A stretch of 64,000 nt of DNA from Donghicola tyrosinivorans (GTDB taxonomy: Bacteria > Pseudomonadota > Alphaproteobacteria > Rhodobacterales > Rhodobacteraceae). The position numbers and the translations under genes were made by a program. The stretch is taken from positions 62,001 through 126,000 of the forward strand of contig NZ_PVTQ01000011.1 in assembly GCF_003003355.1 (NCBI RefSeq), in the 5' to 3' direction. Positions 1-64,000 of this stretch are shown piece after piece; within the stretch, counting starts at the first letter, position 1, and every line of letters starts with the position of its first letter. The notes beneath the pieces were generated by a model, which saw only the letters and a list, made by a program, of their open reading frames with translations, was not told the DNA's origin and did no database searches.

Positions 1-531
1 GGTCGCAGTTGCCACAAACGGACCAAGCTGCGGCCAAACCACATGGCGCAGCCGCGCCCACGGGCTCATCCGATAGACCTGCGTCATTTCCGTGACGCCG
101 CGATCCATGGACCGCACCCCTTCGCGTACGGTGACGATGACCATCGCGGTTTTGTTCATTGCCACAGCGATGATTGCGGCGGTCTCGTTCAGACCGATCC
201 ACAGGTAGCACAGCACGATGATCACAAGCGCGGGGATGTTCAGGAACACTGTGACCCACGGGTCCAGCCATTGGTTCAGCCGCGCGGACTGCCCCAGCGC
301 CACGCCGATGATGCCGCCAACGACCATCGCCAGCACAAAGGCCAGCACCACCCGCCGCAGGGTGTGTCCGATGTGGAACCAAAGCTTGCCGCTGGCCGCT
401 TGTTCCATGATCACCTGCCACACCGCATCGGGAGTCGGCAGCACCATCGGATCAGCGGTTAGCACTGCCGCGCCGTACCAAAGCGCCAGCAGACCTGCCA
501 GCGACACAAACGTGACCCAGGTCTTTTCCAT
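1..531 (-). CDS. ABC transporter permease, SsuC/TauC type (partial, 3' end outside window)
   Basis: Inner-membrane permease of a nitrate/sulfonate/taurine-type ABC importer. About 177 residues are visible, read leftwards off the window edge. The start is ATG at 531, preceded by an AGGAACAGGA ribosome site. The translation shows an N-terminal membrane helix (WVTFVSLAGLLALWYGAAVL), a LPTPDAVW segment typical of this family, then hydrophobic helices and the start of the EAA-type cytoplasmic loop (MTQVYRMSPWARLRHVVWPQ). It is divergent from the NosR-like gene. The window has an ATPase and a NrtA/SsuA-like binding protein without a permease (14719-16356), so this may be the missing subunit (inference). 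Substrate unknown. Confidence 0.85.
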   Translation of the reverse strand, partial: MEKTWVTFVSLAGLLALWYGAAVLTADPMVLPTPDAVWQVIMEQAASGKLWFHIGHTLRRVVLAFVLAMVVGGIIGVALGQSARLNQWLDPWVTVFLNIPALVIIVLCYLWIGLNETAAIIAVAMNKTAMVIVTVREGVRSMDRGVTEMTQVYRMSPWARLRHVVWPQLGPFVATAT

Positions 532-633
532 CCTGTTCCTCCCCGTTCGTCACCTTAGCGGCGCTGGCTGCCGCATCAACCTTGGACGAAGGTCGCATAT
601 CTCGGACGGGGGCGCTGCTTCTAACGTCGCGCC

Positions 634-2727
634 ATGGGAGTCTTTCGTTTTCTACTTATCGCGATTGCTACGCTGTGGCTGGCCGTTCCCCTTGGGGCCG
701 CCCCCCTCAGCCGTGAAGAGATCGCACCCTTGATCATGCCGCCCATGTCCTTGGGCGAACCTCTGAACGATCAGGGGGTCTGGCAGCTATTGAACTCGGG
801 CGGTGCCCCCGCAGGCTACGTGTTCGAAACCAAGGAAATGGCCCCTTTACCGGGATTTTCCGGTGCGGCCATCAACATCCTTGTGGTTCTGGACCCCGAG
901 GGGCGCTTTCTGGACGTCAAACTGCTGTCCCATAATGAGCCGATCTTTGTATCTGGCTTGGGCGAGGCACCGTTCCACAAGTTCTTTGAACAGTACCTCG
1001 GGCATTCGATCTCGGACTCGATGGTGGTCGGCACGCCTTACGGCCACGGCGCAGATGGTGGCCAGTTGGTCTATCTGGACGGGGTGACCAAGGCCACCGC
1101 TTCGGTCCGCATCGCCCATGAGACCATTCTGGGCGCCGCCAACCAAGTGGCCCGTACCTTCCTGCAAGGCATCTCGACCGGTCGTCCTGCCTACCCCGAT
1201 CTAGAAGTGGATGAGGCACTAAGCTGGCAGGATCTGTTGGACCAAGGGTTGATCGGCCACCTGCCCGTGAGCAACGCGCAGGTGCAAACGCTGTTCGAAG
1301 GCACTCTTTGGGAAGATGACGATCCCGTCGCTACCGATGAACCCGACGCGCTTTATCTGGACCTCTGGGTTGCCGATCTTGGCCCCAAGTCCATCGCTCG
1401 CACCCTACTGGACGAAGGCACGCTGGATGAGTTGGACCACTTCATGTCCATCTCTACCACCGATGAGCCGATCCTTGTGGTGGACACCGCCCGCCACGGC
1501 CTTGTCTCGCCCGAATTCGTCCGCAACACTTCGCCCGAGTGGATCGGGATGCATCAGGACGGCTTGCCCATCGCCCTGCGGGATTCCGACATTTATACAG
1601 AGTTGTCCGATCAGGTGCCTGAGGCCCTGCGTGATGGCACCGCGATGATCCTGCGCACGGATCGCCGCTTGGGCTTTGATCCCAGTCGCGAATGGACCAT
1701 GACCCTGCAAGCCGTCCGCCAGCACGGGATGTTCCAACCGGAAACCGGCTCGGTCGATCTTGAGATTACACACACCACCGACACCCGCTTTTTCGTCCAA
1801 CCCGATAACGTGGAACGTCTGTCGCCCTTTGAAGAAGCGATCCGCAACCGTCAGACCGATCTGGTCATTGCGGCGGTCTTTCTGGCGGTGCTGCTGCCCG
1901 CCCTGCTGTTTGCCCAATCGCGGCTGGCAGGGCATCGGCATTTCCAAACCATTCGCCTGACCGCGCTGGCCTTTGTTACCGGCTTTATCGGCTGGTGGGG
2001 CCAAGGCCAGCTTAGCATCGTCACACCCATGGCCACGCTGCAAGCGGCGATCAGCAAAGGCTCGTTCGCCTTCCTGCTTTATGATCCCTTCGGCCTTCTG
2101 ATCTGGGGCGCGGCGATTCTTGGCTTTGTTCTCTGGGGACGCGGGCTATTCTGCGGCTGGCTCTGCCCCTTTGGCGCACTACAAGAGTTCGCAGACCGCT
2201 TCGCCCGCCTACTGCGCCTGCCAACGATTCGCATTCCCGACCGCATCGACCGCCCCCTGCGCGGGTTGAAATACGTGATCCTTGCAGGCCTTGTGGCTGT
2301 CACCATTTTCGCCCCCCAGCACATCGACAAAGCCGCCGAGGTCGAGCCCTTCAAGACCGCTATCACCACCTTCTTCCTGCGCGAATGGTACTATGTGGCC
2401 TATGCGGCGCTCTGGCTGGTTCTGGGCCTGTTCGTGTTCAAAGGCTTTTGCCGCTACGTCTGCCCGCTTGGCGCGCTGATGGCCATCGGTGGCCTGCTAA
2501 GGGGCCGCAAATGGATTGACCGCCGCAGCGAATGCGGCAACCCCTGTCAGCTGTGCAAGGTCCGCTGTCAGTACGGAGCCATCAAGAAATCCGGCGCGAT
2601 CCAGTATTCCGAATGTTTCCAATGCCTTGATTGCGTCACCATCCATGATGACCCCAAGCAGTGCGTCCCGCTCATTCTGGCCAATCGCCCGAACCGACAC
2701 ATGCCCAAGACGGAGCCCGCCGAATGA
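634..2727 (+). CDS. NosR/NirI-like flavinylated membrane iron-sulfur protein
   Basis: 697-residue electron-transfer membrane protein of the NosR/NirI family. A signal-like N-terminus is followed by a periplasmic FMN-binding domain with a flavinylation motif, DGVTKAT at residues 149-155, where Thr155 would carry covalent FMN. Membrane helices begin near residue 410. Two CxxxCP motifs follow, FCGWLCP (Cys507, Cys511) and FCRYVCP (Cys606, Cys610). A C-terminal Cys-rich ferredoxin-like part (CGNPCQLCKVRC, CFQCLDC) suits two 4Fe-4S clusters. The downstream ApbE gene overlaps by 4 bases and would attach the FMN. In denitrifiers NosR feeds nitrous-oxide reductase, but no nosZ is in this window, so the partner is unknown. 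No strong ribosome site precedes the ATG at 634. Confidence 0.88.
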   Translation: MGVFRFLLIAIATLWLAVPLGAAPLSREEIAPLIMPPMSLGEPLNDQGVWQLLNSGGAPAGYVFETKEMAPLPGFSGAAINILVVLDPEGRFLDVKLLSHNEPIFVSGLGEAPFHKFFEQYLGHSISDSMVVGTPYGHGADGGQLVYLDGVTKATASVRIAHETILGAANQVARTFLQGISTGRPAYPDLEVDEALSWQDLLDQGLIGHLPVSNAQVQTLFEGTLWEDDDPVATDEPDALYLDLWVADLGPKSIARTLLDEGTLDELDHFMSISTTDEPILVVDTARHGLVSPEFVRNTSPEWIGMHQDGLPIALRDSDIYTELSDQVPEALRDGTAMILRTDRRLGFDPSREWTMTLQAVRQHGMFQPETGSVDLEITHTTDTRFFVQPDNVERLSPFEEAIRNRQTDLVIAAVFLAVLLPALLFAQSRLAGHRHFQTIRLTALAFVTGFIGWWGQGQLSIVTPMATLQAAISKGSFAFLLYDPFGLLIWGAAILGFVLWGRGLFCGWLCPFGALQEFADRFARLLRLPTIRIPDRIDRPLRGLKYVILAGLVAVTIFAPQHIDKAAEVEPFKTAITTFFLREWYYVAYAALWLVLGLFVFKGFCRYVCPLGALMAIGGLLRGRKWIDRRSECGNPCQLCKVRCQYGAIKKSGAIQYSECFQCLDCVTIHDDPKQCVPLILANRPNRHMPKTEPAE

Positions 2728-3593
2728 AGCGCCGCCGTTTCCTGACCCTTGCCGCCGCCTTCGCCTGCGCCCCCCGTCTGGCACAGGCCAGCACATGGCA
2801 GGGCTATGCCTTGGGGGCCGAGGTCTCAATCACTCTGCACGGTCCCCGCGAATGGAGCGCCCCGTTGCTGGCCGCCCTGCCCGCAAGACTGAGCCAGATA
2901 GAAGAGGACTTTAGCCTCTACCGCGACACCAGCACCTTGTCGCGGCTGAACGCCCGCGGGCAGCTTGAGGTCAGCGACAGCTTTACCAAGCTCTTGGATC
3001 ACTGCGACACCGCCCACCGCCTGACACGTGGCGCGTTTGACCCCACCGTGCAGCCCCTGTGGCACGCCCTCAGCCAAGGGGCAGACACCCAAGGGCCCCA
3101 AGCTGCCATCGGCTGGGACCACATCACACGGCGGGGTCGCAGCGTCACCCTTGGCAAAGGACAGGCGCTGACCCTGAACGGCATCGCCCAAGGCTTTGCC
3201 ACCGATCTGATCGCAGAAGAACTGGCACAGGCTGGTGCCACCAAAGCGCTGATCAACATTGGCGAGTTTCGCGCCCTCGGCGGTCCCTTCACCTTGGGCC
3301 TCTCTGACCCCCAGCAAGGCTACATCGGCAACCGGCGCCTGCAAAACGCAGCCATCGCCACCTCCAGCCCGCTGGCCACCCGCGCAGGCACCGCGCCCCA
3401 TATCCTTGGCCCCCAAGGGCAGCGGCCATTGTGGTCCACGGTCTCGGTCACCTCCAAAAGCGCAGCGCTAGCCGATGCCCTGTCCACCGCCGGCTGTCTG
3501 ATGCCGAAAAGCGCCCTGAAAACACTGGCGCAACATCCCGATATTCAGGCCATCCAGATCGTGGATCAAAACGGCACCCTCTTCACCCTGTAA
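2724..3593 (+). CDS. apbE: FAD:protein FMN transferase (ApbE/NosX family)
   Basis: 289-residue ApbE-family protein that transfers FMN from FAD to Thr of extracytoplasmic proteins. The N-terminus MKRRRFLTLAAAF followed by a hydrophobic stretch and AQA looks like a Tat signal, as in NosX. Family hallmarks include the LSRLNARG region and the GIAQGFATD segment, then INIGEFRALGG. ATG at 2724 overlaps the stop of the NosR-like gene (ATGA), so the two are translationally coupled. The obvious substrate is the DGVTKAT motif of that neighbour. A bidirectional terminator follows. Confidence 0.9.
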   Translation: MKRRRFLTLAAAFACAPRLAQASTWQGYALGAEVSITLHGPREWSAPLLAALPARLSQIEEDFSLYRDTSTLSRLNARGQLEVSDSFTKLLDHCDTAHRLTRGAFDPTVQPLWHALSQGADTQGPQAAIGWDHITRRGRSVTLGKGQALTLNGIAQGFATDLIAEELAQAGATKALINIGEFRALGGPFTLGLSDPQQGYIGNRRLQNAAIATSSPLATRAGTAPHILGPQGQRPLWSTVSVTSKSAALADALSTAGCLMPKSALKTLAQHPDIQAIQIVDQNGTLFTL

Positions 3594-3601
3594 GCACCAA
3601 G

Positions 3602-3642
3602 AAAAAGGGCGCGCTGACCATCGCCAGCGCGCCCTCTTTTTC
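3602..3642. terminator. Bidirectional intrinsic terminator
   Basis: GGGCGCGCTG (3607-3616) pairs with CAGCGCGCCC (3625-3634). A T-run follows on the plus strand, and the preceding A-run gives a T-run on the minus strand. It lies between the convergent apbE and coxM genes and can serve both. Confidence 0.85.
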
Positions 3643-3657
3643 ATGGATCAGGCAAGA

Positions 3658-4443
3658 TCAGCTGGCCGCAGCCACCGCCCGCTTGGTCATCACACCAATC
3701 AGATGCGCACGGTATTCAGGCGTGCCATGCAGATCGCCGATCATGCCATCCGCACTGACGCTCAAGCCGTCCAAGGCCGAGGGGCTGAAGTTCGCGCTCA
3801 GCGCGGCCTCTGCCTCGGTCCAGCGGAAGACGCCGTCGTTCGACGCGCCGGTCACCGCCACACGGACACCGTCCGCATATTTGGCTACAAACACGCCCAC
3901 CAACGCAAAACGTGATGCGGGCTGGACGAACTTCTGGTAGTTCGCGGCCTGCGGCACGGGGAAGCGCACCTCGGTCACGATCTCGCCCTCTTCCAGCGCG
4001 GTCTGGAACAGACCCTGGAAATAGTCGTCCGCCGCAATCTCGCGGCTGTTGGTGACGATGGTCGCCCCCGATGCCAGCGCCGCCGACGGGTAGCACGCCG
4101 CCGGATCGTTGTTGGCAATGCTGCCACCGATGGTACCACGGTTGCGCACCGCGGGATCACCGATGTTGCTGGCCAGTGCTGCCAGCGCCGGATAGGCGCT
4201 TGCTTCGGCGGCCACCACCGCATGAGGGGTCGCCCCGCCGATGCACAGGGTATTGCCGTTCATGCAAACGCCCTTCATCTCGGGGATCGCCGTCAGGCTC
4301 ACCAGCTTCGAAGGCATCGCCAGTCGCTGCTTCAGGGTGGGGATCAGGGTCTGACCACCCGACAGAGGCTGCGCCTCGTCGTCGGCCAAAGCCGCCACTG
4401 CTTCCGCAATGGTCTTGGGTTGTTCAAAGTCGAATGCGTACAT
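3658..4443 (-). CDS. coxM: CO-dehydrogenase-type FAD-binding medium subunit CoxM
   Basis: 261-residue flavoprotein subunit of a molybdenum hydroxylase (xanthine oxidase family). It carries electrons between the 2Fe-2S small subunit and FAD. The FAD-binding motifs LSGGQTLIP (near residue 30) and TIGGSIANNDPAA (near residue 105) are present and the length is normal. Last gene of the coxG-coxS-coxL-coxM operon; a 93-base gap containing a dispersed repeat separates it from coxL. The S-L-M order is the form II arrangement. The substrate may be CO or another small molecule. Confidence 0.9.
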   Translation of the reverse strand: MYAFDFEQPKTIAEAVAALADDEAQPLSGGQTLIPTLKQRLAMPSKLVSLTAIPEMKGVCMNGNTLCIGGATPHAVVAAEASAYPALAALASNIGDPAVRNRGTIGGSIANNDPAACYPSAALASGATIVTNSREIAADDYFQGLFQTALEEGEIVTEVRFPVPQAANYQKFVQPASRFALVGVFVAKYADGVRVAVTGASNDGVFRWTEAEAALSANFSPSALDGLSVSADGMIGDLHGTPEYRAHLIGVMTKRAVAAAS

Positions 4444-4473
4444 ATCGCTCCTCCTGAAGACGCAGTTTCCTGC

Positions 4474-4520
4474 TTCCTCTTGATAGAAATACTCCGGGGG
4501 TCCGGGGGCAGCGCCCCCGG
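4474..4520 (+). repeat. Dispersed intergenic repeat with GC hairpin, copy 1
   Basis: The AT part (TTGATAGAAATACTCC) is followed by a strong hairpin, CCGGGGGC-AGC-GCCCCCGG at 4502-4520. Related elements occur near 30342, 30501 and 45325-45485. It sits between coxL and coxM, where the hairpin could shape mRNA stability or polarity. Confidence 0.6.
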
Positions 4521-4536
4521 TCCGTCCTCTCGCTTC

Positions 4537-6900
4537 TTAGTCTTGCATCGCAGCCCAAACGCGCTGGGGCGAAAGGGGCATGTCGATATGCAGCACATTC
4601 TTGCCACCCGACTGGATCGCATCGATCACCGCGTTGACCACCGCCGGCGGCGAGCCGATCGCGCCGGCCTCGCCGCAGCCCTTCACACCCAGTGGGTTGT
4701 GGGTACAGGGCGTCTGGCAGGAATGGTCAACCACGTAGAACGGCACGTCATCCGCGCGCGGCATCGCATAGTCCATGTAGGACGCGGACAAGAGCTGGCC
4801 TTCGTCGTCATAGACGCAGTTCTCCAGCAGAGCCTGACCGATCCCCTGTGCGATACCGCCATGAACCTGACCTTCCACGATCATCGGGTTCACAACGTTG
4901 CCGAAATCGTCAGCAGCGGCGAACCGTTCGATGGTGACCTTGCCGGTATCGGGGTCCAACTCGACCTCGCAACAATAGGCACCCGACGGGTAGGTAAAGT
5001 TCGAGGGGTCATAGAACGCGGTCTCTTCCAGACCGGGCTCGATGTCCTCAAGCGGGTAGTTGTGGGGCACATAGGCCGCCAGGGTCACATCGCCCCAAGC
5101 CACCGACTTGTCGGTCCCTGCCACGGTGAACTTGCCGTCCTTGACCTCAATATCGGCTTCGGAAGCTTCCAGCAGGTGGCTGGCGATCTTCTTGGCCTTC
5201 TTGATGATCTTCTCGGTGGCTTTCACCATCGCGCTGCCGCAAACCGCCAACGAACGCGAGCCATAGGTGCCCATGCCGAAGGGGATTTTCGAGCTGTCGC
5301 CGTGGACGATCTCGATCATCGATTCGTCGATGCCAAGCATATCCGCGACAACCTGCGGGAAGGCTGTTTCATGGCCCTGACCGTGGCTGTGCGCCCCGAC
5401 CATGACGCTGATGGTGCCGGTGGCGTTCACGCGCACGGTGGCCGCATCATACAGACCGGCACGGGCACCCAGCTGACCCACAAGGTTTGACGGCGCGATG
5501 CCGCAAGCCTCGATGTAGCAGTTCACGCCAAGACCACGCAGTTTGCCGCTGGCTTCCGACGCTTTGCGGCGCGCTTCAAAGCCTGCAAGGTCTGCGACCT
5601 CTTCCAGCTTATCCATGGTCGCAAAGTAGTTGCCGGTGTCATATTCGACCGCCACAGGCGTTGCGTAGGGGAACTCGGAAATGAAGTTCTGACGGCGCAG
5701 GGCAATCGGATCAACGCCAAGCTCACGGGCAGCTTTGTCCACCACACGCTCCAGCTGGTAGGTCGCTTCGGGACGACCTGCCCCGCGATATGCGTCCACC
5801 GGTACGGTGTTGGTGAAGACAGCCTTCACGTTCACATAGATCAGAGGCGTTCTGTAGTTGCCCGCCATCAGCGTGCCGTGCAGCCACGTGGGAACCGAAG
5901 GCGCGAATGTGGACAGGTAAGCGCCCATGTTCGCGTAGGTCTCGGTCCGGATCGCGGTGAAGTTATTGTCCGCATCCAGTGCCAGTTCGATCTTGGTGAC
6001 GTGGTCGCGACCATGGGCGTCCGACATGAACGCTTCCGAACGCGAGGCCGTCCATTTCACCGGACGGTTACACTTCTTGGCCGCAAAGGTGCAGAAGGCC
6101 TCTTCCGCGTAGTGGAAGATCTTGGTGCCAAAGCCACCACCCACATCGGGGGCCACCACGCGCAGCTTGTGCTCGGGGATCCCCAGAACAAAGGCGCCCA
6201 TCAGCAGACGGATCACGTGGGGGTTCTGGCTGGTGGTGTAGAGGGTCGACTCGTCGTTGGCACGGCTATAGTCGCCCACCGCCACACGAGGCTCCATCGG
6301 GTTCGCAACCAGACGGTTGTTCACCAGCTCCAGCGTGGTCACATGCGCGGCGTTCTTGATCGCCTCATCAACGGCTGCCTTGTTGTCCTCGACGAAGCCC
6401 CAGTCATAGCAGAGATTCGAGGTCAGATCGTCGTGAACCTTGGGCGCGCCTTCTTGCAGAGCGGCCTTCATGTTTACAACAGCGGGCAGTTCTTCGATGT
6501 CCAGCTCGATCGCTTCGGCCGCGTCGCGGGCCTCTTGCAAGCTGTCAGCGACAACGGCGGCGATGGGATCACCGACGTGACGGACCTTGCCCTGCGCCAG
6601 AACCGGGTGGGCCGGTTCCTGCATGGGCTGGCCGTGACGGTCGGTGACCTGCCATCCGCAAGGCAGACCGCCGACACCCTCAAAGTCCGCACCGGTAAAG
6701 ATGCGGACAACGCCTGGCATCTCTGCTGCGGCGCTGGTGTCGATGCTGTTGATCTTTCCGTGCGCTACGTCCGAGCGCAGGAAATACACATAAGCCTGAC
6801 CGTAAATGTTGATGTCGTCGGTATAATTACCGGCTCCGGTTAGGAACCGCACGTCTTCGCGGCGTTTGCTGGCCGCGCCAATGCCTGAATCCTTCGGCAT
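4537..6900 (-). CDS. coxL: Form II CO-dehydrogenase-type molybdenum large subunit CoxL
   Basis: 787-residue catalytic subunit of a molybdopterin hydroxylase. The active-site loop reads AYRGAGR at residues 370-376, the form II signature, not the AYxCSFR loop of proven form I CO dehydrogenases. Other family features include GGGFGTK for cofactor binding, QGQGHET-type molybdopterin contacts ([13 protein letters not shown]) and the C-terminal [12 protein letters not shown] with the conserved Glu. Start ATG at 6900 has an upstream GGGAGGA-type site. It lies between coxS and coxM. Oxidation of CO itself is uncertain for form II enzymes; maturation genes coxD, coxE and coxF are not in the window. Confidence 0.93.
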
Positions 6901-6970
6901 GTCCTTCCTCCCTAAATCTCAGTGGGTTGGAACCACCTAGCTCCGGCGCCTCCCCGCGCCGGCGCCACGA

Positions 6971-7456
6971 TTACTCAGCTGCGATCTTGCTAACGTCCTG
7001 ACCGGCAGCGGCCAGGATGGCTTTCACAATGTTGTGGTAGCCGGTGCAGCGGCAGATGTTGCCTTCCAGATAATGACGCACGTCGGCTTCGGTCGGGTTG
7101 GGGTTGTCCTTCAGCAAAGCTGCTGCCGACATCACCATGCCCGGAGTGCAGAAACCGCACTGAAGACCGTGGTTGTCCTGAAATGCCTGCTGGATCGGGT
7201 GCATCGTCCCGTCCGCTTCGGCCATTCCTTCGATGGTGGTGATGTCTGCGCCATCGGCCTCGCTGGCCATCATGGTGCAGGACTTCACCGCCTTGCCGTT
7301 CACGTGCACGACGCAAGCGCCGCACTGGCTGGTGTCACATCCTACGTGCGTGCCTGTCAGGCGCTGATCTTCACGCAGAAACTCAACCAGCAAACGGTTG
7401 CCGGGAACCTCTCCGCTGACCTTACGACCGTTTACGGTCATGGTTACTTTTGCCAT
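6971..7456 (-). CDS. coxS: CO-dehydrogenase-type 2Fe-2S small subunit CoxS
   Basis: 161-residue iron-sulfur subunit passing electrons from molybdopterin to FAD. The N-terminal plant-ferredoxin cluster uses Cys40, Cys45, Cys48 and Cys60. The C-terminal helical-domain cluster uses Cys100, Cys103 (QCGFCTPG), Cys135 and Cys137 (NICRCTGY). All eight ligands are present and the length is typical. It lies between coxG and coxL in a minus-strand operon, with an AGGGAGGAG ribosome site before ATG at 7456. Confidence 0.95.
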
Positions 7457-7507
7457 CTAACTCCTCCCTAGCTGGCGAAATGCTTGGTACTTTCAACTAA
7501 GAGCCTG

Positions 7508-8065
7508 TCACGAGAACAGGCGCTTGAAAAATCCTTTCTTCTCTTCTTGTGGTTCTTCGGCGGCTGCGGGCGCAGGTGCGGCAGCGGGGGCAGCAGTCTC
7601 CTCAGGTGCTGCGGCTGCGGCGGGGCCTTCGACCGTCTCTTGGAAATTCTGGAAGAACTGGTCAGCCATCTTCTTGGCGAACCCGTCGATCACGCGGCTG
7701 CCGAGCTGTGCCAGCTTGCCGCCGACCTTCGCATCCACGTCATAGGTCAGCAGCGTGCCACCATTGCCAGAAGGGGCCAGCGTTACCGCAGCCTCGCCTT
7801 TGGCAAAGCCTGCCGCGCCGCCCTTCCCCTCGCCCGACAGCTTCAACGAGCTGGGGGCAACCATGTCGCTCAGGGTCACTTTGCCGCTGAACTTCGCCTT
7901 CACCGGTCCGACCTTCTGGACCACGGTGGCATCAAACCCTTCTTCGGGGCTGCCTTCCATGGCCTCGCAGCCGGGAACGCACTGTTTCAAGACTTCCGGA
8001 TCCAGGATCGCCTTCCAGACCTCCTCGGGGCTGGCGGCGATCTCGCGCGAGTCGCTCATTTGCAT
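7508..8065 (-). CDS. coxG: CoxG-like SRPBCC-domain protein
   Basis: 185-residue protein. The START/SRPBCC-type domain (residues 1-145; opening SREIAASPEEVWKAILDP) is typical of CoxG, which helps recruit CO dehydrogenase to the membrane or carries quinone. It is followed by an Ala/Pro-rich linker and a short basic-aromatic tail KKGFFKRLFS that could anchor at the membrane. First gene of the cox operon. ATG at 8065 is 9-10 bases from GGAGGAG; a second in-frame ATG at 8059 is less well placed. An 18-base element at 8118-8135 lies 53 bases upstream. Confidence 0.88.
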   Translation of the reverse strand: MQMSDSREIAASPEEVWKAILDPEVLKQCVPGCEAMEGSPEEGFDATVVQKVGPVKAKFSGKVTLSDMVAPSSLKLSGEGKGGAAGFAKGEAAVTLAPSGNGGTLLTYDVDAKVGGKLAQLGSRVIDGFAKKMADQFFQNFQETVEGPAAAAAPEETAAPAAAPAPAAAEEPQEEKKGFFKRLFS

Positions 8066-8084
8066 CGGTAAACTCCTCCCTAAT

Positions 8085-8116
8085 GAAAAACAGCCTAGGC
8101 GCGGGACCTAGGCTGT
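8085..8116 (-). terminator. Intrinsic terminator of the pedF/MoxJ-like transcript
   Basis: ACAGCCTAGG (8090-8099) pairs perfectly with CCTAGGCTGT (8107-8116), loop of 7. On the minus strand the stem is followed by TTTTT. It lies just after the MoxJ-like gene (stop at 8151) and before the coxG start, insulating the two minus-strand units. Confidence 0.85.
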
Positions 8117-8117
8117 T

Positions 8118-8135
8118 CATATTAGACTAAGGGAT
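8118..8135 (-). promoter_or_regulatory. 18-base promoter element shared with 16409-16426
   Basis: On the minus strand the block reads ATCCCTTAGTCTAATATG. It matches 15 of 18 bases of a block upstream of the NrtA-like binding-protein gene, and both sit exactly 53 bases before a start codon (8065 and 16356). Conserved sequence plus conserved distance suggests a shared promoter or activator site. The factor is unknown; the LuxR regulator at 19082 is a candidate. Confidence 0.5.
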
Positions 8136-8150
8136 GAGAAAGATGCGACT

Positions 8151-9062
8151 TTACCGGACCGGCATTTGATGCGTTAGGCCGTATTCCGCATAGATTTCCG
8201 CGATCCGACCGTTTTGCAGGCCCTCTGCGATTGCGTCATCTACTTGATATCCCAGCTGTTTATACGCGAAATGCACCGCAACGCCCAAGGTCCACTTGGA
8301 CACGGCGAAACCGGCCAGCGGTGGCTGGTGAATTCCGATGGAATCCGTCGATCCGAACTGCAACTGACTGATCGGTCCCATCACAGCGCTTACTTCGTGC
8401 GCAGACAGCCCTTCCATCGCGTCCAAAGTGTCAGGATAGCGGTGGATATTGTCCCCAAGCTGCCCCCCAGCCATGCCCGTCAGATAAAAATCGGAGATCG
8501 AGTCATTCTCGACCCCGACCGCATCATAGCGGAAATAGGCAGGAACAGGTTTGTCTTCGGGATAGGTTGCCTTGTCATAGGCAATCGCGATGCTTTCAGC
8601 CGCATACTGACCGGTAAAGGTCACTTGCTCGACCCGGCATTTGAACTGGCGGTCATAGGGAATACGCATCATGACGTTCGACACGCGCCCTCCGACAACC
8701 GGACCCTTCCAGACGTTGTTACGCAGGTCCGCATCCAGATTTTCATCAGCCATGACGAAATTGAACTGGGCCTTTACGCCGATGTAGTCGGCGATCATAC
8801 GGGCAATCTCGATGTCCACCCCTTTGGGTTTTCCACCTTCCTGCCAGCTGTAGGGAGCGTAATCGTCGTAAACCGCGAACAGCATATGTCCTTGTTCGAG
8901 AATCTGGTCAAAGTCCTGACCAACGATATCCCGACCTGCGTTCTGCGGTTTGGGTTGCGGCACGTAGTCCGCACAGGGGTCCTGTGCATGGGCGGCAGTT
9001 ACGCCGCCCATGACAAAGGCTATAACAAGGACAGAGAGAGAACGGGTCCTTGCTGCCGTCAT
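8151..9062 (-). CDS. Quinoprotein-dehydrogenase-associated periplasmic binding protein (MoxJ-like)
   Basis: 303-residue secreted protein of the extracellular solute-binding family 3 fold, in the subfamily found beside PQQ dehydrogenases (MoxJ/XoxJ-like). A signal peptide ends at AHAQ. The Cys of DPCADYVPQPKP is near the mature N-terminus and the family-3 pattern is seen in GVDIEIARMIADYIGV. MoxJ-type proteins are thought to help activate the apo-dehydrogenase (family knowledge). Its ATG directly follows the pedF stop, so the two are co-transcribed. A terminator at 8085-8116 closes the unit. Confidence 0.88.
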   Translation of the reverse strand: MTAARTRSLSVLVIAFVMGGVTAAHAQDPCADYVPQPKPQNAGRDIVGQDFDQILEQGHMLFAVYDDYAPYSWQEGGKPKGVDIEIARMIADYIGVKAQFNFVMADENLDADLRNNVWKGPVVGGRVSNVMMRIPYDRQFKCRVEQVTFTGQYAAESIAIAYDKATYPEDKPVPAYFRYDAVGVENDSISDFYLTGMAGGQLGDNIHRYPDTLDAMEGLSAHEVSAVMGPISQLQFGSTDSIGIHQPPLAGFAVSKWTLGVAVHFAYKQLGYQVDDAIAEGLQNGRIAEIYAEYGLTHQMPVR

Positions 9063-9761
9063 TTAGTGCGCCGCCGACAGGCCGATGGTCAGGGTCTCGG
9101 CCGCCTTGTGGTAGGCATTGTCGCCGCCTGCTTCCAGGATCAGGGCCGCGCGACGTGCGATGCTGTCTGCGACAGGTGCGCCCGACAGGGTCTCGATGCC
9201 GCCAGCAACTTCGGTCAGCTCATCATGAATAGCTTGCGCGTCGCCTTCGCCACCTTTGGCCATGGCAACCAGCTGGTCACGCAGAGCGGTCAGTTCGCCG
9301 GTCAGTTCTTCGATCTGGTCTGTATCGGGACGGGTTTCTATGTAAGTACGGATCGCCCAAGCGGCTTCCTGACCCAGCAGCTCGCCAAAGGCGGGCATCT
9401 TGGTAGTGCCGTTCTGGGTGTAGCCAAAGCGGAAACGCTCGATGAACCATTCATCACCGAATTCTTCAGCTTCAAGGAAGCGCAGGTCAGGGGCAAGACC
9501 ACCCGAGACCACGCCAAGACCGTGGCAGCGTGCGCAGTTCTGGTTGTAGCCAGAATCGCCGATCGCAACGGCTTTGGCCCAAACTTCTTGACCGGCAGCT
9601 TCTGCACGGTAGGGGTTTTCGGTCAGCCATTCTTCGCCAACAGCGGGCAGACCGGCGGTATCTACAGCCTGAGGCGCGACATCACCGTGCGCAAGCGCAA
9701 GAGTGGCGGTCAAGGCAAGGGTAACCCCGGCAAGGGTCAGCGACGAGGGTTTCGTGAGCAT
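9063..9761 (-). CDS. pedF: Cytochrome c-550 PedF-like
   Basis: Periplasmic class I cytochrome c, 232 residues from ATG at 9761, chosen because CCAGGAGGAGATCCCA precedes it and a signal peptide starts there (an upstream in-frame ATG at 9806 lacks one). The mature N-terminus AHGDVAPQAVDTAGLP and NCARCHGL with one CxxCH heme site match PedF, the electron acceptor of PQQ ethanol dehydrogenases. MPAFGELL supplies the likely Met ligand. A C-terminal extension after about residue 155 looks helical. First gene of the minus-strand unit; divergent from the plus-strand ABC operon across 196 bases. Confidence 0.88.
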   Translation of the reverse strand: MLTKPSSLTLAGVTLALTATLALAHGDVAPQAVDTAGLPAVGEEWLTENPYRAEAAGQEVWAKAVAIGDSGYNQNCARCHGLGVVSGGLAPDLRFLEAEEFGDEWFIERFRFGYTQNGTTKMPAFGELLGQEAAWAIRTYIETRPDTDQIEELTGELTALRDQLVAMAKGGEGDAQAIHDELTEVAGGIETLSGAPVADSIARRAALILEAGGDNAYHKAAETLTIGLSAAH

Positions 9762-9957
9762 TGGGATCTCCTCCTGGTGCCGAATGCGTTTTTTTGCTTT
9801 TTGCATTTTTGTTTTTTCTTGTTCTAAATCGCCGCCCCCAGCGCGGCTATGCGACCTTGGTTGGGGATCGCCCCGTTCAAAGGGTCATAGGGCAGGACAT
9901 TGGTCGTATTTCACCCGCACCTGCGTATTCGTAGCGTGCAGGCAGGGAGGAATTTTC

Positions 9958-11130
9958 ATGCGCTTCACACCCCACGCTGCCGCTGTGGTTGCAGGGCTTT
10001 GCCCGCTTTCAGCCTATGCAGATGGGCTGGAGATCAACGTCCAGTTTTTACGACAGCAGACCGAGGCGATTGCCACGCTTTCGAATCTGGACCCGCGTCC
10101 CGAAGATCTGGCGATCCGCGGGGCCGAACTGGCGACGGTGGACAATGCGACCACCGGAAAATTCCTCAAACACACCTACAGCCTGACCCTGCATTACGTC
10201 CCCGTCGGCGGCGATGTTCTGGCCGAAGCAAAGGCCGCGCTGGCGCTTTCGGACCTGCTGGTCACGGATGTGGATGCGGCAACGCTGCTGCAAATCGCCG
10301 ATCTGCCCGAAGCCGCAGGTGCCCTGATCCTGAACGCCACCGCCGAGGACACCGCCTTGCGTGACGCAGACTGCCGCGCGAACGTCCTGCACACCGCGCC
10401 ATCTATGGCGATGCGGACCGATGCCTTGATGCAGTTCTTCCTCTTCAAGCGCTGGCCGCGCCTTGCCATGATCGAAGGCACCTACCCTGAGGATAAGGCA
10501 TTTGCCGCCGCCCTAAACCGCTCGGCCGAGAAGTTCGGGCTGGAGATCGGCGCAACCAAGACATGGGCTTTTGACGCCGACATGCGCCGCAACGCCGCCG
10601 CCGAGGTTCCCCTGTTCACCCAAGACCTGCGCGATCACGACGTGCTTCTGGTCGCCGATGAGGCCGATGATTTCGGGCGTTACCTGCCCTATAACACATG
10701 GCTGCCCCGCCCTGTTGCGGGCACCGAAGGGATCACCCCTCAGGTCTGGGCACCGGTGGTGGAACAATGGGGCGCAGCGCAACTGCATTCGCGGTTTGAG
10801 GATCTGGCCCACCGCAACATGGCCCCCGAAGACTATGGCGCGTGGGCCGCTCTCCGCAGCATTGGCGAGGCTGTGACCCGCACCGGCAAAACCGACGCCG
10901 CCAGCCTACGCACCTATATGCTGTCAGAGGATTTCGAACTGGGAGGCTTCAAGGGCTCGCCCCAGACCTTCCGCGACTGGAACGGCCAGATGCGCCAGCC
11001 GATCCCACTGGTCACCACCCGCGCGGTGGTGATGCAGGCCCCTCTTCCCGGTTTTCTGCACCAGACCAACGAACTCGACACTCTGGGCGTCGATGCGCCC
11101 GAAAGCACCTGCACTGCCTTCAAGGAATGA
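9958..11130 (+). CDS. ABC substrate-binding protein of PQQ alcohol dehydrogenase system
   Basis: 390-residue secreted binding protein of the branched-chain-amino-acid receptor-like group that accompanies PQQ alcohol dehydrogenases. Start ATG at 9958 follows GGCAGGGAGGAATTTTC and opens a signal peptide ending at AYA-DG. A longer in-frame extension upstream has no ribosome site and was not used. The terminal CTAF contains a Cys. It begins the plus-strand operon binding protein, propeller, unknown, ATPase, permease. Ligand unknown; proposed to serve alcohol or product handling, or dehydrogenase maturation. Confidence 0.82.
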   Translation: MRFTPHAAAVVAGLCPLSAYADGLEINVQFLRQQTEAIATLSNLDPRPEDLAIRGAELATVDNATTGKFLKHTYSLTLHYVPVGGDVLAEAKAALALSDLLVTDVDAATLLQIADLPEAAGALILNATAEDTALRDADCRANVLHTAPSMAMRTDALMQFFLFKRWPRLAMIEGTYPEDKAFAAALNRSAEKFGLEIGATKTWAFDADMRRNAAAEVPLFTQDLRDHDVLLVADEADDFGRYLPYNTWLPRPVAGTEGITPQVWAPVVEQWGAAQLHSRFEDLAHRNMAPEDYGAWAALRSIGEAVTRTGKTDAASLRTYMLSEDFELGGFKGSPQTFRDWNGQMRQPIPLVTTRAVVMQAPLPGFLHQTNELDTLGVDAPESTCTAFKE

Positions 11131-11132
11131 TC

Positions 11133-12098
11133 ATGCGTGTATCCACTCTTGCCCTGCTTGCCGCGATCACCGCGCAGCCTGTTCTGGCCGACGAAATCTG
11201 GGTGACCAACGAAAAGGACGACACCGTCAGCGTGATCGACATCGACACGATGGAGGTTACCCACACCTATGAAACCGGCGAGCGGCCCCGCGGCATCACC
11301 TTCAGCCACGACTACAAATACGTGTACATCTGTGCCTCGGACAGCGATGCGGTTCAGGTGATGGACCCCGCAACGGGCAAAATCCTGCACGATCTGCCCT
11401 CGGGCGAAGATCCCGAACAATTTGTGCTGCACCCCGACAACAAGCACCTCTACATCGCCAATGAGGACGACGCGATCACCACTGTGGTAGATGTGGAAAG
11501 TCGCACTGTGGTTGCCCAGATCGACGTGGGGATCGAGCCCGAAGGCATGGCGGTCTCGCCCGATGGTAAAATCGCCATCACCACCTCCGAGACCACCAAC
11601 ATGGCCCATTGGATCAACACGGAGACCCAAGAGTTGTTCGCCAACACGCTGGTCGATTCCCGCCCCCGCCACGCGGAATTCGTCAAGGATGGCGCAGAAA
11701 TGTGGGTCAGTTCAGAGATCGGCGGCAGCATTTCGGTCTTTGACACGGCAACCCAGACCGAAAAGGCGAAAATCCGGTTTGAACTGCCCAACATCCACCC
11801 CGACCGCATCCAGCCTGTGGGCTTTGAACTGGGCGAAGGGGACAAGTTTGCCTATGTGGCGCTGGGTCCGTCGAACCACATCGCCGTGTTGAACGCCGAG
11901 ACCTATGAGGTCGAGGATTACATCCTTGTGGGCCGCCGCGTCTGGCACATGGCCTTTAACGCGGACAAATCGCGCCTTTTCACCACCAACGGTATTTCCG
12001 GCGACGTGACCGTCGTCGATGTGGCCAAGCGCAAAGCGCTGAAGACCATCAAGGTTGGCCGCTTTCCTTGGGGCGCCGCCTTCCGCCCCACCAACTGA
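11133..12098 (+). CDS. PQQ-catabolism-associated beta-propeller (YVTN repeat) protein
   Basis: 321-residue periplasmic protein. After a signal peptide (MRVSTLALLAAITAQPVLA) come repeated propeller blades of about 42 residues with YVTN-like strands, for example IWVTNEKDDTVSVIDIDTM, VYICASDSDAVQVMD and LYIANEDDAITTVVD. ATG at 11133 is preferred because AAGGA lies 6 bases upstream; ATG at 11127, which overlaps the previous stop, would have no spacing. The family is a constant partner of PQQ alcohol dehydrogenase ABC genes; its exact role is not established. Confidence 0.88.
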   Translation: MRVSTLALLAAITAQPVLADEIWVTNEKDDTVSVIDIDTMEVTHTYETGERPRGITFSHDYKYVYICASDSDAVQVMDPATGKILHDLPSGEDPEQFVLHPDNKHLYIANEDDAITTVVDVESRTVVAQIDVGIEPEGMAVSPDGKIAITTSETTNMAHWINTETQELFANTLVDSRPRHAEFVKDGAEMWVSSEIGGSISVFDTATQTEKAKIRFELPNIHPDRIQPVGFELGEGDKFAYVALGPSNHIAVLNAETYEVEDYILVGRRVWHMAFNADKSRLFTTNGISGDVTVVDVAKRKALKTIKVGRFPWGAAFRPTN

Positions 12099-12123
12099 CT
12101 TGTCCTAACGAACGAGGAAACCG

Positions 12124-12579
12124 ATGAAGAAATTTATCGCGATGGCGGCTCTTGCCGCCACCCTGCCCCTTGCTGCTCTTGCGGATGACGACGGCGACGA
12201 CGATGCACCCCAGTTCGGTCTGGCAGGACTTTTGTCCGCCAAGAACAAACATGATCTGGAACCTATCCAGCTGAGCGCCGGCATGCCTTTGACACAGGCC
12301 CCTTGGGTGCTGAAATCGGGCAGCTACTATGAGTTCGAAATTCAGGGCGACGGCAGTCAGGAACTGGGTCTGGTCGGTCCCGAGTTCTTCCGCGCCATCT
12401 GGATCGACGAGATCGTCGTCGAAGGCCTTGAGATCCGCCCCTTGGGTCTTGATTCCATTGAGTTTGACGAAGCGGGTGAAATGGAAATAGGCTTCATAGC
12501 AATCAAGCCCGGTTCCTATTACCTCAAAATTCCGGGCTCCACCGGGGACTCCCAGAGACTGGAGATTACGATCGAATGA
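12124..12579 (+). CDS. Secreted protein of unknown function in PQQ operon
   Basis: 151 residues. A signal peptide MKKFIAMAALAATLPLAALA is followed by a very acidic start (DDDGDDDA). The remainder is beta-rich and has no Cys or His cluster after the acidic patch. It could be a cupredoxin-like fold without obvious copper ligands, but this is a guess. The ribosome site ACGAGGAAACC precedes ATG at 12124. It lies between the propeller and the ATPase, whose ATG overlaps its stop by 4 bases. I do not recognise the family. Confidence 0.75.
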   Translation: MKKFIAMAALAATLPLAALADDDGDDDAPQFGLAGLLSAKNKHDLEPIQLSAGMPLTQAPWVLKSGSYYEFEIQGDGSQELGLVGPEFFRAIWIDEIVVEGLEIRPLGLDSIEFDEAGEMEIGFIAIKPGSYYLKIPGSTGDSQRLEITIE

Positions 12580-13298
12580 CCAGCGGCCTCAGCGTCGAAA
12601 ATCTGGCCTACCGTTATGGGGCGAAAGAGGCGCTGAAAGGTGTCTCGTTCCAGCTTGAGGCAGGCGAATTCGGCGCGCTTTTGGGGCCTAACGGCGCGGG
12701 CAAGTCGACCCTGTTCAGCTTGCTCACGCGTCTTTTCACCGCGCCGCAAGGGCGGATATCGATCGCGGGCCATGACATGGGCCGCACACCCCGCGCCGCT
12801 TTGGCGCGGATGGGGGTAGTATTCCAAAGCTCGACTTTGGACATGGACCTGAGCGTCAAACAGAACCTGTCCTATTTCGCGGCCCTTCACGGCATCGCAG
12901 GGCGCGAGGCCGCCCGCAGATCCGATGGCGCGCTGGAACGGATGAACATGGCCGAGCGCGCCCATGAGCGGGTGCGCGACCTGAACGGAGGCCACCGACG
13001 CCGCACGGAAATAGCCCGCGCTTTGCTGCATGATCCGGCGGTGCTGCTGCTGGATGAGCCGACCGTCGGCCTGGATGCCGCCGCCCGCCAATCAATCACC
13101 AGCCATGTCCACCAGTTGTGCGCCGATCAGGGGCTGACCGTCCTTTGGGCGACCCACCTGACGGATGAGGTCTACGACAGTGACCATCTGGTCCTGCTGC
13201 ATCAGGGGCAAATCCTGCAAGATGGAAATGTCGGGGAATTACGCAGCGAATCAACCCTTTCCGACCACTTCCTCAACCTGACCGGAGCCCGCGCATGA
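12576..13298 (+). CDS. ABC transporter ATP-binding protein of PQQ alcohol dehydrogenase system
   Basis: 240-residue ATPase. Walker A is GPNGAGKST (near residues 38-46) and Walker B VLLLDEPTVGLD near residue 155. The signature reads LNGGHRRRTE instead of LSGGQ, a variant typical of the ATPase found with PQQ alcohol dehydrogenases. ATG overlaps the upstream stop, and its own stop overlaps the permease ATG. With the next gene it forms an ABC-2 type pair; direction of transport is unknown. Confidence 0.9.
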   Translation: MTSGLSVENLAYRYGAKEALKGVSFQLEAGEFGALLGPNGAGKSTLFSLLTRLFTAPQGRISIAGHDMGRTPRAALARMGVVFQSSTLDMDLSVKQNLSYFAALHGIAGREAARRSDGALERMNMAERAHERVRDLNGGHRRRTEIARALLHDPAVLLLDEPTVGLDAAARQSITSHVHQLCADQGLTVLWATHLTDEVYDSDHLVLLHQGQILQDGNVGELRSESTLSDHFLNLTGARA

Positions 13299-14089
13299 AC
13301 GCCTATCTCATCGCGCTGAGCGCCATCGTCAAACGCGAGGCGCTGCGCTTCCTGCACCAGCGCGAACGGTTTATCGCCGCCCTCGTGCGGCCTCTGGTGT
13401 GGCTTTTGGTCTTTGCCGCAGGGTTTCGCGCCGCGCTGGGTCTGTCGATCATTCCGCCCTATCAGACCTACATCACCTATGAGACCTACATCATCCCCGG
13501 CCTCTGCGGGATGATCCTGCTGTTCAACGGGATGCAAAGCAGCCTGTCGCTGGTCTATGACCGTGAGATGGGATCTATGCGGCTGTTGCTAACGGCTCCT
13601 TTGCCCCGTGGCTGGCTGCTGTTTGCGAAACTTTGCGGGTCCACGGCGATCTCGATCCTTCAGGTCTACACGTTCCTAGCGGTGGCATGGGCCTTTGACA
13701 TCATGCCCGACAGCCCTTGGGGCTATCTGGCCGTCCTGCCTGCCCTGCTGATCAGCGGTCTGATGCTGGGGGCGCTGGGGCTGGCCCTGTCCAGCCTGAT
13801 CCGCCAGCTTGAGAATTTCGCGGGCGTCATGAACTTTGTGATCTTTCCGATGTTCTTCCTGTCCTCGGCCCTCTACCCGCTTTGGAAGATGGCCGAAAGC
13901 TCGCCGCTATTGCGGGACATCTGCGCCCTGAACCCCTTCACCCACGGGGTCGAGCTGATCCGCTTTGCCCTCTACCTCAAGTTTGAACCCATCGCCCTGA
14001 TCTGGGTATTGGCATCGACCGCGGTGTTTATGGGGCTGGCGATCTGGGGCTATGATCCGGCCCGCGGCCTGACCCGCCGCAAGGGTTGA
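13295..14089 (+). CDS. ABC-2 type permease of PQQ alcohol dehydrogenase system (PedC-like)
   Basis: 264-residue membrane protein with about six hydrophobic helices and ABC-2 features: a MQSSLSLVYDREMGSMRLLL loop, and FPMFFLSSALYPLW preceding the last helices. It overlaps the ATPase gene by 4 bases and is last in the tightly coupled run. Resembles the PedC alcohol ABC permease group; ABC-2 permeases often export. Substrate not shown. Confidence 0.88.
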   Translation: MNAYLIALSAIVKREALRFLHQRERFIAALVRPLVWLLVFAAGFRAALGLSIIPPYQTYITYETYIIPGLCGMILLFNGMQSSLSLVYDREMGSMRLLLTAPLPRGWLLFAKLCGSTAISILQVYTFLAVAWAFDIMPDSPWGYLAVLPALLISGLMLGALGLALSSLIRQLENFAGVMNFVIFPMFFLSSALYPLWKMAESSPLLRDICALNPFTHGVELIRFALYLKFEPIALIWVLASTAVFMGLAIWGYDPARGLTRRKG

Positions 14090-14156
14090 TCTACGACCCT
14101 AAGGGGGCAGAAAACCCTATGATAATATGCTAGTTTCCCCAAAAGGGAGGAATTTG

Positions 14157-14702
14157 ATGCGCATATTATCCGTGATCTTTGCAATGACGCTGGCAGGTGG
14201 CGCATACGCTGCTGAAATGGGTCCTGGGGCCGAAGACAATCTGAACCCCGATGAGCTGACATGGCAGCGCAACGTTCAACTGGCCGAGGATGGCAAGGTT
14301 GACATGATGGTCTGCGCCTCGGGCTATCTGATGACCAAATCCGGTGATCACGCCAACGCCCGCAAGATTTTTGAGGCTTGCGCAGAGGCCGGTTACACCG
14401 CTGCGATGACGTGGATGTCCTATATGGAGAACAACGGCTTTGGCGGCGAATATAACCCAGACGCCGCCGCCCAGTGGGACAAGCGCGCCGCAGAACTGGG
14501 CGATCCGGTGGGCAAGTTCAATCACGGGATCAACCTGATGCGCGGCCACGGCATTGCCGCCGATCCGGAAATGGGCCGCAAATATGTGGATCAAGCTGCC
14601 AAGGAAGGGCTGAAGATCGCCCGCCGCCTGCAAGGCGCAGGCTATGATCTGGACGAAGTTACCCCTGACGCAGACAACTGGCGCTACGCCCCGCTGTTCT
14701 AA
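14157..14702 (+). CDS. Sel1-repeat-like periplasmic protein
   Basis: 181 residues from ATG at 14157, after GGGAGGAATTTG. An ATG at 14127 lies ahead of that site and was not used. Signal peptide MRILSVIFAMTLAGGAYA. Tetratricopeptide-like Sel1 repeats are visible: ARKIFEACAEAGYTAAM, AAQWDKRAAELGDPVG and GRKYVDQAAKEGLKIA. Such repeats mediate protein contacts. It follows the ABC permease after 67 bases and may have its own promoter; a TACGACCCTAAG motif lies at 14092. Function in alcohol oxidation unknown. Confidence 0.75.
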   Translation: MRILSVIFAMTLAGGAYAAEMGPGAEDNLNPDELTWQRNVQLAEDGKVDMMVCASGYLMTKSGDHANARKIFEACAEAGYTAAMTWMSYMENNGFGGEYNPDAAAQWDKRAAELGDPVGKFNHGINLMRGHGIAADPEMGRKYVDQAAKEGLKIARRLQGAGYDLDEVTPDADNWRYAPLF

Positions 14703-14718
14703 GGATTTGGCCTGCGGT

Positions 14719-15372
14719 TCAGACTTGGGTCAGGACGGCAGGCGCCCCTTCCAGCCGCAAAGTACGGGTGGCCAGACGCTGCGCCTCTTCCTGCGAATGT
14801 GTGACGATCAGGGTCGCCATCGTCCGGCGCTGGCGGCGCAGGTTTTCGAACAAGGTCATCATCTCGTTCGCCATTGCCGGATCAAGCGAGACAAAGGGTT
14901 CGTCCATCAGCAAAAGCGGCGGCGTTCCCGCGAACGCGCGCGCCAGCGCCAGTCGGCGCTGCTGCCCCAAGGACAACTGCCCCGGCATATCGGCCCCCCG
15001 GCCTTCTAACCCGACCTCGGCCAGCAGGGCAGTTGCGTCCCGCAAGGCGATGCCGGTGGTCAGCATCAGGTTCTGCGCCAAATTGCGCCATGGCAGCAAA
15101 GTGGGTTCCTGGAACACCATTCCGATCCTGTCGGGACAGGTCAGCGTGCCGTCATAGTCGCTGTGCAGACCGGCGATCACCCGCAAAAGCGAAGTCTTGC
15201 CGATCCCCGATGGCCCCGTCAGGGCCACCGTTTCACCTTCATGCAAGGTCAATTGGCTGGCGCCAAGAATCGCCCTCCCCGAACGGCGCAGACCGTGCAG
15301 GTCCAGACGCATCACCACAGGGTGCGATGCGCCTCGGGGATCAGGATTTGAGGCCACCAGCCGGATCGACAC
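14719..15372 (-). CDS. ABC transporter ATP-binding protein (SsuB/TauB-like)
   Basis: 217-residue ATPase of the nitrate/sulfonate/taurine importer group. Walker A GPSGIGKTS, Q-loop GMVFQEPTLLPWRN, signature LSLGQQRRLALARA and Walker B LLLMDEPFVSLDP are all present. It starts 10 bases after the binding-protein gene, so the two form a unit. No permease is adjacent; the permease at 1-531 on the same strand is a candidate partner. Converges with the Sel1-like gene 16 bases away. Confidence 0.88.
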   Translation of the reverse strand: MSIRLVASNPDPRGASHPVVMRLDLHGLRRSGRAILGASQLTLHEGETVALTGPSGIGKTSLLRVIAGLHSDYDGTLTCPDRIGMVFQEPTLLPWRNLAQNLMLTTGIALRDATALLAEVGLEGRGADMPGQLSLGQQRRLALARAFAGTPPLLLMDEPFVSLDPAMANEMMTLFENLRRQRRTMATLIVTHSQEEAQRLATRTLRLEGAPAVLTQV

Positions 15373-15381
15373 AGGGCCGCC

Positions 15382-16356
15382 TCAGCTACCAGGCTGGACG
15401 AAGACCCCTTCGGGCAGGGTGTCGGCCTTACCGGTCAACTCTGCGCCGCCAAGACGGGCCATCAGCGCCAGCATCTTGCCAGCTGCCTCTTCATCAACAG
15501 GCGCGTCCGAGGGAATGCCAGCGCGGTAACCCGCAATCAGCGCCTCGAACTGGGCGTCGTTGTTGACATTCATCCGGTCTTTCAGGCGATCCCAAGCGGC
15601 CTGATCATCCGCCAAAAGATGTTTTGCATCGCGCGAGGCTTGGGCGAAACCGTTCACCAGTTCGGGATGCTCTTGCAGCATTTCGCCTTTAAAAACATAC
15701 CCCAGCAGCGGCGTTTCAGGGTCCAGCCCCAGCGCCTGCGCCGCATCCGCGACCGAGATCACCGAGCGCATGCCCGCCGCTTCCATCTTGGCCATGAAGT
15801 GCCAGAAATTGATCGCGCCGTCCGTTTCGCCCTGTAGGGCAGTCTTGAAGATCAGCGGCGGTGCGCCGAAGACCTGCTCGGTCTCGGTGGCCAGATCCAT
15901 GCCGTATTCCTGTTCCGCATAGGCACGCAGGATCAGCCAGCTTTTGTCCAGCGGACCGCCTGCGATCCCGACCTTTTTGCCTTTCAGATCGGCCAGCGTC
16001 TGCACAGGGCTGTCACCCTTGACCAGAAGGCCGCCCACGGCCTTGGAATAGGGTACGAACACATAGTCATGCCCGTCCGCCCGCTGCCGCGCGACCCAAA
16101 GCCAGTCGGAGACGATCACATCCGCTTCGCCGCCCTGAAAGGCCACCTGCGCGGCAGGACCGCCCGCTACACCTTGCACGTCCAGCGTAAACCCGTTCGC
16201 GGTGTCGAACCCGTTGTGCTTGATTGTATCCAGTTCCCAGTTGACCGTGCCGATCTCAAGAACCGCCGCTTTCAGCACCGGCATCTCTGCCCACGCGCTG
16301 TTTGCGATCAGAACCAGCGCAGTCGCTGCTGCGCCAATGGCTTTTGTGAATGCCAT
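15382..16356 (-). CDS. ABC substrate-binding protein, NrtA/SsuA/TauA-like
   Basis: 324-residue secreted binding protein. A signal peptide ends at AWAEM. The family pattern is seen in GVAGGPAAQVAFQGGEADVIVSDW and DLKGKKVGIAGGPLDKSW. Start ATG at 16356 follows AGGGAGGGGTTATT. It heads a two-gene minus unit with the ATPase and is divergent from the cytochrome at 16517. An 18-base element 53 bases upstream is shared with the cox operon. Ligand unknown; proximity to a lanthanide-type quinoprotein makes a cofactor, metal chelate or alcohol-derived ligand possible (inference). Confidence 0.85.
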   Translation of the reverse strand: MAFTKAIGAAATALVLIANSAWAEMPVLKAAVLEIGTVNWELDTIKHNGFDTANGFTLDVQGVAGGPAAQVAFQGGEADVIVSDWLWVARQRADGHDYVFVPYSKAVGGLLVKGDSPVQTLADLKGKKVGIAGGPLDKSWLILRAYAEQEYGMDLATETEQVFGAPPLIFKTALQGETDGAINFWHFMAKMEAAGMRSVISVADAAQALGLDPETPLLGYVFKGEMLQEHPELVNGFAQASRDAKHLLADDQAAWDRLKDRMNVNNDAQFEALIAGYRAGIPSDAPVDEEAAGKMLALMARLGGAELTGKADTLPEGVFVQPGS

Positions 16357-16408
16357 AATAACCCCTCCCTAAACTTGCGGGCAGCTTACCAGCGCAAAGA
16401 AAATGACC

Positions 16409-16426
16409 CATATAGGACTAAAGGAT
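16409..16426 (-). promoter_or_regulatory. 18-base promoter element shared with 8118-8135
   Basis: Reads ATCCTTTAGTCCTATATG on the minus strand. It matches the coxG upstream block in 15 of 18 positions at the identical distance (53 bases) from the start codon. Confidence 0.5.
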
Positions 16427-16447
16427 AGGTATCACAGCCCCTCTGTG

Positions 16448-16461
16448 TTGACCTGCGTCAA
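16448..16461. promoter_or_regulatory. FNR/Dnr-type box TTGAC-N4-GTCAA
   Basis: TTGACCTGCGTCAA is a perfect inverted repeat of the Crp/FNR-family form. It is centred about 62 bases before the cytochrome ATG at 16517 and lies in the divergent gap with the binding-protein gene. It could link cytochrome expression to oxygen or nitric oxide. One site only, so chance is possible. Confidence 0.4.
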
Positions 16462-16516
16462 AACGGGTCTCTTTTTACACGCCTACCCTTGGCGCGTGTG
16501 ACCAAGGAGGTTTCCC

Positions 16517-16933
16517 ATGCACTATCTTAAAACTCTTGCCATTGCCGTCGCAACCGTCAGCGCCCTGCCCGCCGTTGCCGCCGAAAGCACCTTTGAAGCC
16601 GTGAAAATCAGCGCAGGTGAAACCCTGTTCGAGACCGAATGCCGCCGCTGCCACTCCCCCGACGCGGACAAAGAATCATACGGCCCGCCGCTGGAGAATA
16701 TCGTTGGCCGCGCCGCTGGCATGTCACCGGACTACGACTATTCGACAGCCCTTGAGGCATCGGGCATCGTCTGGACCCCTGCCGCCCTGCGCGCATGGAT
16801 GGAAGACAACGACGGCTTTATGCCCGGCACCAAAATGCGCCACGTGGGCATCGAAGACCGCACGGTTCAGGACTTTATCCTAGCCTATCTGGCTTCGATC
16901 ACCACGGTCGATAACAGCGCCGTATCGAAGTAA
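16517..16933 (+). CDS. Periplasmic cytochrome c (class I, c2/c550-like)
   Basis: 138-residue secreted cytochrome. Signal peptide to AVAAES, heme motif CRRCH at Cys42/Cys45/His46, and a downstream MPGTKM region supplying the Met ligand. AAGGAGG precedes ATG at 16517. It lies directly upstream of the PQQ dehydrogenase gene on the same strand, so it is a likely electron acceptor, alongside PedF, delivering electrons to the oxidase. A 6-base-pair hairpin follows the stop. Confidence 0.88.
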   Translation: MHYLKTLAIAVATVSALPAVAAESTFEAVKISAGETLFETECRRCHSPDADKESYGPPLENIVGRAAGMSPDYDYSTALEASGIVWTPAALRAWMEDNDGFMPGTKMRHVGIEDRTVQDFILAYLASITTVDNSAVSK

Positions 16934-17024
16934 AACACCCCCTTCGGACGGGGTGCCGAAAAGTTGATTTGCAGGTGCGGCGACTCAACGCATCCCGTCC
17001 GAAAGTTACTGTCAAGGCGACTGG

Positions 17025-17040
17025 GGTCGTACGACCTAAG
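17025..17040. promoter_or_regulatory. Palindromic operator candidate upstream of PQQ dehydrogenase
   Basis: GGTCGTACGACC (17025-17036) is a perfect 12-base palindrome, continuing into TAAG. TACGACC-TAAG recurs at 14092-14103 with one extra C, upstream of the Sel1-like gene. It is about 100 bases before the dehydrogenase ATG. A LuxR-type regulator is encoded downstream and is the natural candidate binder. Confidence 0.4.
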
Positions 17041-17138
17041 CCGTGTACCCGACGATGACCTGTTCCGTATACTAGCGATGTCAGAAGGCCGAACACCCCA
17101 TGCAAACGGCTTTCCGTACATCGTCTAGGGAGGACAGA

Positions 17139-18902
17139 ATGAAAAAATTCATCGCCGCAATGTCGGTAAGCGCTCTGGCTGTGACCGCAGCCTACGCGGG
17201 CGTGACCGAAGAGGATCTGGCCAACGACCAGGCCTCGACCGACCAGGTCGTGACCAACGGCATGGGCCGTCACCTTCAGCGCTATTCGCCGCTGGAAACC
17301 CTGAACAAGGACAACGTCAAGAACCTGGTTCCCGCATGGGCCTTCAGCCTTGGTGGTGAAAAGCAGCGCGGTCAGGAAACCCAGCCGCTGGTTTATGACG
17401 GCGTGATGTATATCACCGGTTCCTATTCGCGCCTTTACGCGATCGACGTGAACACCGGCGAAGAGCTGTGGCAGTACGATGCCCGTCTTCCCGAAGGCAT
17501 CCTGCCCTGCTGTGACGTGATCAACCGCGGCGCGGCCATCTATGGCGACAACATCTACTTCGGCACGCTGGACGCACGTATCGTTGCGCTGGACCTGAAG
17601 ACCGGTGACGTTGTCTGGCGCGACAAGATCGCTGACTACAAAGCTGGCTACAGCTACACCGCAGCACCCCTGATCGTTGACGGTCTGGTTGTGACCGGGA
17701 ACTCGGGCGGTGAATTCGGTATCGTAGGCGAGGTTCAGGCCCGCAACGCAGAGACCGGCGAAATCGTCTGGACCCGTCCGATGATCGAAGGCCACATGGG
17801 CACCCTGAACGGTCAGGAATCGACCATGACCGGTACCCTGAACGCGACCTGGCCCGGCGATCTGTGGAAGACCGGCGGCGGCGCAACCTGGCTGGGTGGC
17901 TCGTACGACATCGACACCGATACCCTGATCTTCGGCGCGGGTAACCCTGCTCCCTGGAACAGCTGGCTGCGCGGCGCGGGCGAGCCCACCGAAGGCAATG
18001 TTGGCGACAACCTGTACGCTGCAAGCCGCGTCGGCATCGACCCCAAGACCGGCGACATCAAGTGGCACTTCCAGACCACGCCCCGCGAAGGCTGGGACTA
18101 TGACGGTGTGAACGAAGTCGTTGCCTACACCGACCGCGGCGGCAACAAGCGCTACGCGACTGCTGACCGTAACGGCTACTTCTACGTTCTGAACCGCGAA
18201 GACGGTGCCTTTGTTTCGGCAGCACCCTTCGTGAAGGACATCACCTGGGCCAACGGTATCGATGAGACCGGTCGTCCGATCTTCAACGAACCCAACCGTC
18301 CCGGTAACCCCGCGAACGCGACCGATGGCAACAAAGGCGAAGTCGTCTTCTCGTCGCCCTCGTTCCTTGGCGGTAAGAACTGGATGCCGATGGCCTTCAG
18401 CCAGAAGACCGGCAACTTCTACGTTCCCTCGAATGAGTGGGGCATGGACATCTGGAACGAGCCTGTAACCTACAAAAAGGGCGCGGCTTACCTGGGTTCG
18501 GGCTTCACCATCAAGCCGAACTACGAAGACCACATCGGTTCGCTCAAAGCGATCGACCCCGACACCGGCAAGTGGGTTTGGGAATACAAGAACGACGCAC
18601 CCCTGTGGGGCGGCGTGATGACCACCGCAGGCGGTCTGGTATTCTTCGGCACCCCCGAGGGCAAGTTCATCGCTCTGGATGACGCCACCGGCGAAGAACT
18701 GTGGTCGTTCCAGACCGGCTCGGGCATCGTTGGCCAGCCCATCACCTGGGAAATGGAAGGCGAGCAGTACGTCTCGGTCGTTTCGGGCTGGGGTGGCGCG
18801 GTTCCGCTCTGGGGCGGCGAAGTGGCCAAGAAAGTGAACTACCTGAACCAGGGTGGCACTGTCTGGACCTTCAAACTGCCCAAGCAGCTGGCATCGAACT
18901 GA
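17139..18902 (+). CDS. PQQ-dependent alcohol dehydrogenase, ExaA/PedE/PedH family, lanthanide-type
   Basis: 587-residue periplasmic quinoprotein that oxidises alcohols and reduces cytochrome c. Signal peptide [20 protein letters not shown]. The start at 17139 follows AGGGAGGACAGA. The eight-blade propeller shows repeated W-motifs such as [15 protein letters not shown] and [15 protein letters not shown] vicinal disulfide pair is at Cys124-Cys125. VEGHMG-like [10 protein letters not shown] and GAGNPAPWN match ethanol dehydrogenases (ExaA, PedE, PedH) better than methanol-type MxaF/XoxF. The catalytic Asp320 is followed by Asp322 in WDYDG; an Asp at that place is the known mark of lanthanide-using enzymes. 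Single gene with its own terminator. Confidence 0.93.
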
Positions 18903-18931
18903 TCCACTGATCTAACGGTCAAACATTTGGA

Positions 18932-18964
18932 AACGCCCGAAGATTTTCTTCGGGCGTTTTCCTT
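18932..18964 (+). terminator. Intrinsic terminator after PQQ dehydrogenase
   Basis: AACGCCCGAAG (18932-18942) pairs perfectly with CTTCGGGCGTT (18948-18958), loop ATTTT, followed by TTCCTTTT. Confidence 0.9.
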
Positions 18965-19081
18965 TTCCCGCCCCTTCTGTGGGCAGATAAGATGCGCCGC
19001 GAAAGGGTATTAGACTTTTTGGCTAAAGCAGACCTTGATCGAATGGCGTAAGCTGAAGATGAGGAAACAAGGAAAACCCAA

Positions 19082-19765
19082 ATGTCTCAGGTCAGCGCAG
19101 CAACACATTTGTCCGGCAACGCCTTGGTGGTCGACGATCACCCCCTGTTCTGCGACGCCCTGACCCTGACGCTGAAATCGATTTCCGAATTTGGCACCAT
19201 CCACACCGCGGGCACCCTTGAGGCCGCCTTGGATGAGGTCAGCGCCGACAGCGATATCCGTGCGATCATTCTGGATTTGAACCTGCCCGACGTGAACGGC
19301 CTGGACGGCTTGGTCCGCCTACGCACGGCCGCGCCGCGTGCCAAGATCATCATCGCGTCCTCAATGTCCGACAACCGCATGATCAGCCGCGCCATCAAGG
19401 CCGGTGCAGATGGCTTTGTTCCCAAGCAAGCGCAACGCGCCGTGTTCCAGCAAGCTTTCGACACCGTGCGCACGGGCAAACACTTTGTTCCCGAAGGGTT
19501 TATCGATCCCGATGGCGAGTCGGCCACGCAGGATGATGCACTGCAACGCCTTGGCACCTTGACCAACCAGCAGGCCCGCATCCTGAACCTGATCTGCGAG
19601 GGCAAGCTGAACAAACAGATCGCCTATGACCTGTCGATCGCGGAAACCACCGTCAAAGCCCATGTCACCGCAATCATGCGGAAACTTGGCGTGCATTCGC
19701 GCACTCAGGCCGTTCTGATCGCGCAAGAGGCCCACTTTAACCGGGTCTTGCCAACGAATGAGTAA
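19082..19765 (+). CDS. LuxR-family response regulator
   Basis: 227-residue two-component regulator. An N-terminal receiver domain (residues 12-130) has phospho-acceptor Asp65 in IILDLNLPDVNG. A C-terminal LuxR/NarL helix-turn-helix (about 160-220) contains QARILNLICEGKLNKQIAYD and AETTVKAHVTAIMRKLGVHS. It is adjacent to the PQQ dehydrogenase and upstream of a FIST protein and kinase, the arrangement of ErbR/AgmR-type activators of quinoprotein ethanol oxidation in pseudomonads. Likely activates the PQQ locus (inference). Confidence 0.88.
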   Translation: MSQVSAATHLSGNALVVDDHPLFCDALTLTLKSISEFGTIHTAGTLEAALDEVSADSDIRAIILDLNLPDVNGLDGLVRLRTAAPRAKIIIASSMSDNRMISRAIKAGADGFVPKQAQRAVFQQAFDTVRTGKHFVPEGFIDPDGESATQDDALQRLGTLTNQQARILNLICEGKLNKQIAYDLSIAETTVKAHVTAIMRKLGVHSRTQAVLIAQEAHFNRVLPTNE

Positions 19766-19808
19766 TCGCTCATCCTCACGCAACTAAAGTACAGAGGACA
19801 TCGGTCTA

Positions 19809-20990
19809 GTGAACGAAGCGCCACCACGCTTCGCCAGGGAGGGGACCGAAGACAGTAAGGCAGTGTGCGTCGCACAGGTCTTTTGTGATGAGCTGGCGCC
19901 TGTAGAGGAGATCAAGCGCCAGTTCGGATCAGAGCCTATGGCGCTCGTGTGTTTGTTTTCAGCTCCCTGCGCGGATTTCAACGGCCTGATCATGGCCGCC
20001 CAATCTTCTTTCGGAGATGCCGATATCGTCGCCTGTACCACAGCGGGCGAGCTTGGCCGTGCGGGATATGAGGAAAAGCAGATCATCGCGGTGGGCTTCC
20101 CTGCCCGCTATTTCTCGGCCATCACCTTTGCCTTGGAAGACCTGAAAGCGCTGGATGATCAGAACGTTATCGATTCTATCATTCAAAAGCGCATGGCCCT
20201 TGCGCAACTGGCCCCTGACCGTCCCCATGAATTCGCCTTCCTCTTGGTGGACGGCCTGTCCTTGTCGGAAGAGAACCTGACCACCGCGCTGGCCTCGGGT
20301 CTGGGGCCCATGCCACTTTTCGGTGGCTCGGCTGGCGACGGGATCGATTTCCGCCAGACATGGCTGGCCTGCAACGGCCAGATCATGAAGGACGCCGCCA
20401 TCCTGACCATGGTGCGCAGCCTCTGCCCCGTCCGTGTTTTCAGCCATGACAATCTGGCCCCGACCCAGGCCCGCATGGTCGTCACCAAGGCCGATCCTGA
20501 GCGCCGCATCGTGCAAGAGATCAACGCCGAGCCAGCAGCAGCCGAATATGCCCGCCTTTTGGGCAAAGACCCCAACCAGTTGGACCCGTTCATCTTTGCC
20601 GAACACCCTGTCGTGGTGCGTCTTGGCGAAAGCCATCACGTCCGCGCCATCCAGCGGGTCAATGAACACGGGGAATTGGTCTTCTTTTCCGCCATCAACG
20701 AAGGCATGGTTCTGACCCTTGCCGAACATCTTGATATTGCGGCACATCTGGAAAGCGGCTTAGATGAGCTATACCGCAACGGTGCGCCGGACATGATCCT
20801 TGGCTGTGACTGCGTGTTGCGCCGGATCGCTGCCGACCAGCGGCAAAAAACCCGCGAGATTTCGCAGATACTCGCAGATAAAAAAGTTATTGGTTTCTCG
20901 ACTTATGGTGAACAGATTGGTGCCCTGCATGTGAACCAGACCCTCACGGGTGTGGCGATCTATCCTCCGCCCCGCGACGAAAGCAACTGA
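19809..20990 (+). CDS. FIST-domain sensor protein (NosP-like)
   Basis: 393-residue soluble protein with FIST N domain (about 25-225; CTTAGELGRAGYEEKQIIAV, PLFGGSAGDG) and FIST C domain (about 230-375; GCDCVLRRIA, VIGFSTYGEQIG). The start is GTG at 19809. Its stop overlaps the ATG of the histidine kinase. In pseudomonads a FIST protein beside the NahK kinase (NosP) is a heme-based nitric-oxide sensor, and that pair lies near the exa genes, as here. Alternatively it binds a small molecule such as an amino acid. Confidence 0.85.
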   Translation: MNEAPPRFAREGTEDSKAVCVAQVFCDELAPVEEIKRQFGSEPMALVCLFSAPCADFNGLIMAAQSSFGDADIVACTTAGELGRAGYEEKQIIAVGFPARYFSAITFALEDLKALDDQNVIDSIIQKRMALAQLAPDRPHEFAFLLVDGLSLSEENLTTALASGLGPMPLFGGSAGDGIDFRQTWLACNGQIMKDAAILTMVRSLCPVRVFSHDNLAPTQARMVVTKADPERRIVQEINAEPAAAEYARLLGKDPNQLDPFIFAEHPVVVRLGESHHVRAIQRVNEHGELVFFSAINEGMVLTLAEHLDIAAHLESGLDELYRNGAPDMILGCDCVLRRIAADQRQKTREISQILADKKVIGFSTYGEQIGALHVNQTLTGVAIYPPPRDESN

Positions 20991-23197
20991 TGACCCTGAT
21001 CAACCCGTCCGACAGTCTAGAACGGCAGAATGAAAAACTCCTGAAGATCGTCGACGCGCTGATGAGCCGTGTGGAATACGGCACAGCGCAATCGAATGCC
21101 GCCTATGCGCAATTCGAACGGGCGGCCTTGCTGGAAAAGCGGGTGCGCGAACGCACGCTGGAACTGGAAAGCACCCTAGAGCTGCTGCACGACAGCAACT
21201 CGGAACTGGCTAAAGCCCACGCCGAAACCGAAGCGGCCCGCCGCAACCTTGCCGACGCGATCGAGGCGGTCTCTGAAGGCTTTGCCCTGTTTGACCCCGA
21301 AGACGTTCTGGTTATGTGCAACTCGCGCTTTTGTCGCGATTTCAAAGACCTCAGCCCGCTGTTGTCCCCCGGCCTGCCCTTTTCCGACTATGTGCGCCAT
21401 ATCGGAAAATCTGCCTATCTGGCCCTGCCAGAGGATGAAACGCCCGCCTCTTGGGCCGCCCGCCGCATCCGCCGCCATATGGATCGGCACGTCATGTTCA
21501 ACGTCGAGCTTAGCGGCGACCGCTGGCTGCAAGTGTCGGAACATCGCACCAGCAACGGCGGTACCGTGGTCCTGCAAACCGACGTCACCGACATCATGCG
21601 GATCGAGCGGCAGGAACGCGCCCGCCTGAAAGACAAACAGACCCGCGTCATCCGCGCCACGCTGGACCACCTGAACCAAGGGGTCTGCGTCTTTGACGAA
21701 AACGCGCAGCTTGTGGGCTGGAACCACAAGATAAGCCAGCTGCTGTCGGTCCCTGTTCGCCGTCTGGTAATCGGCGCGTCCTTCGGTGGCCTGCTGGACC
21801 GTTTGGGCGATGATGTACAGTTCAGCCGCGGTATTGACCTTGAAGGATTCCGTAACTGGGCGCTGGTGAAAGGTGCCCGCGCCCCGATTTCCTTTGAGGT
21901 ACGCCGTGGCGGCATGACCCTGCAAATCTTCGGCCGCGGAATGCCGGATCAGGGCTTTGTCATTTCCTGCACCGATGTGACCGCCGAACGGGAAGCCGCG
22001 CAAAAGCTGTATGAGTTGAACGAAATCCTCGAACAGCGCGTGATGGAGCGCACGCTGGAACTAGAGGACGCCCTATCCGCCGCCGAACGGGCCAACGCCT
22101 CGAAATCCCGCTTTGTGGCTGCTGCCAGCCACGATCTGCTGCAACCCTTGTCGGCAGCAAAGCTGTTCATCTCGTCCCTCTCGGACAAGGCGACCGACCC
22201 CGATGACATGGCGGTTCTGTCCAAGGCCGAGACCGCACTTACGGGGGCCGAGCAGATTATCGATGCGCTGCTGGACATCTCCAAACTGGAGTCCGACGGT
22301 CTGCGTTTCGACGTGCGCCGGTTCTCGCTGCGGGAAATCCTTGCGCCCCTGCGCGATGAGATGACCATCCACGCCGTTCGCAAAGGGTTGGAACTGACCG
22401 TTGTGGACAGCAATCTGGTGGTGGAAAGCGATCCCGCCTACATGCGCCGCATCGTGCGCAATCTGATCTCGAACGCGATCCGCTATACCGCCACGGGCCG
22501 CGTGTTGGTCGGGGTACGCCGTAACGGAGGCTCGGCCCGGATCGAGGTCTGGGACACCGGCCCCGGCATCGCCGAGGAAAACCAGAACACCATCTTTGAG
22601 GAGTTCAAGCGGCTGGACACCAAAGCCAGCGCCAACGAAGGTCTGGGCCTTGGCCTTGCCATCGTGGAGCGCGCCTGCGCCCGTCTAGGCCACCCCCTTG
22701 GCCTCTGGTCCGAAGTGGATCAGGGCAGCTGCTTTATGGTGAACGTCCCCGTCGCATCCGAGGCCGATCCCGCCCGCCCGAAAAGCGCCCGCATGACCCT
22801 GCCCATCGGGCTGGAACAGTCAGGCCTGATCGTCCTGCTGGTGGAAAATGACCCGCAACTGCGCCGTGCGATCTCAATTCTGGTGGAAAGCTGGGGCGTT
22901 AACGTGATCGAGGCCGAAGACGCCGCATCGGCGCTGGATCTGTTAACGGATTTGCAAATCCGCCCCGATGCCTTGCTGCTGGACTACCAACTGGGTCCCG
23001 GCATGTCGGGGATCGAACTTTACAGCGCGGTTCAGGACAGTTTGGGGCCAATCCCCTGCGCCATCATCTCGGCCGACCGGTCAACCGATCTGCGCCAAAC
23101 CTGCAAATCTATGGGGCTAGAGCTGCTGCTGAAGCCTCTGGACCGCCATAAGCTGGGGCATATGCTGCATACTGCGGCGCAGGCCATCACCCTTTAA
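20990..23197 (+). CDS. Hybrid sensor histidine kinase with PAS domains (NahK-like)
   Basis: 735-residue cytoplasmic hybrid kinase with no membrane segment. An N-terminal coiled coil (about 40-95) is followed by a PAS domain (about 100-205), a second PAS domain (about 225-335) and a linking coiled coil. HisKA has His381 in AASHDLLQPLSAAKLF. The HATPase shows the N box (RNLISNAIRYTATG) and DTGPGI. The C-terminal receiver has Asp665 in ALLLDYQLGPGMSG. The upstream overlapping FIST gene is the likely input partner and the LuxR regulator at 19082 the likely output. Organisation matches NahK/ErcS-type kinases. Confidence 0.88.
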   Translation: MTLINPSDSLERQNEKLLKIVDALMSRVEYGTAQSNAAYAQFERAALLEKRVRERTLELESTLELLHDSNSELAKAHAETEAARRNLADAIEAVSEGFALFDPEDVLVMCNSRFCRDFKDLSPLLSPGLPFSDYVRHIGKSAYLALPEDETPASWAARRIRRHMDRHVMFNVELSGDRWLQVSEHRTSNGGTVVLQTDVTDIMRIERQERARLKDKQTRVIRATLDHLNQGVCVFDENAQLVGWNHKISQLLSVPVRRLVIGASFGGLLDRLGDDVQFSRGIDLEGFRNWALVKGARAPISFEVRRGGMTLQIFGRGMPDQGFVISCTDVTAEREAAQKLYELNEILEQRVMERTLELEDALSAAERANASKSRFVAAASHDLLQPLSAAKLFISSLSDKATDPDDMAVLSKAETALTGAEQIIDALLDISKLESDGLRFDVRRFSLREILAPLRDEMTIHAVRKGLELTVVDSNLVVESDPAYMRRIVRNLISNAIRYTATGRVLVGVRRNGGSARIEVWDTGPGIAEENQNTIFEEFKRLDTKASANEGLGLGLAIVERACARLGHPLGLWSEVDQGSCFMVNVPVASEADPARPKSARMTLPIGLEQSGLIVLLVENDPQLRRAISILVESWGVNVIEAEDAASALDLLTDLQIRPDALLLDYQLGPGMSGIELYSAVQDSLGPIPCAIISADRSTDLRQTCKSMGLELLLKPLDRHKLGHMLHTAAQAITL

Positions 23198-23352
23198 CAG
23201 GCCCCCATCCATTTACGAGTCACTTAAGTTTCGCTGCACTCACCTGAGTCGGGGTCACACATTTTATGGCCAAAGTGTTTGCGGATATGTCGTTTGAAGT
23301 CCGAAATTACAAATAATTAGGCAGAAATGTGAAATTTTTTAGGTCCGAACAG

Positions 23353-23455
23353 GTTAATTTCCTCGCCTTTTGGGTAGTCTTGCGTTATCCTTCTGTTAAC
23401 CCCTTTAACCATTAAGAGCTAACTTAAAGGCAGGGTTTCGGGGGTCAGTTAAGTT
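23353..23455 (+). promoter_or_regulatory. TTAA-rich, CtrA-like promoter region of the 52-residue protein
   Basis: The AT-rich gap 23198-23488 contains six TTAA words within about 100 bases, including TTAACCAT at 23405-23412, a reported CtrA half-site motif in alphaproteobacteria. No exact TTAA-N7-TTAA is present. Likely promoter of the small gene at 23489. Confidence 0.4.
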
Positions 23456-23488
23456 TTGCATGCCCTTTGGGGAGCGGAGTAAACGATT

Positions 23489-23647
23489 ATGTCTAAAGAA
23501 CAGGCCGCCACATCTTTGACCGCCCTGGCCCACTCGAATAAACTTGGAAAAGACAATCAAGAATTCTGCATGAGCATGTGGGCCGCATGGCGCCTGAAGG
23601 CTCTGTGTGAAGGCCAGAAGGCCACAGCGCCTCAGACGCAAAAATAA
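23489..23647 (+). CDS. Small protein of unknown function, 52 residues
   Basis: Short frame with ATG at 23489, preceded by GGGGAGCGGAGTAAACGATT (ribosome site GGAG) and ended by TAA at 23645-23647. The protein starts MSKEQAATSLTALAHSNKLG and is Ala- and Lys-rich, with two Cys and a WAAWRLKAL segment that could form an amphipathic helix. It has its own AT-rich promoter region and a following hairpin, which favours a real gene. I do not recognise it. Confidence 0.6.
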   Translation: MSKEQAATSLTALAHSNKLGKDNQEFCMSMWAAWRLKALCEGQKATAPQTQK

Positions 23648-23652
23648 GCACC

Positions 23653-23678
23653 GGTCCCGTCGCATTTTGCCCGGGACC
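23653..23678 (+). terminator. Hairpin after small gene, possible terminator
   Basis: GGTCCCG (23653-23659) pairs with CGGGACC (23672-23678), with a 12-base loop. The following sequence is only partly T-rich (CTTCTTATT), so termination is uncertain. Beyond it, up to 23852, I see nothing recognisable. Confidence 0.4.
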
Positions 23679-23852
23679 AGCACAGCCACTTCTTATTAAG
23701 ACAGATGGCACTTGGCCGGTTCGGCCCACCTTTCAAAAATTCCACCGATCGCGGCCCCTGCCGCGACCCCGGACAAGGCTTGGGGACAACGCCCCTTGCC
23801 TTTCAGCCCGTGCCAAAGCGCGGGCGGTTGCTTTTTGCGAGGCCGCAAATCC

Positions 23853-25094
23853 TTAGTGGAACACACCCGGACGTGGCACCGCCAAGGCGCGGGCCAGATC
23901 ACTGTCCGCCCCATCCATCTGCGCAGCCAATAGACCCGCCGTCACCGGCCCCAGCGTAAACCCTTGGTGCCCATGACCAAAATGGCACCATAGCCCCTTG
24001 TGGCGCGGCGCCTCGCCGACCACAGGCAGCATGTCGGGCATACAGGGACGTGTGCCGGACCACTGAGGCTCATCCACGCGCGGCCCTAAATCAATGATGT
24101 CCGAAACACCTTTGGCGCCCCGCGTGATCTGGCGGGTATCCACCGCCCCCTTGCGCCCTACCAGCGCCGCGCCGGTCGCCAGACGCAGCCCCTTGCGCAT
24201 GGGCGTCAGCACCACCGCGTTATCTGCGTCCATGATGGATGCGTTCAGGGTCTGCTCCATCCGGTAATGGGCGTGATAGCCGCGCTTGTAGACCATTTGC
24301 ACGCGATAGCCGAAACGGGCCAATACCTCTGGCGACCAGGGTCCCAGCGCAACAACTGCCGCCGTCCCGCTTTCAAGGCCGTCCTCGGTCTGTACCTGCC
24401 AGCCTGCCCCACTTTGGCGCAGGGATAAGGCATCACCATGCCGGATCACACCGCCCCGCGCTTTGAACAATTCCGCATAGGCCTGCACCAAGCCACCGGG
24501 ATCGGCGCATAGCATTGTGGCCTGCCAGTGGATTGCCCCGGCCACATCGCCCTTCAGCACCGGCTCGGCCCGCCGAAAGGCGCGCGTATCCAGAAAATCT
24601 GCCTTCACGCCATATTCCCGCTCCAACCGTTCAGCATCGCGGGCCATCGCGGCGAACTCACTAGGATCGCGGTGAATCTGGTAATAGCCCGCCTTGGTGA
24701 TCAGATTGCCCGCGCCCGCCGCCTCGATCAGCGGCGCATGGGCCGCAGGAGCGCAAGTTGTCAACCGAGTGTATACCTGCGAGACCGCCCGATGCCGGTC
24801 GGGCCGCGAATAGCGGTAGTAGGACCACAGCGCTGGCACCATCTTGGACACGCCCGCAAATGACCACATCACGTCATTGCGCAGGCCCAAAGCGAATTGG
24901 GTCAGTGTTTTCAGATCACGGGGCAAGGCATAGGGTTCAGACGCCTCGCCTTGGATATAGCCCGCATTGCCATAGCTGGTCTCACGCCCCGCCTCGCGGC
25001 GGTCGATCAGGCAGACCTCATGCCCGCGCTCTTGCAAGGCAAGCGCGGTCGAGACCCCGACCATCCCCGCCCCAAGGACCAATACCTGTGCCAT
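23853..25094 (-). CDS. FAD-dependent D-amino acid dehydrogenase-like oxidoreductase (DadA family)
   Basis: 413-residue DAO-type flavoenzyme that oxidises an amine or amino acid. The N-terminal Rossmann FAD motif is VLGAGMVGVSTALALQERGH, followed by the DadA-like SYGNAGYIQGE. A C-terminal GHGHQGFTLGP segment contacts FAD. No signal peptide. A palindrome (25162-25173) lies about 70 bases upstream of ATG at 25094. Substrate is not evident; DadA-like is the group name only. Confidence 0.85.
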   Translation of the reverse strand: MAQVLVLGAGMVGVSTALALQERGHEVCLIDRREAGRETSYGNAGYIQGEASEPYALPRDLKTLTQFALGLRNDVMWSFAGVSKMVPALWSYYRYSRPDRHRAVSQVYTRLTTCAPAAHAPLIEAAGAGNLITKAGYYQIHRDPSEFAAMARDAERLEREYGVKADFLDTRAFRRAEPVLKGDVAGAIHWQATMLCADPGGLVQAYAELFKARGGVIRHGDALSLRQSGAGWQVQTEDGLESGTAAVVALGPWSPEVLARFGYRVQMVYKRGYHAHYRMEQTLNASIMDADNAVVLTPMRKGLRLATGAALVGRKGAVDTRQITRGAKGVSDIIDLGPRVDEPQWSGTRPCMPDMLPVVGEAPRHKGLWCHFGHGHQGFTLGPVTAGLLAAQMDGADSDLARALAVPRPGVFH

Positions 25095-25161
25095 ATCGTT
25101 CCATTCCGTCTTTTGCCCGAAAGGAACATTTCCACGCGCAAGGATGCAAGCACCGAATTGA

Positions 25162-25173
25162 ACTGAATTCAGT
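25162..25173. promoter_or_regulatory. Palindrome upstream of DadA-like gene
   Basis: ACTGAATTCAGT is a perfect 12-base palindrome, 68 bases upstream of the DadA-like start and just past the stop of the next upstream gene. Possible operator; no regulator assigned. Confidence 0.3.
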
Positions 25174-25199
25174 CCGTTCCTGCATACCCCTTGTTGCGC

Positions 25200-27086
25200 T
25201 TAGAAACGGGGCATGCCCTTGGGCCGCATCAGACGCTTTTGCGCGGCGATCCGGAAAGGCGCGTTGGGGGCACCATAGCCCGCATAACTTTCACGACGTT
25301 GCAGGATTTCAAAGAACATCCCGTTGCCGAAGGGCTGAGAATACAGCTGGAAGATCTCGCCGTGGGCATCCTGATCATAGAGGATGTTGCTGCCCTTCAT
25401 GCGGGCCAGCATATCAGGCTCCAGATCGAAACGAGCGGCCAGATCGTCATAGTAGTTCGCGGTGATCGGCAACGGCTGGAAGCCGCGCTTGGACAGCTTT
25501 GCCGCCGTCGCAAAGATGTCGTCGGTCGACAATGCGATATGCTGGACACTGGCCCCGAAGCTTTCAGCAAGGAAGCCACCCGCCAACGTTCGGTGCGTCT
25601 CGGCCCCGTTCAGGGTGATCCGGAAGTCCCCGTCACCGGCCTGCAACGCCTGCGAGCGCACCAGACCGTCAGGGTCAATCACGTCCACCATCGGCGACTT
25701 TTCCATCTCGAACAGCGAGGTGTAGAACAAAGACCAGCTGAGCATCTCGTCGTAAGTCATTGTTTGCGCGATATGATCCACGCGCGTCACACCTGCACCA
25801 GTATCTTCGGTCGGGGCCTGATTGAACTCGACCTGCCAGACGTCCGACAGACCGCTGGTCTCGTCGATAAAGTGCATCAGGCTACCACCAAGACCACGGA
25901 TCGCGGGGATGTCCAGCTCACCGGGCCCAATGGGCTGCGCGAAGGTATCCGCGCCCAAGGCCACCGCACGGGCAATGGTATCGGCAGCGTTCGAGACCTT
26001 CAGCCCCATGTCACACACAGTCGTGCCGCGCACGTTATAGGCGCTGGCCGCATAGCCTTTGGTTTCGCGGTTCACCACGATCCGCACCTCACCCTGCTGC
26101 CACAGGGTCAGTTCTTTGCTGATATGGCGCCCTTCCAGACGGAAGCCCAACGCAGCCAAGGTCGCCTCAAGGCGGTCTGCGTCGTCCCCACGGCTGGCGA
26201 ATTCGATAAAGGCGGTGCCCTGCACGTCGATCCGTGCGGGCATCGGCTCTAGGTCAACTTCCAGCGCGGGTTCTTTCCGGCGCACTTCGTCCATCACGTA
26301 GATCAACGACCGGTAGCCGTCCTTGGAAATCGTGCGCGGGCTGCCACCTCGGAACTGGTCGTTAAAAATCTCAAGGCTGACAGGGCCGTCATAACCGGTC
26401 GCTGTCACAGCCCGCATGAAATCGGCCACTGGCAGATCGCCCTCTCCGGGCATGTTGCGGAAGTGGCGCGACCAATACAGCAGGTCCATATCGATCAGCG
26501 GCGCATCAGCCAGCTGCACAAAGAAGATCTTGTCGCCGGGGATACGTCGGATGGTCTCAGGGTCAATCTTGCGGCTCAGGGTGTGGAAGCTGTCCACGAT
26601 CAAACCGATGTTCGGATGATCTGCACGGCGCACGATCTCCCACGCGTCGCGATGATCATTCACATGACGGCCCCACGCCAGCGCCTCATAGCCCACACGC
26701 AGGCCGCGCTTGGCCGCCCGTTCTCCTAGTTCAGCAAAGTCATCGGCGGCGCGGTCAATCCCGCCCATTGATTCAGGATGCACGGTCGAACAGACCAGCA
26801 CCAGATCGGTGCCCAACTCTTGCATCAGGTCAAACTTACGCTCTGCCCGATCAAAGGCCTTGGTGCGCAGCGCCCCCGGTAGACCTTCAAAATCGCGGAA
26901 CGGCTGGAACAAGGTGATCTCAAGGCCCTTGTCGCGGATCATCCGCCCCACATCACGGGGCGAGCCGTCATAGGCCAGAAAATCCTGCTCGAAAATCTCG
27001 ATTCCATAGAAACCTGCGGCCGCAATCGCGTCCAGTTTTTCGGTGAAATTACCGGAAATCGAAACCGTCGCGATCGAAGTTTTCAT
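25200..27086 (-). CDS. 3-dehydroshikimate dehydratase / 4-hydroxyphenylpyruvate dioxygenase-like fusion (QuiC type)
   Basis: 628 residues from ATG at 27086; a longer frame exists upstream but lacks a fitting start. The N-terminal half (1-270) is an AP-endonuclease-2/xylose-isomerase-type TIM barrel with metal-binding segments YEALAWG, IGLIVDSFHTL and VSLEIFND. The C-terminal half (about 285-615) has two VOC domains as in hydroxyphenylpyruvate dioxygenase, for example VDHIAQTM and VQHIALSTDDIF. This two-part build is that of QuiC-type 3-dehydroshikimate dehydratases, which send quinate/shikimate carbon to protocatechuate. Divergent from a TetR regulator and AEC carrier, which would form a local regulatory unit. 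Confidence 0.88.
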   Translation of the reverse strand: MKTSIATVSISGNFTEKLDAIAAAGFYGIEIFEQDFLAYDGSPRDVGRMIRDKGLEITLFQPFRDFEGLPGALRTKAFDRAERKFDLMQELGTDLVLVCSTVHPESMGGIDRAADDFAELGERAAKRGLRVGYEALAWGRHVNDHRDAWEIVRRADHPNIGLIVDSFHTLSRKIDPETIRRIPGDKIFFVQLADAPLIDMDLLYWSRHFRNMPGEGDLPVADFMRAVTATGYDGPVSLEIFNDQFRGGSPRTISKDGYRSLIYVMDEVRRKEPALEVDLEPMPARIDVQGTAFIEFASRGDDADRLEATLAALGFRLEGRHISKELTLWQQGEVRIVVNRETKGYAASAYNVRGTTVCDMGLKVSNAADTIARAVALGADTFAQPIGPGELDIPAIRGLGGSLMHFIDETSGLSDVWQVEFNQAPTEDTGAGVTRVDHIAQTMTYDEMLSWSLFYTSLFEMEKSPMVDVIDPDGLVRSQALQAGDGDFRITLNGAETHRTLAGGFLAESFGASVQHIALSTDDIFATAAKLSKRGFQPLPITANYYDDLAARFDLEPDMLARMKGSNILYDQDAHGEIFQLYSQPFGNGMFFEILQRRESYAGYGAPNAPFRIAAQKRLMRPKGMPRF

Positions 27087-27133
27087 CTGTGCATCCCGCC
27101 TTTTGCGCCGCGCTGACCTGCCAGCCGCAATGA

Positions 27134-27162
27134 TGTCTGAGTGGTTTTGACCCCGACAGACA
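27134..27162. promoter_or_regulatory. Candidate TetR operator
   Basis: TGTCTG (27134-27139) and CAGACA (27157-27162) form an inverted repeat in the gap between the divergent QuiC-type and TetR genes. Short arms, so weak evidence. Confidence 0.3.
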
Positions 27163-27236
27163 ATCACTTTGTTCCCATCGGTTAATTTCGTGATATAGAA
27201 GAGCCGTCACCATTTCCAGCCTGCATTTCGATAGCC

Positions 27237-27929
27237 ATGCCAGAAAAAACCGCACCTGCCCGAAATCCGCGCCGCCAGTCCTGGAAACAGGACCCCGAGG
27301 CCGTGCGTGCCGACATCCTGCGCGCTGCCACCGAAGAGTTCGCGGCCAAAGGGTTCAAGGGCACACGCATCGATGACATCGTGGCCCGGACGCAGACCTC
27401 GAAACGGATGATTTTCTACTATTTCGATGACAAAGACACGCTCTACCGGACCGTGCTGGAACAGGCCTACAGCCGCATCCGCACCCATGAGGCTGCGCTG
27501 GACCTAACCGGCCTGCCCCCCGAAAAGGCACTGGCCCGTCTGGTAGCCTTCACGTTCGAATACCACCGGCAGGACCCCGATTTCATCCGCCTTGTGATGA
27601 TCGAGAACATCCACCGCGCCCGCCAGCTTAAAGCCTCGGATTCGGTCGCCCATGAAAACGCGCAAGCGATCGAACGCCTCAGCACCCTGATTGACGAAGG
27701 GATCGCAGCGGGCCGTTTCCGCGCCGATCTGGACCCGCTGGAATTGCACTGGCTGATCTCGGCCCTTTCGTTCCACAACGTGTCGAACATGTTCACCTTC
27801 CAACACATCTTCGGGGATGCCCTCCATTCAAAAGCAGGCCAACACACGCTTTGCCGTCATGTGGTCTCGACAGTGCTGCGCTCAGTACTCATAGACACCC
27901 ACGACATCGACACTCTTCTGGACGACTGA
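27237..27929 (+). CDS. TetR-family transcriptional regulator
   Basis: 230 residues. The N-terminal helix-turn-helix (about 20-65) shows RADILRAATEEFAAKGFKG and RTQTSKRMIFYYFDDKDTLY, typical of TetR. The ligand domain resembles the group with a TetR C-terminal YcdC-like fold. Divergent from the dehydroshikimate dehydratase and 1 base upstream of the AEC transporter ATG, so it probably represses both sides in response to an aromatic or quinate-type ligand (inference). Confidence 0.88.
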   Translation: MPEKTAPARNPRRQSWKQDPEAVRADILRAATEEFAAKGFKGTRIDDIVARTQTSKRMIFYYFDDKDTLYRTVLEQAYSRIRTHEAALDLTGLPPEKALARLVAFTFEYHRQDPDFIRLVMIENIHRARQLKASDSVAHENAQAIERLSTLIDEGIAAGRFRADLDPLELHWLISALSFHNVSNMFTFQHIFGDALHSKAGQHTLCRHVVSTVLRSVLIDTHDIDTLLDD

Positions 27930-27930
27930 C

Positions 27931-28854
27931 ATGCTCAGCATTCTTGCGATCACCACACCGATTTACCTGCTGATCACGCTGGGGTTCGTCGCCATCAAAA
28001 CCAAGTATGTGGCGTTGGAGACCACTCGGTCGCTGGGGATGTTCGTCCTGCGGGTCTGCATGCCCGCGATGGTCATCTCGGCAGTGAACCGCGAAGGGGC
28101 CCCTGCCCTGAACTGGCACTTTCTGGCCTGCTATGGCGCGGCATCGCTGGCGCTTTTGACCGGCGGCATTACCGTGATGCGCCTGCGCGGGCGCTCCATC
28201 CCCGAGGCGTCGATGTTCGCCCTAGGCATGTGCAACTCAAACAGTGGCTTTATGGGCTATCCCATCGCCGCATTGGTCGTCGGCGGCATGGCCATCGACA
28301 TGCTGGCATGGGCCTTGATGGTCGAGAACCTGCTGACCATCCCGCTGGCCATCGCCATCGCGGACGCAGGCATGTATGCGAATGAACGCTTCACCACGGC
28401 CTTCCTCAAAGCGATCAAGGGCCTCTACAAGAACCCGATCTTCGTCGGCCTTGGCGCGGGTCTGGTGATCAAGATCACCGGCCTGCCAATCCCCGACGTC
28501 ATCGGCACAGTGCTTGGTTATCTGACCTACACCGCCCCCGTGGTGGCGCTATTTGTTGTGGGCGGCACCGTGGCCAGTTTTCCGGTCAAGCGCATCTCTG
28601 GCGATACTGCGCTGATCACCTTCGGCAAGCTCTTCCTCCATCCGGCCCTGATGTTCGTGGCCTTCACACTGTTCCCCGCAGGCCAGCCCGAATACATCCT
28701 AGGCGCCATGCTGTTCGCCAGCGTGCCGATGCTGTCGATCTACCCGATTTTCGGCCAGCGCTACGGGATCGAGAGCATCACCGCGACCACGCTGGTCTTC
28801 ACCACCACAATCTCGTTCTTCACGGTCAGCGCCCTGATCTACCTGCTGGGATAA
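27931..28854 (+). CDS. AEC family transporter
   Basis: 307-residue membrane protein of the auxin efflux carrier family, with about ten hydrophobic helices in two halves. The amphipathic loop NSGFMGYPIAALVVGG in the first half is family-typical. Co-transcribed with the TetR gene. AEC members move organic acids; uptake or efflux of a shikimate-pathway acid would fit the neighbouring dehydratase (inference). Ends 2 bases before the convergent cobQ stop. Confidence 0.87.
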   Translation: MLSILAITTPIYLLITLGFVAIKTKYVALETTRSLGMFVLRVCMPAMVISAVNREGAPALNWHFLACYGAASLALLTGGITVMRLRGRSIPEASMFALGMCNSNSGFMGYPIAALVVGGMAIDMLAWALMVENLLTIPLAIAIADAGMYANERFTTAFLKAIKGLYKNPIFVGLGAGLVIKITGLPIPDVIGTVLGYLTYTAPVVALFVVGGTVASFPVKRISGDTALITFGKLFLHPALMFVAFTLFPAGQPEYILGAMLFASVPMLSIYPIFGQRYGIESITATTLVFTTTISFFTVSALIYLLG

Positions 28855-28856
28855 CC

Positions 28857-30302
28857 CTACCGCGCCAAGGCAAGCAGGCCGTCCACGTCCAGATAGGCGT
28901 CCATATGGTCGGCCAGCTTATCAAGGGTCTCTTCAACCACCGCCCCATAAGACTGGCCCGCTGACTGCACACCAAAACCCGCCAGATAGGCGCGACGGAA
29001 GGCATCATCGGTGAACATCCCGTGCAGATAGCTGCCCACGATCCGCCCATCGGCCGAAATCGCCCCATCCGCCTGATCCCCGATCATGGCAAAGGGCCGC
29101 GCGCAATCGGGCCCCTCGGTCCGGCCGATGTGGATCTCATAGCCATCCACCTCAAGACCACTGGGCACATGCAGCGCCCGAACCTGCGTCAGGCGCTTGT
29201 CTGCCGTCATCCGTGTCTGCACATCCAGCAGCCCAAGGCCCTTTTCCGTGCCAGCGGTACCTTCCAAGCCCTCAGGGTCAATCACCTCTTGGCCCAGCAT
29301 CTGATAGCCACCGCAAATGCCCAATACATGGCCACCGCGCCGCACATGGGCCAATAGATCAATGTCCCAACCCTGCGCCCGCACATAAGCCAGATCGCCC
29401 CGCGTGGATTTGCTGCCCGGAATGATCACCAAATCCGCATCCCCGGGGATCGGTTCACCCGCCAGCAGAACACTTAGATCAACGCCCTCTTCCTGCGCCA
29501 GCGGGTCCAGATCATCAAAATTAGCGATCCGTGATAGCCCAAGGCACACAACCCGCAGCCCCTTGCCGCCCGAGCGTTTCGGCAAGTCCAAAGCATCCTC
29601 AGCCGGTAGCTTCGAGGCATCAGGGAAGTAGGGTAAAACCCCGAAACCGTGCCAGCCGGTCTGTACCTCAATCATAGCATAGCCATCATCAAACAGGCTT
29701 GGGTCACCGCGGAACTTGTTAATCAGAAAACCCGCGATCATCGCCTCATCCTCAGAGGCCAGAACCGTGCGCGTCCCGACCATCTGAGCGATCACCCCGC
29801 CCCGATCGATATCCCCCGCCAAGATCACCGGCACATCTGCGGCAACCGCAAAGCCCATATTGGCGATATCGCCTTTGCGCAGGTTCACCTCTGCAGGGCT
29901 TCCCGCCCCCTCGACAATCACCAGATCATACTGCGCTTTCAGACGGTTAAAACTCTCAAGCACGCTTTCCAAAAGCCGAGGCTTCAAGGCCGCATAATCC
30001 CGCGCCTTCACCGTCGCAATCCGCTTTCCCTGCACAACCACTTGCGAGCCCACATCGGTTTCAGGCTTCAAGAGCACAGGGTTCATATCCGTGTGCGGCT
30101 GCACCCCACAGGCCAGCGCCTGCAAAGCCTGCGCCCGACCGATTTCTCCCCCATCAGACGTCACAGCAGCATTGTTCGACATATTCTGCGGCTTGAACGG
30201 CGCAACCCTCAAACCCCGCCGCGCAGCGATACGGCAAAGCCCCGCTACCAGCATGGACTTGCCCACGTTCGAGCCCGCCCCCTGTACCATGATTGCCCGC
30301 AT
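28857..30302 (-). CDS. cobQ: Cobyric acid synthase CobQ
   Basis: 481-residue glutamine-dependent amidase that amidates the b, d, e and g side chains of adenosylcobyrinic acid a,c-diamide. ATG at 30302 follows AGGAAGGTCTTTG and opens [19 protein letters not shown] with its P-loop. The C-terminal class I glutaminase domain has the nucleophile Cys in [13 protein letters not shown]. Transcribed away from the main cob operon, on the same strand as cobO but separated by 278 bases that contain two dispersed repeats. Confidence 0.95.
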
Positions 30303-30341
30303 CAAAGACCTTCCTGCGACCAAAGTTGGCGCCCGCTCATG

Positions 30342-30375
30342 CCTCCGGCGGAGGTATTTTTCACCAAGATGAAAT
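30342..30375 (-). repeat. Dispersed intergenic repeat, copy 2
   Basis: On the minus strand it reads TTTCATCTTGGTGAAAAATA followed by the hairpin CCTCCGCCGGAGG. It is inverted relative to copy 3, about 125 bases away. Confidence 0.6.
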
Positions 30376-30500
30376 AGGGGTCACTCTGCATCCGACGCGG
30401 CACATGCGGCGCGGATGCAGAGCCTTCACCTTGGGCGGTCATCGGGACCTCTCCCTGTACCGCAAGAGCACTTTGACGGATCATCATTAACAAACCGTTG

Positions 30501-30569
30501 CTTTCATCTTGGCAAAAATACCTCGGGGGTGAATTGACGCCGCAGGCGGCAAGAGGGGGCTGCGCCCCC
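30501..30569 (+). repeat. Dispersed intergenic repeat, copy 3
   Basis: CTTTCATCTTGGCAAAAATA then CCTCGGGGGT, then short GC hairpins (GCCGC-AGGCGGC; GGGGGC-TGC-GCCCCC). Same element as copies 1 and 2, in the gap between cobO and cobQ. Confidence 0.6.
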
Positions 30570-30580
30570 ATCTCTCAGGC

Positions 30581-31201
30581 TCAGAACTCAACGCCTTTCT
30601 GGCCTTTGACCCCAGAACGGAACGGATGTTTGATTAGTGTCATCTCGGTCACCATATCTGCGGCCTCGATCAACGGCTCTTTGGCATTGCGGCCAGTCAG
30701 GCAGACGTGGGTCATCTCCGGCTTATCGTTCTTCAGAAACTGAACAACTTCGTTCACATCGATATAGTCATAGCGCATCGCGATGTTGATCTCGTCCAGC
30801 AGCACGAACTTGATCTCCGGATCTAGGATCAACTCTTTCGCCTTCGCCCAGCCCTTCTGCGCCATCTCGATATCCCGCGCCTTGTCTTGGGTTTCCCAGG
30901 TAAAGCCCTCGCCCATGGCATGGAACTGGCAGAGGTCGGCAAAGTTCGCCTCGATGAGGGTCCGCTCTCCGGTCTCCCAAGCGCCTTTGATGAACTGCAC
31001 CACGGCGCAGGGCATCTGGTGCGCGATGCACCGCAGGATCATCCCGAATCCGGACGAGGATTTCCCCTTTCCCGGCCCTGTATGCACGATGATCAAGCCT
31101 TTCTCGCCCTCTTTCGAGGCCATGATCTTGTCCCGCGCCGCTTTCTTCTTGGCCATCTTGGCCGCGTGACGGGCTTCATCGGTTTGGGGCAATTCGCTCA
31201 T
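30581..31201 (-). CDS. cobO: Cob(I)yrinic acid a,c-diamide adenosyltransferase CobO
   Basis: 206 residues. Attaches the adenosyl group to cobalt of cobyrinic acid diamide. ATG at 31201 follows AAGGATCGTCCT; an upstream in-frame start at 31234 lacks a site. P-loop GPGKGKSSSGFGM is near residue 50, and VLLDEINIAMRYDYID is the CobA/CobO family segment. Divergent from the riboswitch-led operon. Confidence 0.95.
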   Translation of the reverse strand: MSELPQTDEARHAAKMAKKKAARDKIMASKEGEKGLIIVHTGPGKGKSSSGFGMILRCIAHQMPCAVVQFIKGAWETGERTLIEANFADLCQFHAMGEGFTWETQDKARDIEMAQKGWAKAKELILDPEIKFVLLDEINIAMRYDYIDVNEVVQFLKNDKPEMTHVCLTGRNAKEPLIEAADMVTEMTLIKHPFRSGVKGQKGVEF

Positions 31202-31252
31202 AGGACGATCCTTCCGCTTGACAAGGTAGGGCACCTTCCCTCAGGTGGGCGC

Positions 31253-31460
31253 GCTGGTTCCTGTCTATGACAGGCGAAGAGGGAATGCGATACCACTTTG
31301 CGACGTCATACCGTCCCAAAGCGTAAAGCGCAGCCGCCCCCGCGACCGTGACCGGAGACGCCCCGCAACCACTGGCCTCAAATGGCCCGGGAAGGCGGCG
31401 GGGCAGCCGCAGGGCCGATTGGCCTTACGGGCTCCGCAAGCCGGGAGACCTGCCAGCGCG
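31253..31460 (+). promoter_or_regulatory. Cobalamin (B12) riboswitch
   Basis: The 365-base gap 31202-31566 holds a B12 riboswitch. It begins near GGTTCCTGTC at 31256, contains the core pieces GCAGCCGCCCCCGCGACCGT and CCGGAGACGCC, and ends with the B12 box AAGCCGGGAGACCTGCC at 31438-31454. A hairpin, ACAGGC/GCCTGT around 31502-31521, lies between it and the first ATG (31567) and may be the expression platform. It would shut down the cob operon when adenosylcobalamin is plentiful. Confidence 0.93.
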
Positions 31461-31566
31461 TTGAAATGTACGGGCGAACGGGGTGTGTCGCGGCCGGCTT
31501 TGACAGGCGCACTCTGCCTGTTGGCCAGTGATCCCTGTTTCCCCCAAACCCAATGGGAGGCACCCT

Positions 31567-31935
31567 ATGGCCGAGGTCACCCTGACCGTCTGCACCACCT
31601 GCCGCCGCATCGCGGGCGGCGAGCCCGTGGCTGATGAGCCCCGCCCCGGTGCGCGCCTCTATGAGGCTCTGACCCAAGCCGATCTGCCCGACAACGTGCA
31701 ACTGAAACCGGTCGAGTGTCTCTCGGCCTGTTCGCGCGGGTGTTCGATCGCCCTGACCGGTGGGCCCGCCCGCTGGACCTATGTCTATGGCGACATGGAC
31801 CCCGACACCCAAGTAGACGAGATCCTGACCGGCCTGCGCGCCTATGCCCAGACCAGCGACGGTATCGTTCCGTGGCGCGAACGCCCTCAGGCTTTCCGCA
31901 AGCAATCCATTGCCCGCATTCCCCCGCAGGAGTAA
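31567..31935 (+). CDS. DUF1636 family putative metal/iron-sulfur-binding protein
   Basis: 122 residues from ATG at 31567, after AATGGGAGGCACCCT. CTTCRR near the N-terminus and CLSACSRGCS in the middle give a Cys set resembling thioredoxin-like 2Fe-2S ferredoxins. First gene after the riboswitch and 2 bases before cobW, so co-expressed with cobalamin synthesis. A role in cobalt handling or electron supply to the pathway is plausible but unproven. Confidence 0.85.
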   Translation: MAEVTLTVCTTCRRIAGGEPVADEPRPGARLYEALTQADLPDNVQLKPVECLSACSRGCSIALTGGPARWTYVYGDMDPDTQVDEILTGLRAYAQTSDGIVPWRERPQAFRKQSIARIPPQE

Positions 31936-31937
31936 CC

Positions 31938-32972
31938 ATGTCCGATCTGTCCAAAATCCCCGTGACCGTGATCACCGGCTTTCTCGGTTCCGGCAAGACC
32001 ACACTGATCCGTCACCTGATGCAGAACCCGCAGGGCAAGCGTCTGGCTGTGTTGGTCAACGAATTCGGCACCGCTGGTGTGGATGGCGATATTCTCAAAT
32101 CCTGTGCCGATGAGAACTGCCCCGAAAGCAACATCATGGAGCTGGCGAACGGCTGCATCTGCTGCACCGTGGCCGATGACTTTATCCCCACCATCGAACA
32201 GCTTATGGCCCTGCCCGAAACGCCCGAGCATATCATCATTGAGACCAGCGGTCTGGCCCTGCCCAAGCCCCTGCTCAAGGCCTTCGACTGGCCCGCGATC
32301 AAATCGCGTATCACCGTCGATGGCGTGATTGCCGTGGCCGATGCCGAAGCTGTGGCCGCCGGTCAATTCGCCCCCGATCTGGATGCGGTACAGGCCCAGC
32401 GCGAAGCGGATGACAGCCTTGACCACGAAACGCCCCTCTCTGAGGTCTTCGAGGATCAGATCAGCTGCGCCGACATTGTGCTCTTGTCCAAAGCCGATCT
32501 GGCCGGTGAGGCAGGTATCGCGAAGGCCAAAGAGGTGGTCGAGGCTGAGGCCCCCCGCAAGCTGCCGATCATTGCCATCACCGACGGGGTTGTAGACCCC
32601 CGCGTGATCTTGGGTCTGGAAGCCGCGGCTGAGGATGATCTGGAGAACCGCCCCTCGCACCATGACGGGCACGATGATCACGAACATGACGATTTCGATA
32701 GCATCGTGGTCGATCTTGGCGAAGTCGAAGATGTTCAGGCGTTGCAAGATGCCATTGTGAAAATGGCAAAGGACCAGAACATCTTGCGTGTGAAAGGCTA
32801 TGTGGCAGTCAAAGGCAAACCGATGCGCTATCTAGTGCAGGCGGTGGGCACCCGCATCCGTGCGCAATATGACCAGCCTTGGGGCACCCGCCCTCGTGCG
32901 TCCTTGCTTGTCGTGATCGCCGAGCATGACCACATCGATGAGGCCGCCATCAAAGCAGCACTGGGCGTCTAA
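31938..32972 (+). CDS. cobW: CobW, GTP-dependent metal chaperone for cobalamin synthesis
   Basis: 344-residue COG0523 GTPase. Walker A is GFLGSGKTT at the N-terminus, the metal-binding CxCC motif is NGCICCT (CICC), and the GTPase motifs include LLSKADL. A His/Asp-rich stretch (HHDGHDDHEHDD) before the C-terminal domain suggests metal binding. It sits directly before cobN, in agreement with a role supplying cobalt to the CobNST chelatase. Confidence 0.95.
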   Translation: MSDLSKIPVTVITGFLGSGKTTLIRHLMQNPQGKRLAVLVNEFGTAGVDGDILKSCADENCPESNIMELANGCICCTVADDFIPTIEQLMALPETPEHIIIETSGLALPKPLLKAFDWPAIKSRITVDGVIAVADAEAVAAGQFAPDLDAVQAQREADDSLDHETPLSEVFEDQISCADIVLLSKADLAGEAGIAKAKEVVEAEAPRKLPIIAITDGVVDPRVILGLEAAAEDDLENRPSHHDGHDDHEHDDFDSIVVDLGEVEDVQALQDAIVKMAKDQNILRVKGYVAVKGKPMRYLVQAVGTRIRAQYDQPWGTRPRASLLVVIAEHDHIDEAAIKAALGV

Positions 32973-32975
32973 CCC

Positions 32976-35900
32976 ATGCATGTTGTCTTCCGCGAAAGTC
33001 ACGGGCTCGACCAGAGCGACACACCGCAAGATCTGGGGCAAACGCCTTCGGAACTGATTGTGCTGTCCTTCTCGGATTCGGACCTTGGCGCTTTCGCGGC
33101 AGGCTATCACCGTGCCAAAGGATCGCTGCCCAGCTTGCGGCTGGCGAACCTTGTGGCGCTAAAACATCCGCTCTCGGTGGATGTCTACGCCGAGCAAACG
33201 CTTGAAGGGGCCAAGGGCATCCTTGTTCGTCTGATCGGCGGCGAAAGCTATTGGTCCTACGGGCTAGCGACGCTGCAAGACTTGGCGCGGCGCAAAGGCA
33301 TTGCCTTGGCGATCCTGCCTGCGGACGGGCGCGAAGACCCCCGTCTGGATGAACTTAGCACACTGCCTGTGTCCACCCTGCGCCGTCTACAGCACCTGTG
33401 CGATGCAGGCGGCGCTGTGGCGGCCCAAGCAGCATTGGCGCAACTGGCGCTGGCAGCGGGTCTTTACGCGGCCCCCGTCATCGGTGCCAAGACCGTCCCT
33501 GATGCGGGCTTTTACCTGCCAGCCAAAGGTGTCATCGCAATCCCAGAGCGCGACCACCGTCCCTTGGCGCTGGTGACCTTCTACCGCTCTTACCTGACCT
33601 CCGCAGATACATCGCCCGTGGATGCGATGATCGAGGCGCTGGAAGAGCGCGGTTTTCAGGCTCTTGGCGTCTTTGCCAGCAGCCTCAAGGCGCCGAACGC
33701 CAGTGCTTGGCTGCGCGAACAGATCGCCTTCCTTGCCCCCGCCGCTATTGTCAACGCCACCGCCTTTTCCGCCCAAGGGCGCGATGGTGAGCCCTCGCCC
33801 CTTGATGCCGCAGGCTGTCCGGTGTTCCAGATCGCCCTGTCCACCGCCCGCAAGAAGGATTGGGCAGAGGCTGAACGGGGCCTGTCGCCCGCCGATCTTG
33901 CCATGCATGTGGTACTGCCAGAGGTGGACGGCCGCATCTTCGCCGGTGTTGCCAGCTTCAAGCAGCCTTCCAAGCGCGACCCAGAGCTTGAGTATTCGCG
34001 CTTTGCCCACCGTGCGAACCCCGAACGCATTGCGGCATTGGCTGATCGGGTGCTAGCGTGGCACATCCTTGCCACCTTACCGACTGCGGACAAACGCATC
34101 GCGCTGGTGCTTTCGACATATCCCGGCAAGCAATACCAGATCGCCCATGCGGTCGGCATGGATGCCCTTGCCTCGGCAGAACAGATCCTGACCGGTCTGG
34201 CGGGCAGCGGCCACAGCGTCCAGCCCCAGACCGATCTGGGCCAACGCCTGACCACTGAGGCATTGGAATACCCGCTGGCGGAATACCTAGAGGCGCTGGA
34301 CACCCTGCCCCAATCCCTGCGCGATGATCTTTACGCCGCATGGGGCCAGCCGGAAACCGATCCGCTGTTCCAAGAGGATGCCTTCCTCTTTCCGGCCATT
34401 GACGCAGGTAACGGGCTGGTCGCCCTTCAGCCTGAACGGGGCGATGTTGCAGTGCGCGATGACGATTACCACGATCTGTCGCGTACCCCGCGCCACAGCT
34501 ATGTGGCCTTCTACCTGTGGCTCCGCGCCCAATCCGACGCACTGGTCCATATCGGCGCCCACGGCACACTGGAATGGCTGCCCGGTAAATCCGTGGCCCT
34601 CTCGGACGCCTGCTGGCCCGAGGCACTGATCCGCGATTTGCCCGTGATCTATCCCTTCATCGTCAATGACCCCGGTGAAGCCGCCCAAGCCAAGCGCCGC
34701 ATCGCTGCCGTGACCATCGGCCACCTGCCGCCCCCTATGGCGCAGACCAAACTGCCCGAGGGCATGGGACGGCTTGAACACCTGCTAGACGAATACTCGA
34801 CCGCAGACGGCCTTGACCCCGCCCGCCGCGACCGCCTGATCAAGGACATTCGCGCCGAGGCGCAGGGGACCGGCGTTGAGGCCGACCTTGGCATTCCCGA
34901 AGACGCCTCTGCCGCCGAAGCGATCACCCGCATCGACCGTTTTGTCTGTGACATCAAGGAAAGCCAGTACGGCGAAGGTCTGCACATCTTTGGCACCGGC
35001 GATTGCGGGGCCGAGGAAACCGCTGGCCTGCACGCCGCCCTGAGCGGACGCTTCGTTACCGCTGGGCCGTCGGGCTCGCCCTACCGTGGCCGTTCAGACG
35101 TGCTGCCCACGGGGCGGAACCTTTACACCACAGATCCCCGCTCGGTTCCCTCGCGCGCCGCCCATGCCCATGGGGTCAAGCTGGCCGAGGAACTGCTGCG
35201 CCGTCACCTGCAAGACCACGGAGACTGGCCGCGAGGCTTAGTGATCGACCTATGGGGCAGCGCCACCATGCGCACCGCAGGCGAGGAATTCGCCATGGCC
35301 CTGCATCTGGCGGGACTTGCGCCCAAGTGGGACGACGGATCGGAACGCGTCAGCGGGTTCGAGGTCATCCCCCTTGCCCTCTTGAACCGCCCCCGTATCG
35401 ACGTGACCTTGCGTGTCTCGGGCCTCTTCCGTGATGTCTTCCCCGGCCTTGCCCAGATGTTCGAAGCCGCCGCCGACAAACTGGCCGACCGTGAAGAGAC
35501 GCCAGAGGATAACCCCTACGCCGCCCGCACCCCCCGCGTCTTTGGTCCCAAACCGGGCCAATATGGCTTGAACATGGGCGCGGCGATGGACGATTACAGC
35601 GATGAGGCCCGCAAAGCCGCAGGCGAGGCATGGCTTGCCGCCAGTTCTCACGCCATCGACGCCAAAGGCGAAATCCGCGAGGCCCGCGCCGCGCTAGAGA
35701 CGCGCCTGCAAACCGCAGACAGCTTTGTCCACCTACAGGACTTGCCCGAAACCGATGTGCTGATGGCCAGCGACTATGCCGCCCATGAGGCAGGCTTTGC
35801 CGCCGCCATGGCCCGCCTTGGGCAACAGGCCCCCAGCCTTTACCACATGGACGCCACGCAGACCGACCGCCCCCGTGCGCGGTCCCTGAACGAAGAGATC

Positions 35901-36221
35901 GCCCGCACGGTCCGCGCCCGCGCCGCCAACCCCGATTGGGCCAATGGCATGATGCACCACGGCTTCCGTGGCGCGGCAGAGATCGCGGCAACGCTGGATC
36001 ACATGGCCGCATTTGCCCATCTGGCGGGTGTCGTCGGCGGGCATCTGTTTGACCAATACTATGAGGCCACCCTTGGCCGTGATGACCTGACCGATTTCAT
36101 GGCCGACGCGAACCCGCAGGCGCTACAGGCCCTCAAGGACCGCTTCCGCGCGCTGATGGACGCAGGCCTTTGGGTGACGCGCCGAAACTCGATCATTGCC
36201 GAACTGGAGGCGCTGTCATGA
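32976..36221 (+). CDS. cobN: Cobaltochelatase large subunit CobN
   Basis: 1081-residue subunit that inserts cobalt into hydrogenobyrinic acid a,c-diamide together with CobS and CobT, which are not in the window. Family segments include HIGAHGTLEWLPGKSVALSD and YPFIVNDPGEAAQAKRRIAA. Shorter than the roughly 1275-residue Pseudomonas denitrificans protein but reads through without break to a normal end. Overlaps cobG by 4 bases. Confidence 0.95.
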   Translation: MHVVFRESHGLDQSDTPQDLGQTPSELIVLSFSDSDLGAFAAGYHRAKGSLPSLRLANLVALKHPLSVDVYAEQTLEGAKGILVRLIGGESYWSYGLATLQDLARRKGIALAILPADGREDPRLDELSTLPVSTLRRLQHLCDAGGAVAAQAALAQLALAAGLYAAPVIGAKTVPDAGFYLPAKGVIAIPERDHRPLALVTFYRSYLTSADTSPVDAMIEALEERGFQALGVFASSLKAPNASAWLREQIAFLAPAAIVNATAFSAQGRDGEPSPLDAAGCPVFQIALSTARKKDWAEAERGLSPADLAMHVVLPEVDGRIFAGVASFKQPSKRDPELEYSRFAHRANPERIAALADRVLAWHILATLPTADKRIALVLSTYPGKQYQIAHAVGMDALASAEQILTGLAGSGHSVQPQTDLGQRLTTEALEYPLAEYLEALDTLPQSLRDDLYAAWGQPETDPLFQEDAFLFPAIDAGNGLVALQPERGDVAVRDDDYHDLSRTPRHSYVAFYLWLRAQSDALVHIGAHGTLEWLPGKSVALSDACWPEALIRDLPVIYPFIVNDPGEAAQAKRRIAAVTIGHLPPPMAQTKLPEGMGRLEHLLDEYSTADGLDPARRDRLIKDIRAEAQGTGVEADLGIPEDASAAEAITRIDRFVCDIKESQYGEGLHIFGTGDCGAEETAGLHAALSGRFVTAGPSGSPYRGRSDVLPTGRNLYTTDPRSVPSRAAHAHGVKLAEELLRRHLQDHGDWPRGLVIDLWGSATMRTAGEEFAMALHLAGLAPKWDDGSERVSGFEVIPLALLNRPRIDVTLRVSGLFRDVFPGLAQMFEAAADKLADREETPEDNPYAARTPRVFGPKPGQYGLNMGAAMDDYSDEARKAAGEAWLAASSHAIDAKGEIREARAALETRLQTADSFVHLQDLPETDVLMASDYAAHEAGFAAAMARLGQQAPSLYHMDATQTDRPRARSLNEEIARTVRARAANPDWANGMMHHGFRGAAEIAATLDHMAAFAHLAGVVGGHLFDQYYEATLGRDDLTDFMADANPQALQALKDRFRALMDAGLWVTRRNSIIAELEALS

Positions 36222-37387
36222 GCGATCCTGTGAACCAAGGCCCGATCATTCAGGGCTGGTGCCCCGGTGCCCTGCGTCCCATGCAATCGGGCGATGGTCT
36301 GGTGGTGCGCGTCCGTGCGCCCCTCGGGCGGCTCAGCCAGACACAGGCCGCGCAAATCGCTGATCTGGCGCAGACCTACGGCGACGGCCTGCTAGATGTG
36401 TCGAACCGTGGCAACCTGCAAATCCGCGGCGTCACCGAAGCCAGCCACGCGCCGCTGATCGACGGGCTGCGGATGCTGAACATGATCGATCAGGATGTGG
36501 CCCGCGAAACCCGCCGCAACATTGTCCTGACCCCGTTCTGGCGTCATGGCGACGACAGCCACCGCGTCGCCACCGATCTGATGCTGGCCCTCGCGGCCGA
36601 GGACGCCCCCGCCACCCCCGGCAAATTCGGCTACGCCATCGATTGCGGCGCGGACCCTGTGCTGCAAGACACCCCCGCAGATATCCGGATTGAACGCACA
36701 CCCCACGGCCTGATCGTCCGCGCGGATGGCTCGACCAAGGGCCTGCCCGTCACAGCAGACAGCGCCGCCGAGGCCGCGCTGACCCTCGCCCGCTGGTTCC
36801 TTGACACCGGCGGCGTGAAAGATGGCCGTGGCCGCATGGCCCGCCATCTGGCCAAGCCCGACGTTCAACTGCCCGACAGCCACTGCGCCCCGATGCTGCC
36901 GAACCAGTTGGCCTTCGCCCCCGGCAAGGCCTGTCAGGGCTTCATGGTCGCGCTGGAATTTGGCCAGATGACGACAGACACCCTGCGCACGCTTGCGCAA
37001 ACCGCCGCAATCCGCCTGACCCCGTGGCGCATGGTGCTACTGGAAGGGGCCAGCAGTATTCCCGCCACCGAAGGGCTGATCACCGATCCCTTCAGCCCGC
37101 TCTTGCACGTCACCGCCTGTACCGGTGCCCCCGGCTGCCCGCAGGCGCTTAGCGAAACACGTCCAACCGCCCGCGCCTTGGCCTTCTATACCCAAGCGCT
37201 GCTGCATGTGTCGGGCTGCGCCAAAGGCTGCGCCCACCCCACGGCCGCGCCCGTAACCCTGACCGCCACGGCGCCCGAGACATTTGACCTCATTGTCGGC
37301 GGCACCGCCGCCAGCCACCCCACCCGCACGGGCCTGAGCTCCCAAACCCTGCTCGCCCGTCCCGAATTGCTGAACGAAAGACCCTGA
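36218..37387 (+). CDS. cobG: Precorrin-3B synthase CobG
   Basis: 389-residue oxygen-dependent monooxygenase of the sulfite/nitrite reductase fold that makes precorrin-3B; its presence marks the aerobic pathway. LLDVSNRGNLQIRGV is the ferredoxin-like half motif. The 4Fe-4S Cys set is CTGAPGC plus SGCAKGCAH. ATG at 36218 overlaps the cobN stop. cobH starts immediately at the stop. Confidence 0.92.
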   Translation: MSDPVNQGPIIQGWCPGALRPMQSGDGLVVRVRAPLGRLSQTQAAQIADLAQTYGDGLLDVSNRGNLQIRGVTEASHAPLIDGLRMLNMIDQDVARETRRNIVLTPFWRHGDDSHRVATDLMLALAAEDAPATPGKFGYAIDCGADPVLQDTPADIRIERTPHGLIVRADGSTKGLPVTADSAAEAALTLARWFLDTGGVKDGRGRMARHLAKPDVQLPDSHCAPMLPNQLAFAPGKACQGFMVALEFGQMTTDTLRTLAQTAAIRLTPWRMVLLEGASSIPATEGLITDPFSPLLHVTACTGAPGCPQALSETRPTARALAFYTQALLHVSGCAKGCAHPTAAPVTLTATAPETFDLIVGGTAASHPTRTGLSSQTLLARPELLNERP

Positions 37388-38017
37388 ATGCCCCACGTGT
37401 ATGAGACCAACGGCGCTGCGATCTACAAGGAAAGCTTCGCCACCATCCGCTCCGAAGCCAACCTTGCCCGCTTCAACAAGGACGAAGAGCCTGTGGTCGT
37501 GCGCATGATCCACGCTCTGGGCTTTGTGGGTCTGGAAGAGCATGTGCGCTTTTCCGAAGGCATGGCCGAGACCGCCCGCGCCGCACTGGCAAATGGCGCG
37601 CCGATCCTGTGCGACGTGCGCATGGTCTCCGAAGGGATCACCCGTCCGCGCCTGCCCGCCGACAACCAGATCATCTGCACCTTGCAAGACCCGCGCGTCC
37701 CCGAAATGGCCGCCGAAATGCAGAACACCCGTTCAGCCGCCGCGGTCGAACTGTGGCGTCCCCATATGGAGGGCGCACTAGTGGCCATCGGCAACGCGCC
37801 CACGGCGCTGTTTCACCTCTTGAACATGCTGCAAGACCCCGACTGCCCGCGCCCTGCCGCCATCATCGGCTGCCCCGTGGGCTTTGTCGGCGCCCGCGAA
37901 TCCAAGGATGCACTGATGGCCGACCTGCCTGTTCCTTCGATGATCGTCGAAGGCCGTCTGGGCGGCTCGGCCATCACTGTGGCCGCGGTGAACGCGCTGG
38001 CCAGCTGGAAGGAATAA
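37388..38017 (+). CDS. cobH: Precorrin-8X methylmutase CobH
   Basis: 209 residues; moves the C11 methyl to C12 to give hydrogenobyrinic acid. The conserved catalytic His is His42 in RMIHALGFVGLEEHV. The family end IVEGRLGGSAITVAAVNALA is present. Directly follows cobG and precedes cobI by 3 bases. Confidence 0.95.
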   Translation: MPHVYETNGAAIYKESFATIRSEANLARFNKDEEPVVVRMIHALGFVGLEEHVRFSEGMAETARAALANGAPILCDVRMVSEGITRPRLPADNQIICTLQDPRVPEMAAEMQNTRSAAAVELWRPHMEGALVAIGNAPTALFHLLNMLQDPDCPRPAAIIGCPVGFVGARESKDALMADLPVPSMIVEGRLGGSAITVAAVNALASWKE

Positions 38018-38020
38018 CCG

Positions 38021-38737
38021 ATGGGCAAGGTGATCTGCGTCGGCCTCGGGCCCGGCGATCCGGACCTCATGAGCGTCAAGTCCCATCGCCTGATCGGGAC
38101 CGCCCGCCATGTGGCCTACTTCCGCAAAGAGGGGCGCAAAGGTCAGGCCCGCCAGATCGTCGAAGGCATGCTGCCCGCGACCGCCATCGAACACCCGATG
38201 GAATACCCCGTCACGACCGAGATCCACTTCAGCGATCCCGAATACAACCGCGTGCTTGGGGCGTTCTACGATGACTGGGCCGACCGTCTGCACGCCCTGA
38301 CCGCAGATGAGGATGTCATTGTCCTGTGCGAAGGCGATCCGTTCTTCTACGGCAGCTTCATGCACCTGCACAGCCGCCTGCAAGGCCGCTGCGAGGTTGA
38401 AGTCATCCCCGGCATCACCGGCATGTCCGGCTGCTGGACCGCCACCGGCATGCCCATCACATGGGGCGACGATGTACTGACCGTCTGCATGTCCACTCTG
38501 CCGCAAGAGGAACTGAACCGCCGCGCCGCCGACTCTGACGCGCTGATCTTCATGAAAATCGGCCGCAACCTACCAAAGGTCCGCGCCGCATTGCAGGCCG
38601 CAGGCCGCCTGCAAGATGCATGGATCGTAGAACGGGGCACCATGCCCACCCAAACGGTGCAGAAACTGACCGACATCGGCGACGAGGTTCCCTATTTCAG
38701 CATCATCGTTGTCCACGGCCACGGGAGACGCCCATGA
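38021..38737 (+). CDS. cobI: Precorrin-2 C20-methyltransferase CobI
   Basis: 238-residue SAM-dependent tetrapyrrole methylase. GLGPGDPDLMSVKS near the N-terminus, CEGDPFFYGSFMHLH mid-protein and PGITGMSGCW are the family's SAM-binding segments. Stop overlaps the cobJ start by 4 bases. Confidence 0.94.
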   Translation: MGKVICVGLGPGDPDLMSVKSHRLIGTARHVAYFRKEGRKGQARQIVEGMLPATAIEHPMEYPVTTEIHFSDPEYNRVLGAFYDDWADRLHALTADEDVIVLCEGDPFFYGSFMHLHSRLQGRCEVEVIPGITGMSGCWTATGMPITWGDDVLTVCMSTLPQEELNRRAADSDALIFMKIGRNLPKVRAALQAAGRLQDAWIVERGTMPTQTVQKLTDIGDEVPYFSIIVVHGHGRRP

Positions 38738-39486
38738 GCGGTAAAGTCATCATCGCAGGTCTTGGCCCCGGCGCCGACGATCTGATCACACCCGAAGTGC
38801 AATCCGCGCTGGATGAAGCCACCGATATCGTCGGCTACTTTCCTTATGTGGCCCGCGTCCAGCCCCGCGACGGTCTGACCCTGCACGGATCAGACAACCG
38901 CGTTGAGGTAGACCGCGCCACCCACGCACTAGAAATGGCCGCCGAAGGCCGCACCGTTGTTGTGGTCAGCAGCGGCGATCCGGGCGTCTTCGCCATGGCC
39001 TCGGCCGTGTTCGAGGCGCTAGAGGCCCGTCCCGAATTCCACGATCTGGATATCCGCGTCCTGCCCGGCATCACCGCCATGCTGGCCGCTGCCTCGCGCC
39101 TTGGGGCGCCTCTGGGCCATGACTTCGCGGCCATCAACCTCAGCGACAACCTCAAACCGTGGGAGCTGGTCGAGCATCGCCTGCGGCTAGCCGCGCAAGC
39201 CGGATTCTCGATGGCCTTCTACAATCCGCGCAGCAAATCCCGCCCGCACCAGTTCGGTCGCGCACTTGAGATTCTACGTGAAGAATGCGGGCCTAATGTT
39301 CTGATTTCATTTGCGAAAGACGTGACGAAGCCGACGCAGGAATTGCTGACCGTCACCTTGGGCGAAGCCACACCAGAGATGGCCGACATGCGTACTGTGG
39401 TCATCGTGGGCAATGCCGACACCCGCCGTGTCGGCCCCCACGTCTACACCCCCCGTTACGCCAAGCCGTCCGCCTCAAGCGCATGA
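38734..39486 (+). CDS. cobJ: Precorrin-3B C17-methyltransferase CobJ
   Basis: 250 residues from ATG at 38734, coupled to cobI. GLGPGADDLIT, VSSGDPGVFAMA and PGITAMLAAASRLGAP are the tetrapyrrole methylase motifs; FYNPRSKSRP is CobJ-typical. Performs ring contraction with C17 methylation. Its last 31 bases overlap the 3' end of the oppositely oriented cobK. Confidence 0.94.
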   Translation: MSGKVIIAGLGPGADDLITPEVQSALDEATDIVGYFPYVARVQPRDGLTLHGSDNRVEVDRATHALEMAAEGRTVVVVSSGDPGVFAMASAVFEALEARPEFHDLDIRVLPGITAMLAAASRLGAPLGHDFAAINLSDNLKPWELVEHRLRLAAQAGFSMAFYNPRSKSRPHQFGRALEILREECGPNVLISFAKDVTKPTQELLTVTLGEATPEMADMRTVVIVGNADTRRVGPHVYTPRYAKPSASSA

Positions 39487-40211
39487 TCCAGCCAGTCCAT
39501 CACATCGGTCACGGTCCGCATGATCGGGCGCGTCGGGATATGGGGACGGTCGATCAGAATGACCGGAATGCCCAGCTCTCGGGCCGCGTCCAGCTTGGCT
39601 CGCGCCCCGACCCCGCCCGAGTTTTTGGCGACGATCAGATCGATTTTATGCTCTTGCAACAGCGCCCTGTCGCCCGCCAGATCGAATGGCCCACGCGCCA
39701 GCACGACCGAGGCATTCGGCACCGGCAGATCGCTCTCGGGCGCATCGACCAGACGCAGCAGGTAATGGTGCTGGGGCTTGGCGGCAAACTCGGCCACGTG
39801 CTGACGGCCAATCGCCAGAAAGATCCGGCGCGGGCTGTCAGGCAGTGCCGCCAAAGCACCCGCCATGTCGGTCACGTTCTTCCAGCTGTCACCGGGTTTG
39901 TTGCGCCACGGTCCGCGCTCCAACGCGCACAGATCAATGCCTTCGGCGGTGCAGGCCTCAACAGCGTTCTGGCTCATCTGCGCGGCAAAGGGATGTGTGG
40001 CGTCCACCACATGGGTGATGCCCTCATCGCGCAGATACTGACGCAGGCCATCCACGCCACCAAAGCCGCCCACGCGGGTAGGCAGCGGGGGCTCGACGGG
40101 GTTGTTCGTCCGGCCCGCGTAGCTGAACACCGCATCCACCTGATAATCGGCCAGCGTCGCGGCAAGTTTCATGGCTTCGGTGGTTCCACCAAGAAGAAGG
40201 ATGCGTGTCAT
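39456..40211 (-). CDS. cobK: Precorrin-6A reductase CobK
   Basis: 251 residues from ATG at 40211 (minus). MTRILLLGGTTEAMKLA is the N-terminal NADPH-binding start; VVDATHPFAAQMS and KNSGGVGARAKLDAA are CobK hallmarks. The gene is inverted inside the operon. Its start codon interlocks with that of cobL in CATG at 40209-40212, and its 3' end overlaps cobJ by 31 bases. CCAAGGTTCAGAC, inside cobL, is its ribosome site. It therefore needs a minus-strand promoter within cobL. Confidence 0.94.
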   Translation of the reverse strand: MTRILLLGGTTEAMKLAATLADYQVDAVFSYAGRTNNPVEPPLPTRVGGFGGVDGLRQYLRDEGITHVVDATHPFAAQMSQNAVEACTAEGIDLCALERGPWRNKPGDSWKNVTDMAGALAALPDSPRRIFLAIGRQHVAEFAAKPQHHYLLRLVDAPESDLPVPNASVVLARGPFDLAGDRALLQEHKIDLIVAKNSGGVGARAKLDAARELGIPVILIDRPHIPTRPIMRTVTDVMDWLDHALEADGLA

Positions 40212-41397
40212 GTCTGAACCTTGGTTAAGCATCATCGGGCTGGCGGAAGATGGACCGGGCGGCCTCTCGGATGCAAGCCGTGATCTGATCGCCCGTGCCG
40301 AAGTCATCTTTGGCGGCCCGCGCCACTTGACCCTACTGGGGATCACCGACCGTGGCCGCGCATGGCCCGTGCCTTTCAGCATCGATCCGGTACTGGCCGA
40401 GAGGGGCCGAAACGTGGTGGTCCTCGCCTCTGGCGATCCGTTCTGGTTCGGCGCTGGCACCACTTTGGCCAAGCACTTGTCGCCTGAGGAATGGACCAGC
40501 GTTCCCGCCAAATCCAGCTTCACCCTAGCCGCGAACGAGCTTGGCTGGCGCATGGAAGAGACTCTGTGCATCGGCCTGCACGCCGCCCCCTTTGACCGCC
40601 TGCGCCCCATCTTTGGCCGTGGCGTCCGCGCCATCTGCACCCTGCGCGACGGCGCAGCGGTGGAACAGATCACCGACTGGCTGACCGACAACGGCTTTGG
40701 CCCCTCGACCTGCCACGTGCTGGAACGGCTTGGCGGCACCCGCAAACGCGTGCGCACCATCACTGCCGAGACCTTTGATCTGGTTGAGGTCGACGCCCCC
40801 GTGGTCATCGCCATCGACTGCGCCGGTGATAAAGGCCTGCCCCGCGCCTCTGGCCTCAAGGATGATCTCTTTGCCAGCGACGGGCAGATCACCAAACGTC
40901 CCGTCCGCGCCCTGACCCTCTCGGCCCTTGCCCCAAGGGTGAATGAGGTGCTGTGGGACATCGGCGGCGGCTCGGGCTCGATCTCGGTGGAATGGTGTCT
41001 GGCCGCAAACGGCTGTACCGCTGTCGCGCTTGAACCGCGTCAGGATCGTTGTGCCAACATCCGCCAGAACGCCGCGCAATTCGGCTTGGATCACCGCCTG
41101 ACCTGCGTCCTAGGCACTGCGCCTGAGGGCCTCATGAACCTGCCCACCCCCGATGCGGTCTTCATCGGCGGCGGCAACAGCCCTGCCCTGATGCAGCACC
41201 TTTGGGACACCTTGCCCACCGGCACCCGCATCGTGGCAAACGCCGTCACGCTGGAAACCGAAAGCCTGCTGCTGAACTGGCACGGCATGCATGGCGGAGA
41301 CCTGCTGCGGGCGGAACTGGCGGAAAGCGCCCCCTTGGGCCGCATGCGCGGATGGGACCGCGCCCGCCCGATCCTGCAATGGAGCGTCACCCGATGA
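40210..41397 (+). CDS. cobL: Precorrin-6Y C5,15-methyltransferase (decarboxylating) CobL
   Basis: 395-residue fusion of a CbiE-like methylase (N-terminal, GLAEDGPGGLSDAS, LASGDPFWFGAG) and a CbiT-like methylase/decarboxylase (C-terminal, WDIGGGSGSISVEW). ATG at 40210 overlaps the divergent cobK ATG by two bases; AAGAAGG upstream, inside cobK, is the ribosome site. Followed by cobE with a 4-base overlap. Confidence 0.94.
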   Translation: MSEPWLSIIGLAEDGPGGLSDASRDLIARAEVIFGGPRHLTLLGITDRGRAWPVPFSIDPVLAERGRNVVVLASGDPFWFGAGTTLAKHLSPEEWTSVPAKSSFTLAANELGWRMEETLCIGLHAAPFDRLRPIFGRGVRAICTLRDGAAVEQITDWLTDNGFGPSTCHVLERLGGTRKRVRTITAETFDLVEVDAPVVIAIDCAGDKGLPRASGLKDDLFASDGQITKRPVRALTLSALAPRVNEVLWDIGGGSGSISVEWCLAANGCTAVALEPRQDRCANIRQNAAQFGLDHRLTCVLGTAPEGLMNLPTPDAVFIGGGNSPALMQHLWDTLPTGTRIVANAVTLETESLLLNWHGMHGGDLLRAELAESAPLGRMRGWDRARPILQWSVTR

Positions 41398-41756
41398 AAA
41401 TCGCAGGTCTCGGCTTCCGCTCTACTGCGCCGGAAAGCGCCCTTGCTCAGGCCATCGCCCTGACAGGCCACAGACCCGACGCGCTGGCCACCGCCGAAGG
41501 CAAAGCCCAAGCGCCGCAAATCAAAGCGCTGGCCGCAACCCTTGGCCTGCCCCTGATCGCCGTGCCTGAGGGCGATCTTGCAAACCAACCCGTTTTGACC
41601 CATTCCCCCCGCGTGGCCGCCCGTTTCGGCACCGGATCACTGGCCGAGGCCGCCGCTCTTGCTGCCGCAGGACCGCAGGCCCGCCTGCTAGGACCCCGCG
41701 TGCAAACCCAAGACGGCATGGCCACCGCCGCAATTGCTGAAGGATCTCTGACATGA
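41394..41756 (+). CDS. cobE: Cobalamin biosynthesis protein CobE (CbiG C-terminal-like)
   Basis: 120 residues. [20 protein letters not shown] and GFR-type start are those of the CobE/GbiG C-terminal family, whose exact role in the aerobic pathway is not settled. Overlaps cobL and cobM by 4 bases on each side, so it is part of the coupled operon. Confidence 0.88.
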
Positions 41757-42538
41757 CCGTTCACTTCATCGGCGCCGGCCCCGGCGCGGCTGACCTGATC
41801 ACCCTGCGCGGGCGCGACCTGATCGCCTCTTGCCCGGTCTGTCTTTACGCAGGCTCGCTGGTGCCTGAGGAACTGCTGACCCACTGCCCCGAAGGCGCAA
41901 AGATCGTCAACACCGCCTCCATGTCGCTTGACGATATCGTGGCCGAGATCAAAGCCGCCGACGCCGCTGGCCATGACGTGGCCCGCCTGCACTCGGGCGA
42001 TCTGTCGGTCTGGTCTGCCATGGGCGAACAGTTGCGCCGCCTTCGGGCTGAAGGCATCGCCTATGACGTCACCCCCGGTGTGCCCTCTTTCGCCGCTGCC
42101 GCTGCTGCCTTGGGCGCAGAACTGACCCTGCCGGGTGTCGCCCAGTCACTGGTCCTGACCCGCACCTCTGGCCGCGCCTCAAGCATGCCCGATGGCGAAA
42201 CGCTTGAGAACTTTGCCAAGACCGGCGCGACGCTGGCCGTGCACCTGTCCGTCCACGTACTGGAAGAGGTGGTTGACCGCCTTTCGCCCAGCTACGGCAG
42301 CGATTGCCCCGTCGCCGTGATCTGGCGCGCCACTTGGCCCGACCAGAAGATCATCAAAGCCACCCTTGGCACGGTGATCGAGGCAACCCAAGGCGAACGG
42401 GGCCGCACCGCCCTGATCATGGTCGGCCACGCCCTTGGCGCCGAAGACTTCGACGAATCCTGCCTCTATGCGGCAGACTATGATCGTCGCTACCGTCCGC
42501 TTGGCACCAACCCGCGCTTTCCCGAAGGAACCGAATGA
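41753..42538 (+). CDS. cobM: Precorrin-4 C11-methyltransferase CobM
   Basis: 261-residue tetrapyrrole methylase. [18 protein letters not shown] at the N-terminus, [15 protein letters not shown] and [17 protein letters not shown] are diagnostic SAM and substrate segments. Lies between cobE and cobB with 4-base overlaps. Confidence 0.95.
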
Positions 42539-43848
42539 TGCTGCCCAAGGGCCTTTTGATCTCGGCGCCCGCCTCTGGCACGGGCAAGACAACCCTGATG
42601 CTGGGTCTGTGCCGCGCTCTGTCCGATCAGGGCCTGACGGTGCAACCGTTCAAAAGCGGCCCTGACTATATCGATCCGGCCTTCCACACCGCAGCCGCAG
42701 GACGGACCTCGGTCAACCTTGACAGTTGGGCCATGGGCCGTGGCCTGATGGCCGATCTGGTCCAAGCCGCAGAAGGCGCGGATATCGTGCTGGCCGAAGG
42801 CTCGATGGGTCTCTTCGACGGCGTCGCCTGCCCCGGTGAAACCGGATCAGGGGCCAGCGCCGATGTGGCCGCCCTGATGGGCTGGCCCGTGGTGCTGGTG
42901 ATTGACGTGTCGGGACAGGCGCAATCCGCCGCCGCCGTTGCCAAAGGCTTTACCCTGATGCGCCCCGATGTGCAGGTGGCAGGCGTTGTGCTGAACCGCG
43001 TCGCCAGTCCCCGCCATGACGCGCTGGTCCGCGCGGGCATGGCCGATGCAGGCATCACCGTTCTGGGATCGCTTCCACGTATGAAGGACATCGAGATGCC
43101 CGAGCGGCACCTTGGCCTTGTCCAAGCAGAAGAGCATTCGGATCTGAACCGCATCCTCTCGGCTGCCGCCAGTTTCGTAGCCGAGCATGTGGACCTGAAC
43201 GCGATCCGCGCCGCCGCCGTGCAAACCCAGCCCCCAGCGATCCAGCCGCGCCCCTGTCCGCCCCCCGGTCAGCGCATCGCCCTGGCTCGTGACGCAGCCT
43301 TCAGCTTTGTCTATCCGCACCAGCTGAACGCTTGGCGCGCCGCCGGCGCCGAGATCCTGCCCTTCAGCCCCCTTGCGGACCAAGCCCCCGATCCCAGCGC
43401 CGACGTCTGCTGGCTGCCCGGTGGCTACCCCGAACTGCACGCAGGCAAAATCGCAGCGGCGCAGAACTTCCGCAGCGGCCTGCAAGCCTTTGCCGAAACC
43501 TGCCCCGTCCACGGCGAATGCGGCGGCTACATGGCTATGGGCACGGCCCTGATTGACAAAGACGGCACCCGCCACCAGATGGCAGGGCTCTTGGGTCTTG
43601 TGACCAGTTATGAGAAACGCAAGATGCACCTCGGCTACCGTCTGGCCGATCTGCACGCCCCCTTGCCGGGGTACAGCGCCAAGGCCCGCCTGCGCGGCCA
43701 TGAATTCCACTATTCAACCATTCTGGAACAACCGGACGCGCCTCTGGCCCATGTCACCGATGCCAATGGGGCCGACGTGCCCGAAACCGGCTCGGTCAAA
43801 GGTCACGCCACCGGCACGTTCTTTCACATGATTTCGGAGGCCACATGA
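42535..43848 (+). CDS. cobB: Hydrogenobyrinic acid a,c-diamide synthase CobB
   Basis: 437-residue glutamine-dependent amidase. N-terminal P-loop [16 protein letters not shown] and C-terminal class I glutaminase with catalytic Cys in [14 protein letters not shown]. Amidates the a and c side chains before cobalt insertion by CobN. In-frame ATG at 42535 overlaps the cobM stop; a second ATG follows immediately. Confidence 0.95.
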
Positions 43849-44561
43849 GCGGCTTTGTCAGTTTCGTATCCTCAGGCCCCGGCGATCCAGAGCTTTTGAC
43901 CCTCAAGGCCCTGAACCGGATGAAAGAGGCCGACGCGATCCTCTATGACGATCTGGGTGCAGCTCCGATTCTGGAACATGTAAAACCCGAAGCCGACCTG
44001 ATCGGCGTCGGCAAACGCGCTGGCCGTCCCAGCCCCAAACAGGACCACGTCAGCCAGCTTCTGGTGGATTACGCCAGCCAAGGGGCCAAAGTCGTGCGCC
44101 TGAAATCCGGCGATTCCGGCATCTATGGCCGTCTGGAAGAAGAAATCATCGCTCTGCGCGCCCACGGCATCCCCTATGAAATTGTCCCCGGCGTCACCAC
44201 CGCCTCGGCTGCCGCCGCTGCCGCTGGCATTCCCCTGACCCGCCGCCTCACCGCACGCCGCCTGCAATTCGTCACCGGCCATGATGTGACAGGCGGCCTG
44301 CCCGACCAGCTGAACATGGCCGCTCTAGCCGATGCGAATGCCACCACAGCAGTCTACATGGGCAAACGCACCTTTGCCCAGATGGTAGCCGAACTGATCA
44401 AACACGGCATGCCCGCCGACACCCCCGCTATGCTCTGCGAAGGGGTCTCGAAACCAGATGAGGTCCTGACCCGCAGCACCATCGCGGAACTGGCAGATAG
44501 CCTTGAAGGCGCGGAAAGCACCCAACCCGCCCTTATCCTCTACGGACCGCTGGCGGACTGA
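43845..44561 (+). CDS. cobA: Uroporphyrinogen-III C-methyltransferase CobA
   Basis: 238 residues. Makes precorrin-2 from uroporphyrinogen III, the entry step of the pathway. SSGPGDPELLTLKALNRM, RLKSGDSGIYGRLEEE and PGVTTASAAAAAAGIPLTRR are SUMT motifs. It is a stand-alone enzyme without the CysG dehydrogenase/chelatase part. Its stop overlaps the cobF ATG by one base. Confidence 0.94.
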   Translation: MSGFVSFVSSGPGDPELLTLKALNRMKEADAILYDDLGAAPILEHVKPEADLIGVGKRAGRPSPKQDHVSQLLVDYASQGAKVVRLKSGDSGIYGRLEEEIIALRAHGIPYEIVPGVTTASAAAAAAGIPLTRRLTARRLQFVTGHDVTGGLPDQLNMAALADANATTAVYMGKRTFAQMVAELIKHGMPADTPAMLCEGVSKPDEVLTRSTIAELADSLEGAESTQPALILYGPLAD

Positions 44562-45316
44562 TGGCCTATACCCTGAAACTGGTGGGGATCGGCTCAGGCA
44601 ACCCCAAGCACCTGACCCTTGAAGCGATCGAAGCCCTGAACAGCTGCGATGCCATCCTCATCCCCCACAAAGGCGCGGATAAAGATGACCTCGCAGGCCT
44701 GCGCCGCCAGATCTGCGCCGATGTGCTGACCGGCGACACCCCGATCCATGAATTCACCCTGCCCATTCGGGACGAGGCCACCACCGACTACCGTCAGCGC
44801 GTAGACGACTGGCACGACGCCATCGCCGCCGTCTGGCTGGACGCGATGCAAAAGGCCCTGCCATCGGGCGGCACCGTCGGCTTTCTGGTGTGGGGAGACC
44901 CCTCTCTCTACGACAGCACCCTACGCATCGCAGACCGCCTCACAAAACAGACCCGAATCACCACACAAGTGATTCCCGGCATCACTTCGATCCAGACCCT
45001 GACCGCAGGCCACGCCATCCCGCTGAACCGGATCAACGGACCCTTTACCATCACCACAGGCCGCCAGTTGCGCGATAACGGCTGGCCGAACAAAGTGGAT
45101 ACAGTCGTCGTGATGCTCGACGGTGCCTGTAGCTTCCGGCATCTGGACCCAACGGGCATCACCATCTACTGGACCGCCTTCGCAGGTATGCCCAATGAAA
45201 TCCGCCGCTCCGGCCCCCTGAGCGATATCACCCAAGACATCATCGAAACCCGCGCCGAGGCCCGCAAAAAGCATGGATGGTGCATGGACATCTACCTGCT
45301 ACGCAAAGACGATTAA
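44561..45316 (+). CDS. cobF: Precorrin-6A synthase (deacetylating) CobF
   Basis: 251-residue C1-methyltransferase that also drives loss of the acetyl group; a marker of the aerobic route. LVGIGSGNPKHLTLEAIEAL, VWGDPSLYDSTLRI and PGITSIQTLTAGHAIPLNR are the family segments. Last gene of the operon; no clear terminator follows, only a repeat-rich gap. Confidence 0.93.
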   Translation: MAYTLKLVGIGSGNPKHLTLEAIEALNSCDAILIPHKGADKDDLAGLRRQICADVLTGDTPIHEFTLPIRDEATTDYRQRVDDWHDAIAAVWLDAMQKALPSGGTVGFLVWGDPSLYDSTLRIADRLTKQTRITTQVIPGITSIQTLTAGHAIPLNRINGPFTITTGRQLRDNGWPNKVDTVVVMLDGACSFRHLDPTGITIYWTAFAGMPNEIRRSGPLSDITQDIIETRAEARKKHGWCMDIYLLRKDD

Positions 45317-45324
45317 GTCCCTGA

Positions 45325-45485
45325 CTTCTTTATTGCCCAAATACTCAAATCCATGCCGTACAAGGTGAACCACATTTCGAGATAAATCGCGCCAACAACC
45401 ATAGGGTTCGATCAGTAGGCGATCGGCTATGAATGAGTATTTATGCAATAAAGAAGCAGCAGTTTCTTCTTGATCCAAATACTCA
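45325..45485. repeat. Inverted and direct copies of the dispersed repeat (copies 4-6)
   Basis: CTTCTTTATTGCCCAAATAC (45325-45344, continuing TCA) and the reverse complement of 45434-45456 match in 21 of 23 bases, making an inverted pair 86 bases apart. A third copy, TTTCTTCTTGATCCAAATAC, follows at 45463-45482. The rest of the gap 45317-45569 shows nothing else recognisable. Confidence 0.6.
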
Positions 45486-45569
45486 CAGTCCCGCCAGCAC
45501 CGCCGAGTGCTGCAAACAAATAAGGGCCGCCCCGAAAGGCAGCCCCTCTGTCAATCTTTGCGACGCAAA

Positions 45570-46415
45570 TCAGCTGTAGGCGACGGCGGTTTGCTCTTGC
45601 TCGCCCAGACCTTCGATGCGCACGGTCATCTTGTCACCGGGCTTGAGGAAGCGCTGGGGCTTCATGCCCATGCCCACACCCGAAGGCGTGCCGGTGGCGA
45701 TGATGTCGCCCGCCTGCAGCTGCATGAACTGGCTCATGTAGCTGATGATCTGGCGGACGGTGAAAATCATGTCGTCAGTGTTTGAATTCTGCACGGTCTC
45801 GCCGTTCAGATCCAGGCTCAGAGCCAGTGCTTGCGGGTTCGGCACCTCATCGGCGGTGACCAAATAGGGGCCGGTCGGGCCGAAGGTGGGGGCCGATTTG
45901 CCTTTGACCCACTGGCCGCCCTTTTCGATCTGGAACTCGCGCTCGGACATGTCGTTGATCACGCAGTAGCCCGCAACGTAGTCCAGCGCGTCGTCTTCGC
46001 TGACGTAGCTGGCGTCCTTGCCGATCACCACACCCAGTTCCACTTCCCAGTCCGATTTGACCGAGTTCTTGGGAATCACCACGTTGTCGAAGGGACCCGA
46101 CAGAGCGCTGGTGGCTTTGTTAAAGATAATCGGCTCTTTCGGCGGCTCGGCACCGGTTTCGGCGGCGTGCTTGGCGTAGTTCAGACCGATGCAGAAGAAA
46201 TTCGGCACCGACGCCACGCAAGAGCCGATCCGGCCGGGGTTTTCCACCACGGGAAGGCTATTCACATCAATCGCACGGATTGCGTCCAATGCGGCCAGCG
46301 ACACGCCCTGACCTGCGAAATCGGCCACTTTGCCGCTCAGGTCGCGCACGTTGCCGTCGCTGTCCAGAATGCCCGGCTTCTCCTCGCCAGCAGGGCCAAA
46401 ACGCAATAATTTCAT
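45570..46415 (-). CDS. Fumarylacetoacetate hydrolase family protein (2,4-diketo-3-deoxy sugar acid hydrolase-like)
   Basis: 281 residues from ATG at 46415, after AGGAGAGAGTG. The FAH fold is evident from FCIGLNYAKHAAETGAEPP, SDWEVELGVVIGKDASYVSE and the C-terminal TGTPSGVGMGMKP, with acidic metal ligands in EVELG. In L-fuconate-type pathways a relative splits 2,4-diketo-3-deoxy acids to pyruvate and a hydroxy acid; the SDR at 53672 would make such a substrate. Ten bases downstream of the GntR gene on the same strand, so co-transcribed with it. Acylpyruvase activity is an alternative. Confidence 0.85.
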   Translation of the reverse strand: MKLLRFGPAGEEKPGILDSDGNVRDLSGKVADFAGQGVSLAALDAIRAIDVNSLPVVENPGRIGSCVASVPNFFCIGLNYAKHAAETGAEPPKEPIIFNKATSALSGPFDNVVIPKNSVKSDWEVELGVVIGKDASYVSEDDALDYVAGYCVINDMSEREFQIEKGGQWVKGKSAPTFGPTGPYLVTADEVPNPQALALSLDLNGETVQNSNTDDMIFTVRQIISYMSQFMQLQAGDIIATGTPSGVGMGMKPQRFLKPGDKMTVRIEGLGEQEQTAVAYS

Positions 46416-46424
46416 CACTCTCTC

Positions 46425-47099
46425 CTATGATGTCCCCGAGACCATATTCGCCTCGGCTTCTTGTTCGATAACCTCGCGGATATCGTGTTCCAGATGGCCC
46501 AAATGGGCCTCGATGGCTTCCAGCGCCGCGACCCGGTCGCGGGCTTTCAGCGCGTCCAGAATCGCTCCGTGCTGCAGGACCACACGCGCGCGGTTGCGGC
46601 GGCGGCGGGCGGCTAGATAGCGGGCGCGCCAGAGGCGCTCAAGCAGGGTGCGGTGCATGTCGGCGATCACGTCATTGCCCGACGCCCGCGCGATGGCGGA
46701 ATGGAAGGACATGTCCACTTCGAACATATCCAGCGGGTCCGAGCCGTCGAAATTCAGATCCACGTATTCCTGAATCCGTTCCAGTTCCGCCAGATCTTCT
46801 TCGGTGGCGTTCTTGCAGGCCAGTTCTGCGGACAGTTTTTCCAGTGCCAGCAGAACCTCGACCTGATCGGAAATCTCTTTGATGCTGGGTTCGGCCACGA
46901 TCGGGCTGCGGGCGGGACGCAGAATCACCAGCCCCTCTTTGGCAAGAATTCTGATGGCCTCGCGCATAGGGGTCCGGCTGACGCCCATCTCTGCGGCGTT
47001 GTCCCGTTCTTTAATAGAAGAGCCCGGCGCCAACTTTCCGCGCAGAATGTCACGTCGCAGTTGCCGCGCAATCTGTTCGGCCAGTGTTTCTTCGATCAT
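46425..47099 (-). CDS. GntR-family regulator with FCD domain
   Basis: 224 residues. Winged helix (about 5-72): EQIARQLRRDILRGKLAPGS, GVSRTPMREAIRILAKEGL. The FCD effector domain (about 85-210) shows the metal-binding pattern DMFEVDMSFHSAIARASGN and a late His. Divergent from the TRAP operon; two TGGTATACCA palindromes lie in the gap. The same palindrome at 58026, 58051 and 62124 suggests it controls the whole sugar-acid region and itself. Confidence 0.9.
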   Translation of the reverse strand: MIEETLAEQIARQLRRDILRGKLAPGSSIKERDNAAEMGVSRTPMREAIRILAKEGLVILRPARSPIVAEPSIKEISDQVEVLLALEKLSAELACKNATEEDLAELERIQEYVDLNFDGSDPLDMFEVDMSFHSAIARASGNDVIADMHRTLLERLWRARYLAARRRRNRARVVLQHGAILDALKARDRVAALEAIEAHLGHLEHDIREVIEQEAEANMVSGTS

Positions 47100-47180
47100 T
47101 TCAGGCCAACTCCCCGTTATTAAACGCTTTTTACCCGAACCACAGGCCCATCGACAGCGCAGTTATCTATTTTTTCAAAT

Positions 47181-47192
47181 TTGGTATACCAA
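47181..47192. promoter_or_regulatory. GntR operator candidate 1 (TTGGTATACCAA)
   Basis: Perfect 12-base palindrome in the divergent gap between the GntR regulator and dctP. Same core TGGTATACCA as four other sites. Confidence 0.75.
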
Positions 47193-47236
47193 AAGTCGTT
47201 GATTGTCTGCAACGGTTTCGCTAGCGTCTTTTCAGG

Positions 47237-47248
47237 ATGGTATACCAT
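47237..47248. promoter_or_regulatory. GntR operator candidate 2 (ATGGTATACCAT)
   Basis: Perfect 12-base palindrome, 56 bases (centre to centre) from candidate 1, 80 bases before dctP. Confidence 0.75.
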
Positions 47249-47327
47249 TCGACCGCAGGGCCACACTCAAGCGTGGTTCTTAGGGATAAATCGGCGGCAG
47301 AGGAGGCCGCCATAGGGAGGATTACGA

Positions 47328-48344
47328 ATGAAACTCAGCAAGCTTCTTGCATCCGCAGCTCTGGCCGCCGTGGCCGCTGGTGCCGCATCGGCAGCAGACG
47401 TGACCCTGCGCATCCAGACGCACTACGCGACCGAGCATCCCTCGGGCAAACTGGCAGCTGGCTTTGTCGATGACATCCAGACCATGTCGGGCGGCGAGAT
47501 CGCGATCGAGATGTTCTACAGCTCGTCGGTTGTTGCGACCACCGAGACCTGGGATGCGGCTGTGAACGGCATTCTGGACTGTGACATGACCGGCGGCGCT
47601 TACCAGACCGGTAAGAACCCTGCGTTCCAGTTCGTTGGTGACATCATGGGTGGCTATGACACCCCCTGGCAGCAGATTTCGTGGCTGTATTACGGCGGCG
47701 GTTATGACGCGGCTCAGGCACTGTACAACGCAAACGGCATGCAGCTGATCGGCTGGTGGCTCTACGGTCAGGAATCCCTGTCGTCGTCCAAGCCCATCGC
47801 AGGCCCCGCAGATCTGAAGGGCTGGAAATTCCGTTCGCCCCCGGGCCTGGAGACCGAAATCTTCACCGAAATGGGCGCAACGCCCATCGTGATGGACTTC
47901 ACCGAGATCTTCACCGCGCTGGAAACCGGCATCATCGACGGTGCGGACGCTTCGGGCCTCTACAACAACGTTGGCCTGGGTCTGTATGACATCGTGAAGC
48001 ACGCCACCTACCCCGGCTTCCACTCGATGCCGTCGGACCACCTGGCATGTAACAAAGAAGTATGGGACGGCCTGAGCGAGAAGCACCGTCGCATCATCGA
48101 CACTGCGATGCAGAAACTGACCCTGCACACCGCTCTGTCGAACGAGAAGAAGAACGCCGAAGCAGCAGCTGAACTGGCCGCAAACGGTGTGACCCTGTAC
48201 AACTGGTCGGAAAAAGACCGCGCAGACTTCCGCGCGGCCGCCCAGAAAGCATGGGACGGTTGGGCAGCCAAGACCCCCGAGGCAGCGGCGCTGGTTGAAA
48301 GCCACCGCACCTACCTGGGTCAGCTTGGCCTGCTGGCAAAGTAA
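47328..48344 (+). CDS. dctP: TRAP transporter substrate-binding protein DctP
   Basis: 338-residue periplasmic receptor. Signal peptide MKLSKLLASAALAAVAAGAA to SAAD. The family segment LKGWKFRSPPGLETEIFTEM carries the conserved Arg that binds the carboxylate of the ligand, followed by VMDFTEIFTALETGIIDGAD. Start after ATAGGGAGGATTACGA. Heads the dctP-dctQ-dctM operon; a terminator-like hairpin after the stop should raise its level over the membrane parts. Ligand likely a sugar acid, given the downstream genes. Confidence 0.92.
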   Translation: MKLSKLLASAALAAVAAGAASAADVTLRIQTHYATEHPSGKLAAGFVDDIQTMSGGEIAIEMFYSSSVVATTETWDAAVNGILDCDMTGGAYQTGKNPAFQFVGDIMGGYDTPWQQISWLYYGGGYDAAQALYNANGMQLIGWWLYGQESLSSSKPIAGPADLKGWKFRSPPGLETEIFTEMGATPIVMDFTEIFTALETGIIDGADASGLYNNVGLGLYDIVKHATYPGFHSMPSDHLACNKEVWDGLSEKHRRIIDTAMQKLTLHTALSNEKKNAEAAAELAANGVTLYNWSEKDRADFRAAAQKAWDGWAAKTPEAAALVESHRTYLGQLGLLAK

Positions 48345-48383
48345 TCCGGTCTTAATACAAGACCTTACAGCCTGAACCCCTTC

Positions 48384-48413
48384 GGCGGGCCAGTCGCCCT
48401 GGCCCGCCTTTTC
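48384..48413 (+). terminator. Attenuating terminator between dctP and dctQ
   Basis: GGCGGGCCAG (48384-48393) pairs perfectly with CTGGCCCGCC (48399-48408), followed by TTTTCTC. Placed inside the operon, it probably lets part of the transcripts end after the abundant binding protein. Confidence 0.75.
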
Positions 48414-48460
48414 TCACCCGGACATATGCGTCGGGTGACAGGCCGGGAGATTTTTTCATC

Positions 48461-49267
48461 ATGGTTACCGAAAGCGTTTGGCTAGGGTCCCTCAGAGGAC
48501 CGGTCAAAAAGGGCATGATCGGCTTTACTGCTCTGACACTTCTGCTGTTCGTTGGCATCCTAGCCATGAACGCGGTGTCTGCCGAACCCATCACGATGTT
48601 TGACATGATCCGACCCAAGGGCAAGCCCATGGTCCAGATCTTCCTTGCATCGATGTCACTTGCACTTCTGTTTGGTTCTCTCTTCCTGTCCGATACCGTC
48701 GGCGCGATCGAGGACAAGCCCAGTGGTTTCTTCGACTACCTCAGCCTTGTGACCTCGCGTCTGGCGATGATCTCGATCGCCTTCGTTGTGATCGTCATGT
48801 TCTACGAGGTGGTCGCCCGCTACGCGTTCAACGCCCCGACCCTCTGGGCGAACGAACTGTCTCTGTGGATCGCGTCTTTCATCTTCCTGCTGGCCGGCCA
48901 ATACGCCATGCAGCAGCGCAGCCACATCCGTATCTATGTCATCTATGACATGTTCCCCCGCTGGATGCAGAAAGTGGCGGATGTGATCTCGGTCTCGCTG
49001 ATCGTCATCTTCACCTTCACGCTGGTCTGGGGCGGCTACAATGACGCCATGACCCGTATGCTGCGTCTGGAAGGCTTTGGCACCGCATGGGATCCGCCGA
49101 TCCCCGGCACCGTCAAACCCGCAATTCTTTTCATTATCGTTCTGGTGACCATTCAGGCCGTCTCGAACCTGATCGCCGACTGGAACAAAGCACCCGAGCA
49201 CCACGCCCATGACGATATCGACGAAACCGAGATCGAAATGCTGCGCCGTACTCTGGAGGACAAGTAA
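48461..49267 (+). CDS. dctQ: TRAP transporter small permease DctQ (long form)
   Basis: 268 residues. The C-terminal 170 residues are a standard four-helix DctQ (YEVVARYAFNAPTLWANELS, FLLAGQYAMQQRSHIRIYVI). About 85 extra N-terminal residues contain two more hydrophobic helices (MIGFTALTLLLFVGILAMN; IFLASMSLALLFGSLFL), making it longer than the usual 160-200 residues. ATG at 48461 is the first in frame. Three bases separate it from dctM. Confidence 0.88.
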   Translation: MVTESVWLGSLRGPVKKGMIGFTALTLLLFVGILAMNAVSAEPITMFDMIRPKGKPMVQIFLASMSLALLFGSLFLSDTVGAIEDKPSGFFDYLSLVTSRLAMISIAFVVIVMFYEVVARYAFNAPTLWANELSLWIASFIFLLAGQYAMQQRSHIRIYVIYDMFPRWMQKVADVISVSLIVIFTFTLVWGGYNDAMTRMLRLEGFGTAWDPPIPGTVKPAILFIIVLVTIQAVSNLIADWNKAPEHHAHDDIDETEIEMLRRTLEDK

Positions 49268-49269
49268 TT

Positions 49270-50865
49270 ATGGTTGATATCGGAACCCTCAGCCTCATCC
49301 TGCTACTCGGGATGTTCGCGCTGCTGGCGATCGGGATGCCCCTTGGCTTTGCCTCGGCCTTCCTTGCGGTCGTCACGCTGGTCCTCAAGTTCGACGTCGA
49401 CATCCTGTTCAAGACCTTCGGCAAGGGACCGTTCTCGGTTCTGGGACAGGCGGTCTACCGCCAGATGACGAACTACGTACTGATCTCGGTGCCACTGTTC
49501 ATCTTTATGGCCGCTCTACTTGAGAGGTCAGGCATCGCTCGGGACATGTACAGCTCGCTGAACACATGGCTTTCGCGCACCCGTGGGGGTATCGCTCTGG
49601 TGACCTCGCTGATGGCGGTGATCATGGCGGCCATGTCCGGCATCATCGGCGGCGAAGTGGTTCTTCTGGGCCTCATCGCCCTGCCCCAGATGCTGCGTCT
49701 TGGCTATAACCAGAACCTCGCAATCGGCACCATCTGTGCGTCGGGCTCGCTGGGTACCATGATCCCCCCGTCGATCGTTCTGATCTTCTACGGTCTGGTG
49801 ACCGAGACCTCGATCAAGGCCCTGTTCACCGCGTCGTTCCTGCCCGGTTTCATGCTGGCGTCGTTCTTCATGGTCTACATCCTTGTACGTACCCAGATGA
49901 ACCCCGACATGGCACCCCTGCCCGCCGAAGATCCTTCTGCCCCCAAAGGCGGTGAAAAGGGTCTGATGTTCCTGGGCTTCCTTGGCCGTCTGTCGATCTG
50001 GATCATCGGTGCCCTGATCCTGCGCAACCTGTTCTTCACCGTCACCGGCATGAACGAAGTTGTCGAAGGCGTTGATCCGATCCTGCTTGGGATGGTCTCT
50101 GACCTGCCCTATCTGGCAGGTGCCCTGATCCTGTCGCTGGCGGTTGTCTTTGTCATCGTCGGCAAGGCGCGCACCAACGAAGGTTGGGAAATGGGCAAAG
50201 GTCTGGTCGCTCCCATCGTGGTGATCGGCGTTGTGCTTGGCTCGATCTACGGCGGTATCACCGGCATCACCGAAGCCGCTGGTATGGGTGTGGTTGCGGT
50301 CTTCGTGATCAGCGTCCTGCGCCGCGAGATGACCTTTGACATCGTCTGGGACAGCCTCATGCGTACGCTGAAGTCGACCGGCACCATCATCTGGGTGACC
50401 ATCGGCGCTGCCGCTCTGGCTGCTGCATATACTCTGGCCGGTGGTCCGACCTATGTGGCGAACCTGATCGTGGGTTCGGACCTGCCGACCATGGGCGTGA
50501 TCTTTGTGATGATGTTCATCTTCCTGATCATGGGCATGTTCATGGACTGGGTTGGTATCGTGCTGCTGATCATGCCGGTGTTCCTGCCCATCGTACTGCG
50601 CCTGCCCGTGGACGAGATCGGGTATCTGGGTCACCTTCAGCCCCAGCACGTCGCAGTCTGGTTCGGTGTGGTCTTCTGTATGAACATGCAGGTCAGCTTC
50701 CTGTCGCCGCCCTTCGGCCCCGCAGCCTTCTACCTGAAGTCCGTGGCTCCGGCACACATCAGCCTGACCGACATCTTCCGTGGGTTCCTGCCGTTCATCG
50801 CGATCCAGCTGCTGGCCCTCTCGGTCCTGCTGATCTGGCCGCCGATTGTGACGCTGTTCCTCTAA
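49270..50865 (+). CDS. dctM: TRAP transporter large permease DctM
   Basis: 531-residue multi-helix membrane subunit that couples sodium flow to substrate import. GIAFGIPLGF-like LLAIGMPLGFASAF at the N-terminus, MAAMSGIIGGEVVLLGLIAL and SGSLGTMIPPSIVLIFYGLV are DctM hallmarks. Completes the transporter. Followed by two hairpins and a 235-base gap before the dehydratase gene. Confidence 0.93.
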   Translation: MVDIGTLSLILLLGMFALLAIGMPLGFASAFLAVVTLVLKFDVDILFKTFGKGPFSVLGQAVYRQMTNYVLISVPLFIFMAALLERSGIARDMYSSLNTWLSRTRGGIALVTSLMAVIMAAMSGIIGGEVVLLGLIALPQMLRLGYNQNLAIGTICASGSLGTMIPPSIVLIFYGLVTETSIKALFTASFLPGFMLASFFMVYILVRTQMNPDMAPLPAEDPSAPKGGEKGLMFLGFLGRLSIWIIGALILRNLFFTVTGMNEVVEGVDPILLGMVSDLPYLAGALILSLAVVFVIVGKARTNEGWEMGKGLVAPIVVIGVVLGSIYGGITGITEAAGMGVVAVFVISVLRREMTFDIVWDSLMRTLKSTGTIIWVTIGAAALAAAYTLAGGPTYVANLIVGSDLPTMGVIFVMMFIFLIMGMFMDWVGIVLLIMPVFLPIVLRLPVDEIGYLGHLQPQHVAVWFGVVFCMNMQVSFLSPPFGPAAFYLKSVAPAHISLTDIFRGFLPFIAIQLLALSVLLIWPPIVTLFL

Positions 50866-50880
50866 CGGACCTCTGACAAA

Positions 50881-50941
50881 GGGGCGGCGCGGTAACCCGC
50901 GCTGCCCCGCCTCCACGACCGACCGGCAGCGGTTCTGCCGG
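50881..50941 (+). other. Two consecutive hairpins after dctM
   Basis: GGGGCGGCGCGG (50881-50892) pairs with CCGCGCTGCCCC (50897-50908) with one mismatch; CCGGCAG (50923-50929) pairs with CTGCCGG (50935-50941). No T-run follows, so they may stabilise mRNA ends rather than terminate. The rest of 50866-51100 shows nothing else. Confidence 0.5.
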
Positions 50942-51100
50942 ACCCATTTCCGCCCCGTCCGATGCCTTTTACGGCGATCCGGGGCACCGGCCCGAAACAG
51001 GCCAACGTACATACCTTTGCCATACGTCTGCCAGACGCGAACCAGACCCTGATTTTTCGACCGTTTGCGCCTCCCAGACTCCCGCGATTTGGAGACCGCC

Positions 51101-52591
51101 ATGAAGACCGTCCGCCTCTCGGAAGCAGACAATGTCGTCACCGCCAAAGCCCCTCTGGAAGTGGGTCAGGAAGGTGCCATCCAGCCCATTCCCCGCGGCC
51201 ACAAGATGGCCACGCAGGACATCGCCAAAGGCGCGCCGGTCCTGAAATACGCGCAGCTGATCGGCTACGCCGCCGAGGACATCGCCAAGGGCAGCCACGT
51301 CCACACCCATAACCTTGAGTTCCGCAATGTGGACATGGCCTATGAGTTCGGAACCAACCTGCGCCCCGTGGAACCGTCTGAAAAGATTGATACTTTCATG
51401 GGCTACCGCCGCGCAACGGGACGCGTGGGCACACGGAACTACATCGCGGTTCTGACCTCGGTGAACTGCTCGGCCACGGCGGCGCGGATGATCGCGCAGC
51501 ACTTTACCGACGACAAACTGGCCGCCTATCCCAACGTAGACGGCGTGGTCGCCTTTGTCCACGGCACCGGCTGCGCTATGGGCGGCGACGGTACGGGGTT
51601 TGAGCTCTTGCAGCGCACCCTTTGGGGCTACGCCCGCAACCCCAACGTGGGCGGCGTTCTGATGGCAGGTCTGGGCTGCGAGATGATGCAGATCGACTGG
51701 CTGATCGAGGCCTACGGCCTCACCCCCGGTCCCCTCTTCCAAACCATGAATATTCAAGACGTTGGCGGCCTGCGCCGCACCGTGGAACTGGGTATTCAGA
51801 AGATCACCGCCATGCTGCCAGAGGTCAACAAAGCCACCCGCCAGGAATGCCCCGCGTCCGAGCTGATGGTGGCCCTGCAATGCGGCGGATCGGACGCTTG
51901 GTCCGGCATCACCGCCAACCCCGCCGTCGGTTACGCCTGTGATCTGCTGGTCGCCCAAGGCGGCACCGGCGTTCTTGCTGAAACTCCTGAAATCTATGGG
52001 GCAGAACACCTGCTGACCGCCCGCGCCGCCAACCGCCAGATCGGCGACAAGCTGATCGACCTGATCCACTGGTGGGAAGGCTACACTGAACGCAACGGCG
52101 GCAGCATGGACAACAACCCCAGCCCCGGCAACAAAAAGGGCGGACTGACCACCATCCTTGAGAAATCCTTGGGCGCGGCAGCCAAAGGCGGCACCACCCC
52201 GCTGAATGGCGTCTACAAATACGCAGAACCCGTGACCGCCAAGGGCTTCACCTTTATGGACAGCCCCGGCTACGATCCCGCCTCGGTCACCGGCCAGATC
52301 GCAAGTGGTTGTAATCTTGTGTGTTTCACCACCGGACGCGGCTCGGCCTTCGGGGCGAAGCCTAGCCCTTCCATGAAGGTCGCCACCAACACCGAGATGT
52401 ACAGCCGTCTGCACGAAGACATGGACATTAACGCCGGCACCATTATCAGCGACGGCACGACCGTCGAACAGGTCGGCCGCGAGATTTATGAGATGTGGCT
52501 GCGCATGGCATCGGGCGAGCAGTCGAAATCCGAGGCTCAGGGCCTTGGTGATTACGAATTCGTCCCCTGGCAAGTCGGAGCCGTGATGTGA
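51101..52591 (+). CDS. UxaA-family sugar-acid dehydratase (altronate dehydratase-like)
   Basis: 496 residues from ATG at 51101, after GGAGACCGCC. An N-terminal SAF-like domain (1-90; HKMATQDIAKGAPVLKYAQLIG, HVHTHNLE) is followed by the UxaA/GarD catalytic domain with conserved Cys in SVNCSATAA, GCAMGGDG and GLGCEMMQID. Eliminates water from an aldonate or aldarate to a 2-keto-3-deoxy acid. Substrate could be altronate, galactarate or a related acid. Stop overlaps the GTG of the next gene, and it is probably fed by the TRAP transporter upstream. Confidence 0.88.
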   Translation: MKTVRLSEADNVVTAKAPLEVGQEGAIQPIPRGHKMATQDIAKGAPVLKYAQLIGYAAEDIAKGSHVHTHNLEFRNVDMAYEFGTNLRPVEPSEKIDTFMGYRRATGRVGTRNYIAVLTSVNCSATAARMIAQHFTDDKLAAYPNVDGVVAFVHGTGCAMGGDGTGFELLQRTLWGYARNPNVGGVLMAGLGCEMMQIDWLIEAYGLTPGPLFQTMNIQDVGGLRRTVELGIQKITAMLPEVNKATRQECPASELMVALQCGGSDAWSGITANPAVGYACDLLVAQGGTGVLAETPEIYGAEHLLTARAANRQIGDKLIDLIHWWEGYTERNGGSMDNNPSPGNKKGGLTTILEKSLGAAAKGGTTPLNGVYKYAEPVTAKGFTFMDSPGYDPASVTGQIASGCNLVCFTTGRGSAFGAKPSPSMKVATNTEMYSRLHEDMDINAGTIISDGTTVEQVGREIYEMWLRMASGEQSKSEAQGLGDYEFVPWQVGAVM

Positions 52592-53646
52592 CGGCACAGC
52601 TTCCTCTTTGCGTGATCGGCGGCGGTTCCATCGGGATGCGCCATGTGGAGGTCGCCACCAAGTCCGAGCAAATCGCGCTGACTTGCGTGGTCGAACCCCA
52701 CGCCCCCCGCCGTGCAGAGTTGCAGCAAATGGGCCTGAATGCGGTGGCCAGCATCGACGATGCACCAAGTGAAACCTGCGCGGCGATCTCGGCCACGCCC
52801 ACCCAATTGCACCACGAAAGCGGCCTGCAGATCCTTGGCAAAGGTTGGGCGGGGATCATTGAAAAGCCCCTGACCGGCACTGTGGGCGAAAGCGATGCCC
52901 TGATCGCCGCGGCGGGCGATGCGCCCCTCTTTTGCGGCCACCATCGCCGCTGCCACCCGTTCAGCGTCGCCGTTCGTCAGGAACTGGCGCAGATCGGGGA
53001 TATCGTCGCCGTGCAGGGCCTGTGGTCCCTGCGCAAGCACAACACCTATTACGACACGCCGTGGCGCTGCCAACCGGGTGCAGGCGTGATGATGACCAAC
53101 CTCAGCCACGAATTGGACCTCATCCGCTTTATGGTCAGCGAGATTGCCAGTGTGCAGGCCATGGTCTCGAACGCGCAGCGCGGCTTGGCGGTCGAGGATA
53201 CCGCCGCCATCAACCTGCGCTTTGCCAGCGGCGCTTTGGGCCAGTTCCTGATGTCGGACGCGGGCGCCTCACCTTGGGCGTTTGAGGGCGCGACAGGTGA
53301 AAACCCCGCCATCGCCGCCTCGGGCGAGGATTATGTGCGCATCATCGGCACCGAAGGCGCGGTTGCCTTCCCGTCCCTGACCCGCTGGGGTCGCAGCGAC
53401 TCCGGTGAAATCGAATGGTCCAAGCCCCTGCGCCGCCATGAGGGCCAGAGCTTTGCCAAGATCGATCCGCTTCTGGCGCAGATCGAACGCTTTGCCGCCG
53501 CGGTGAACGGGGTATCAGATGACGTGCTGTGCACCCTGCAAGACGGGCGGGCAGCACTGGAAATGACATTGGCCGCCAAGCTTTCCGGCGCAACGGGACA
53601 GCCCGTCGCCGCAGGCGAAGTGCCACAAGATTACACGGGCGCATAA
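52588..53646 (+). CDS. Gfo/Idh/MocA family oxidoreductase
   Basis: 352 residues, start GTG at 52588 overlapping the dehydratase stop. N-terminal Rossmann fold VIGGGSIGMRHVEVA, the EKP motif IIEKPLTG and a C-terminal substrate domain. NAD(P)-dependent oxidation or reduction of a sugar or sugar acid; exact substrate unknown. Coupled translation with the dehydratase suggests consecutive steps or a side entry to the same route. Confidence 0.88.
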   Translation: MTAQLPLCVIGGGSIGMRHVEVATKSEQIALTCVVEPHAPRRAELQQMGLNAVASIDDAPSETCAAISATPTQLHHESGLQILGKGWAGIIEKPLTGTVGESDALIAAAGDAPLFCGHHRRCHPFSVAVRQELAQIGDIVAVQGLWSLRKHNTYYDTPWRCQPGAGVMMTNLSHELDLIRFMVSEIASVQAMVSNAQRGLAVEDTAAINLRFASGALGQFLMSDAGASPWAFEGATGENPAIAASGEDYVRIIGTEGAVAFPSLTRWGRSDSGEIEWSKPLRRHEGQSFAKIDPLLAQIERFAAAVNGVSDDVLCTLQDGRAALEMTLAAKLSGATGQPVAAGEVPQDYTGA

Positions 53647-53671
53647 CGCGCCAAAAGACGGAGATAACACC

Positions 53672-54397
53672 ATGCGTTTGCAGGGAAAAAAGGCATTCAT
53701 CACCGCAGCAGGCCAAGGCATCGGCCGCGCCATTGCCGAACACTACGCCCGCGAAGGGGCCATCGTCACCGCCACCGATCTGAAGGCAGACTTGCTGGAC
53801 GGTCTGGATGTGGCCAAGACCATGGCGCTGGACGTGACCGACAAGGCCGCGCTGACCGCCGCCATCGAAGAGGCCGCGCCCGATATTCTGGTGAACTGCG
53901 CAGGCTTCGTTCACGGTGGCACCATTCTGGAAGCCAAAGATGACGAGTTCGACTTTGCCTTCAACCTGAACGTCCGCGCCCAGTTCCACACCATGCAGGC
54001 CGCCCTGCCCGGCATGATCGCCCGTGGTGGCGGGGCCATCGTGAATATCGCCTCGGTCGCCAGCAGCATCATCGCCGCGCCGAACCGCTGCATCTACGGG
54101 GCATCGAAAGCGGCTGTTATCGGCCTGACAAAATCGGTCGCGGTGGACTTCGTCAAACAAGGCATCCGCTGTAACTGCATCTGCCCCGGCACCGTAGACA
54201 GCCCTTCGCTGCACGACCGCCTGCGTGCGATGGGTGACTATGAAGAGGCCCGCAAAGCCTTTGAGGCCCGCCAGCCCATGGGTCGCATTGGCACCGCCGA
54301 TGAAATCGCCCATCTGGCGGTTTACCTTGGCTCGGACGAAAGCGCCTTTACCACCGGCCAAGCCCACATCATCGACGGCGGATGGGCCGCCGCCTAA
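53672..54397 (+). CDS. SDR oxidoreductase, 2-keto-3-deoxy-L-fuconate dehydrogenase/DHRS6-like
   Basis: 241 residues, after CGGAGATAACACC. NAD-binding TAAGQGIGRAIAEHYAREGA, NCAGFVHGGTIL, and YGASKAAVIGLTKSVAVDF with the Tyr/Lys pair. RCNCICPGTVDSPSLHDR closely follows the DHRS6/2-keto-3-deoxy-L-fuconate dehydrogenase group. Such an enzyme oxidises a 2-keto-3-deoxy acid to a 2,4-diketo acid, the substrate type of the FAH hydrolase at 45570. 3-hydroxybutyrate dehydrogenase is an alternative. Confidence 0.87.
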   Translation: MRLQGKKAFITAAGQGIGRAIAEHYAREGAIVTATDLKADLLDGLDVAKTMALDVTDKAALTAAIEEAAPDILVNCAGFVHGGTILEAKDDEFDFAFNLNVRAQFHTMQAALPGMIARGGGAIVNIASVASSIIAAPNRCIYGASKAAVIGLTKSVAVDFVKQGIRCNCICPGTVDSPSLHDRLRAMGDYEEARKAFEARQPMGRIGTADEIAHLAVYLGSDESAFTTGQAHIIDGGWAAA

Positions 54398-54408
54398 AAG
54401 GAGGCCCG

Positions 54409-55293
54409 ATGGGCACGTCGAAACCCCGCGAGGAACGCTCTACCGCTGGCCTCTTACTAATGGCGCTGGCGGTCGGGTTCTTTACCTGCATCGATACCTC
54501 GGCCAAATGGCTGATCCTGTTCGGATTGCCCACGCTACAGGTGGTCTTTGCGCGCTATGCGGGGCACTTCATTCTGGCGTCCCTGTTCTACCTCCCCCGT
54601 GAGGGGCGCAGCGCGCTGGTGTCGAATGCGCCCGCGAAACAGATCCTGCGCTCGGCCTTTCTGCTGGGATCGACCGTCATGAATTTCATGGCACTCAGAT
54701 ACCTGCCAATCACCGTCACCACGACAATCTTCTTCGCCGGTCCCATCGTGACCAGCATCCTTGCCATCCCGATCCTAGGCGAGAAGGTTGGTATGCGCCG
54801 GATCATCGCCATCTGTGTGGGCTTTAGCGGCGTTCTGGTGGTGATGCAGCCTTGGGGCGCGGCGTTCCATCCAGCGATGTTCTTCAGCATCGCAGGCCTC
54901 TTCTGTGCCTCGCTCTATTTCATCATGACGCGCCTTCTGGCGGGGGTCGAGGCGAACGCCACCCAGCAAATCTGGTCCAGCGGCGTCGCCATGGCAGCTT
55001 TGGCCCCGTTTGCCTTGCAGAACTGGATCTGGCCGGACACCCTGCAAGCGTGGCTGGTCTTCTGCTTTATCGGGTTCTTCGGCTTTACGGGTCACGCCAT
55101 CGCAACCATCGCGCACCGGTGGGCGGATGCGTCCTTGCTGGCCCCTGTGGTCTATGTGCAGGTCTTTATGGCCACCCTTGCGGGCATTCTGGTCTTTGAC
55201 ACATGGCCCACGGTCTGGACCCTTGGGGGCGGCGCGATCATCATCGCCTCCGGCCTTTATATCTGGCAGCGCGAGCGCAAGATCAAAGGCTGA
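54409..55293 (+). CDS. EamA/DMT family transporter
   Basis: 294 residues, ATG at 54409 after AAAAGGAGGCCCG. About ten hydrophobic helices in two EamA halves; PTLQVVFARYAGHF and the Glu of PILGEKVGMRRI are typical. Eleven bases after the SDR, so in the same operon. May export a pathway intermediate or excess metabolite. Convergent with the next gene. Confidence 0.87.
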   Translation: MGTSKPREERSTAGLLLMALAVGFFTCIDTSAKWLILFGLPTLQVVFARYAGHFILASLFYLPREGRSALVSNAPAKQILRSAFLLGSTVMNFMALRYLPITVTTTIFFAGPIVTSILAIPILGEKVGMRRIIAICVGFSGVLVVMQPWGAAFHPAMFFSIAGLFCASLYFIMTRLLAGVEANATQQIWSSGVAMAALAPFALQNWIWPDTLQAWLVFCFIGFFGFTGHAIATIAHRWADASLLAPVVYVQVFMATLAGILVFDTWPTVWTLGGGAIIIASGLYIWQRERKIKG

Positions 55294-55315
55294 TCCCCCT
55301 CTTCCACACTTGGAC

Positions 55316-55346
55316 AAAAAAAGACCCGCCAGACAATGCTGGCGGG
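55316..55346 (-). terminator. Intrinsic terminator for minus-strand SDR transcript
   Basis: CCCGCCAG (55325-55332) pairs perfectly with CTGGCGGG (55339-55346), loop of 6. On the minus strand the stem is followed by TCTTTTTTT. Serves the dehydratase/SDR unit ending at 55402. Confidence 0.88.
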
Positions 55347-55401
55347 CTCTAGTCGTCCGGGTTTACACCCAACAGGAAGCACGAAATTGGTTAACGAATG
55401 G

Positions 55402-56139
55402 TTAACCGCGCCCGATATAGGGCATGTTTGTTGCCATCACGGTCATGAACTGCACGTTCGCATCCAGCGGCAGTTCGGCCATATGCAGCAGCGAGCTTGC
55501 GACGTGTTTGACGTCCATCACAGGCTCGACCGCCATTGATCCATCCGCCTGCGGCACCCCTTGAGTCATGGCCTGCGCCATGTCGGTCAGGGCGTTGCCG
55601 ATGTCGATCTGTCCGCACGCGATGCTATAGGGCCGCCCGTCCAGCGAGATGCTGCGCGTCAGGCCAGTGATCGCGTGTTTGGAGGCGGAATAAGGCGCCG
55701 AGCCCCAACGTGGCACATAGGCCGAGACCGAACCGTTGTTGATAATCCGGCCCCCTTGGGGGGCCTGTGCCTTCATCCGCGCAAAGGCAGCGCGGGCACA
55801 GATAAAGCTGCCCGTCACGTTGATGTCGATCAGGTTGCGCCACGCTTTCACGTCCACCTCGTCGATGGTGGTCCCTTTCAGGGCCACACCGGCATTGTTG
55901 AACAGCGCGTCGATCCGGCCCCATGTGGCCAAAGCCTTGTCAAAGGCCGCGTCAACCTGCGCCTCGTCGGTCACATCGCAAGGCAGTGCCAGCGCATTCT
56001 CATGGCTGTCTGCCATAGCCTGAACGCTTTCAGGCGTGCGACCAACAATGCCGACCTTCCAGCCGTTAGCCAGAAAATGCTCGGCGCAGGTTTTGCCGAT
56101 GCCGCGAGCCGCGCCGGTGATGATGATAGATTTGGACAA
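55402..56139 (-). CDS. SDR family NAD(P)-dependent oxidoreductase
   Basis: 245 residues. TGAARGIGKTCAEHF cofactor motif, NNAGVALKGT, catalytic YSASKHAITGL. Twenty-nine bases downstream of the IlvD/Edd dehydratase on the same strand, hence likely the same transcript, closed by the terminator at 55316. Specific substrate not evident; a sugar acid or its keto derivative is likely. Confidence 0.86.
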   Translation of the reverse strand: MSKSIIITGAARGIGKTCAEHFLANGWKVGIVGRTPESVQAMADSHENALALPCDVTDEAQVDAAFDKALATWGRIDALFNNAGVALKGTTIDEVDVKAWRNLIDINVTGSFICARAAFARMKAQAPQGGRIINNGSVSAYVPRWGSAPYSASKHAITGLTRSISLDGRPYSIACGQIDIGNALTDMAQAMTQGVPQADGSMAVEPVMDVKHVASSLLHMAELPLDANVQFMTVMATNMPYIGRG

Positions 56140-56168
56140 ATGCTCTTCTCCCCCTAAGAGGCCGCGCG

Positions 56169-57950
56169 TCAGTGGTTGTCGCGCGGCAGGTCCTTACACA
56201 CTTTCTGATAAGCGGTTGCCAGTTCCAGACAGCCCCCCTTGTCGAGCTGCCCCACGTGGGTGCGGTAGATCTCTTGCCACGGGGTCTGGTGCTTGATCTC
56301 GGGGGCTTCCCAAGCATCAATCCGCGCCTGCCACTCGGCCTCATCCACAAGGGCGTTCATGGTCGAGTTGTTCAGGTCCAGACGCACCATGTCACCGGTC
56401 TTCAGGTAGGCCAGACCGCCGCCCACAACCGATTCAGGCGAGGCGTTCAGGATCGACGGGCTTTCCGAAGTCCCCGACTGGCGACCATCGCCCACGGTGG
56501 GCAGGTGGTTGATCCCCTGCTTCAGCAGAGCATCTGGCGGCTGCATGTTGACGACTTCGGCGCTGCCCGGATAGCCCACGCAGCCCACACCACGGATGAA
56601 CAGGATGCATTTCTCATCGATGTTCAGCGAGGCATCATTGATGCGATCGTGATAATCTTCGGGGCCTTCAAAAACGATGGCCCGCGCTTCATGCACGCCC
56701 TCGTCACCGGGATGGGACAGAAAGCGCTTCTGGAAGTCCGCCGAGATCACCGAGGTCTTCATCAGCGCACTATCAAAGAGGTTGCCCGACAGCACCTTGA
56801 AGCCAGCGTTCTTGCGCAGCGGCGCGTCATAAGTGGTGATGACCTTCTGATCCTCAGAGCCCAGACCTTCAAGGTTCGCGCCCATGGTCTTACCAGTAGC
56901 AGTCATTGCGCCTTCGTGGATGTGACCAGCCTTTTTCAGTTCGGCCATCACGGCGGGAACGCCGCCTGCACGGAAGAAGCTTTCGCCCAGATATTCACCA
57001 GCAGGCTGCATGTTGACCATCAGCGGGATTTCGAACCCGACGGTCTGCCAGTCCTTCACATCCAGCTCGACGCCAGCGTGACGGGCAATCGCCTGAAGGT
57101 GCGGCGGGGCGTTCGTTGAACCGCCAATCGCGCTGTTGGTTTTGATTGCGTTTTCAAAGGCTTCATGGGTCAGGATGTCAGAGGGCTTAAGGTCCTCATA
57201 GACCATCTCAACGATCCGTTTACCGGTCTGATAAGCCATCTCCATCCGCTCGCGGAAGGGCGCAGGAATGGCCGAGTTACCGGTCAGCGACATGCCAAGA
57301 GCCTCGGCCATAGCGTTCATGGTCGACGCGGTGCCCATGGTGTTGCAATGCCCAAGAGAGGGCGCGGAAGAACACACACGGCTGATGAATTCGTCATAGT
57401 CAATCTCGCCTTCGGACAGCAGACGGCGGCTTTCCCAGACGATGGTGCCAGAGCCAGACCGCTTGCCTTTCCACCAGCCGTCCAGCATGGGACCGCCGTT
57501 CAGGGCAATCGCGGGCAGGTCAGCCGTGGCCGCGCCCATCAGCATGGCGGGGGTGGTCTTGTCGCAACCGGTGGTCAGCACGACGCCGTCAATCGGGTAG
57601 CCGTGCAGAACCTCGACCAGCCCCAGATAGGCAAGGTTGCGGTCCAGCGCAGCGGTCGGGCGCTTGCCGGTTTCCTGAATGGGATGCACGGGGAATTCCA
57701 TCGGCACGCCGCCAGCGGCACGGATGCCGGCCTTGATACGGTCCATCAGGAAAACGTGGATCTTGTTGCACGGCGCAATATCCGAGCCGGTGTTCGCAAT
57801 ACCGATGATCGGCTTGCCACCTTGCAGCTCTTCGCGGGTGTATTCCTGGTTCAGGTAACGCTCAAGATACAGCGCAGTCATGCCCGGATTATTCGGGTTA
57901 TCGAACCACTCTTGCGAGCGGAACTGCTTGTTCGCACGGGTATTAGACAT
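56169..57950 (-). CDS. IlvD/Edd family sugar-acid dehydratase (L-arabinonate/D-xylonate dehydratase-like)
   Basis: 593 residues from ATG at 57950, after GGGAGGGGAAATT; a longer frame upstream crosses the operator region and was not used. Fe-S Cys segments SDIAPCNKIH, TTGCDKTTPAM and SLGHCNTMGTAST, and the C-terminal GVGCVGYPGSAEVVNM, mark the sugar-acid branch of the IlvD/Edd family. Converts an aldonate to a 2-keto-3-deoxy acid. Two TGGTATACCA operators lie 76-112 bases upstream. With the DapA-like gene at 63228 it would give a Weimberg-type route. Confidence 0.9.
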   Translation of the reverse strand: MSNTRANKQFRSQEWFDNPNNPGMTALYLERYLNQEYTREELQGGKPIIGIANTGSDIAPCNKIHVFLMDRIKAGIRAAGGVPMEFPVHPIQETGKRPTAALDRNLAYLGLVEVLHGYPIDGVVLTTGCDKTTPAMLMGAATADLPAIALNGGPMLDGWWKGKRSGSGTIVWESRRLLSEGEIDYDEFISRVCSSAPSLGHCNTMGTASTMNAMAEALGMSLTGNSAIPAPFRERMEMAYQTGKRIVEMVYEDLKPSDILTHEAFENAIKTNSAIGGSTNAPPHLQAIARHAGVELDVKDWQTVGFEIPLMVNMQPAGEYLGESFFRAGGVPAVMAELKKAGHIHEGAMTATGKTMGANLEGLGSEDQKVITTYDAPLRKNAGFKVLSGNLFDSALMKTSVISADFQKRFLSHPGDEGVHEARAIVFEGPEDYHDRINDASLNIDEKCILFIRGVGCVGYPGSAEVVNMQPPDALLKQGINHLPTVGDGRQSGTSESPSILNASPESVVGGGLAYLKTGDMVRLDLNNSTMNALVDEAEWQARIDAWEAPEIKHQTPWQEIYRTHVGQLDKGGCLELATAYQKVCKDLPRDNH

Positions 57951-58025
57951 AATTTCCCCTCCCAAGAAAATCCCCCCGCCCCTGCGAATCCCGTTGCGGG
58001 GCGGCGGTTCTTCAACAAAACTCAT

Positions 58026-58037
58026 TTGGTATACCAA
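58026..58037. promoter_or_regulatory. GntR operator candidate 3 (TTGGTATACCAA)
   Basis: Perfect palindrome in the divergent gap between the IlvD/Edd dehydratase (57950, minus) and the secreted protein at 58096 (plus); identical to candidate 1. Confidence 0.75.
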
Positions 58038-58050
58038 GTGCAAGATAATT

Positions 58051-58062
58051 TTGGTATACCAG
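58051..58062. promoter_or_regulatory. GntR operator candidate 4 (core TGGTATACCA)
   Basis: Ten-base perfect core at 58052-58061, 25 bases centre to centre from candidate 3 (between two and three helical turns). Confidence 0.7.
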
Positions 58063-58095
58063 AATCTGCGAGGCCACTCGCAAGGGAGGATACTT

Positions 58096-58572
58096 ATGAC
58101 TTTTCGCATGGGCGCGGTCTGCGCCGTATGCCTTGCTGCCTTCATGACACCGGCAACTGCCGAGGTCTCGATCGAGGCAGTGGACACCTGTCTGGAACAA
58201 GCGTTCACAGCAGGTACAAACCCCAACGAATGCGTGGATCAGGCCCATCAGACCTGTGGCACCATGCCCGAGGATATGCACTCGGCCTCGGCCCTGTGCT
58301 TTACCAAAGCGCGTGAGGATTGGGGCGCAGGCATTGCCGCACAAATGGACGCGCTGAAGGCAAAAGCCGACGACAAAATCATGTCCATCGCGGGAATCGA
58401 GGTGAAGTACGATATCCTCTCCAGCCTGCTACAATGCGACCGGATGGAAGAGTTGAACCGCCTTTCCGACCAAAGCGGTGAGCTGATCCTGCGCCAGAAG
58501 GCTGGCTGCGAGTCCACTGCCTCAGGTCTGGCCTATGTGCGGCTGGTCTGGCGTTCGCGTTCGCTGAAATGA
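58096..58572 (+). CDS. Secreted LprI/DUF1311-like protein
   Basis: 158 residues from ATG at 58096, after AGGGAGGATACTT. Signal peptide ends near ATA-EVS. CLEQAF, NECVDQAHQTC and later Cys residues resemble the DUF1311 (lysozyme inhibitor LprI N-terminal) pattern. Stop overlaps azlC by 4 bases. Its role near sugar-acid genes is not clear. Confidence 0.72.
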   Translation: MTFRMGAVCAVCLAAFMTPATAEVSIEAVDTCLEQAFTAGTNPNECVDQAHQTCGTMPEDMHSASALCFTKAREDWGAGIAAQMDALKAKADDKIMSIAGIEVKYDILSSLLQCDRMEELNRLSDQSGELILRQKAGCESTASGLAYVRLVWRSRSLK

Positions 58573-59291
58573 CAGAACTGACCGCGCGAAGAGCCTTCTG
58601 GCGCGGCTATCTGGACTGTGCGCCCTTCATCCTGATCGTGATCCCCTATTCAATGCTGTTCGGAGTGGTGGCGCGGGATGCGGGACTGGATCTGTTCCAG
58701 ACCATGTCGATGACCATTTTGGTGATCGCAGGGGCTGCGCAGTTCACAGCACTGGCGCTGCTGCAAGACAATGCACCGGTGTTCATCGCCCTGCTGACCG
58801 CTTTGGCGGTGAACCTGCGGATGGCGATGTATTCGGCAGCCCTTGTCCCGCACATCGGCCATGCACGGTTCAGCGTGCGGGCATTGATGGCCTATCTCAT
58901 GGTGGATCAGGCCTTTGCCGTCTGCGTAAAAACTTATGAAGAGCGCCCCGACATGCAGCCCGCCGCCAAGGTGGCTTATTACTTTGGCTGCATGATGCTG
59001 ATCTGCCCGTTCTGGTACGGCTTTACATTCGTGGGTGCCTATGTGGGACAGGCCATTCCGGCCTCGCTGTCGTTGGATTTCGCCCTGCCTATCTGTTTCA
59101 TAGCTTTGACCGGCCCGCTGCTGCGGTCGGTGCCGCACTATGTGGCGGCGCTGGTATCGGGCGTGGCGATCCTGTGCTTTGCGTGGGTGCCGTGGAACCT
59201 TGGCATCATGGTCGCCGCAACACTGGCAATGATCAGCGGCGCACAGACAGAACTTTACCTGCGTCGCCGCGCGGCGAAGGGGGCGGCATGA
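58569..59291 (+). CDS. azlC: AzlC family branched-chain amino acid exporter, large subunit
   Basis: 240-residue membrane protein. The N-terminal FWRGYLDCAPFILIVIPYSM is characteristic of AzlC, followed by AGAAQFTALALL and further helices. Overlaps both the secreted-protein gene and azlD by 4 bases. AzlC/AzlD normally export branched-chain amino acids or analogues; here it lies next to a GntR-type operator, so a sugar-acid-related substrate is possible. Confidence 0.9.
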   Translation: MTELTARRAFWRGYLDCAPFILIVIPYSMLFGVVARDAGLDLFQTMSMTILVIAGAAQFTALALLQDNAPVFIALLTALAVNLRMAMYSAALVPHIGHARFSVRALMAYLMVDQAFAVCVKTYEERPDMQPAAKVAYYFGCMMLICPFWYGFTFVGAYVGQAIPASLSLDFALPICFIALTGPLLRSVPHYVAALVSGVAILCFAWVPWNLGIMVAATLAMISGAQTELYLRRRAAKGAA

Positions 59292-59608
59292 TTTCCGATC
59301 TGGATTTCTGGGTTCTGACCATCCTTCTGGGGATCGGCACCTTTCTGATCCGCTTCTCGTTCCTCGGGATTTTCGGCGGCAAAAAGATGCCCGAATGGGC
59401 GCTGCTGCACCTGCGTTATGTGGGCGTTGCGGTGTTTCCTGCCATCTTCACACCGCTGGTGGTCTGGCCGCCAGCCACCGAAGGGCAGATCGATCCGATC
59501 CGCCTGACCGCTGCCCTTGCCGCCTTGCTGGTGGGGCTACGGGTGAACGTCATTTTCTCCATCATTGCGGGCATGGGTACATTTTACGCCCTCCGCTTTT
59601 TCTTCTGA
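59288..59608 (+). CDS. azlD: AzlD family transporter small subunit
   Basis: 106 residues with four hydrophobic helices; FLIRFSFLGIFGGKKMPEW and LRYVGVAVFPAIFTPLVV match AzlD. ATG overlaps the azlC stop. Partner of azlC, followed 16 bases later by the RraA-like gene. Confidence 0.88.
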   Translation: MISDLDFWVLTILLGIGTFLIRFSFLGIFGGKKMPEWALLHLRYVGVAVFPAIFTPLVVWPPATEGQIDPIRLTAALAALLVGLRVNVIFSIIAGMGTFYALRFFF

Positions 59609-59624
59609 TTGAAAGGCCGAACAC

Positions 59625-60320
59625 ATGCTTGAAGAACCGCCCATCCTGCGCATCCGCCGCGGTTTCCCCCGCCCCACCGCCGCCCAGATCGAGGCGTTTC
59701 GCGGCGTTCCCACGGGTTTTGTCTGTGACGCGATGAATGGTGCAGGCTCGCTGGACACTGCCATCGCCCCCATCGGCGCGGCAACCACCAGCGGTCCCGT
59801 CGTTGGCACTGCTGTCGTGGCTGACAATGGCCCGGCCGAAATCCTTGCCACAATGGCGGCTCTGTCATTGGTTCAGGAAGGTGACATTCTGCTGTCGGCT
59901 GTCCATGGCTATCAGGGAACATCCGCTTGTGGCGACCTGATCCTTGGGATGATGAAGAACAACGGCGTCACCGCCTTTGTCACTGACGGCCCCATGCGCG
60001 ATGTCGAAGGCATCGAAGAGGTCGGCCTGCCTGCGTGGTGCACGGGCCTCAACCCGAATTCGCCCTATTCCAAAGGGCCGGGCGCAGTGGGCGATGCGGC
60101 TGTAATTGGCGGTCAGCGCGTGGCCAGCGGCGATATCATCGTGGCAGACCGCAGCGGCGTTGTGGTCATTCCCCACGCCAAGATCAACGAAACCATCAAA
60201 GCTTTGGAAGCAGTCAAAGCCGCCGAAGCGGCCTTTGAGGCCAAGGTCAAAGGCGGCGCAAAGACCTTCTTCGACCTTGATGCAATGGTGGCCGAGGGCA
60301 AGGCCATCTGGATCGACTAA
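59625..60320 (+). CDS. RraA-like / 4-hydroxy-4-methyl-2-oxoglutarate aldolase family protein
   Basis: 231 residues. FVCDAMNGAGSLDT, ADNGPAEILATMAALS and the GAFVTDGP-like TAFVTDGPMRDVEGIEE match the RraA/HMG-aldolase fold, which holds a divalent metal via the Asp after RD. In catabolic clusters such proteins are often aldolases or decarboxylases for oxo-acids. Same strand as azlCD with a short gap; a terminator-like hairpin follows. Confidence 0.86.
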   Translation: MLEEPPILRIRRGFPRPTAAQIEAFRGVPTGFVCDAMNGAGSLDTAIAPIGAATTSGPVVGTAVVADNGPAEILATMAALSLVQEGDILLSAVHGYQGTSACGDLILGMMKNNGVTAFVTDGPMRDVEGIEEVGLPAWCTGLNPNSPYSKGPGAVGDAAVIGGQRVASGDIIVADRSGVVVIPHAKINETIKALEAVKAAEAAFEAKVKGGAKTFFDLDAMVAEGKAIWID

Positions 60321-60339
60321 GCCCTGCCATCGGCTCAGG

Positions 60340-60365
60340 GGGGCGGGTTAGCCCTGCCCCTTTTT
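60340..60365 (+). terminator. Intrinsic terminator after RraA-like gene
   Basis: GGGGCGGG (60340-60347) pairs with CCC-GCCCC (60352-60360, one bulged T), then TTTTT. It overlaps the 3' end of the convergent gene. Confidence 0.6.
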
Positions 60366-61271
60366 CACTTCTTCGGCCATGTTCATGCCGTTCATCTCGG
60401 CCACGATATCGCCAAGCATGGGCACATAATCACCGCCGCGCCCGATGGCCTCGGCATGGGTGTAGTACTGCTTGACCGCCGCCGCCATGATCCCCACCAC
60501 ACCTGCATCTGAGGCCATGTTGTTGGCATAGCGCACGTCTTTCGAGGCGTTGGTGATCGTGAACAGATGCGCATTGCGATCGCGATCCACGGTGTACTTC
60601 ATAAAGGTGTCGAAGAACCCGTTTCCTAGCCGGCTAGAGCCGATCACCTGCCGTACGATCTGCGGCGAGATACCGACCTTGGCGCCAAGCACGGTGGCCT
60701 CGGAATAAAGCGCCGCATAGCCCATCGCCATGAAGTTCATCAGCAGCTTCATCTTGTGACCTGATCCGGTGCCGCCCGTGCGGGTGATGTTGCCTGCCCA
60801 ACATTGAATCACCGGCTCAACCTTGGCGTAGGTGGCGTCATCGGCACCGACCATCGCGTCCAGATTGCCCTCTTCCGCTTCTTTCGGGGTTCGTCCCAAA
60901 GGCGCATCCACCAGCGTGCCGCCCTTGGCCGCCAGTTCCTCTGCCAGCGCCATGGTCGAGGTCGGATCGGCGGTCGATGTCTCGATCACGATCAGCCCTT
61001 CGCGGGCACCGGCCAGAATCCCGTCTTCATCGCGAAAGATCGCCTCAACTTGCGCCGAGTTCGACAGGCAGATGTGGATGATATCGCACTTTTCCGCCAT
61101 CTCGCGGGCGCTGGCCACCTCGGCCGCGCCCATGCCGGTCAGGCTGTCCACAGGGGCACGGTTGCGGTTGCCCTTGATGAACAGCGTGTAGCCATTCTTG
61201 ATGATGTTCTTGGCCATGCCGTGGCCCATGTAGCCAACGCCAATGAAACCGATAACCGGTTTGTCACTCAT
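60348..61271 (-). CDS. 3-hydroxyisobutyrate dehydrogenase-like (GarR-type) NAD(P) oxidoreductase
   Basis: 307 residues. N-terminal Rossmann GFIGVGYMGHGMAKNIIKNG, the substrate loop after TGGTGSGHKMKLLMNFM with the catalytic Lys (GHKMKLLMN), and helical C-terminal half. Group includes tartronate-semialdehyde reductase and 3-hydroxyisobutyrate dehydrogenase; the sugar-acid setting favours a small aldehyde acid such as tartronate semialdehyde. Downstream of the SDR at 62063 on the same strand. Confidence 0.88.
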   Translation of the reverse strand: MSDKPVIGFIGVGYMGHGMAKNIIKNGYTLFIKGNRNRAPVDSLTGMGAAEVASAREMAEKCDIIHICLSNSAQVEAIFRDEDGILAGAREGLIVIETSTADPTSTMALAEELAAKGGTLVDAPLGRTPKEAEEGNLDAMVGADDATYAKVEPVIQCWAGNITRTGGTGSGHKMKLLMNFMAMGYAALYSEATVLGAKVGISPQIVRQVIGSSRLGNGFFDTFMKYTVDRDRNAHLFTITNASKDVRYANNMASDAGVVGIMAAAVKQYYTHAEAIGRGGDYVPMLGDIVAEMNGMNMAEEVKKGQG

Positions 61272-61304
61272 GTCTTTTCCTCCCCAGTAAAGACGGTGTG
61301 TGTT

Positions 61305-62063
61305 TTACAGACTTGCGGTGATGCCCCCGTCCACGAACAGAGTATGTCCGTTCACGAAGGACGCGCCATCGGACGCAAGGAAGATGCAGGCCCCGACCAG
61401 CTCTTCGACCTTGCCCCAGCGCCCTGCTGGGGTGCGCTTTTCCAGCCATGCGCTGAATTCAGGGTCCGCGACCAAAGCCGCGTTCAGGGGCGTATCAAAG
61501 TAGCCCGGCGCGATGGCGTTGCAGTTCAGACCATGCTTGGCCCAATCGGTTGCCATGCCCTTGGTCAGGTTGGTGATCGCCCCTTTCGAGGCTGTGTAGG
61601 GCGCAATCCCCGGACGGGCCAGCATCGACTGTACCGAAGCGATGTTGATGATCTTACCTTTTCCACGCGGGATCATATGCTGCGCCACCGCCTGCCCCAC
61701 ATAGAAGGCCGAGTTCACATTGGTGCGCATTAGGCGATCAAAGGCATCCACCGGAAACTCTTCCAGCGGGGTACGGTGCTGCATTCCGGCGTTGTTCACC
61801 AGAATGTCGATGCCGCGGCCCATTTCATAGGCGGCCACTGCCTCTTTCACCGCTTTCGCATCGGTCACGTCAAAGATCAGCGTGTCCACCTGCGCGCCAG
61901 TGCTACGCAGCTCTTTCGCGGCCTCATCCAGACGATCGGGGTTGCGGGCGTTCAGGACAATCCGTGCCCCGGCCGCCGCCAAACCCTTGGCCAGCGCAAA
62001 GCCGATCCCCATCGACGAGCCCGTAATCAGGGCCGTCCGCCCGCTCAAATCAAACAGTTCCAT
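61305..62063 (-). CDS. SDR oxidoreductase, gluconate 5-dehydrogenase-like (IdnO type)
   Basis: 252 residues from ATG at 62063, after GGAGGATTC. MELFDLSGRTALITGSSMGI resembles IdnO, with YTASKGAITNLTKGMATDWA catalytic part and LNCNAIAPGYFDTPLN. Interconverts 5-keto-D-gluconate and gluconate or a similar pair. Divergent from the idonate-dehydrogenase-like gene, with a GntR operator between them; idnD and idnO functions belong together, supporting the call. Confidence 0.86.
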   Translation of the reverse strand: MELFDLSGRTALITGSSMGIGFALAKGLAAAGARIVLNARNPDRLDEAAKELRSTGAQVDTLIFDVTDAKAVKEAVAAYEMGRGIDILVNNAGMQHRTPLEEFPVDAFDRLMRTNVNSAFYVGQAVAQHMIPRGKGKIINIASVQSMLARPGIAPYTASKGAITNLTKGMATDWAKHGLNCNAIAPGYFDTPLNAALVADPEFSAWLEKRTPAGRWGKVEELVGACIFLASDGASFVNGHTLFVDGGITASL

Positions 62064-62123
62064 GAATCCTCCATAGGCAGCGGTCTTGGGTGGTTGACAA
62101 ACCTTACCAAAATCGCCTTTTTG

Positions 62124-62139
62124 AAATGGTATACCATTT
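62124..62139. promoter_or_regulatory. GntR operator candidate 5 (16-base palindrome)
   Basis: AAATGGTATACCATTT is a perfect 16-base palindrome in the 119-base divergent gap between the IdnO-like (62063) and IdnD-like (62183) genes. Contains the same core as candidates 1-4. Confidence 0.78.
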
Positions 62140-62182
62140 TGGCGATGATGCAAGTCGCCAACGGTTCGGGAGGAGACCGTCC

Positions 62183-63217
62183 GTGAAAGCGATTTATGCC
62201 CATGGCGCAAAAGATCTGCGCCTGACTGAGTGTGCCGTTGATCCATTGGGATCCGGCGATGTGCGTGTGCGTCTGGCCCGTGGCGGGATTTGCGGATCGG
62301 ATCTGCATTATTTCAACCACGGTGGCTTTGGCACCGTGCGCCTGAAAGAGCCCATGATTCTGGGCCATGAAGTGTCCGGCTATGTGGCCGAGGTCGGCGC
62401 AGATGTGACCGGCGTAAAGGTGGGTGATCTGGTGGCCGTATCCCCGTCCCGCCCTTGCGGAGACTGTGTGGAATGTCATCGCGGCCTGCCGAATGAATGC
62501 CTGAACATGCGGTTCTATGGCTCGGCCATGCCCTTCCCCCATATCCAAGGGGCCTTCCGCGAAGAGATCACCGTCATGGCCAGCCAGTGCCACGTGGCCA
62601 CGGGCCTGAGCGCCGGTGAGGCCGCCATGGCCGAGCCGCTGTCGGTCTGTCTGCACGCTGTGCGCCGCGCGGGCCAGATGATGGGTGCGCGGGTGTTGGT
62701 GACGGGCTGTGGCCCCATCGGCCTTTTGACCATTCTTGCCGCCCGCCGTGCTGGCGCGGCTGAGATCATTGCAACCGACATCTCGGACAACTCACTGGCG
62801 ATGGCGAAAAAGGTGGGCGCGGATGTGGTGTTGAACACCATGACAGATGCCGATGCGCTAGCCCCCTACAAGACCGGCAAAGGCACGCTGGACGTGCTGT
62901 TCGAATGCTCGGGCGCGGCGGTGGCTTTGGCGGGCGCGATCCCTGCCCTGCGGCCCCGCGGCGTGATCGTGCAGCTTGGCCTGTCGGGCGATATGCCCCT
63001 GCCGATGATGCAGATCACAGCGAAAGAACTGGAGTTGCGCGGATCGTTCCGCTTCCACGAAGAATTCGCCGTGGCGGTCAAACTGATGGCCGCTGGCCTG
63101 ATCGATGTGAAGCCCCTGATCACCCATGATTTCGCGCTGGACGATTTCCAGACCGCATTTGAGACCGCCAACGACCGCACGCAGGCGATCAAGGTCCAAC
63201 TGGCCTTCGGCGCGTAA
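62183..63217 (+). CDS. L-idonate 5-dehydrogenase-like zinc alcohol dehydrogenase
   Basis: 344 residues with GTG start at 62183, following GGGAGGAGACCGTCC; an upstream ATG frame would cross the operator. Catalytic zinc ligands Cys37 (GGICGSD), His61 and Glu62; structural zinc Cys92, Cys95, Cys98 and Cys106. NAD fold TGCGPIGLLTILAARRAGA. ICGSDLHYFNHGGFGTVRLK is typical of L-idonate 5-dehydrogenases. Ten bases before the DapA-like gene, so co-transcribed. Confidence 0.88.
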   Translation: MKAIYAHGAKDLRLTECAVDPLGSGDVRVRLARGGICGSDLHYFNHGGFGTVRLKEPMILGHEVSGYVAEVGADVTGVKVGDLVAVSPSRPCGDCVECHRGLPNECLNMRFYGSAMPFPHIQGAFREEITVMASQCHVATGLSAGEAAMAEPLSVCLHAVRRAGQMMGARVLVTGCGPIGLLTILAARRAGAAEIIATDISDNSLAMAKKVGADVVLNTMTDADALAPYKTGKGTLDVLFECSGAAVALAGAIPALRPRGVIVQLGLSGDMPLPMMQITAKELELRGSFRFHEEFAVAVKLMAAGLIDVKPLITHDFALDDFQTAFETANDRTQAIKVQLAFGA

Positions 63218-63227
63218 GGAGAGAGAC

Positions 63228-64000
63228 ATGACCAAACCCTATACCGGCATCTGGCCCGTCGCCCCCACCCCTTTCAATCCCGATGGCACCCTTGATCTGG
63301 AGGGGATGAAGCGGGTTCTGGACTGCATGATCGATCAAGGCGTCGATGGCATCTGCATCCTTGCGAACTTCTCGGAACAGTTCCTGATCTCGGACGCGGA
63401 ACGCGAGACCCTGACCCGTCTGTGCCTTGAGCATGTGGCAGGCCGCGTGCCGGTCATCGTCACCATCAGCCACTACGCCACCCCCATCGTGGTCGAGCGG
63501 GCGCAATTCGCCAAAGACCTTGGCGCGTCGATTGTCATGATGATGCCGCCCTATCACGGTGCGCTTCTGAAAGGCACGCCAGAGCAAACCTTCGAGCAGT
63601 TCCGCGCTGTGGGCGAAGTGGGCATCCCGATTATGCTGCAAGACGCGCCCCTTTCGGGCGTTGATCTTCCAGTGCCGCTGCTGGTCAAGATGGCGCAAGA
63701 GATCGAGATGCTGAAGCTTTTCAAGATCGAATGCCCGCAGGCCGCGATGAAGCTGCGCGCGTTGAATGAACAAGGCGGCGATGCCATCGAAGGCCCCTTT
63801 GACGGCGAAGAGGCGATCACGCTGCTGGCCGATCTGGATGCAGGCTGCACCGGCACTATGACCAGCGCGATGATCCCCGACCTGATCGGCCCCATCGTGC
63901 GCGATTTCCTTGCGGGCAACCGTCAGGCTGCATTTGACGGCTACGCCCGCGTATTGCCTGCCGTGAACCACGAGAACCGCCAGTGCGGGTTCCGCTCGGC
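63228..64000 (+). CDS. DapA/NanA-family aldolase or dehydratase (partial, 3' end outside window)
   Basis: About 257 residues visible, open at the window edge. ATG at 63228 follows AAGGAGAGAGAC. TIM-barrel class I lyase: GIWPVAPTPFNPDGTLDLEG start, the PPYHGAL segment, Schiff-base Lys166 in KLFKIECP and the Gly-rich GCTGTMTSAM. In sugar-acid clusters relatives are 2-keto-3-deoxy-L-arabinonate dehydratases or aldolases; with an arabinonate/xylonate-type dehydratase at 56169 that is the favoured role. Confidence 0.86.
   Translation, partial: MTKPYTGIWPVAPTPFNPDGTLDLEGMKRVLDCMIDQGVDGICILANFSEQFLISDAERETLTRLCLEHVAGRVPVIVTISHYATPIVVERAQFAKDLGASIVMMMPPYHGALLKGTPEQTFEQFRAVGEVGIPIMLQDAPLSGVDLPVPLLVKMAQEIEMLKLFKIECPQAAMKLRALNEQGGDAIEGPFDGEEAITLLADLDAGCTGTMTSAMIPDLIGPIVRDFLAGNRQAAFDGYARVLPAVNHENRQCGFRS

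Follow-up and report, generated by a model that had tools for sequence, protein, structure and literature searches.

The regulator, FIST protein and kinase families discussed here are brought together in pseudomonads as AgmR(PedR1)-GfdT/NosP(PP_2663)-PedS1 of Pseudomonas putida and as ErbR-NosP-NahK of P. aeruginosa. Table 1 of PMC12997753, a paper in which the name GfdT is in use for FIST proteins, places PP_2663 (GfdT/NosP), PP_2664 (pedS1) and PP_2665 (agmR) beside pedABC. In alphaproteobacteria, AfdR-AfdT-AfdS and RfdR-RfdT-RfdS (Rhodobacter sphaeroides) and FlhR-orf2-FlhS (Paracoccus denitrificans) are described as controlling C1/formaldehyde oxidation genes (PMC4776306, PMC8879981), the targets being adhI or flhA-fghA. 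According to the account in PMC4776306, formaldehyde sensing by AfdRS and RfdRS is not understood, and both are said there to be without conserved cysteines.

The locus analyzed here lies in a window of 64,000 nucleotides from Donghicola tyrosinivorans (contig NZ_PVTQ01000011.1, positions 62,001 to 126,000) and shares features with both sets of systems. With the pseudomonads it has in common the three families and the setting beside pedABC and PQQ dehydrogenases, and the parallel with them drawn by an earlier, sequence-only reading agrees with the published gene table; the parallel with the formaldehyde-responsive AfdRTS/FlhRS systems is missing from that reading. Among 13 wider loci, three (L171, L172 and L174, whose FIST proteins all score above the NosP cut-off) carry a response regulator and pedABC-type genes beside NosP and the kinase, and a fourth (L181) has a response regulator plus a CXXCW-motif gene. 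However, the regulator is convergent with NosP-kinase in these loci and co-directional in the window, where the proteins fall under the NosP and NahK cut-offs and the FIST protein belongs to a separate clade. The gene order is instead that of AfdRTS and FlhR-orf2-FlhS, with the T gene between regulator and kinase, the T genes of those systems being likened to FIST by gene position and not by their own sequences. Their targets differ from the setting of the window trio, which lies within a ped cluster. In this comparison the trio stands as a sister to AfdRTS/FlhR-orf2-FlhS that belongs to a ped cluster, and AgmR-GfdT/NosP-PedS1 has in it an alphaproteobacterial counterpart.

The trio and its ped cluster

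The features of the locus are listed in Table 1. As the sequence-only reading had proposed, the FIST and kinase genes overlap by one base behind a LuxR-type gene: all three lie on the plus strand (19082-23197), and the kinase ATG shares one base with the FIST stop codon TGA at 20988-20990 (TGATG). Their placement beside a PQQ dehydrogenase was likewise borne out. The regulator scores 161 bits against the ErdR model, under its cut-off of 390. A strong T-tailed hairpin parts the dehydrogenase from the trio, so that the trio probably has a promoter of its own; the hairpin is absent from the output of a consensus scan, and a promoter scan gave a signal no higher than in shuffled sequence.

Table 1. 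Coordinates of the features within the window; scores are in bits unless stated, with model cut-offs in parentheses.
Feature	Position	Strand	Basis
Molybdenum-hydroxylase operon CoxG-CoxS-CoxL(AYRGAGR)-CoxM	3658..8065	-	homology, motif
Periplasmic binding protein adjoining pedF	8151..9062	-	homologues next to pedF elsewhere
Cytochrome c-550 PedF	9063..9806	-	TIGR04494 187 (122)
Weak second operator-like site before pedF	9889..9918	-	score 8.9; three unrelated window sites 11.2-11.6
PedA1, PQQ-system ABC binding protein	9958..11130	+	TIGR03863 484 (414)
PedA2 beta-propeller	11130..12098	+	TIGR03866 515 (287)
Conserved ped-cluster protein	12124..12579	+	homologues in L004, L047, L060, L073, L176
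PedB ABC ATPase	12576..13298	+	TIGR03864 348 (302)
PedC permease	13295..14089	+	TIGR03861 430 (241)
c550-type cytochrome	16517..16933	+	Pfam Cytochrom_C; Cyt550 model 67, under cut-off (240)
Candidate operator, core TACGACC, perfect palindrome GGTCGTACGACC	17020..17049	+	centre ~101 bp before dehydrogenase start
PedH-type PQQ alcohol dehydrogenase	17136..18902	+	TIGR03075 757 (480); WDYDGVNE
Terminator-like hairpin, T-rich tail	18929..18961	+	-24.3 kcal/mol, z -6.0; between dehydrogenase and trio
LuxR/NarL-type response regulator	19082..19765	+	Pfam Response_reg + GerE; phospho-acceptor Asp65
FIST protein (GfdT/NosP-like), GTG start	19809..20990	+	Pfam FIST N 142, FIST C 70
Hybrid histidine kinase PAS_7-PAS_7-HisKA-HATPase-REC	20990..23197	+	Pfam domains; H-box, N-box, G-box and REC motifs found

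PedF, PedA1, PedA2, PedB and PedC all score above their cut-offs, which identifies a ped cluster. Judged by its sequence, the dehydrogenase is PedH-type, and it is a predicted lanthanide enzyme by the second Asp typical of that class: its best PDB matches, 6zcv and 6zcw, read WDFDGVNE, whereas 1flg reads WDFSGNNE. The binding protein next to pedF had no match in an NCBIfam search; homologues stand beside pedF in six further loci (L003, L005, L028, L047, L060 and L073) and, by annotation, in L193, L195 and L196. The conserved protein at 12124..12579 matches neither Pfam nor NCBIfam. The molybdenum-hydroxylase operon is homologous to one beside the trio on pTHAF33_a of Ruegeria THAF33; its large subunit scores 645 bits as a glyceraldehyde dehydrogenase (cut-off 790) and 620 bits as a CO dehydrogenase (cut-off 991), and among PDB structures it matches a CO dehydrogenase CoxL best.

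The same genome contains a second, paralogous trio, beside gfa, a class-III ADH, pqqBCE, a metallohydrolase and a SoxYZ-like gene (a weak match, 72 bits). The glutathione-formaldehyde genes found there are absent from beside the window trio; a review puts flhRS apart from flhA-fghA, so such a neighborhood is not a strict feature.

Linkage to alcohol oxidation and an operator-like motif

The FIST gene tracks the PQQ dehydrogenase across 81 genomes of the order: it is present in 26/26 genomes with the dehydrogenase versus 9/55 without (Fisher 6e-14, kinship ignored), where the dehydrogenase was called at E up to 1e-100 and FIST with the NosP model at E up to 1e-50. Within 40 FIST loci, a PQQ dehydrogenase lies no more than 25 kb away in 19 (~0.015 expected each) and directly upstream in 10. 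This co-occurrence and direct adjacency show that the linkage is not due to chance. Near-colinear ped clusters that include the trio are carried on plasmids of Ruegeria THAF33, Tateyamaria, Sulfitobacter, Pseudosulfitobacter and Leisingera, where the FIST protein is annotated by domain only; the edge genes differ from those of the window, with pqq genes in Sulfitobacter and an aldehyde dehydrogenase in Leisingera and Ruegeria.

The notion that every relative would be found at PQQ genes had to be dropped. A dehydrogenase was found within 10 kb in 7 of the 70 loci recovered by the FIST protein search, and of the 97 near-relative rows of clade B, 33 have a PQQ dehydrogenase or molybdenum hydroxylase near the trio and 64 have neither in the flank examined; the trio is therefore portable. 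The underlying quick tree comprises 141 of 150 FIST-bearing loci (nine were set aside as repeats, partial copies or the split L070), and five repeat rows kept in the tree were excluded from the context census.

A motif with the core TACGACC marks the dehydrogenase promoters. In the 16 non-redundant upstreams it scored 471.9, while 20 shuffled sets gave no score above 277.5, and it lies 95-121 bp before the dehydrogenase in each; since the search forces one site per sequence, the evidence lies in where the sites fall and how well they score. Of 23 upstreams, 18 served for training (L074, L076, L077, L078 and L095, of other dehydrogenase types or cut short, were excluded), and removal of the near-copies L005 and L123 left the 16 of the scoring matrix. 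The window operator has a leave-one-out score of 24.8, the next best window site reaching 11.6, and its core pattern, picked after the site was seen, has a single exact match in the genome. Palindromes with up to two mismatches occur in the window at chance level (five matches in 8/100 shuffles).

The motif was also present before the dehydrogenase in all five additional plasmid ped loci and, in some relatives, before PedF, c550, the regulator or the molybdenum-hydroxylase operon. In a scan that left out seven loci, matches of at least 16 bits preceded cytochromes three times (0.00 expected) and the response regulator three times (0.03 expected). Before CoxG, matches of at least 10 bits occurred in 7/18 loci (0.06 expected), with the best match at 60-68 bp in 12/18; 19 loci were named for this test, L004 had no CoxG match, and repeats and L005 were not entered. 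No strong site was found before the trio in the window (best 19024, score 7.0), before the window CoxG (-3.8), at the THAF33 molybdenum hydroxylase (2.1) or in the genome's own gfa/XoxF locus (5.5 and 9.1), and sites scoring at least 8 were absent at many scanned loci, including L074, L076, L078, L079, L006-L008 and several Marivita. Common descent explains part of the motif conservation in homologous promoters. Regulons in Rhodobacterales could be predicted with the help of this motif.

Taken together, control of alcohol oxidation by the trio is well supported, and we assign a probability of roughly 0.65 to its being a signaling cassette for periplasmic alcohol oxidation in which the FIST protein would sense a small molecule and thereby set the activity of the hybrid kinase. 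What the sequences themselves show is the genes and how consistently they are linked, the motif, and the nearly invariant residues. We infer that the kinase would phosphorylate the regulator at Asp65, which in turn would bind operators of the TACGACC type, both ahead of the PedH-type dehydrogenase and ahead of partner genes for electron transfer or aldehyde oxidation. The trio probably tells this marine bacterium when to burn alcohols. That it merely adjoins the ped cluster and has other targets is quite improbable: its portability, with a Liv-type ABC transporter nearby instead in 24/70 loci, the hairpin that precedes it and the lack of a strong motif before it in the window would suit such an arrangement, but the 26/26 co-occurrence, the deep branches of clade B, which mostly adjoin a dehydrogenase in the quick tree, and the motif at dehydrogenase and, in some loci, regulator promoters argue against it.

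Nitric oxide and NosP membership

The sequence-only reading had suggested nitric oxide or metabolite control of quinoprotein alcohol oxidation. The link to alcohol oxidation stands; NO as the signal does not find support, and the metabolite is the better half of the proposal. The window protein contains both FIST N and FIST C, and its sole NCBIfam match is the NosP model NF041558, yet its 382 bits fall under the cut-off of 450, which is passed in 0/81 genomes of the order. The kinase likewise scores below the cut-offs of NF041831 (384 versus 1500) and near_NosP_CTERM (360 versus 400). In the quick tree, ten of the 12 over-cut-off NosP proteins form one clade that excludes the window FIST, while the other two, L152 and L153, branch elsewhere, L153 nearer alphaproteobacterial rows. 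Membership in NosP was rejected on both grounds.

It is nevertheless conceivable, if doubtful, that the FIST protein works as NosP does, sensing NO through heme (or sensing heme itself), and so places alcohol oxidation under NO control. For Burkholderia and Pseudomonas NosP, heme binding and NO-dependent kinase control are reported (PMC12570481, PMC11784011), nirK is present in the window genome, and His374 (139/141 rows) is a possible ligand. However, position 215, at most a putative heme ligand, is His in 10/10 rows of the main NosP clade and Asn in the window protein, FIST presence has no significant tie to nirK/nirS (13/23 genomes with, 22/58 without, p 0.14), and formaldehyde is described as the signal answered by the sister systems (PMC4776306).

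Conserved FIST residues and a candidate aldehyde signal

Cys76, Cys335 (140/141), Glu368 (139/141) and His374 are near-invariant in the alignment of 141 FIST rows. The structure model (pLDDT 86) superposes on the fold of human FBXO22 (Z 19.4-20.9; 12% identity), a ubiquitin-ligase subunit unlike the window protein. Published work on FBXO22 describes an aldehyde adduct at Cys326 (PMC11208438), a hemithioacetal of C326 with aldehyde compounds, and abolition by E362A of the ubiquitination that these drive (PMC13316043). The likeness is one of fold and of similar Cys/Glu spacing, not of residue-by-residue superposition: C326/E362 are 36 apart, C335/E368 in the window 33 and C319/E355 in the distant Bacteroidetes L072 again 36. 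Searches at the sequence level did not reach FBXO22, whether they began from the window protein, from L072 or from the A2 profile, and no published report of a bacterial FIST-aldehyde link was found in the single open-access collection searched.

Perhaps, then, the signal is an aldehyde from alcohol oxidation rather than NO. By this analogy the likeliest candidate, tentatively, is the aldehyde product, which may be reversibly caught by Cys335 with Glu368. A slightly bolder and more speculative extension is that bacterial FIST proteins of the GfdT, AfdT/RfdT and NosP-like family may be aldehyde sensors. Formaldehyde, or the aldehyde that the PQQ dehydrogenase produces, would react with a Glu368-activated Cys335 to give a reversible hemithioacetal, in the way that aldehyde drugs react with Cys326 of FBXO22. 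Cys335 and Glu368 do not single out aldehydes, since both are conserved in 8/8 highly divergent FIST proteins, also outside alcohol loci.

It is possible, although not what we expect, that it is the PAS domains of the kinase that detect the signal, be it alcohol, redox or quinone state, with FIST serving only as a scaffold or modulator. The kinase has two PAS_7 stretches, R. sphaeroides adhI expression with formaldehyde is reported as unchanged in an rfdT mutant (PMC4776306), and deletion of P. putida pedS1 is described as altering pedF promoter output depending on substrate (PMC12997753). Against this, the FIST-site residues are near invariant and FIST is paired with the kinase in 69 of the 70 protein-search loci, all in the order regulator, FIST, kinase, the exception being L072; moreover, R. 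sphaeroides is described as having two T genes (PMC4776306), so that a single deletion may be masked.

Were FIST proteins to sense aldehydes, the AfdRS/FlhRS formaldehyde systems would gain the sensor they have been missing, one FIST chemistry would extend from bacteria to man, and the occurrence of the trio at PQQ dehydrogenases, glutathione-formaldehyde loci and molybdenum hydroxylases alike would be explained. The NO reading of NosP proteins would then need a second look, and a question still open in the study of methylotrophy and of lanthanide-type alcohol oxidation could be put to the test with a single cysteine substitution. The middle gene of the AfdRS/RfdRS systems has an unclear role there; the FIST family studied here has two near-invariant cysteines.

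The trio and its neighbourhood

The trio, consisting of a LuxR-type regulator (RR), a FIST protein and a hybrid histidine kinase (HK), closes a ped cluster that comprises pedF and a periplasmic binding protein gene, both on the minus strand, followed by PedA1, PedA2, a small conserved protein, PedB, PedC, a c550-type cytochrome and a PQQ dehydrogenase. PedF, PedA1, PedA2, PedB and PedC all score above curated cut-offs. The one-base overlap of the FIST and kinase genes, the regulator ahead of both and the PQQ dehydrogenase beside them, all described in the sequence-only reading, are indeed seen. A hairpin with a T-rich tail separates the dehydrogenase from RR, and the trio is therefore probably transcribed on its own.

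Features of the window and their coordinates
Feature	Coordinates	Strand	Remarks
4Fe-4S (Fer4_5) protein and ApbE flavinyl transferase	634-3593	+	adjoin the molybdenum-hydroxylase operon
PQQ dehydrogenase	17136-18902		directly upstream of the trio
RR	19082-19765	+	Asp65 present
FIST	19809-20990	+	1-base overlap with the kinase (TGATG)
Hybrid kinase	20990-23197	+	H-box (380), N-box (491), G-boxes (522, 551) and REC Asp motif (663) present
Xylose-isomerase-like barrel fused with HPPD N-terminal domain	25200-27167	-
Cobalamin riboswitch	31238-31471	+	94.6 bits; ahead of cobW and cobN genes

The best solved relatives of the dehydrogenase are 6zcv and 6zcw, which we take to be PedH of P. putida, and its motif reads WDYDGVNE, versus WDFDGVNE in those structures and WDFSGNNE in the enzyme 1flg. 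The second Asp is the mark of lanthanide enzymes, among which the window dehydrogenase would belong by its sequence.

Beyond pedF lies a minus-strand CoxG-S-L-M molybdenum-hydroxylase operon. The best solved relative of its large subunit is CO dehydrogenase, and the subunit falls under the cut-offs of both the CO-dehydrogenase and the glyceraldehyde-dehydrogenase models; its motif, AYRGAGR, is presumably a form-II mark, and an aldehyde is a plausible substrate. A 4Fe-4S gene and an FMN-transferase gene also adjoin the ped cluster of Leisingera (L195:1-1134). On the other side of the trio, the barrel-HPPD fusion is of a kind that we assume also occurs in some dehydroshikimate dehydratases, and CbiA/GATase_3-type and CobO-type genes lie near the riboswitch on the opposite strand.

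A candidate operator

A motif, TACGACCAA(n)GT(n)CAATA(c)C, was derived from 18 dehydrogenase upstreams. The search assigns one site to each sequence by design, so that the evidence lies in score and position: the motif scored 471.9 over 16 non-redundant upstreams, whereas none of 20 shuffled sets exceeded 277.5, and its position is constant, at 95-121 bp ahead of the dehydrogenase start codon. Leave-one-out scores ranged from 10.4 to 36.1. Outside the training set, the motif precedes the dehydrogenase in all five plasmid ped loci (21.5 to 34.0 bits), one of which, L196, has a site identical to that of a training locus. Matches at other genes weigh more, because homologous promoters share common descent. 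Well over background, these occur before c550 in L003 and L004, before pedF in L003, L005, L028, L073, L077 and L176, and, at 14 bits or more, before RR in L065, L075, L110 and L113. CoxG upstreams reached at least 10 bits in 7 of 18 loci, with the best match at 60-68 bp in 12 of the 18. The candidate site in the window is the highest there (24.8; runner-up 11.6) and the single exact match of the core pattern, picked after the site had been seen, in the 4.68 Mb genome. Nothing over 7.8 was found by the matrix scan in the molybdenum-hydroxylase locus of Ruegeria THAF33 (L191).

Linkage to alcohol oxidation and the nature of the signal

The proposed tie between the trio and quinoprotein alcohol oxidation was borne out in a survey of 81 genomes of the order, all from the window's own family, with FIST proteins called by the NosP model at E up to 1e-50 and PQQ dehydrogenases at E up to 1e-100. 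FIST was present in 35 genomes and the dehydrogenase in 26, every one of which also has FIST (a raw count that ignores kinship); 19 of 40 FIST loci lie within 25 kb of a PQQ dehydrogenase, and 10 have one on the same strand ~1.0-1.2 kb ahead of the FIST match. All nine genomes with gfa have FIST, which in five begins ~0.9 kb past gfa. Counting against the tie, a search with the window FIST protein, biased to its close relatives as the genome draw is not, recovered the trio in 69 of 70 loci but a dehydrogenase within 10 kb in 7, with a Liv-type ABC transporter in its place in 24. Overall, the regulatory cassette is well linked to PQQ alcohol oxidation. In Marivita (L014, L019, L026, L030, L048 and others) the trio lies downstream of the Liv-type transporter, a third context for it; several such loci carry, downstream of the trio, a 148-aa gene without a family match, an EnvZ-like kinase and a metallo-beta-lactamase-fold gene.

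Control by nitric oxide, also suggested earlier, fared less well. Two papers report heme and NO use by NosP proteins (PMC12570481, PMC11784011). The window FIST and kinase fall under the NosP and NahK cut-offs, and FIST shows no significant tie to nirK/nirS (13 of 23 genomes with these genes, 22 of 58 without; p 0.14), leaving NO control of alcohol oxidation by the trio unproven.

An aldehyde signal may be considered instead. The sister systems AfdRS of Rhodobacter sphaeroides and FlhRS of Paracoccus denitrificans are reported to be formaldehyde-responsive, with T genes described as of unclear role; in R. sphaeroides, adhI was unaffected in an rfdT mutant (PMC4776306, PMC8879981). Gene place, and the use of the name GfdT for FIST proteins, suggest that these T genes encode FIST proteins. 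Among 141 FIST rows, C76 (139), C335 (140), E368 (139) and H374 (139) are conspicuously conserved, and in seven highly divergent FISTs the C335 and E368 columns hold the sole invariant cysteine and glutamate. An AlphaFold model of the window FIST (pLDDT 86) has as its top fold match human FBXO22 (Z 19.4-20.9; others at most 12.5). In FBXO22, aldehyde compounds react with C326 to give a hemithioacetal, and ubiquitination driven by these compounds is lost in E362A (PMC13316043); the Cys326 adduct is also reported in a second paper (PMC11208438). The Cys-Glu spacing is 36 residues in FBXO22, 33 in the window FIST and 36 in a Bacteroidetes FIST. Together, the conserved pair, the fold and the FBXO22 chemistry make aldehyde capture at Cys335 a concrete, testable reading of how the window FIST might act, tempered by the presence of both residues in FISTs without an assigned role and by the heme and NO use reported for NosP proteins. 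A FIST on a Pantoea agglomerans plasmid (L184:1429-4134), set within a methyl-accepting chemotaxis protein and adjoining an NAD(P)-dependent alcohol dehydrogenase, likewise retains the Cys and Glu of the FIST C site.

Family history and the second trio

In a quick tree of the 141 proteins, the phylum sample contributes 12 above the NosP cut-off, of which 10 group in a clade of their own; the other two, L152 and L153, branch outside it, L153 closer to the alphaproteobacterial rows. These rows fall into two clades, one of 13 rows that includes the gfa-type loci and that of the window (102 rows, support 99), some deep forks of which are poorly supported. Its deep branches are mostly dehydrogenase-adjacent (L159, L073, L076, L077, L131 and L138), so this context looks ancestral and the moves later. 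With repeats removed, 97 rows of the window's clade comprise 20 beside a dehydrogenase, 12 beside a molybdenum hydroxylase, the window with both, and 64 with neither in the flank covered (10 kb in some loci, ~3.5 kb in others). Ruegeria THAF33 has two trios, one of each kind. The FIST gene of Roseivivax halotolerans (L070:9815-11162) is broken across two frames, and the FIST stretch of L042 has one stop codon.

In the window's own genome, FIST genes and PQQ dehydrogenases above cut-off number two each. The second trio, on contig C2, is arranged as pqqE-C-B, gfa, RR, FIST, HK, a SoxYZ-like gene, a metallohydrolase and a class-III ADH that runs past the contig end; contig C15 begins with the tail of a class-III-type ADH, followed by FghA, a cytochrome and a XoxF-like dehydrogenase. 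The two contigs may join, with the caution that copies of both ADH ends also occur at further contig ends. The matrix scan found no site in this gfa/XoxF locus, and the second trio's regulator would therefore need a different operator. The broken class-III ADH is seen at the C2 end, the C3 start, C12 and C15; two contig ends carry its first half and two places its tail, which probably reflects a repeat or two copies in the genome. On pSymB of S. meliloti, a single stretch carries RR-FIST-HK, SoxYZ, metallohydrolase, class-III ADH, fghA, a cytochrome and a PQQ dehydrogenase.
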